20,691 nt of DNA, taken from a virus. The DNA lies in the IMG/VR virus record IMGVR_UViG_3300024265_000234, positions 1-20,691 of that record; one strand, given 5' to 3'. This document shows positions 1 through 20,691 of this stretch, one piece after another (within the stretch, counting starts at the first letter, position 1; each line of letters opens with the position of its first letter). The position numbers and the translations under genes were made by a program. Below the pieces are notes generated by a model, which worked only from the letters and a program-made list of their open reading frames with translations, was not told the DNA's origin and did no database searches.

Positions 1-679
1 GTCGCGGATTCCTGCGAATGAAACATTGATCTTTGAAATCCTGCCAACCAGGGACCGCCGTACTCTCAACGTATGAATCCGCGACCTGATCCATTACGAT
101 ATTATATCTCAACTTTTGGTAGTCCACGCTCACACCGAGAATCTGACCCTCGACCGATTGAAGCGCTTGCCCTCGTGCCGTCATCGGGAGCGGATTGAAG
201 TTTGCTTGAAGGAAATGAGGAAGCTCAAGGTAATTTCCAACAAAGAAAATTCCAACCTGCGGCTCTTCGACCATCGCTCCGGTAACGTTGATCCGCCAGT
301 ATCGCGCCGACTGTGCTGCGAAGTTCTGCAACCAAAGCCCGTTCCCTGTAAACACCGCCCCCGCACCTATGTCATTCCACGCTGCATCATCGGTTGACCA
401 TTGGATTTGCGCACCCAAGCCATCGTTGCCGAAATTATGCCCGGACAAAACCGAACCTGTGCATGAAACCGCCGTCAGGAAATCGTACTTAATCCACCAG
501 GGAGAGGTTAGGTTTGACGCACGAACTCTAGTGAAGCGCCGCCAATCCCTAACGTTCTCTGCGTGGTAATCTCCCGGTGTCATCGTCGTTGCCGCTGTCA
601 CCGTCGCGATGTACGCTTCGGCTGCATCACGCCGCGAACCGATGTTGTCGTAGTAGAGACGAGGTTTATTGAAAGCCAT
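1..679 (-). CDS. Distal-tail-type minor tail protein, cut by left edge
   Basis: The frame opens at an ATG that overlaps the tape measure stop (TAATG) and stays open to base 1, giving at least 226 residues (begins MAFNKPRLYYDNIG); the C-terminus is outside the window. The gene directly after the tape measure usually encodes a distal tail or baseplate hub protein, and I infer that role. Residues about 50-135 contain W-rich beta-strand segments (SPWWIKYDF, IQWSTDDAAWNDIG, ARYWRINVTG) that resemble a galactose-binding/discoidin jelly roll. The later part (VEGQILGVSVDYQKL, then a downstream GWQDFKDQCF) looks like a tail-assembly beta domain. It could bind carbohydrate on the host surface or simply be a structural ring protein. 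The reading frame is secure; the function rests mainly on position. Confidence 0.85.
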   Translation of the reverse strand, partial: MAFNKPRLYYDNIGSRRDAAEAYIATVTAATTMTPGDYHAENVRDWRRFTRVRASNLTSPWWIKYDFLTAVSCTGSVLSGHNFGNDGLGAQIQWSTDDAAWNDIGAGAVFTGNGLWLQNFAAQSARYWRINVTGAMVEEPQVGIFFVGNYLELPHFLQANFNPLPMTARGQALQSVEGQILGVSVDYQKLRYNIVMDQVADSYVESTAVPGWQDFKDQCFIRRNPR

Positions 680-3285
680 TACGCACCCGTATTCAAAACA
701 CCGTTATCGTCAATGACGCCATTGAGTTCATCCGTGATCGAACGCGCAAATTCATCCATGCCACCGAGAATCGTTCCCTGATTAATTACTGTAACCTGCA
801 ACACCTGTTGCGAAGGGAGACTCGCTTGCGTTGTTGCTGCTGCCGGCGTTGCTGCTGCCGCCGATGCTGCCGGTTGAGCCGCACCGCCGCCGCCGCCGCC
901 GAACACTCGACCAACCGTGATTGCTGCGGTTCCTGCGGCGATCTTCATAGCGCCAGCGGCGGCAAAAGCTGCCGATGACGGCCCCGGAATGATCGCCTTC
1001 GCGAGATCAATGAAGCCCTCCATGATTGCAGATTGACCTGTCGCTACGAGAGCTTCGCCGATGAACCTTTTTATGTTCTTCGCTTTCAGTGACGCGGCGA
1101 TCCCCTCTTGAGCGACCGACCGAGCGAACGCAGAGCCGAACTGCCGAACCGATCCCTGCGCAATATCTAGGGCAAGGCCGATTGCTTTAATTTTCCTTAT
1201 TGCTGCATCTTGCGAATCTCCGCCCTCTCTCATCGTCTCGTACAATTGGAGTAGGAACTCCCGAAGCTCCCTCGACTTGTCGCCGACAACTGTTAGGATC
1301 GTGACCCATGCTTCCATGCTGGCAATTTGCTCTTCTGTCAGCACAAGCCCTTTCGCCCTTGCTGTCGCTACCGCGTTTTCAACATCTGCGAGAGTCTGAA
1401 TGTTGGCGATGACAGGAAGTAAACCAGCTTCATTCCAGAGAATTAGCAATTGTGTCGATGCAAGCGTCTGAAAATCAAACGATTTCTGTTGCTGCTGCTG
1501 ATTGATTAACAGGTTCAACGCTTCTCGCCTCGACTGATTGAGTTCAGCTTGCGCGCGCTCACTTTCTGCTATCGCTTTCCTTCTTTCTTCTTCCTGCTCG
1601 CGAACCTTTATCTTGAGTAGTTCTCTCTGCCCTACTTCATCCTGTAGTTTTTGAATTCGCTTATCGGCGAGCTTGAGAGATTCTGCTGACGCATCCATTT
1701 CGAGCTTGAGTGATGCGGTTATGATTCCCATGTTACGTTCCGCAGCCTCTCGCGCTTCGAGCGACTTAATGATCAACGCCTCGAACGGCGCTGGAATTCG
1801 CAGGCCAAGCAATTGGAACTCTTCGCCGACCTTCTTTAAGTCTTTCGACAAGAGAATCAGCGCTCGTTCTTCTAGCTGCGAAGAGAACGCCGCCATGCCA
1901 TCGAATGATTGCTTGACCGCCTCGGCAAGTGTATTTAATCGAGTTTCAAGCTCTCCAACCGCGCCGCCTTCTTTTATTTTTTTTAATAGTTCCGCGAGCA
2001 GCGTGTCGTTCGTTCCAAATAGAGAATTTTGTTGCTTGATTAATGAAATGTTATCCCTGACAAATTTATTGTGAGCTTCGACCGCATTGTTCAATTCCGT
2101 GTATGATGTGCCGAGCTTCACGTTTATCTTTTCCAGTAGTGTCGTTTCTCTTCGAAGCTGTGCTTCCTCTTGCTCTGCCTCATTCATTCTTCGCTTTGCT
2201 TCTTCCCATAGATCGGGCATCATTCGCCCGAGTCTGATTAACTGAAACACTAGAAATGATACCGCAGCGATAAGCCCCGCGAGTAGAGCAGGCGTCCCGG
2301 CGAACGCTATGTTGATCGTGATCCCTAGTGCAGCAAACGCAGGGACCAACATGTTAACAACTAGATTTCCTAGCGCGAGCATTACCACCATTATCGCTTT
2401 CCAGCCCGCAGCAATTGACGCAAGTATGGCGGGACCAAACACAAGCGCCATCGTTATTCCAAGCGCGATTAACTGATCCTTGAATTGAATTATGACAGGG
2501 ATCGCTCGCTTTGTTATTTCAACCAGCCTTGTGATCCCTTTTATGGTTGGCGTTATCCCTTCGGCGATTAACTTGCCGATCTCTATTTTTAGAGAGAGGA
2601 TCGCCGTGTCGAGTTGAGCAACCGCGCCGCCGTAGGTATTGAGAACTTTCTCTGCGTCACCTGCCGCGAAAGCACCCTCTGTTAAGAATCCATTCAAGAG
2701 CGCTTGTCTAGCGCCGAGCTTCTTTTCCTTCGTGTCGAGATCTTGAATTGTGAATCCAGCCTCTTTCAAAATGACAGAGAGATTTTTCTGGATTCCGGCG
2801 CTGTCAGTGAGAATTGAATTGCGGTTTTTGATTCCCTGCGTTGTACGCTCTACCGCTTGGCCCATCGTAAAAAACGATTGCCGGTTAAATGCTGCGGTGT
2901 CTTTCATCGAACTAAGTAGATCTATCGTCTCTTGTAGGCTGAATCCCTCTGACATCAAATTCTTGAACGCTCTCGTAGCGTTCGACATCGGGATCAATCC
3001 ATCGGCGGTGTATGCTTTCACCGCTGCGGATACATCATCAATGCTCTGTCCGGTGAATTTCGCTACGGATCGCAACCCGATCTGCTGCTCTTCGAATTGC
3101 CTGAACTCGCGGAGGCTTTCACTTACGAATTGCTTGACCGCTTGGAGCGCTTTTTGAAACGACTGTTGTAGCTGAATCCCTATCCCGACGCCCGCAATGC
3201 CTTTGAGCGACGATGTAACCGAGTTGATCGCACCCGAAGCGCGATCCTTCCCGACTATTGTTACTTTCGCGTCTGCGGTCGCCAT
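679..3285 (-). CDS. Tail tape measure protein
   Basis: A protein of 868 residues starting at the ATG in TGATG, which overlaps the stop of the frameshifted chaperone frame; GGAG lies 8 bases upstream. An in-frame TTG one codon earlier is less likely. Tape measure proteins set tail length and fill the tube lumen before DNA ejection. Seen here: an Ala/Ser-rich N-terminus, a strongly hydrophobic stretch at about residues 264-352 with several possible membrane-spanning segments, charged coiled-coil-like helices at about 360-390 and 545-605, a Gln run, then a Gly6/Ala-rich linker and a short C-terminal domain (VTVINQGTILGG). The family relation 'longer protein, longer tail' suggests roughly 130 nm, which is inference only. 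Size, composition and place after the chaperone make the call firm. Confidence 0.93.
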   Translation of the reverse strand: MATADAKVTIVGKDRASGAINSVTSSLKGIAGVGIGIQLQQSFQKALQAVKQFVSESLREFRQFEEQQIGLRSVAKFTGQSIDDVSAAVKAYTADGLIPMSNATRAFKNLMSEGFSLQETIDLLSSMKDTAAFNRQSFFTMGQAVERTTQGIKNRNSILTDSAGIQKNLSVILKEAGFTIQDLDTKEKKLGARQALLNGFLTEGAFAAGDAEKVLNTYGGAVAQLDTAILSLKIEIGKLIAEGITPTIKGITRLVEITKRAIPVIIQFKDQLIALGITMALVFGPAILASIAAGWKAIMVVMLALGNLVVNMLVPAFAALGITINIAFAGTPALLAGLIAAVSFLVFQLIRLGRMMPDLWEEAKRRMNEAEQEEAQLRRETTLLEKINVKLGTSYTELNNAVEAHNKFVRDNISLIKQQNSLFGTNDTLLAELLKKIKEGGAVGELETRLNTLAEAVKQSFDGMAAFSSQLEERALILLSKDLKKVGEEFQLLGLRIPAPFEALIIKSLEAREAAERNMGIITASLKLEMDASAESLKLADKRIQKLQDEVGQRELLKIKVREQEEERRKAIAESERAQAELNQSRREALNLLINQQQQQKSFDFQTLASTQLLILWNEAGLLPVIANIQTLADVENAVATARAKGLVLTEEQIASMEAWVTILTVVGDKSRELREFLLQLYETMREGGDSQDAAIRKIKAIGLALDIAQGSVRQFGSAFARSVAQEGIAASLKAKNIKRFIGEALVATGQSAIMEGFIDLAKAIIPGPSSAAFAAAGAMKIAAGTAAITVGRVFGGGGGGAAQPAASAAAATPAAATTQASLPSQQVLQVTVINQGTILGGMDEFARSITDELNGVIDDNGVLNTGA

Positions 3286-3665
3286 CAAAACGCTCCGGCG
3301 CTTTTGTTATTAAACGATGGGGTAAATTTATTCTTTTCTTCTTGAAATTTATTTTCTTTGATGTTCTTGCTGCGCTCTTCGATAAGAATGATCTTGAGCG
3401 CTTCCCATTCATCGTATTCGAGGTCATCGGGGGCAAACCTACATCCCGCATCAATCATTAACTTTAAGCTCAGTATATGAACGAGGTAATCGCTCATTCC
3501 TCCGGCATCGCCGGAATCATCAAGTGGCGGGCCGTTCTCGCACGAACCGCACGTTGCTTTTCTGTCTTTTGCAGTTTGCCAGATTCCGCAATTACTGAAT
3601 CCAGGGCAACCACCTTCGGAGCGGAAACCAGAACCAGAGATGAACGCTCTAATTTCCGCCGTTAG
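3285..3665 (-). CDS. Tail assembly chaperone, -1 frameshift extension (gpT-like part)
   Basis: This frame has no ATG, GTG or TTG in its upstream part and is reached by a -1 slip at the A AAA AAC heptamer at the end of the chaperone gene. It adds 126 residues, giving a fusion of about 258 residues. The first 42 added residues carry C-x5-C-x12-C-x2-C (CPGFSNC, then CGSC), a possible zinc-binding knuckle. The last 70 residues (from MSDYLVHIL) are helical and highly charged, with a Lys-rich tail. An internal ATG at 3497 follows GGAGG by only one base, so separate initiation of a 70-residue protein cannot be excluded. The extended chaperone is expected to bind tape measure protein while the short form binds tube subunits, as in the lambda gpG/gpGT model. 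The extension ends on the tape measure start codon, which fits coupling. Confidence 0.8.
   Translation of the reverse strand, partial: LTAEIRAFISGSGFRSEGGCPGFSNCGIWQTAKDRKATCGSCENGPPLDDSGDAGGMSDYLVHILSLKLMIDAGCRFAPDDLEYDEWEALKIILIEERSKNIKENKFQEEKNKFTPSFNNKSAGAF
3621..3660 (-). promoter_or_regulatory. Stimulatory stem-loop for the -1 frameshift
   Basis: On the minus strand, GCGGAAA (3659-3653) pairs with TTTCCGC (3627-3621). A flanking G-T wobble can extend the stem, and a small inner stem AGAG/CTCT (3650-3647 with 3639-3636) closes a 7-base loop. The outer stem starts 5 bases after the slippery heptamer, within the usual spacing for a -1 frameshift stimulator. Pairing was read by eye; energy was not computed. 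Confidence 0.6.
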
Positions 3666-4060
3666 TTTTTTACTTGCTTCACCGATGGCATCAAGATCTG
3701 GACAACGGTTTGCTTGTGTTCATCGGGGATCATGTCGCGCCAATTTTCCATCGACATGAGTAACCCGTCGGCGGAATCCTCTTTGTCAACCTCGTAACCT
3801 TCGACGTTTTGAATGATCGAATCGTAGAGATCGAGCGCGGCTTTCAATGGATCGCCTTCCCACGCGAGCGTCATATCCTGATTAAGCTCGCCGCCCTCAA
3901 CGTCTTTCATCTTGAGGCCCATTTCGGTTGACATCGTTCGGTTGTATTCGATTCGCTCCTTCGTTGTGTAGGGTCGAACCCTGTGAACGAAAGTTTCCGC
4001 TGGAAATCGGTTGTCTTTGATCTCGATTTCGCGAACCTTCTTTTGGCGTGAAAGATTCAT
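3662..4060 (-). CDS. Tail assembly chaperone, unshifted form (gpG-like)
   Basis: A 132-residue protein with an ATG preceded by AAGGGG at 5 bases, 10 bases after the tail tube stop. It is mainly helical and charged (begins MNLSRQKKVREIEIKD) and contains no motif I recognise beyond the general character of the tail chaperone class. The identification rests on its place between tail tube and tape measure genes and on the frameshift signal at its last codons. In lambda-type systems the short form coats the tape measure and recruits tail tube subunits; it is absent from the mature virion. Cells should make this form in excess and the shifted form at a minor fraction. Confidence 0.85.
   Translation of the reverse strand: MNLSRQKKVREIEIKDNRFPAETFVHRVRPYTTKERIEYNRTMSTEMGLKMKDVEGGELNQDMTLAWEGDPLKAALDLYDSIIQNVEGYEVDKEDSADGLLMSMENWRDMIPDEHKQTVVQILMPSVKQVKN
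3665..3671 (-). promoter_or_regulatory. Slippery heptamer A AAA AAC for -1 frameshifting
   Basis: The heptamer fits X XXY YYZ exactly in the chaperone frame (gtA AAA AAC TAA), with the stop codon immediately after it. Slippage by one base turns the stop into CTA and continues into a 126-codon open frame. Tail chaperone genes of long-tailed phages commonly use this mechanism, so position and sequence agree. Confidence 0.85.
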
Positions 4061-4070
4061 GGTTCCCCTT

Positions 4071-5105
4071 TTATGCTGCCGCTAGGTGAGCGAGATCAAC
4101 GGCATCGTTCGTGATGACTTCGAGCGGCCCTTGATCTGCTGCCGTCCAGAACGCATTGCCAGCGACGTTGAAAATGAGTTGGTTGTTGTCGCTACCCTTC
4201 GGAGTCGCCGTGAATTTGTAGTTATCAATGTTGAGCGTGACATCGTGGTTAACATCTTCGGTTGAGCAAGTGATTACGACCGGCGCGTTGGTTCCCGCTT
4301 CCATCAGCGCTTGGAAATCGAGCGTTGCGGTTGGCGGTGCGAGTATAGTCAACGCGAGTTCCACGCTACGCCGTCCGAAGAACATTCGCTCTCTGAACTT
4401 CCCGAAGTCGCCCGCCGTCCCGAGAACGTATCCGTCATCGAGCATCAGGTTATTCGAGATTTTGAGTGACCAACCCTTGATGTAATCCTTGAGGTTGACC
4501 GCGTTAACCGTCATATCGACGTTTGACCCGCGCAGGTATTCATCTGCCGGCGTGATTGCAGGGATCGCAAGCGCGTTCACCGCGACCTGACCATTACCAA
4601 CTAAGCTGCAAGTCAACTGCACTCTGCCCTTGCCGCTTGCCGTCAACGTTACCTCGTTAACGCACATGCCGGTATATTTTCGGTTCAGGAGCGAGCTTAC
4701 GCCAACGATCTCTTCGATGATTGTTGCCGATGGTAGCTGCGTTCCATCGACGTTTTCATCCATGAACTTGAGCGTGTGTGTCCACGGATCGACAGCACCC
4801 GCAACCGCCGCCGTTCCCATCGCAAATGCGAACGCCCAACCAACCCAAAACACCGAAGCGTCCCACGTCCGCGTCATCTGCGATGACCATGTGTGAATCA
4901 CTTGCGAGTCGGGGAAGTCATGACCTCTACCAATCTGCTCTTCGTCGGTGATGATCTCGGGAATTCGCTCACCCATGTCCGGACCTTTGAATAGGCCCGC
5001 TCTTATGAGGTCTGGATCGCCAACCGCTGTCCCGTAGGCCGCTTCTGCCATACGAGACGTTAGCCACTTAACATCCCAATCGCGGAAATCTGATGTGATC
5101 GCCAA
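4071..5105 (-). CDS. Major tail tube protein
   Basis: A 344-residue protein whose best start is TTG, with GGAGG five bases upstream and the stop of the preceding gene (TAA) directly abutting; the next in-frame ATG (residue 19) would cut into the N-terminal SDFRDWDVKWLTSR segment. The sequence is rich in beta-strand patterns (VNEVTLTASGKGRVQLTCSL, FTATPKGSDNNQLIFNVAG) typical of phage tail tube subunits, which stack as hexameric rings to form the DNA channel. No sheath-like protein of about 400-500 residues precedes it, which favours a non-contractile tail. It lies directly upstream of the chaperone and tape measure genes, the standard order. At 344 residues it is on the large side and may carry an extra surface domain. 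Confidence 0.85.
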   Translation of the reverse strand: MAITSDFRDWDVKWLTSRMAEAAYGTAVGDPDLIRAGLFKGPDMGERIPEIITDEEQIGRGHDFPDSQVIHTWSSQMTRTWDASVFWVGWAFAFAMGTAAVAGAVDPWTHTLKFMDENVDGTQLPSATIIEEIVGVSSLLNRKYTGMCVNEVTLTASGKGRVQLTCSLVGNGQVAVNALAIPAITPADEYLRGSNVDMTVNAVNLKDYIKGWSLKISNNLMLDDGYVLGTAGDFGKFRERMFFGRRSVELALTILAPPTATLDFQALMEAGTNAPVVITCSTEDVNHDVTLNIDNYKFTATPKGSDNNQLIFNVAGNAFWTAADQGPLEVITNDAVDLAHLAAA

Positions 5106-5291
5106 TTATTCCTCCGGCTCCGCGAGCGAGACATCATCATCATTGATGATCTCGAACTCACCCGCAAGAAATCGATTGTAGATATGATCGGGCACTTCGA
5201 CTTCATCACCTGAAACATCGTAGGTGACGCCTCCGGCATAGACTGACCCGCCGCCGCCTTTGATTCGCCTAGCTCTGATTAGTTTTGTCAT
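5106..5291 (-). CDS. Small protein in Mu gp38 (DUF2635-like) position
   Basis: A 61-residue protein (MTKLIRARRIKGGGG...) with ATG preceded by AGGGG at about 5 bases. A Gly-rich, basic N-terminus is followed by an acidic C-terminus (NDDDVSLAEPEE). The segment VEVPDHIYNRFLAGEFE resembles the 'P..VY.RRL..GDV' pattern of short phage proteins that follow gp37 in Mu-like phages, such as Mu gp38/DUF2635. The similarity is weak and positional order carries most of the weight. Its role is unknown; a head-tail joining or tail terminator accessory function is a guess. Confidence 0.6.
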   Translation of the reverse strand: MTKLIRARRIKGGGGSVYAGGVTYDVSGDEVEVPDHIYNRFLAGEFEIINDDDVSLAEPEE

Positions 5292-5299
5292 AACAACCC

Positions 5300-5791
5300 C
5301 TACGTTATCGGGCCGATGTAATCGAATTGCGTCATGAAAATCATTTGATACGCCGAAGCGTGCGTTACGCTTAGATTAATCCTCGAATATTCTGTAGGAA
5401 TTAACGGCTGATCTCCCTGAAATAATTGAACACTGAGTAAACGTTTCTCGATGTCCATGATCATTTGCCGAGTTCCGACGTGCATTACTGGATCGGCTGG
5501 ATCTCCAGCGGCGGAATCCTCCGGCCCTGCGTAATTGGCATCATAGGCAATGATCACCATCGAGAGTTCTTGGTTATGGCTCCATGCGTTATCTTCGTCC
5601 GTTCTCGGAAACGTGCTACCAGAAAAGAATGTCCAGATGCGCGGCCCGTCGATGATCTCTCCGCGTTCTTGGAGAGCATCAAGTTCTCCTTCGTAAGATT
5701 TTACATCCTCGAATAGATAGGCGAGCCGCGCAGGATCATTTAACTTTGCAATGATTTTCTCTTCGACATCTTTAATGCTATGCCTTGCCAC
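5300..5791 (-). CDS. Mu gp37-like (DUF1834) tail terminator-type protein
   Basis: A 163-residue protein starting at GTG (GTG GCA AGG CAT), overlapping the previous gene by 14 bases, with a GTGAAG ribosome-binding-like stretch upstream. The N-terminal helix (VEEKIIAKL), a middle WTFFSGSTF segment and the later beta-rich part (SMVIIAYDANYAG, MTQFDYIGP) match the layout of DUF1834/Mu gp37-like proteins, which sit between the virion morphogenesis gene and the tail genes. Members are thought to cap the tail or join it to the head. Order here (gp36-like, gpG-like, gp37-like, small protein, tail) supports it. Family assignment is by eye. Confidence 0.7.
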   Translation of the reverse strand: MARHSIKDVEEKIIAKLNDPARLAYLFEDVKSYEGELDALQERGEIIDGPRIWTFFSGSTFPRTDEDNAWSHNQELSMVIIAYDANYAGPEDSAAGDPADPVMHVGTRQMIMDIEKRLLSVQLFQGDQPLIPTEYSRINLSVTHASAYQMIFMTQFDYIGPIT

Positions 5792-6293
5792 GCTTCACAT
5801 ACCTTTCAATGTTCGCAACGAGATCGTCCATGTGTCGTTTCGACGGCCAAGCAAACGGACGCGCCGGAACGAACACGGTTGCTGCGCTTTGATTTCCGAA
5901 CGGCTTGGTTTTGTATCCTGTCATGTGGAAATCACCATAGAACTTGAAGCGCAGCGTGAGCGCATCGCGCCGAACTGTTGCTCGCATACTTCGCCTGAGA
6001 GCGCCGCCTTTCTTCGCGCGTTTTCTGCCGCGAGCGGCGCGGCCTCCAAGCAAGACCTTCGCATGTCCCTTGTGTGCAATTGTGGCAGGGCGGTTCGGAA
6101 CCCAACGACTTTTCGCCCCGCTTCCGAATTTCGGCGGGGCGACGGCTGAATCGAAGCGCTTGTCGATATCTTTCAGGATTTGTTTTGCTGATTTACTGAA
6201 CGCCGGTTGGAGGTGACGCAAGCGAAACTTTATTCCCCTCAAACTTTTGTCAATCGATGAGGTATCCACCTTCGCGCTGATCTCTACCGGCAT
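5778..6293 (-). CDS. Virion morphogenesis protein, Mu gpG-like tail completion
   Basis: A 171-residue protein whose ATG overlaps the stop of the DUF1320 gene (TGATG). It is basic, with a long Arg/Lys-rich middle (GRAARGRKRAKKGGALRRSM). It has features of the phage virion morphogenesis family (Mu gpG, P2 gpS type): an N-terminal helical segment, a WVPNRPAT-like loop, a repeated 'G.LR.S' segment, and a terminal VPARPFAWPSKRHMDDL block close to the 'iPaRpflg' signature. This family completes tails or stabilises the head-tail joint. Neighbours on both sides are the matching Mu-type connector genes. Confidence 0.82.
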   Translation of the reverse strand: MPVEISAKVDTSSIDKSLRGIKFRLRHLQPAFSKSAKQILKDIDKRFDSAVAPPKFGSGAKSRWVPNRPATIAHKGHAKVLLGGRAARGRKRAKKGGALRRSMRATVRRDALTLRFKFYGDFHMTGYKTKPFGNQSAATVFVPARPFAWPSKRHMDDLVANIERYVKRGKA

Positions 6294-6769
6294 CAGAAAC
6301 CAAATCCATCATCAAAGCTACCGAACGTTCCCGCTTTCTGGCTATCAGTCAATCCACCTTCGTAGGCTCCCCGCCATTCTCGATCTTTCTCGAAGTCTCG
6401 ATTCGTTTTCGGCAACCCTTGTTCTTGACTCAGACCAGGGATCACCGCTTCGCCCTCAGAAACAGCTTTGAGGAATTCAATTGCGCCGTCGTATAGAACC
6501 TGTACGTTGTCCGGAGGTAGAGATCCCCTCCGAGCAAACATCATATAGAACGTGATGTTGTTTGAGAGCGTGATTAGGATAACCGGAGTCGGGGAAACGG
6601 GCGTGGTGTACCGTCTCCCGATCCAGCCATCAATTAATGCGTCCGCATTTGCGATGATTTCGAGCAGAACTCCGGCATCTGCCGCACCATCCGAATCATC
6701 GTCCGTTAACATGCGGATCTTGTCTTTGGAGAATAGGTTCTCCAAGTTTGTTTGCGTAGTATAAGCCAT
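6293..6769 (-). CDS. DUF1320 (Mu gp36-like) head-tail connector
   Basis: A 158-residue protein. The N-terminus MAYTTQTNLENLFSKDKIR and the motif NADALIDGWIGRRYTTPV are characteristic of the DUF1320 family (Mu gp36), with a following helical hydrophobic segment (ITFYMMFARRG). These proteins are thought to form a connector ring between portal and tail. The gene follows the major capsid gene after 30 bases and overlaps the next gene by TGATG. The ATG is preceded by GGGAT, a modest ribosome-binding site. The C-terminus is charged and Gly/Phe-rich (GSFDDGFGF). Confidence 0.85.
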   Translation of the reverse strand: MAYTTQTNLENLFSKDKIRMLTDDDSDGAADAGVLLEIIANADALIDGWIGRRYTTPVSPTPVILITLSNNITFYMMFARRGSLPPDNVQVLYDGAIEFLKAVSEGEAVIPGLSQEQGLPKTNRDFEKDREWRGAYEGGLTDSQKAGTFGSFDDGFGF

Positions 6770-6799
6770 AACGAAATCCCCTAATTCGAAATGACTATT

Positions 6800-7759
6800 C
6801 TACGATACGACGTTCTGGTAGCAGAACCCCGCAAGTCGATCAACAACTTTCTGATCGTAATACTTGTGGGTGTGAAAGAGTGTTGACCGTCTGCCGCCTG
6901 TCGCGCGTTCCCGCTCAACGATCATGCCGCTCTGCCCGCCTGCCGCCGTCCAGAGGAACGTATAGGCAAACGCAACGGTGTTGAGGCCCGGTGAAGGCGG
7001 AACCCAAAACAGCCAGAAGTGCTTTCCGAGAATGAAATCGAGCGCGCGGGTTGCCGCGAAATCCGCAGAGTTCAAGAGCGAATCCGCGATGACAACCTTA
7101 TCTAGCTCGAAAATGGTAGCGAGGTTCGCGTCGGTCATTCTCGGGCCAGCCGGAGAATTCACGAACTTGAATCGGTCGATCATGTCCGGAGCGTTCTTGA
7201 TCGCGTTCGCGGTGTGGCGAGTGCATAGACCAACGTTCGGAACTTCGCCACTATTCTTTAGAGTTGTGACCTTTGCGGTATCGACTCTTTTAACCGCATC
7301 GTTTGTGGCTACGTCCCACTTGGAGGCGGTTTCGTCGGTCGTATTCGCGCCATTGAAGGTCGTTGTGAAATCCTGAACGATGTCTCGAAAAGCAAGCTCT
7401 TGAACGAGCAAGATTTTCGACGTTGCCAATTCGGTTGTTCGGATTTCGGCCTGAACTGCCGGATCGGAGTTGTCACGAACTTCGTCAGGAAGAACACCCG
7501 TTCGGGAGTGCCCCTCTGCCGAATAGTTGTCCTGCGAGAGTGACCAGCGGGTTTCCTTCGCAGTATCTCCGGGCCGACGTAGATCGTCCGCGTCATCCCG
7601 CAGATGCTCGTGATCGTGAATGAAATACTTGTCGGATTTCTTCGCGACTCCGACACGAGGAAAGATCTCTTCGGCGACATAGCGGTTATCGCGATACTTC
7701 ACGCTAACCTGCGTCATCGCCGCGTCAATGTGTACTGTTTCGATGGTTGGGACCGCCAT
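6800..7759 (-). CDS. Major capsid protein
   Basis: A 319-residue protein with a strong GGAGG nine bases before ATG, as expected for the most abundant head protein. It shows the pattern of HK97-fold capsid proteins of Mu/B3-type phages: an N-terminal arm (MAVPTIETVHIDAAMTQ), an extended-loop-like segment (KYFIHDHEHLRDDADD), a long helix region (VQAEIRTTELATSKILL), a helical domain (HTANAIKNAPDMIDRFKFV) and a C-terminal beta/P-domain (GGRRSTLFHTHKYYDQKVV). Position after the protease/scaffold and DUF2190-like genes agrees. I see no N-terminal propeptide long enough to act as an HK97-type delta domain, so a separate scaffold, from the upstream gene, is likely used. Confidence 0.9.
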   Translation of the reverse strand: MAVPTIETVHIDAAMTQVSVKYRDNRYVAEEIFPRVGVAKKSDKYFIHDHEHLRDDADDLRRPGDTAKETRWSLSQDNYSAEGHSRTGVLPDEVRDNSDPAVQAEIRTTELATSKILLVQELAFRDIVQDFTTTFNGANTTDETASKWDVATNDAVKRVDTAKVTTLKNSGEVPNVGLCTRHTANAIKNAPDMIDRFKFVNSPAGPRMTDANLATIFELDKVVIADSLLNSADFAATRALDFILGKHFWLFWVPPSPGLNTVAFAYTFLWTAAGGQSGMIVERERATGGRRSTLFHTHKYYDQKVVDRLAGFCYQNVVS

Positions 7760-7810
7760 TCTAACAACCTCCGGTTATTCGATTCTCTTTTTCTGCGATG
7801 TCAGATTAGG

Positions 7811-8194
7811 TTATGTGGCCGCAATCGTCATCGGGTTAACGAAGATCATGATGTCATCGCCATCTGCCGCTGCGAGAGTTCTTGCGATTCCAACGACTCG
7901 AACCGCAGCACCGGCAGCAGAGATAAGTTTTCCTGCCGTTGACGCTTCGACAAGATCTCCAACGGTAATCGCGCCGCCTGCCGTGGCCCAACAAAGGCCG
8001 AGCATCATGACTACGCATCCTTCACCAACGATTGCTTGCGCTTCGAGCGCAATACCGCAAATCGAATCCGTCTCTGCGGTTGCAACGTCGATCTCGTCGT
8101 TGTTCGCGGTGTACTTAACCGCTTGCCCTGCTGTGATCGCTGCGGCTACCTTGAAGGTATCCGACAAAATCTGTTTTAGCGCTCCACCACTCAT
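7811..8194 (-). CDS. DUF2190-like capsid decoration protein
   Basis: A 127-residue protein with ATG preceded by GGAGG. It is low in charge and rich in Ala/Gly/Val (AAAITAGQAVKYTANNDEIDVATAETD, GGAITVGDLVEASTAGKLISA), the pattern of DUF2190-type phage proteins that probably trimerise on the capsid surface as cement or decoration. Position between protease/scaffold and major capsid protein matches the place of the decoration gene in many phages. The short hairpin just before its ribosome-binding site may tune expression. Family call is by eye. Confidence 0.72.
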   Translation of the reverse strand: MSGGALKQILSDTFKVAAAITAGQAVKYTANNDEIDVATAETDSICGIALEAQAIVGEGCVVMMLGLCWATAGGAITVGDLVEASTAGKLISAAGAAVRVVGIARTLAAADGDDIMIFVNPMTIAAT

Positions 8195-8207
8195 CTCTCA
8201 AACCTCC

Positions 8208-8227
8208 GAAAATCGGTTTTGATTTTC
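8208..8227 (-). promoter_or_regulatory. Hairpin abutting the ribosome-binding site of the decoration gene
   Basis: On the minus strand GAAAATC, loop AAAACC, GATTTTC form a perfect 7-bp stem with a 6-base loop, located between the protease/scaffold stop (8244) and the GGAGG (8207-8203) of the next gene. It has no T-run that would make it a clear terminator. It may be an mRNA stability or processing element; function not shown. Confidence 0.45.
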
Positions 8228-8243
8228 TATCGCTTGTTCTGGA

Positions 8244-8966
8244 TTAGCTCGCGTTTCTCTTCGCTTGATGCACGCGGATCAGAGCTTCGCTGAACGAGAT
8301 CTTTTCCTTCGCGGAAAGCTCGCTCGCCTGCTCTGCATCACTGACGCCCTCGTACTCGATCTTGATTCCACTCTCGTTCTTTTCGGAGAACTTCATCGGG
8401 AGCTTGGAGACTTTCTTTTTCTTGTTGTCGGGATCATCGTTGTCTTTGATGATCTCTTCGGTTGTCGGGTTGAGATTTTCCTCTACGCACTTTTGGAAAA
8501 ATGCCAGAGGCGTCATCTCGTCGCCCTTTTCCGCGAACTTGATCGCTTCGTTGTCGGTGTCGGAGAACGCGAGCATCTCCATGAACTTCACGAGGCCGAG
8601 ATCCTTGACCTTCGGAGAGAGGCGCTTGCTCTTGATCTGCGTATCGACCCAATCAGTGATTCCTTTCTTCGTAGATTCCACGCGGAACTTGTGGTCGGGA
8701 TTCTTTTCAAGCTCCGACATCCTGACCGTTTCCTCTTTCGCGTTCATGGCATCGGCGATCTTTGAAATGCGTTCGCTTCCCGCCATCTTATCGAGCAATT
8801 CCTCGACCTCTGGCTCACTCATTGCTTCGAGCGCTTCATCAATCGAGAGATCGCCATCAGGATCGGGTTCCGGTTCGCTGAATTTCTTGCCAGCGAAAAT
8901 TCCCTTGATTCCCTCGATCAGCTTACTGAATCCAGAATCCAAGTCTGCCTTTGTGATTCCGTCCAT
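8244..8966 (-). CDS. Possible internal-start scaffold protein within the protease gene
   Basis: Within the protease/scaffold frame an ATG at residue 153 (MDGITKADL) follows AAAGGGAG with 9 bases between, giving a 240-residue protein identical to the protease C-terminus. Mu and lambda express such nested scaffolds from their protease genes (gpI/gpZ, C/Nu3), which supports the inference. The region is acidic and coiled-coil-like and contains no protease motif, so it could work as an internal core. Evidence is sequence context only. Confidence 0.45.
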   Translation of the reverse strand: MDGITKADLDSGFSKLIEGIKGIFAGKKFSEPEPDPDGDLSIDEALEAMSEPEVEELLDKMAGSERISKIADAMNAKEETVRMSELEKNPDHKFRVESTKKGITDWVDTQIKSKRLSPKVKDLGLVKFMEMLAFSDTDNEAIKFAEKGDEMTPLAFFQKCVEENLNPTTEEIIKDNDDPDNKKKKVSKLPMKFSEKNESGIKIEYEGVSDAEQASELSAKEKISFSEALIRVHQAKRNAS

Positions 8967-9422
8967 GTTGTCAGACTCCCTTTCTTGAAAAATCGATATT
9001 GATTCATCGAACTCTTCTTTGAAGCATGTTTGCCGCAACCCTTTCACCTGCGGCACTCCTGCACCCAACATCGAGACAGCTTTCAGGTAGAGCTTCCCTT
9101 TGACCGGCGAATTATGACGCGGGTAGATTTCCACCGACCATTTTTTGAGTCTGCCTTTGCCGAATGAATTTTTGATTACATCGGAGATCTGAATTGGCAA
9201 TCCAGCGAGTAAGCCATCCTTTATATATAGGCGCTTGAACCAACCGTGTGCATCCTCTCCGGTTTTGGCCCTCTCATCGTTCTCTTTGTGGCCGATACAG
9301 AGCGGGGCTTCGTGAACTCCGGGGTCATAGCTCGCCGCGATCTCCGCGACATCCTCGGGGGTATAGACTCCCTGCGGGTATGAGTCGGGCCGGAATAGCT
9401 GCATCTCGGGGTCAGGGGTCAT
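8244..9422 (-). CDS. Mu gpI-like capsid maturation protease with C-terminal scaffold
   Basis: A 392-residue protein with GGAGG seven bases before ATG. The N-terminal part (residues about 8-150) has the pattern of the Mu-like I protease: FRPDSYPQGVYTPEDV..., then APLCIGHKEND (H45) and KKWSVEIYPR (S96), where H45 and S96 are candidate catalytic residues. In the Mu system this protease cleaves itself and the scaffold during head maturation. The C-terminal part (from about residue 153) is acidic and Lys/Glu-rich with predicted helices and coiled-coil character (EEVEELLDKM-like segments, DNDDPDNKKKKV), the expected form of a scaffold. An internal ATG at 8966 could give scaffold alone. Confidence 0.85.
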   Translation of the reverse strand: MTPDPEMQLFRPDSYPQGVYTPEDVAEIAASYDPGVHEAPLCIGHKENDERAKTGEDAHGWFKRLYIKDGLLAGLPIQISDVIKNSFGKGRLKKWSVEIYPRHNSPVKGKLYLKAVSMLGAGVPQVKGLRQTCFKEEFDESISIFQERESDNMDGITKADLDSGFSKLIEGIKGIFAGKKFSEPEPDPDGDLSIDEALEAMSEPEVEELLDKMAGSERISKIADAMNAKEETVRMSELEKNPDHKFRVESTKKGITDWVDTQIKSKRLSPKVKDLGLVKFMEMLAFSDTDNEAIKFAEKGDEMTPLAFFQKCVEENLNPTTEEIIKDNDDPDNKKKKVSKLPMKFSEKNESGIKIEYEGVSDAEQASELSAKEKISFSEALIRVHQAKRNAS

Positions 9423-9451
9423 TAACTGCCTCCGATCCTAGTCTCGATATC

Positions 9452-9769
9452 CTATTTCTTTTTGTCAAGGGCTTTCGCCATTGCTTTCAACCCGTTGCGC
9501 TTTTTCTTCCGCGACCGGCGACGCTTCCGGTTGCCAAGCGCCGTTGGTATGCTGACAGATTCGAGGCCCGACTTTTTCCCGTTCTCACTGAACCGCAATT
9601 TTCTCATTCTCTCCCTTTCAATCGCTGCTGCGCGTTGAGTTATGCAATCGGGACATGTGCATTGATCGGCGAACTGCGTTCTGCTGAGATAGAAATTCTT
9701 CGTAAAACTGCGCTGCTGCGCGCGCTGTTTTTTTGTCCAATCTCGGGGCCTGCCTTTTTGCCACGGCAT
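9452..9769 (-). CDS. Small basic protein with a Cys cluster, unknown function
   Basis: A 105-residue protein whose ATG overlaps the preceding stop (TAATG). It contains a tight Cys cluster, CTCPDC at residues 37-42, and a Lys/Arg-rich C-terminal tail (RKRRRSRKKKRNGLK). I do not recognise a family. The cluster suggests a metal or disulfide site; the tail suggests nucleic acid binding. It lies between another very basic protein and the protease/scaffold gene in a tight operon, so a capsid-internal or DNA-packaging accessory role is possible. The reading frame is well supported by coupling and by lack of any competing frame with such overlaps. Confidence 0.72.
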   Translation of the reverse strand: MPWQKGRPRDWTKKQRAQQRSFTKNFYLSRTQFADQCTCPDCITQRAAAIERERMRKLRFSENGKKSGLESVSIPTALGNRKRRRSRKKKRNGLKAMAKALDKKK

Positions 9770-10359
9770 TATTTTTGCCTTCCAAACCGCCGACCCTTGC
9801 CGAGCTTCACTAGACTCTTTGCGAGCCGCCGACCTGAACGCTGTTTGACGCCAGCGGAAATGCCCTTGCTACCAATCGGTTTTTCACCGCGTATTTTTCG
9901 CAGCTTATTCGTACCGAATAATTTGCCGCGTTCCTTCTTGAGCAATCCTGATTTGAGGCCGCGCTTGATTCTGCGTCGAGAACCACGCAACCGCGCGCCT
10001 ACTTTTTTGAACACCGCCTTACGTTGCGAAGAACTTATATTCGGTGTTGACGATGCCAGCCTCATCTTCGGAGTTTTTAGGGCAAGGCCGCGCTTCGTTC
10101 GTGTCGCTTTCGAACGCGGATCTTTTCCTGCCTTCGGCTTCCGTTCTTTCTTTCCTGTTTTCTGGAATCCTCCCTTAGTGAATCCCGCCGCCCCTCCGGG
10201 CGTCATCCGTAATCGGAGCGGCCCCGTTGCTCTTGATTTCCTTATGGTGCCCTGTTTGATTAATCCACGCGCGCGCTGAGTCGGAGTTCCGCCGCTTCTA
10301 CGAGATCGCGCGAAGATGGCGCGAAGCTGCGAGCGTGAGCGTCTGAAACCAAATGCCAT
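9769..10359 (-). CDS. Very basic protein (about one third Lys+Arg), unknown function
   Basis: A protein of about 196 residues starting at the second of two adjacent ATGs (TGATG with the gpF-like stop; GAGGG five bases upstream). By hand count it has about 64 Lys+Arg and only four acidic residues. The sequence has no hydrophobic core and many Gly/Ser/Arg turns, so it is probably disordered and nucleic-acid binding. Basic internal head proteins and protamine-like packers are known in some phages, but no motif links this protein to a named family. A longer version starting upstream would overlap the gpF-like gene by 136 bases with no support. A long plus-strand open frame opposite it appears to be a by-product of this composition. 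Confidence 0.7.
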   Translation of the reverse strand: MAFGFRRSRSQLRAIFARSRRSGGTPTQRARGLIKQGTIRKSRATGPLRLRMTPGGAAGFTKGGFQKTGKKERKPKAGKDPRSKATRTKRGLALKTPKMRLASSTPNISSSQRKAVFKKVGARLRGSRRRIKRGLKSGLLKKERGKLFGTNKLRKIRGEKPIGSKGISAGVKQRSGRRLAKSLVKLGKGRRFGRQK

Positions 10360-11057
10360 CATAGCCCTCGCAAAAACTTGGTCGGTGTCTGTTTGAATCC
10401 GGGGTCGGGGAACGCATCGAGCGGCAACACCGTCCGAAATCCCTTGAGCTTTCCGCGTTCCGTTCTTGTTAAGCCATCGATGACGCACCTGCAATTAAAT
10501 CCGTTCGGCGGCGTAATCACCCGCCAAACCCTAGCGTCCGCAGGCGCGACGAATTTGTGCATCGCAAAATGGTTGGGCCTAACGTGCGCATCGTCCCGAG
10601 TGTAATAAATCCACCAGGGGAAAACATCTTTAAGCTGGCTGAGTTCCGACATGCGACCCGAATTGTACGATGTCGCCATGCTCGTTTCGAAAATGGTCTT
10701 AACTCTGCCAGGGTGTTGAATGGTAATCCCTGCGCTTCCCAAAACATCAGATAGCCTCTTGAGGAAATTCTCTGCCGTGTCGCCTGCCCGCATCGATGCT
10801 GTCATTGCAGACTTAACGACTCGAACGATGTGCGCTTGCTCTGCGTTCGCAATTGAACGCGCCGCAGTTATCAGCAGCTTCGAAATATCTTCGCTATGGA
10901 TTACCTCTGCGAAGCGGATCGTTGCGCGCGATGCTCGCTTCGCAATGTCGGCCCGCCCCGCGTTGAAAGAAACGAAGAGCGATTTCTCCATTGTGAAACG
11001 GAAGTTTTCAAGAGCGATCCTAACAACAGTATCAAGGCTCTTTCGCGCCCCGGACAA
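10359..11057 (-). CDS. Mu gpF-like head morphogenesis protein (Phage_Mu_F)
   Basis: About 232 residues from a TTG at 11057, with no clear ribosome-binding site. Residues 150-195 hold the family motif: YYTRDDAHVRPNHFAMH..., then VWRVITPPNGFNCRC, with His and Cys residues that are probably a metal site. This family (Mu gpF, SPP1 gp7) is a minor head protein needed for head assembly or DNA ejection. The N-terminal part is helical. The protein is shorter than the usual 300-450 residues. The reading frame stays open upstream to 11111 inside the portal gene with protein-like sequence, and it has no ATG before residue 23, so the true start is uncertain. It ends at TGATG with the next gene. Confidence 0.82.
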   Translation of the reverse strand: MSGARKSLDTVVRIALENFRFTMEKSLFVSFNAGRADIAKRASRATIRFAEVIHSEDISKLLITAARSIANAEQAHIVRVVKSAMTASMRAGDTAENFLKRLSDVLGSAGITIQHPGRVKTIFETSMATSYNSGRMSELSQLKDVFPWWIYYTRDDAHVRPNHFAMHKFVAPADARVWRVITPPNGFNCRCVIDGLTRTERGKLKGFRTVLPLDAFPDPGFKQTPTKFLRGL

Positions 11058-12669
11058 ACCACGCTGATCGAAGTAACCTCCGAAGGCCGCGATTGACCCG
11101 AGAATGATCCGTCAATCCCGCTGCCGTCGCACCGGGTATTAACTGATCGAGTGATTGTTCTGGCATCTCGATCTCCGAAAACTTTGTGTTCTTGGAATCA
11201 TCATCACCTGTGGGCGGTTTACTTCCTCCGGTCGGTTTCGGCGGCTTAGGTCCGCCGAATCCACCTCCGCCGCCGCCGCCGGCTTGATCTTCTGCAACGT
11301 CGAACGGTTGCTCGCCCGTGATACCAAATCCACCAGGGATCACATCCTCTGCATCCACCGGCTCTTTGAGTTTGAATTCCTCTTGCATTTGAGCCTTCGA
11401 CAACGACATTCCGAGATTTTTCAGCGTGCTAAATGTCGTTGCACGCTCCGCCTGATTCTCTTTCTGCTGAACATCGAAGCGGATTCTCGGGTAGCCTACG
11501 ACGCCAGCGAAATTGAAATCGATCAACGGTCGAATCAATTGGAGGTCGATAACTCCGGAGAGCCATGACTCATCTTTTTCTAGCACATCCTGTTTAACGT
11601 CCGCGTGAACCTCTCCAAGTGCGAGCGATCCGGAGCGTCGCCCCTCCGTGCTAGAGAGCGTTTGACCAAGCACGGCTTTCGACATCGCATCATCGAAGAA
11701 ATTCAGGAGGTCATGATAGATGTTGCCGGTTGACGTTCGATTTGCTTCGAGCAAGTCGATCTCGGTTCCTTCGGGCACCGTAAGAACGGCTTCCTGCTGT
11801 AGATCCTGTAGAACTTCCCTGAAATGATCCTGATCCGGCGATGACATCCCGACGCCGTACTTGCCGATGATTGTTGGTTGCCCGAACTTGTCTGCATAGA
11901 CCATCGAATACTTGATGACCGATTTCTTAAACCAATAATACCAGTAACATTTTCTCGCAAGCCCGTTCCCGTATGGGCTATTGTTTTTGACGTTGAATTG
12001 CGTCACGATGAATTTGTTCTTCGGAACGTGCGCGCCGATGACTGATGGATCGATCATTACACCGAACGTCGTTTGCTCTTCGTCCCGAAGCACCTTGAGC
12101 TTGTTATCCATGTCGAAAACGAATCGACGTTGCGGCCTGCCCTTGATTTCACCAACGACAACTTTTGGCCCCGGAGATTCCAGACCCGCAAGCTCTTGAA
12201 CGTCCCACATGATTTCTGCGGCCTTCCAACCCTTCCCCATTGCATCCATTAATTCATAAAGCGCAGATTTGAACTGCGGAATATTCTCAAGAACAAGCGT
12301 GATGAACTGCGCGTGTTCCTCTGCGCGAGGGTCGTGTTCGTTCGGAATGACTGTCCACGGCTTGCCAAGAACCGCGTTTTTTCTCGTGTCGAGAACCGCG
12401 TAGTAATGCGGGTCGGTATGTTCCATTTGCTCGTATAGTTCGTAGAACCTGCCGCGTGATTCGAAGCGGAGAACATCGTCAGGGTGCGGGTAGGTTCTGC
12501 CCGCGTCGAGCTTGCCCGCGCCGAACACAAACTGATTCAGGAAAATATCTGTAGCGTTCGAGGCGATCTCTCTGCTCGTTGGAACGGCTACGCTCTCATC
12601 GAAAACTACGCTGCGCCTAACGAGCAAGCCCGACTTAGCTTTCTCTGGCAATCCCTTTCTTTTCGGCAC
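11032..12669 (-). CDS. Portal protein, DUF935 (Mu gp29-like)
   Basis: The start is GTG (GTG CCG AAA AGA), preceded by AAGGAG at 7 bases; a TTG 24 bases earlier would overlap the preceding gene and lacks a good site. 545 residues. Residues about 30-440 match the DUF935 family: FNQFVFGAG-type N-terminus, RFYELYEQMEHTDPHYYAVLDTRK, AVLGKPWTVIPNE, a KYSMVYADKFGQPTIIGKYG segment and VLGQTLSSTEGRRSGS. The portal forms the dodecameric ring through which DNA enters the head. A Gly-, Pro- and Lys-rich low-complexity region (about 458-497) is followed by a short tail. The C-terminus runs into the gpF frame with an odd overlap. Confidence 0.92.
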   Translation of the reverse strand: MPKRKGLPEKAKSGLLVRRSVVFDESVAVPTSREIASNATDIFLNQFVFGAGKLDAGRTYPHPDDVLRFESRGRFYELYEQMEHTDPHYYAVLDTRKNAVLGKPWTVIPNEHDPRAEEHAQFITLVLENIPQFKSALYELMDAMGKGWKAAEIMWDVQELAGLESPGPKVVVGEIKGRPQRRFVFDMDNKLKVLRDEEQTTFGVMIDPSVIGAHVPKNKFIVTQFNVKNNSPYGNGLARKCYWYYWFKKSVIKYSMVYADKFGQPTIIGKYGVGMSSPDQDHFREVLQDLQQEAVLTVPEGTEIDLLEANRTSTGNIYHDLLNFFDDAMSKAVLGQTLSSTEGRRSGSLALGEVHADVKQDVLEKDESWLSGVIDLQLIRPLIDFNFAGVVGYPRIRFDVQQKENQAERATTFSTLKNLGMSLSKAQMQEEFKLKEPVDAEDVIPGGFGITGEQPFDVAEDQAGGGGGGGFGGPKPPKPTGGSKPPTGDDDSKNTKFSEIEMPEQSLDQLIPGATAAGLTDHSRVNRGLRRLLRSAWFVRGAKEP

Positions 12670-12680
12670 GCTGCGCTCCT

Positions 12681-13088
12681 TTACTCGTTGCAAAATCCCG
12701 CTGATTTATTCCCGGCGTGATCTATCGCAATCATTCTGCCTGGAAAGACAGCCAGTTCCCCGATGTTGAGTTCGGGTAAGTTTTCAAATCGCAAGACATC
12801 ACAGACCGTAATCGGCATTGGTGCTGTACTTTTGAATTCGAGTTCTCTGTGGGAGTATCCAACGATGCAATCGAAAAGCTCAAGAGTGATTGGATTCTCA
12901 CATCCATTAATTTTCCAGATAGGGGTATAGACATCAGCTATCCACTCGTAATGATCGACAACATCGGGGTTGCAATCGATATCCTGCGTAACCTCGTCCC
13001 AACACCATCGACCTTCAACACGATTGTCAGGCTCTCCAATTTGAGCGGTAAAGCTCATTAGCACGCTAAGTAATATCGCGTTTAACAA
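12681..13088 (-). CDS. Small secreted, Cys-containing protein (Fn3-like end)
   Basis: A 135-residue protein from a TTG preceded by AAGGA at 7 bases, overlapping the preceding gene by 23 bases. The TTG start adds MLNAILLSVLMSFTA, a hydrophobic signal peptide with cleavage likely after residue 15; it lacks the usual positive residues. Six Cys (29, 39, 63, 74, 96, 133) could form three disulfides, consistent with export. The end GRMIAIDHAGNKSAG resembles the last strand of fibronectin type III-like folds. It may be a periplasmic or surface accessory, not a virion protein. A later ATG at residue 11 would remove the signal. Function unknown. Confidence 0.68.
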   Translation of the reverse strand: MLNAILLSVLMSFTAQIGEPDNRVEGRWCWDEVTQDIDCNPDVVDHYEWIADVYTPIWKINGCENPITLELFDCIVGYSHRELEFKSTAPMPITVCDVLRFENLPELNIGELAVFPGRMIAIDHAGNKSAGFCNE

Positions 13089-13422
13089 AGAAGATTCCTT
13101 GCGTTAGCGTGTTGATTTTCGACGCTGCGGTTAGAATCTCCAAGTCGTATTCATATCTACCGGCGAGCGAAGCGGTGTCTGCTGCGTCGATGGTAACATC
13201 AATTAATCCACTCCCCGCACTTGTCATGTCAATCCCTGACCCAATTGTTTTCTGGAATTCCTCTGCTGATTCCGGGTCACGTTTCACTGTGAACTTTGCG
13301 ACCGTCGCGCCCGACACATCGACAACGACATCATTTTCGTCGGTTACTGTGAACCGAATCTCTTGATCGTCGCCGCGAGTGATGATGATCTGTAATGTGT
13401 CCGCATCGATTACCAAACTCAT
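13066..13422 (-). CDS. Ig-like baseplate/tail protein (BppU N-terminus-like)
   Basis: A 118-residue protein whose ATG overlaps the preceding stop (ATGA), with GGAG seven bases upstream. The sequence is all beta: IIITRGDDQEIRFTVTDENDVVVDVSGATVAKFTV, then DVTIDAADTASLAGRYEYDLEI. This pattern (RGDD..I.F.V.d.nG..vdlsga......vk) matches the N-terminal Ig-like domain of baseplate upper/tail attachment proteins found in many phages. It probably anchors or spaces a receptor-binding protein. Placement beside the repeat protein supports a host-recognition module. Confidence 0.7.
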   Translation of the reverse strand: MSLVIDADTLQIIITRGDDQEIRFTVTDENDVVVDVSGATVAKFTVKRDPESAEEFQKTIGSGIDMTSAGSGLIDVTIDAADTASLAGRYEYDLEILTAASKINTLTQGIFFVKRDIT

Positions 13423-13622
13423 TTAGATCTCCACGCTCGAATTAATTCAGCAAGACCATGAGTGATTTTCGGTAGCACGAAATAGAGCGCCGCCAGAACG
13501 AGGATCATGATCATCGTTTGCCCGACATCGATCCCGGTGTCGCGCTCTATCTCTTCGAGCCATTCCCTTACCGCATCAAACCACGGCTTAGGTTTCGCTA
13601 TGCTTTGTTCCAATCCCGGCAT
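13419..13622 (-). CDS. One-helix membrane protein, possibly holin-like
   Basis: A 67-residue protein whose ATG overlaps the stop of the repeat protein (TAATG). A charged N-terminal helix (WFDAVREWLEEIERDTG) leads to one hydrophobic segment at about residues 36-51 (TMIMILVLAALYFVLP) and a short Lys/Arg-containing tail, so the C-terminus probably faces the cytoplasm. A pinholin or small membrane partner is conceivable, but no endolysin is seen nearby, so the holin idea is weak. Translational coupling to the neighbours supports that it is real. Confidence 0.65.
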   Translation of the reverse strand: MPGLEQSIAKPKPWFDAVREWLEEIERDTGIDVGQTMIMILVLAALYFVLPKITHGLAELIRAWRSK

Positions 13623-15670
13623 TACGGATACCCCAACGATGGTTTCGCTTTCAAGATATTGCCCGCGACCGGCGACTTGCTCGTGATGCCGAGCGCCTTG
13701 TCAATCGTAAGCGCTATGTTTTCAGATGCGCTTCCCGTGAATATACCCGCCGCATCTGCGGAGATGGAAAACAAAACGCTCACCGCCGCATCACCTGAAA
13801 GTTCGAGGGCCGGTGTCGCTTGAATTGCGAACACCGATGACACCGTAGCGTTCAGTTCTTGAATCCGCGTCGCCGTTGCTTGAATTGTGAACGCTATGGT
13901 TTCATCTGCTGCTGCACCGCGCACGATTGATGGGGTTGCTTGGTCGGATGAAAATACTAACGAAACACCTGCCGTTGCAGCGTGCGTTTTTGCTGCTGCT
14001 GCGGAGATAGAAAAAGCCACGCTTACATTAGATGATGTCGAGAGAATGAATGATGCGGTCGCCTGATCAATCGTTATTGGAACGGAGACGATTGCAGAAC
14101 CTCCGAGTAGCAGCGCCGCGTCGGAAATTTCAGTGACAGGAACACTCACCGAACTCGACGCGCCAAGATCTAATCCAGCCGCCGCGCCGTCAACCGATGC
14201 AATGATTCCAACGTCGGCGCTCTGCTCGAATTCGAGGTGCCCCGTCGCTTGATCAACGCTAACGGGGGTCGAAACATCTGCCGTCGCTTCGAGATCTAAT
14301 CCTGCCGCCGCTTGATCGATTGTGAGTGGAGATGAAACCGATGCGGTTGCTTCGTGAACCGCGCCGCCCGTTACAACTTCCGCGTCCGCTCCATCGACGG
14401 TAATTACAGATGACACATCGGCGGTTGCCTGCCGCACCGCTTCAAGTGGCGCGCCGTCAACAGTAATTGCAGATGACACATCGGCGGTTGCAGGTTTATC
14501 GACTTGGGAATTCGCGCCATCCTTCGTGAGCGGAATTGAAACCGAAGCGGCTGCCTCGCGAAATTCATTGTACGGGCCATCATGGAACGAATCGGAGTTG
14601 TCCATGTCCAGCGTGTAATCTTGCCCCGCACCGTGGGCCGCTGCGTTTTTCGCTACGATGCAAAATGCAAACCGGGCATCCGAAGCTGCTGCCTGAAAAT
14701 CCGTAGAGCCTAGTCCCGTTGTAAACATTTTTAACCCCGTTCCGGTGTATCCACCGCCAGGGCTAGTTCCGAAGTGCTTGACCGAAGAACTGAGGGCCGC
14801 ATTGAGTCTATAAATCCCCGCGTCGGAATGATCGAACGTGTCCATTGAATAGGTAACGTCACCCCCTGCCGCCGAAACGTCTAGCTGTTCCCTCCACGAT
14901 CCGTTTTGATCGTGCCATTGAGCATTGCCAGGGAACGAAGCGACCGACGCAAAACCCATGCTCACTTGCCAAGCACCGCCAGAGGGTAGGCTTTGCGACA
15001 CAACTTGATCCGATGTTCCTGCGGTGAGATCGAGGGTGTGATCGCTGTCTGCGGTGAACGCGGTAATCGTTGTCGATGCTTGACGCTGATAAACCGTCCG
15101 AGTTCCCTTTGGCTTGTCCCACAAACCAAGTTCCCTTTGACCCGGAACCTTTCCCCCCTCTCCCCAATCGCGCCAGCTATGCTTAGTCAATACCGCGTCG
15201 AATTCTGCGAGCTTCGATTCATCAAACCAAACACCATGCAGCGTTTCGGCCTCGGGTGGAATAACGAAATCCTCCCACGGCAATGATTCACGAAACCGCG
15301 TTGCTGCCTTGCTTGCGGCATAGACTTTTTGAATTTGCTTTGTATTCGTCGCGCCACCGAAAGCAAGATCGGGTGCGAGAGGATGGAATGTCCATTCGAC
15401 GCCCCAAAATTCATTCGGAGCGTAATCAGCGGGATCGTTGCTCCACGCTTTTAACGTCACGCTACCATCTGGATTGTCAATCATCCAGTAGTGATCGTGT
15501 GCCGAGAATTTTACGGCCTGAATATCGAGTTGGTGCAACCATCCGGGGTTTTCATCGAGTGTTTCGCCTCCGGTTGGTTCCAACTTTTTTGCGAGCGACC
15601 CCCACTGACTTGAATCGATTTCGATCCAGTCAACTGCTGTGAGGGTCGCCCACTGAACGTAGATCTTCAC
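13622..15670 (-). CDS. Large repeat-containing fibre/adhesin-like protein
   Basis: 682 residues from a GTG. Residues 1-370 look like an all-beta, Trp/Asp/Gly-rich globular region (WEDFVIPPEAETLHGVWFDESK, DYTLDMDNSDSFHDGPYNEF) with no family I can name. From about residue 373 to 668 there are about 14 degenerate repeats of 20-24 residues, consensus ATADVSSxITVDGAxxxxV, ending with a short Lys-rich tail. The repeats resemble beta-solenoid or stacked strand units, as in fibres and adhesins. Two repeats are nearly identical in DNA (14401-14428 and 14464-14491, 63 bases apart), pointing to recent duplication. It probably extends from the virion to contact the host; this is inference. Confidence 0.75.
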   Translation of the reverse strand: MKIYVQWATLTAVDWIEIDSSQWGSLAKKLEPTGGETLDENPGWLHQLDIQAVKFSAHDHYWMIDNPDGSVTLKAWSNDPADYAPNEFWGVEWTFHPLAPDLAFGGATNTKQIQKVYAASKAATRFRESLPWEDFVIPPEAETLHGVWFDESKLAEFDAVLTKHSWRDWGEGGKVPGQRELGLWDKPKGTRTVYQRQASTTITAFTADSDHTLDLTAGTSDQVVSQSLPSGGAWQVSMGFASVASFPGNAQWHDQNGSWREQLDVSAAGGDVTYSMDTFDHSDAGIYRLNAALSSSVKHFGTSPGGGYTGTGLKMFTTGLGSTDFQAAASDARFAFCIVAKNAAAHGAGQDYTLDMDNSDSFHDGPYNEFREAAASVSIPLTKDGANSQVDKPATADVSSAITVDGAPLEAVRQATADVSSVITVDGADAEVVTGGAVHEATASVSSPLTIDQAAAGLDLEATADVSTPVSVDQATGHLEFEQSADVGIIASVDGAAAGLDLGASSSVSVPVTEISDAALLLGGSAIVSVPITIDQATASFILSTSSNVSVAFSISAAAAKTHAATAGVSLVFSSDQATPSIVRGAAADETIAFTIQATATRIQELNATVSSVFAIQATPALELSGDAAVSVLFSISADAAGIFTGSASENIALTIDKALGITSKSPVAGNILKAKPSLGYP
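14401..14491 (-). repeat. Near-identical tandem 63-base repeat inside the fibre-like gene
   Basis: On the plus strand the 28-base segments 14401-14428 and 14464-14491 differ at one base (taattAcag versus taattGcag) and are spaced by 63 bases, equal to one 21-residue protein repeat. The remaining repeats in the gene have diverged at DNA level. This suggests a recent unit duplication or gene conversion within an older repeat array. Confidence 0.8.
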
Positions 15671-15672
15671 CG

Positions 15673-16098
15673 TTATGCTACCGCGATCTTCAATGTGTTT
15701 GCGTTGAATCGGAAGATGTCATTGTTCCCGACCAGCTTTGATGCGTCGAGAATTCCGTGAATCAGCATGTCGCCCGCGCCCCACGTCGCACTATTGCAAA
15801 TCGCGAAGTGCGTCACGGTGCCCCATGATCCCGTTGCTGTGTCGAATGTAAGAACCCCTGTATTGTCGGTTTGCCCGTCACCGCCAGCCGTCGCGGTCCA
15901 GTTTGCGTCGAGAGGATTATTTAGTTTACGCGCGTAACCGTTTGCATTGGCAACTTCGGTGATCGTAGCGCCGGTATCGCCATCAACCGGGGCGGCGGTG
16001 CAGAGTGCAACCGCTAGGACGGTTGGCTTGGTGAAGGAACCAGTGCGGAAAATGTGCTTGATAATTTCATCTTCTAGCCAGTTTGATGCAGCAGCCAT
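15673..16098 (-). CDS. Tail-fibre-associated virion protein family
   Basis: A 141-residue protein with AGGAG nine bases before ATG. It has the pattern of a common small phage protein: SNWLEDEIIKHIFRTGSFTKPTVLAVALCTAAP..., then TEVANANGYARKLN, GVLTFDTATGSWGTVTHFAI and the closing DIFRFNANTLKIAVA. Such proteins occur in or near tail fibre clusters in many siphophages and are annotated as virion structural or minor tail proteins. Beta-rich after residue 25. It ends two bases before the GTG of the repeat protein, so the two are probably coupled partners. Confidence 0.8.
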   Translation of the reverse strand: MAAASNWLEDEIIKHIFRTGSFTKPTVLAVALCTAAPVDGDTGATITEVANANGYARKLNNPLDANWTATAGGDGQTDNTGVLTFDTATGSWGTVTHFAICNSATWGAGDMLIHGILDASKLVGNNDIFRFNANTLKIAVA

Positions 16099-16113
16099 TT
16101 CACGTCGCTCCTG

Positions 16114-16749
16114 TTATGGCTTCGGAGTAGGAATCCCCTTAGCCGTTGTAGGTTTTGGGGATGTCGTTGCTTTCCGAAAGTTGAGCGGCGTGAGTGTTCG
16201 TGCTTTGAGTTCTTGATCGATCCCTATTGCACCTTGACGGTAATTTCTGCGAGCGGGTTGTGCGCTGCGTGCGTCGGGATCTTCCCCTACGAATAAATCA
16301 TCGAGGTTTACTCTTGCGATTCCGAAGCCGCCACTCGTACCTTTATTGACGGCGAATCTCAATCGCATTGTTGTTCCTGTGGTTGTTATTTTCAAGGTGG
16401 GGAGTGGTGAGTACGATGATTCATTTACTTCAACGATAGCGGAATCACTTTCTGTGCCGCCAAATATTCCTATGGTTAGCTTTTTATTTGCAACGCCGAG
16501 ATTTGATGCGGTGTACCAACCATTAAAGAATAGGGGGACGCCGGGTGTAACGGGGAACTCTTGAAAGATCTCTGAACACATCGGGCCGATGAATCGACCT
16601 TGAAGCTGCGCGTAATTTGTTCCTGTGCGCGCGTCCGGTTCGAACGTAATGATTGACGCGCCTTGAATGGTGCAATCCTGAATGAACTTCCATTCAGTTG
16701 AACGGAGTTCAAACCCTGGATCTACTAATAGGTTGGTGGGGGTCGGCAC
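16114..16749 (-). CDS. Carbohydrate-binding-module-like protein
   Basis: A 211-residue protein starting at GTG (MPTPTNLLVDPGFELRSTEW). The beginning 'NLL.DPGFE....W' and the strands after it (YAQLQGRFIG, SEIFQEFPVTPGVPLFFNGWY, TLKITTTGTTMRLRF, ARVNLDDLFV) follow the jelly-roll pattern of CBM4/CBM9-like domains, residues about 6-155. The C-terminal 55 residues are basic and Pro/Thr-rich and probably unstructured. Binding of host surface glycan or of a virion partner is likely. The start region lies in a small inverted repeat (CGGCA AAG TGCCG), so the GTG could be partly occluded in mRNA. Confidence 0.72.
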   Translation of the reverse strand: MPTPTNLLVDPGFELRSTEWKFIQDCTIQGASIITFEPDARTGTNYAQLQGRFIGPMCSEIFQEFPVTPGVPLFFNGWYTASNLGVANKKLTIGIFGGTESDSAIVEVNESSYSPLPTLKITTTGTTMRLRFAVNKGTSGGFGIARVNLDDLFVGEDPDARSAQPARRNYRQGAIGIDQELKARTLTPLNFRKATTSPKPTTAKGIPTPKP

Positions 16750-16802
16750 TTTGCCGCGCCTCTACTCGATCATCGGTTGCTCCCGTTAGAGGTATCATTC
16801 GG

Positions 16803-16853
16803 GACGGACAGACCAAAGCTGCCCGCCCCGGATCTCTGAACGTGTCTGCCGTC
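16803..16853 (-). repeat. Inverted repeat between the outer-membrane protein and CBM-like genes
   Basis: Minus-strand GACGGCAGAC (16853-16844) can pair with GTCTGTCCGTC (16813-16803), a 10-bp stem with one bulged T and a 30-base loop. No T-run follows, so it is not a standard terminator. It sits just after the outer-membrane protein stop and may separate or stabilise mRNA segments. Confidence 0.45.
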
Positions 16854-16859
16854 AGCATC

Positions 16860-17339
16860 TTAATGGAAACTGATAGCCGTTGTCAACGTATAAAAATCGT
16901 CCGCTTCGATTCCGGTGAAATCGGTAATCGAGCGATGGTACGCTGGATAGAGCGACCAGATAACATGCTCACCGATATCCAGTTCCCAACCGAGAATGAA
17001 CTTAATGAAGCGCTCATTTCCAGCGTCGCCATTGGCATATTCATACCCGCCTCCAAGCAACACCGAGTTTATCTTGAAAAGCGCCCCACCTGAAATCTGA
17101 TAGAACGTTGACTGATCTGTGCTGCGTAGAAAATCCCCGTAGAATTGGAGATGTTCGAACGTCGCCCATTTGACCAAGCCACCAATCGCATCGTTTTCTG
17201 CGTTGGTCCCGCCGTGGTCATCGAAGTATCGACCATACTGCAAGCCGATTTCGAACTTCTGTTCTTTCGCCTCAATTGCAGGCGCGAACATAACGATGCA
17301 AACAAGCACCGCAATTGCCATGACTAATCGTTTCCACAT
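16860..17339 (-). CDS. Small outer-membrane-like beta-barrel protein with signal peptide
   Basis: A 159-residue protein with a strong AAGGAG seven bases before ATG, 14 bases after the large terminase. Residues 1-24 form a Sec signal peptide (basic MWKR, hydrophobic core, AIEA cleavage end; C14 is not in a lipobox). The mature part alternates polar and hydrophobic residues in strand-like blocks (FEIGLQYGRYFD, HLQFYGDFLRST, VLLGGGYEYANG, FIKFILGWELDI, FYTLTTAISFH) and ends with Phe-His. That is typical of an eight-strand outer-membrane barrel. Phage-encoded barrels such as Lom change the host surface; a role in superinfection exclusion or in host fitness is inference. A PagL-like deacylase was considered but the catalytic His-x-Ser-Asn context is absent. 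Confidence 0.75.
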   Translation of the reverse strand: MWKRLVMAIAVLVCIVMFAPAIEAKEQKFEIGLQYGRYFDDHGGTNAENDAIGGLVKWATFEHLQFYGDFLRSTDQSTFYQISGGALFKINSVLLGGGYEYANGDAGNERFIKFILGWELDIGEHVIWSLYPAYHRSITDFTGIEADDFYTLTTAISFH

Positions 17340-17353
17340 TCGCTTTCTCCTTT

Positions 17354-19003
17354 TTAATGTGAGTGAAAACCTGACTTCGCGTGGTGTTGTGAATCATGAA
17401 ATCTACTTTCTTCGTGCTTAACGAACTCTCTTTTTTCACCTCCCGTTCTAATCGGCATACCGAACGTTGAAAGGATTGCCTCTCTACAAAACCACATCGC
17501 CATGATGATATCCGCTGTATGCTCTTTTCGATTCCACGTTTTCAACTTGTGCATCAGCGTGAAGATTTGCGGGAATGGTTTTCCATCGTTCGTCTTGTTA
17601 GGAAAAATCCACAAGCCATTATCTAGCTCTGTTGCGAGCGATGGAACGCCGCGTTCAGGATCGAGCTTATTCTTTCCTGTCGTGGTGAAACCTTTGATTG
17701 GCGGCATGTCTTTTCGGAGCTTCGCAAACTGAACGAGGTAATCTTGCGCACCGACATCCTCGACAAACACACCAACCAAATTCTTATATCGAACCTTCAA
17801 CTCTGCTAGTGCATCGAGTATCAAGCCCCCATCTAATTTCTCGGATACGGTGTGCAGGATTCTACGCCTGTTGTCAGCGTGAACACAAGCAACGAATATC
17901 CCGGTGTCATCTGACGTGCGCTTTTTCTTGATGTTAGGATCGAGGCCGACGTACACCGGCTCTGTGTGAATCCAATTATCCTTTTCTGCCTCGACCGGCG
18001 CATAGCTTTTGAATAGCGTATAGTCTGCGCCTGCCTTCAATGCAAACTCGAACGATGCTGATTTGAAGATCGATTGCGCATCACTCAATGCCAAGCACAG
18101 AAATTGCCGTGCGAATTCGATGCGTCCGACCTTACGGAATTTCTGCTGCAACCGCTCAATCGGCCATTGACTCGGCCACGCTGTAGCGGCGTTCCAATCC
18201 GGATCGCCGTTCGGTAGCGTTGCGATTGCCGGTGTTTTCAAAACAACCCATTCGCCGCTCGCTTCGCAACGGTGCGCTGCGTCATCCTCATTCCATGCGG
18301 TAGTAATGAAGATCGATTTTCCGTTCGCTACGAGTCGTGTTTCTGCGGTCGAGTTCATCCAATCCTCAATCTTGTTGCGCTGCACATCAGTTGACGTGTT
18401 CTCCATATCTAGGATGTCATCATAGATGATGCGGTCATAGCGCGCGCCGAGAAACGACTTGCCAACACCAATCGCAGCCATCGTATAATCAGGCGAAACG
18501 ATATTGCGCTCAATGATGATTGCGTTCTTGTCCCACGCTTTGAATTTACCCTTCGTCTTGCCGCGTTGAACGTGCGGGAAAACTTCGCGGTAACGAATCG
18601 AGATCTCGGAATCACCTGTGATGATCTCTTTGACTTCACCTAAAAACTTCTCGGCCTGCCCTGAACTCAAACAGATGAGCGCAATCCTGATGTCAACGTT
18701 GCGGCCCATTTCGAATAGAGGATAGGCAACAGAGAAATTCTGCGACTTGCCATGCTCGACTGATGCGTAGATTAGAACGGAGTGGAGTTCTGGATCTTCA
18801 ACCGCGCGCTGCCATTCCTCTTGAAACGGCTGAACGTCCCAACCAAAAACGTAGCGTTCGAAATCAGCTAGGCTCGTCCGAGCTTTGAGTACCCTCAAGT
18901 ACGCGGCCTCTGTTTTCAGCGCCGCTAAGAGTACGTTCAACTTCTGCGATGATTCCTCGGATATTTGTGCTGACTTCTGCGATGGTTCGTTCGCCGTGTC
19001 CAT
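17354..19003 (-). CDS. Terminase large subunit
   Basis: About 549 residues from ATG at 19003 (a TTG or GTG just upstream could add up to three residues). Counting from that TTG as residue 1: Walker A SVEHGKS at 84-90, Walker B IIYDDILD around 195-202 with D198/D199, coupling motif FITTAWNED around 235-243, and nuclease acidic residues in VYVGLDPN (D358), VFVEDVGAQD (E418, D419) and HTADIIMAMW (D501). It pumps DNA into the prohead through the portal and cuts concatemers. It overlaps the small subunit gene by 140 bases if the ATG is used; downstream TTG codons at about 18940 and 18895 would shorten the overlap. The protein is full length for the family. Confidence 0.94.
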   Translation of the reverse strand: MDTANEPSQKSAQISEESSQKLNVLLAALKTEAAYLRVLKARTSLADFERYVFGWDVQPFQEEWQRAVEDPELHSVLIYASVEHGKSQNFSVAYPLFEMGRNVDIRIALICLSSGQAEKFLGEVKEIITGDSEISIRYREVFPHVQRGKTKGKFKAWDKNAIIIERNIVSPDYTMAAIGVGKSFLGARYDRIIYDDILDMENTSTDVQRNKIEDWMNSTAETRLVANGKSIFITTAWNEDDAAHRCEASGEWVVLKTPAIATLPNGDPDWNAATAWPSQWPIERLQQKFRKVGRIEFARQFLCLALSDAQSIFKSASFEFALKAGADYTLFKSYAPVEAEKDNWIHTEPVYVGLDPNIKKKRTSDDTGIFVACVHADNRRRILHTVSEKLDGGLILDALAELKVRYKNLVGVFVEDVGAQDYLVQFAKLRKDMPPIKGFTTTGKNKLDPERGVPSLATELDNGLWIFPNKTNDGKPFPQIFTLMHKLKTWNRKEHTADIIMAMWFCREAILSTFGMPIRTGGEKREFVKHEESRFHDSQHHAKSGFHSH

Positions 19004-19430
19004 TGCCACCAATGATGTTCGTTTGTTGGTTGCTCTGATTGAAGTTCACAACCATTGCTTCCTCAACTCTCATGCCATGCGCACGCGCCCAATCGTGCAG
19101 AACTTCACGCGCGGTTCGGACATCCTTATTAATGATGGCGACGTGGTAAAGCTCTTCGAGTTGACCAATGTATCGCCCCTCAATTTCCTTGAGGTCGCCA
19201 GCTTCGCGGAGCTTGATGGCAATTGCTCTGCCGGTTCTGATGTCTTTGGTTACTGTCTGGTATGGGTCGGAGATTCCATCGAGCAATTCACCAGGGCGAG
19301 CGGAGAGTTCATTAACGATCTCTGCGGGCTTGAATCCCCTTCTATCCATTGACCATACAAGTTCGCGGCGGGTTTGAACGAGGATTCCATCCTTACGACT
19401 GTAACCATTTCCATCATCGATCTCGTTCAT
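18864..19430 (-). CDS. Probable terminase small subunit
   Basis: A 188-residue protein. The N-terminal third has a helix-turn-helix-like segment (RRGFKPAEIVNELSARPGE) and a PYQTVTKDIRTGRAI stretch, as in DNA-binding domains of small terminases; the middle is helical (LKEIEGRYIGQLEELYHVAI) and the later part (EEAMVVNFNQSNQQTNIIGGNG) is low-charge. The small subunit recognises packaging sites and stimulates the large subunit. Its gene lies directly before, and overlaps, the large subunit gene. The ATG has only a distant AGAGG. A candidate promoter is upstream. Identity is by position and general fold pattern, without a recognised family signature. Confidence 0.65.
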   Translation of the reverse strand: MNEIDDGNGYSRKDGILVQTRRELVWSMDRRGFKPAEIVNELSARPGELLDGISDPYQTVTKDIRTGRAIAIKLREAGDLKEIEGRYIGQLEELYHVAIINKDVRTAREVLHDWARAHGMRVEEAMVVNFNQSNQQTNIIGGNGHGERTIAEVSTNIRGIIAEVERTLSGAENRGRVLEGTQSSDEPS

Positions 19431-19468
19431 GTCAAGGCGAACCTCTAACGAGGGTATTCTCTCCCTCT

Positions 19469-19498
19469 ATACTACAATTGACCTTTACCCTATGTCAA
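19469..19498 (-). promoter_or_regulatory. Candidate sigma70-type promoter before the terminase genes
   Basis: Minus-strand TTGACA (19498-19493) with TAGTAT (19474-19469) at 18 bases. The -35 matches consensus fully and the -10 matches 4 of 6. The -35 falls in the last codons of the upstream small gene. A TTGAC/GTCAA dyad (19498-19494 and 19482-19478) overlaps the spacer and could be an operator. Not proven; the operon may be transcribed through from further upstream. Confidence 0.4.
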
Positions 19499-19747
19499 CC
19501 TTAACGGCCTACTATCTTCGCACGCCCCCGCCTTGATGTGGCCCCGCCAATCACATTTTACTGCGGGGCAGACTACCTCATCCTTGACGGTGAGCGCTCC
19601 GCAATCGTCGGTGCGGTTCTCCACTTGGGACAGGGAGATGGTTGCTTGACAGATTGGGCAGGGGATTATTCGAAAGCGCTTTTTCGTGCGCTTGTATCGA
19701 ATGAGATTTCCTTCGTAGATGTCGCCGCCGTATTCGAACCAACACAT
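19490..19747 (-). CDS. Small Cys-rich, zinc-ribbon-like protein
   Basis: An 85-residue protein with CPIC at 30-33, C49, C60-x4-C65 and C76, a pattern that suggests a zinc ribbon. Basic residues around it (RYKRTKKRFRI) fit nucleic-acid binding. The ATG lacks a good ribosome-binding site. The frame remains open upstream for 28 codons with protein-like sequence (NLLSNLPRAERL just before the ATG) back to a TAG, but with no canonical start there. Small zinc proteins just before terminase genes occur in phages, often as regulators, but no family is recognised. Confidence 0.6.
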   Translation of the reverse strand: MCWFEYGGDIYEGNLIRYKRTKKRFRIIPCPICQATISLSQVENRTDDCGALTVKDEVVCPAVKCDWRGHIKAGACEDSRPLRLT

Positions 19748-19854
19748 GAGGCGTTCCGCGCGCGGTAGGTTTGATAGCAGATTCGTGGAGGATTCGAGTT
19801 TCGTGGGCTATTCGCTTGGGCTTTCAGGCAAGAACCAACCACGCGCGATTCGCT

Positions 19855-19876
19855 TAAACTCCCTCTTTTATACTAC
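19855..19876 (-). promoter_or_regulatory. First copy of a GTAGTATA..GAGGGAG box
   Basis: Minus-strand GTAGTATAAAAGAGGGAG (19876-19859) lies just at the stop of the 103-residue gene; the same sequence without AAA (GTAGTATAGAGGGAG) lies at 19475-19461 upstream of the small terminase gene. Two copies at gene junctions suggest a shared regulatory or processing site, possibly an extended -10 element (TATAAA) followed by a purine-rich tract. The 125-base stretch 19748-19872 after this copy holds no other convincing feature, apart from a direct AAGCGAAT repeat. Confidence 0.35.
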
Positions 19877-20184
19877 CACCTTTCAGCTTCAATTTCATGG
19901 TACAACGTATCGATAGATTCGAGGAACTTTTCAGTGGATGGCTTTAATTCCTTCCCGCCGCGCACCTCGTCTCTATGCAGGTTGGGCTTCATCATTTCTT
20001 GCGCGATCAAGAACATCCTCTCAACCGTCCGCATCTGCGCGAGCTTGGTGAGTTTTGAAACGCTCATTTTGGCGTGTTCGATCTTCGGCTGCGTCATGGA
20101 ATGAAAATCGTTGTACGCTGACTTGCACGCATCATCGATGTTTTTCTGCGCGTTGTCGTGCCACACCTTGATTTCGTGATCCAC
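19873..20184 (-). CDS. Small helical protein, unknown function
   Basis: A 103-residue protein best started at GTG (GTG GAT CAC GAA), which overlaps the preceding stop as TAGTG and has GGAAGG about 7 bases upstream; an earlier in-frame TTG adds five residues. It is almost entirely helical and charged with Lys, Glu and Gln, and I see no motif or membrane segment (VWHDNAQKNIDDACKSAYND, MFLIAQEMMKPN). No family recognised. It belongs to a chain of small genes preceding the terminase genes. Confidence 0.65.
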   Translation of the reverse strand: MDHEIKVWHDNAQKNIDDACKSAYNDFHSMTQPKIEHAKMSVSKLTKLAQMRTVERMFLIAQEMMKPNLHRDEVRGGKELKPSTEKFLESIDTLYHEIEAERW

Positions 20185-20369
20185 TATTGCACCTTCCAAT
20201 TCGCAGCCTTAAGACATTCCTTTTGAATCTTGTCATCTTCCATTGATGCAATGATGAGCAAGTCAGCGAGTGCAGCCATGCAATCGATCTTCACGTCATC
20301 ATAAGGTGAATCCAGATGTCGTGAAAGAGCTTCGGCTATCCTTCGGTAGATTTCACATTTTGGTCCCAT
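20184..20369 (-). CDS. Small helical protein, unknown function
   Basis: A 61-residue protein starting at the ATG in TGATG that overlaps the preceding stop, with GAGG six bases upstream; a longer version with 11 extra residues would overlap the previous gene by 34 bases. The sequence is helical with conserved-looking hydrophobic positions (YRRIAEALSRHL, MAALADLLIIAS). Two Cys residues. No family recognised. The close coupling to its neighbours supports it as real. Confidence 0.65.
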   Translation of the reverse strand: MGPKCEIYRRIAEALSRHLDSPYDDVKIDCMAALADLLIIASMEDDKIQKECLKAANWKVQ

Positions 20370-20557
20370 CAGCGCCTCAAGGCCTCCTGTACTTTCTTCC
20401 ACTGATTAATAGCATCCTGCCTATCGACCATAAGCTGATCGCTCCAACGCTGGAAAACTTCCTGAGCAAATCTCTCGACTGTCCAGTTGCCACGAATTGC
20501 TTTCCGCACCGCTTCCTCGACCGCTTCGGTAATATACGCTTCCTGAATAGCCATCAT
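20369..20557 (-). CDS. Small helical protein, unknown function
   Basis: A 62-residue protein. Two adjacent ATGs follow GGGGAG; the second (20554) has the better spacing. The sequence is helical and Gln/Arg/Glu-rich (AIQEAYITEAVEEAVRKAIRG, DQLMVDRQDAINQWKKVQEAL), with a Trp-containing middle. No family recognised. It sits 8 bases after the preceding cut gene's stop and overlaps the next gene by TGATG, so it is part of the same operon. Confidence 0.62.
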   Translation of the reverse strand: MMAIQEAYITEAVEEAVRKAIRGNWTVERFAQEVFQRWSDQLMVDRQDAINQWKKVQEALRR

Positions 20558-20565
20558 CTCCCCGC

Positions 20566-20691
20566 TTAGTTGTGGTAAGGAACTCCCTCGAACTCGGGGA
20601 ATAGGATGCGCGCGATTCGCTCTTGCAACCCGTTACCGTTGCGGAGAACTTCCATTGATTCAGATTTGTGCGAGATTCCCGGCACCGCATC
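20566..20691 (-). CDS. C-terminal end of a gene cut by the right edge
   Basis: The minus-strand frame from the edge reads 41 residues to a TAA (ends ARILFPEFEGVPYHN), in phase with the tight operon layout. Too little remains to name it. A competing 89-residue frame in this stretch (20421-20690) is low-complexity and overlaps the 62-residue gene, so I treat it as a shadow. Confidence 0.6.
   Translation of the reverse strand, partial: DAVPGISHKSESMEVLRNGNGLQERIARILFPEFEGVPYHN

Follow-up and report, generated by a model that had tools for sequence, protein, structure and literature searches.

A programmed -1 ribosomal frameshift very probably produces two tail-assembly chaperones from a single start in the viral DNA analysed here, in the manner of the lambda G/GT pair. 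The analysed stretch (the window, 20,691 bases, the whole of IMG/VR virus record IMGVR_UViG_3300024265_000234) belongs to a virus of bacteria. A slippery heptamer in the correct phase, a stop codon adjoining it, an open -1 frame, a predicted RNA stem and the same layout beside related tape-measure genes were all observed. The window's signal adds a well-supported instance of the known lambda-type G/GT -1 frameshifting.

The preliminary description had located the signal between the tail tube and tape measure genes, and this placement was borne out. Upstream, a major tail tube gene (4071..5105, minus strand, like the short ORF, signal, extension and downstream gene described below) encodes a protein that matches PF18906 (Phage_tube_2, E 1.6e-13, cut-off passed) and also phrog_290, annotated as a minor tail protein (E 1.4e-13). 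Downstream, the 869-aa product of the gene at 679..3288 is probably the tape measure, judging by its size and place, and matches phrog_7078, a family of unknown function (E 1.9e-25). The short ORF lies between them (3662..4060, 132 aa), with AAGGGG preceding its ATG and GTA AAA AAC TAA at its 3' end. The perfect A AAA AAC reported earlier was found in this frame at 3671-3665, directly before the UAA stop (3664-3662), and the next base is C. The -1 frame is open across the heptamer and forms a T-like extension (3285..3665), reading CTA ACG GCG and onwards for 126 codons to a TGA at 3287-3285, which would give a fusion of 258 aa. No ATG occurs in the extension before codon 57 (3497), and codons 1-56 likewise lack GTG and TTG, so that the frame lengths, the start-less stretch and the two product sizes proposed previously all agree with the ORF reading. 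This start-less part holds a four-cysteine motif (C-x5-C-x12-C-x2-C, then x3-PP; 3540..3608), and the tape-measure ATG (3285-3283) overlaps the TGA of the extension in the sequence TGATG. The short ORF is designated a putative tail assembly chaperone (gpG-like) on the basis of its position and the two-ORF -1 layout that is common to its relatives.

In the proposed mechanism, most ribosomes would read GUA AAA AAC and terminate at the UAA, which yields the short form of 132 aa. A smaller share, delayed by the stem that begins 4 nt past the heptamer, would move back by one base at A AAA AAC, with both tRNAs re-pairing to AAA AAA, and would translate 126 more codons to complete the 258-aa fusion. 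Slippage, its frequency, the part played by the stem and the protein functions are what we infer from this arrangement. By analogy with lambda, many copies of the short form may bind the tape-measure protein, the C-terminal part of the rare fusion may recruit tail tube subunits, and both forms may leave before the tail is completed. The frameshift of the phage lambda gpG/gpGT tail assembly chaperone, reportedly the subject of work by Levin in 1993 and Xu in 2004, resembles the window's in its location between tail tube and tape measure, its -1 shift late in the first ORF, its long extension without a start of its own and a short form expected in excess. The lambda heptamer is G GGA AAG, whereas the window carries A AAA AAC with a stop right after it, and neither window ORF matches a described chaperone family. 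Passages of the lambda literature give a short-to-long ratio of about 30:1 and binding of the T part to the tail tube protein (PMC5009743), and an excerpt on another chaperone cluster gives shifting at 6% and 7% for two of its genes (PMC3711429).

The remaining virion genes of the window (5300-19012) form a mosaic, with a phrog_113 portal, a Mu F-like protein and a phrog_1005 major head protein; a PHROGs scan of 13 window proteins found no sheath family. A 241-aa ORF rich in Arg and Lys (9769-10494), which has no Pfam match, lies in the -1 frame relative to the Mu F-like gene (10359-11057) and shares 136 nt with it. A second frameshift at this point was considered and rejected, as the 136-nt overlap contains no triplet-triplet slippery run.

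Several controls addressed whether the heptamer could have arisen by chance. AAAAAAC occurs 4 times in the window against 5.3 expected and is not enriched; the heptamer itself is not rare, and it is therefore its place and phase that matter. When the codons of the short ORF were permuted 20,000 times, an in-frame X XXY YYZ (Y = A/T, Z not G) appeared within the 58-nt overlap in 3.0% of permutations and directly at the stop in 0.14%. The 22 window ORFs examined comprise 5,851 codons and hold six X XXY YYZ heptamers in phase, of which only the A AAA AAC at 3671-3665 abuts a stop.

Folding of the RNA, a check proposed in the preliminary description, gave a single 15-bp stem as the minimum-energy fold (3620..3660; arms 3660-3646 and 3634-3620 around an 11-nt loop), with a free energy of -25.5 kcal/mol and a z-score of -2.64; none of 200 shuffled sequences was equally stable. 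The spacer between heptamer and stem is 4 nt, counting one G-U closing pair. The pairing described earlier of GCGGAAA (3659-3653, 5 nt past the heptamer) with TTTCCGC (3627-3621) is retained in this fold, but the nested AGAG/CTCT pairing is absent from it. An equally stable 60-nt fold was obtained in 11 of 3,000 permutations of the extension codons, but of the window's 6,877 minus-strand 60-mers 147 reach the same stability, and the stem is thus unusual rather than unique. No Rfam family matched around the signal at gathering scores; one sub-threshold match was found inside the extension (E 0.087).

The stop-free -1 run spans 144 codons, longer than any out-of-frame run in 13 window genes (0 of 415; longest 129), and the whole extension scores as coding in its own frame, with a codon score of 0.134 against -0.218 and -0.669 in the other two. 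The 56 codons before the first ATG slightly prefer the -1 frame (0.049) over the 0 frame (-0.057); the value of 0.049 lies above all but 0.03% of out-of-frame stretches and below all but 1.5% of in-frame stretches. A score restricted to synonymous differences barely tells the frames apart (0.031 and -0.059, compared with -0.025 past the ATG), and in the pre-ATG stretch the 0 frame agrees better with positional GC. This pre-ATG coding signal is the weakest point of the frameshift case. Some compensation comes from the cysteine motif of the -1 frame, whose CxxCxxxPP element appeared in 0.03% of permutations of the residues in the 56-codon stretch. Since CxxCxxxPP precedes the first ATG, a frameshift is needed to make it.

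It is very unlikely that the downstream frame is instead made separately as a 70-aa product from ATG 3497, perhaps coupled to readthrough of the 0-frame UAA. This ATG overlaps the 0-frame TGA at 3496-3494 (GGAATGA) and has an adjoining GGAGG, and the 70-aa part scores as coding (0.201). However, GGAGG lies only 1 nt from the ATG, which is too near for a normal ribosome-binding site. A separate start would also leave the in-phase heptamer, its location against the stop, the stem and the pre-ATG cysteine motif as coincidences, and the heptamers of the relatives described below sit where a fusion requires them. The 0 frame is open for 55 codons past the UAA (3664-3494) until its TGA overlaps ATG 3497, possibly by chance.

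Family assignments were sought for both ORFs. For the short ORF no match was convincing, with a best E of 0.29 in PHROGs and of 0.0038 in Pfam; the latter, to a virion RNA polymerase domain, is below the cut-off and was taken as chance. The extension (P0002) likewise gave no convincing match in PHROGs or Pfam. Homologue searches with the short ORF and the tail tube protein (viral contigs and phages) and with the extension (phages and genome contigs) returned only a near-identical contig or nothing. No further homologue of the short ORF or the extension was present among the fetched loci, and iterated HMMER searches through the ORFs of these loci extended neither family. A terminase scan of viral contigs returned the same near-identical contig (L007; 28,268 bases, 99.96% identity over 8,056 bases compared), which has three differences from the window in the shared stretch and none in the signal. 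Sequence searches of the PDB gave nothing useful (best E 0.71, and none), and single-sequence AlphaFold models were poor (pLDDT 45 and 50).

Relatives were recovered with an anchor profile built from the N-terminal part of the putative tape measure and the protein of phage KT1, and the best 80 of 85 viral relatives were read. Among the 16 best (L007-L022), 15 hold upstream sequence, and all 15 contain a -1 ORF pair with an in-phase heptamer (A6C, A7, GGGAAAC or TTTAAAA) 0-30 nt before the stop of the first ORF; these 15 include the near-copy of the window (L007), and at the site L014 repeats L013 and L021 repeats L020. The arrangement is therefore conserved in tape-measure relatives whose chaperones, the near-copy apart, are not recognisably homologous to those of the window, which strengthens the original reading of the signal as a -1 frameshift. 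In the remainder of the best 80 of 85, L034 alone has a heptamer when these criteria are kept (Z not G, no more than 30 nt).

A wider set was assembled by adding the best 80 of 110 genome-contig relatives and the best 80 of 301 viral-contig relatives. In total, 230 loci were read, 227 of them with a tape-measure match. We set aside 85 loci (75 without a -1 pair and 10 with too little upstream sequence), together with L001-L006 and repeats, and 123 distinct -1 ORF pairs were retained. An in-phase X XXY YYZ (Y = A/T, any Z) within 30 nt of the stop was present in 45 of the 123 pairs and missing from 78, and the 45 fall into 13 ORF1 groups that share no blastp similarity at 1e-3. The heptamer is flush with the stop in 17 of the 45 relatives and in 7 of the 13 groups, including that of the window; selection for stop adjacency is not demonstrable from these counts, as in many cases the shortness of the overlap forces the heptamer close to the stop. 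Stems are uneven among the 45, with z below -2 in 11 and a mean of -0.94. The frameshift signal identifies the likely tail chaperone pair of an uncultivated phage, whose two ORFs match no chaperone family described in Pfam or PHROGs. This shows that chaperone genes can be traced by a conserved frameshift layout where sequence similarity fails.

The relatives also weigh against two explanations that do without ribosomal slippage. One holds that RNA polymerase slips on the A run, so that mRNAs with an altered number of A residues encode the fusion. Transcriptional slippage can be efficient on runs of seven or more A, and several relatives have at least seven at the site, but the run in the window is exactly six, which is short for that process. 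The GGGAAAC, GGGAAAG and TTTAAAA sites of other relatives are consistent with tRNA slippage, and a stem at a distance of 3-4 nt is what the ribosome would call for; we regard polymerase slippage as highly improbable. The other explanation involves no recoding at all, the two frames being one ORF broken by a base error or recent mutation in the A run, or simply a chance alignment. Homopolymers are error-prone, and the frames would be joined if the run changed by a single base. Against this, the contigs of 20,691 and 28,268 bases agree at the site (shared reads are possible), and other contigs show the two-ORF layout next to related tape-measure genes as well, which makes an artefact or accident scarcely credible.

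In Pseudomonas phage KT1 (L005, 6674-7278), an unannotated -1 ORF pair was observed between tail tube-like and tape-measure-like genes. Its overlap holds GGGGGAA, a type of motif named fivetwo in the available text on PRFect (PMC10885494).

One relative provides a weak motif link between the programmed frameshift proposed for the window and named chaperones. L022, the same sequence as L098, is a phage record in Candidatus Magnetominusculus xianensis, and its tape measure has 37% identity to that of the window over the matched part. Its site is A AAA AAA directly before UAG. The first ORF matches PHROG 313 ("Tail assembly chaperone", 2.7e-9) and the XkdN-like PHROG 389 (7.4e-5), and the extension matches PHROG 23549 and 680, with DUF1799 below the cut-off (0.00027). 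Kinship of the tape measure, a stop-flush A-run heptamer and a -1 extension with CxxCxxxPP are thus common to L022 and the window. The fuller motif reads C..C-x8-C..C-x3-PP in L022 compared with C-x5-C-x12-C..C-x3-PP in the window, and the two extensions (P0006 and P0002) show a weak pairwise match (E 0.004). Elsewhere in the plus-strand frames of all loci, CxxCxxxPP occurs in only one frame of L191. In contrast to these similarities, the first ORF of L022 is not detectably similar to that of the window and the fold of the 70 nt that follow its heptamer is not significant (z -1.35). A scan for the L022 extension returned the same record only.

Stop-flush heptamers were also observed among Gp15-type chaperones (PF06854), where a scan with Gp15-type extensions gave 59 loci in addition to 8 earlier ones. 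In these, A AAA AAC was counted at 23 distinct sites; it adjoins the stop directly in 19 and lies 3 nt away in 4. The -1 branch of this family, found in Bacillota phages (L151, L153, L157, L162, L147), resembles the window in its A AAA AAC, its immediate stop and a stem of about 14-16 pairs located 3-4 nt further on, but its proteins have no detectable similarity to those of the window and the layout is analogous only. The stem was examined in 14 of the 23 sites, picked by eye for a shared stem arm. In these, 83% of pair cells are kept and both sides have changed at 3 pairs. Out of 500 shuffles, 13 reached the real value for doubly changed cells, 19 for the covariation score and 21 for the percentage paired, but 272 did so for doubly changed pairs and 448 for pair types, and two of the five measures are therefore not above shuffles. 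The Gp15 covariation gives modest support that stems matter in the stop-flush A AAA AAC layout.

The position of the stop in the window bears on how the two products might be balanced. The preliminary description had suggested that termination competes with slippage, so that release-factor activity would set the short-to-long ratio. By analogy this is plausible and not new in principle, since excerpts of PMC4373837 report that in Rous sarcoma and barley yellow dwarf viruses the stop is the codon after the slippery site, and that shifting at an HIV-1 site modified to carry a stop at this place was abolished in a bacterial system when RF2 was raised; lowering eRF1 is reported in the same excerpts to have no effect on stop-bearing sites (PMC4373837). 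These eukaryotic-virus systems share with the window a stop right after the -1 heptamer but differ in their eukaryotic hosts and their products. The mean distance from slip site to stop is 26 nt in the SEA-PHAGES data, according to the part of the PRFect paper available (PMC10885494), which puts the distance of 0 in the window at the short end. A broader proposal, that stop-abutting slippery sites are a recurrent design of tail chaperones coupling the chaperone ratio and tail assembly to host release-factor activity, appears unlikely. At the 19 flush Gp15-type sites, the stops are UAA in 14, UAG in 4 and UGA in 1, and this mixture argues against reliance on one particular release factor. If the short-to-long ratio did respond to release factors, it would test, with a natural bacterial signal, where in the ribosome cycle slippage occurs.

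Within the Gp15 family, 38 loci lack A AAA AAC, and 30 of these were inspected after 8 apparent duplicates or near-copies were left out. Each of the 30 has its second ORF in the +1 frame with respect to the first, and in 24 a 0-frame CGA UUU C precedes the stop by 3-33 nt; in the row for L268, the UUU scored lies later than a likelier CGG UUU C. The first ORFs of the -1 and +1 branches are homologous (best cross-branch E 3e-20), and L151 and L244, one from each branch, match the same part of PF06854. From these sequences, the family seems to switch frameshift direction, -1 on A AAA AAC versus +1 on CGA UUU C (loci L147-L162 and L231-L288; for example L151, L252 and L244, whose ORF1 frame spans 194-499). 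The direction label makes two changes on a Gp15 extension tree of 51 rows, and the change of direction may have had one origin. A literature text search for CGA UUU or CGA TTT together with phage tail frameshifts found no paper. The site of L252 reads UCC UUU CGC, close to the influenza PA-X site UCC UUU CGU as quoted in an excerpt of PMC3498833. In Solobacterium phage SMO_1P (L291, 621-700), a +1 layout with ACU UUU CGU before UAA was observed, and the record table lists two overlapping hypothetical proteins with no fusion entry. In Streptococcus phage 5093 (L294, 323-982), Gp15 is annotated as a single uninterrupted ORF, and some members of the family seem to do without a frameshift.
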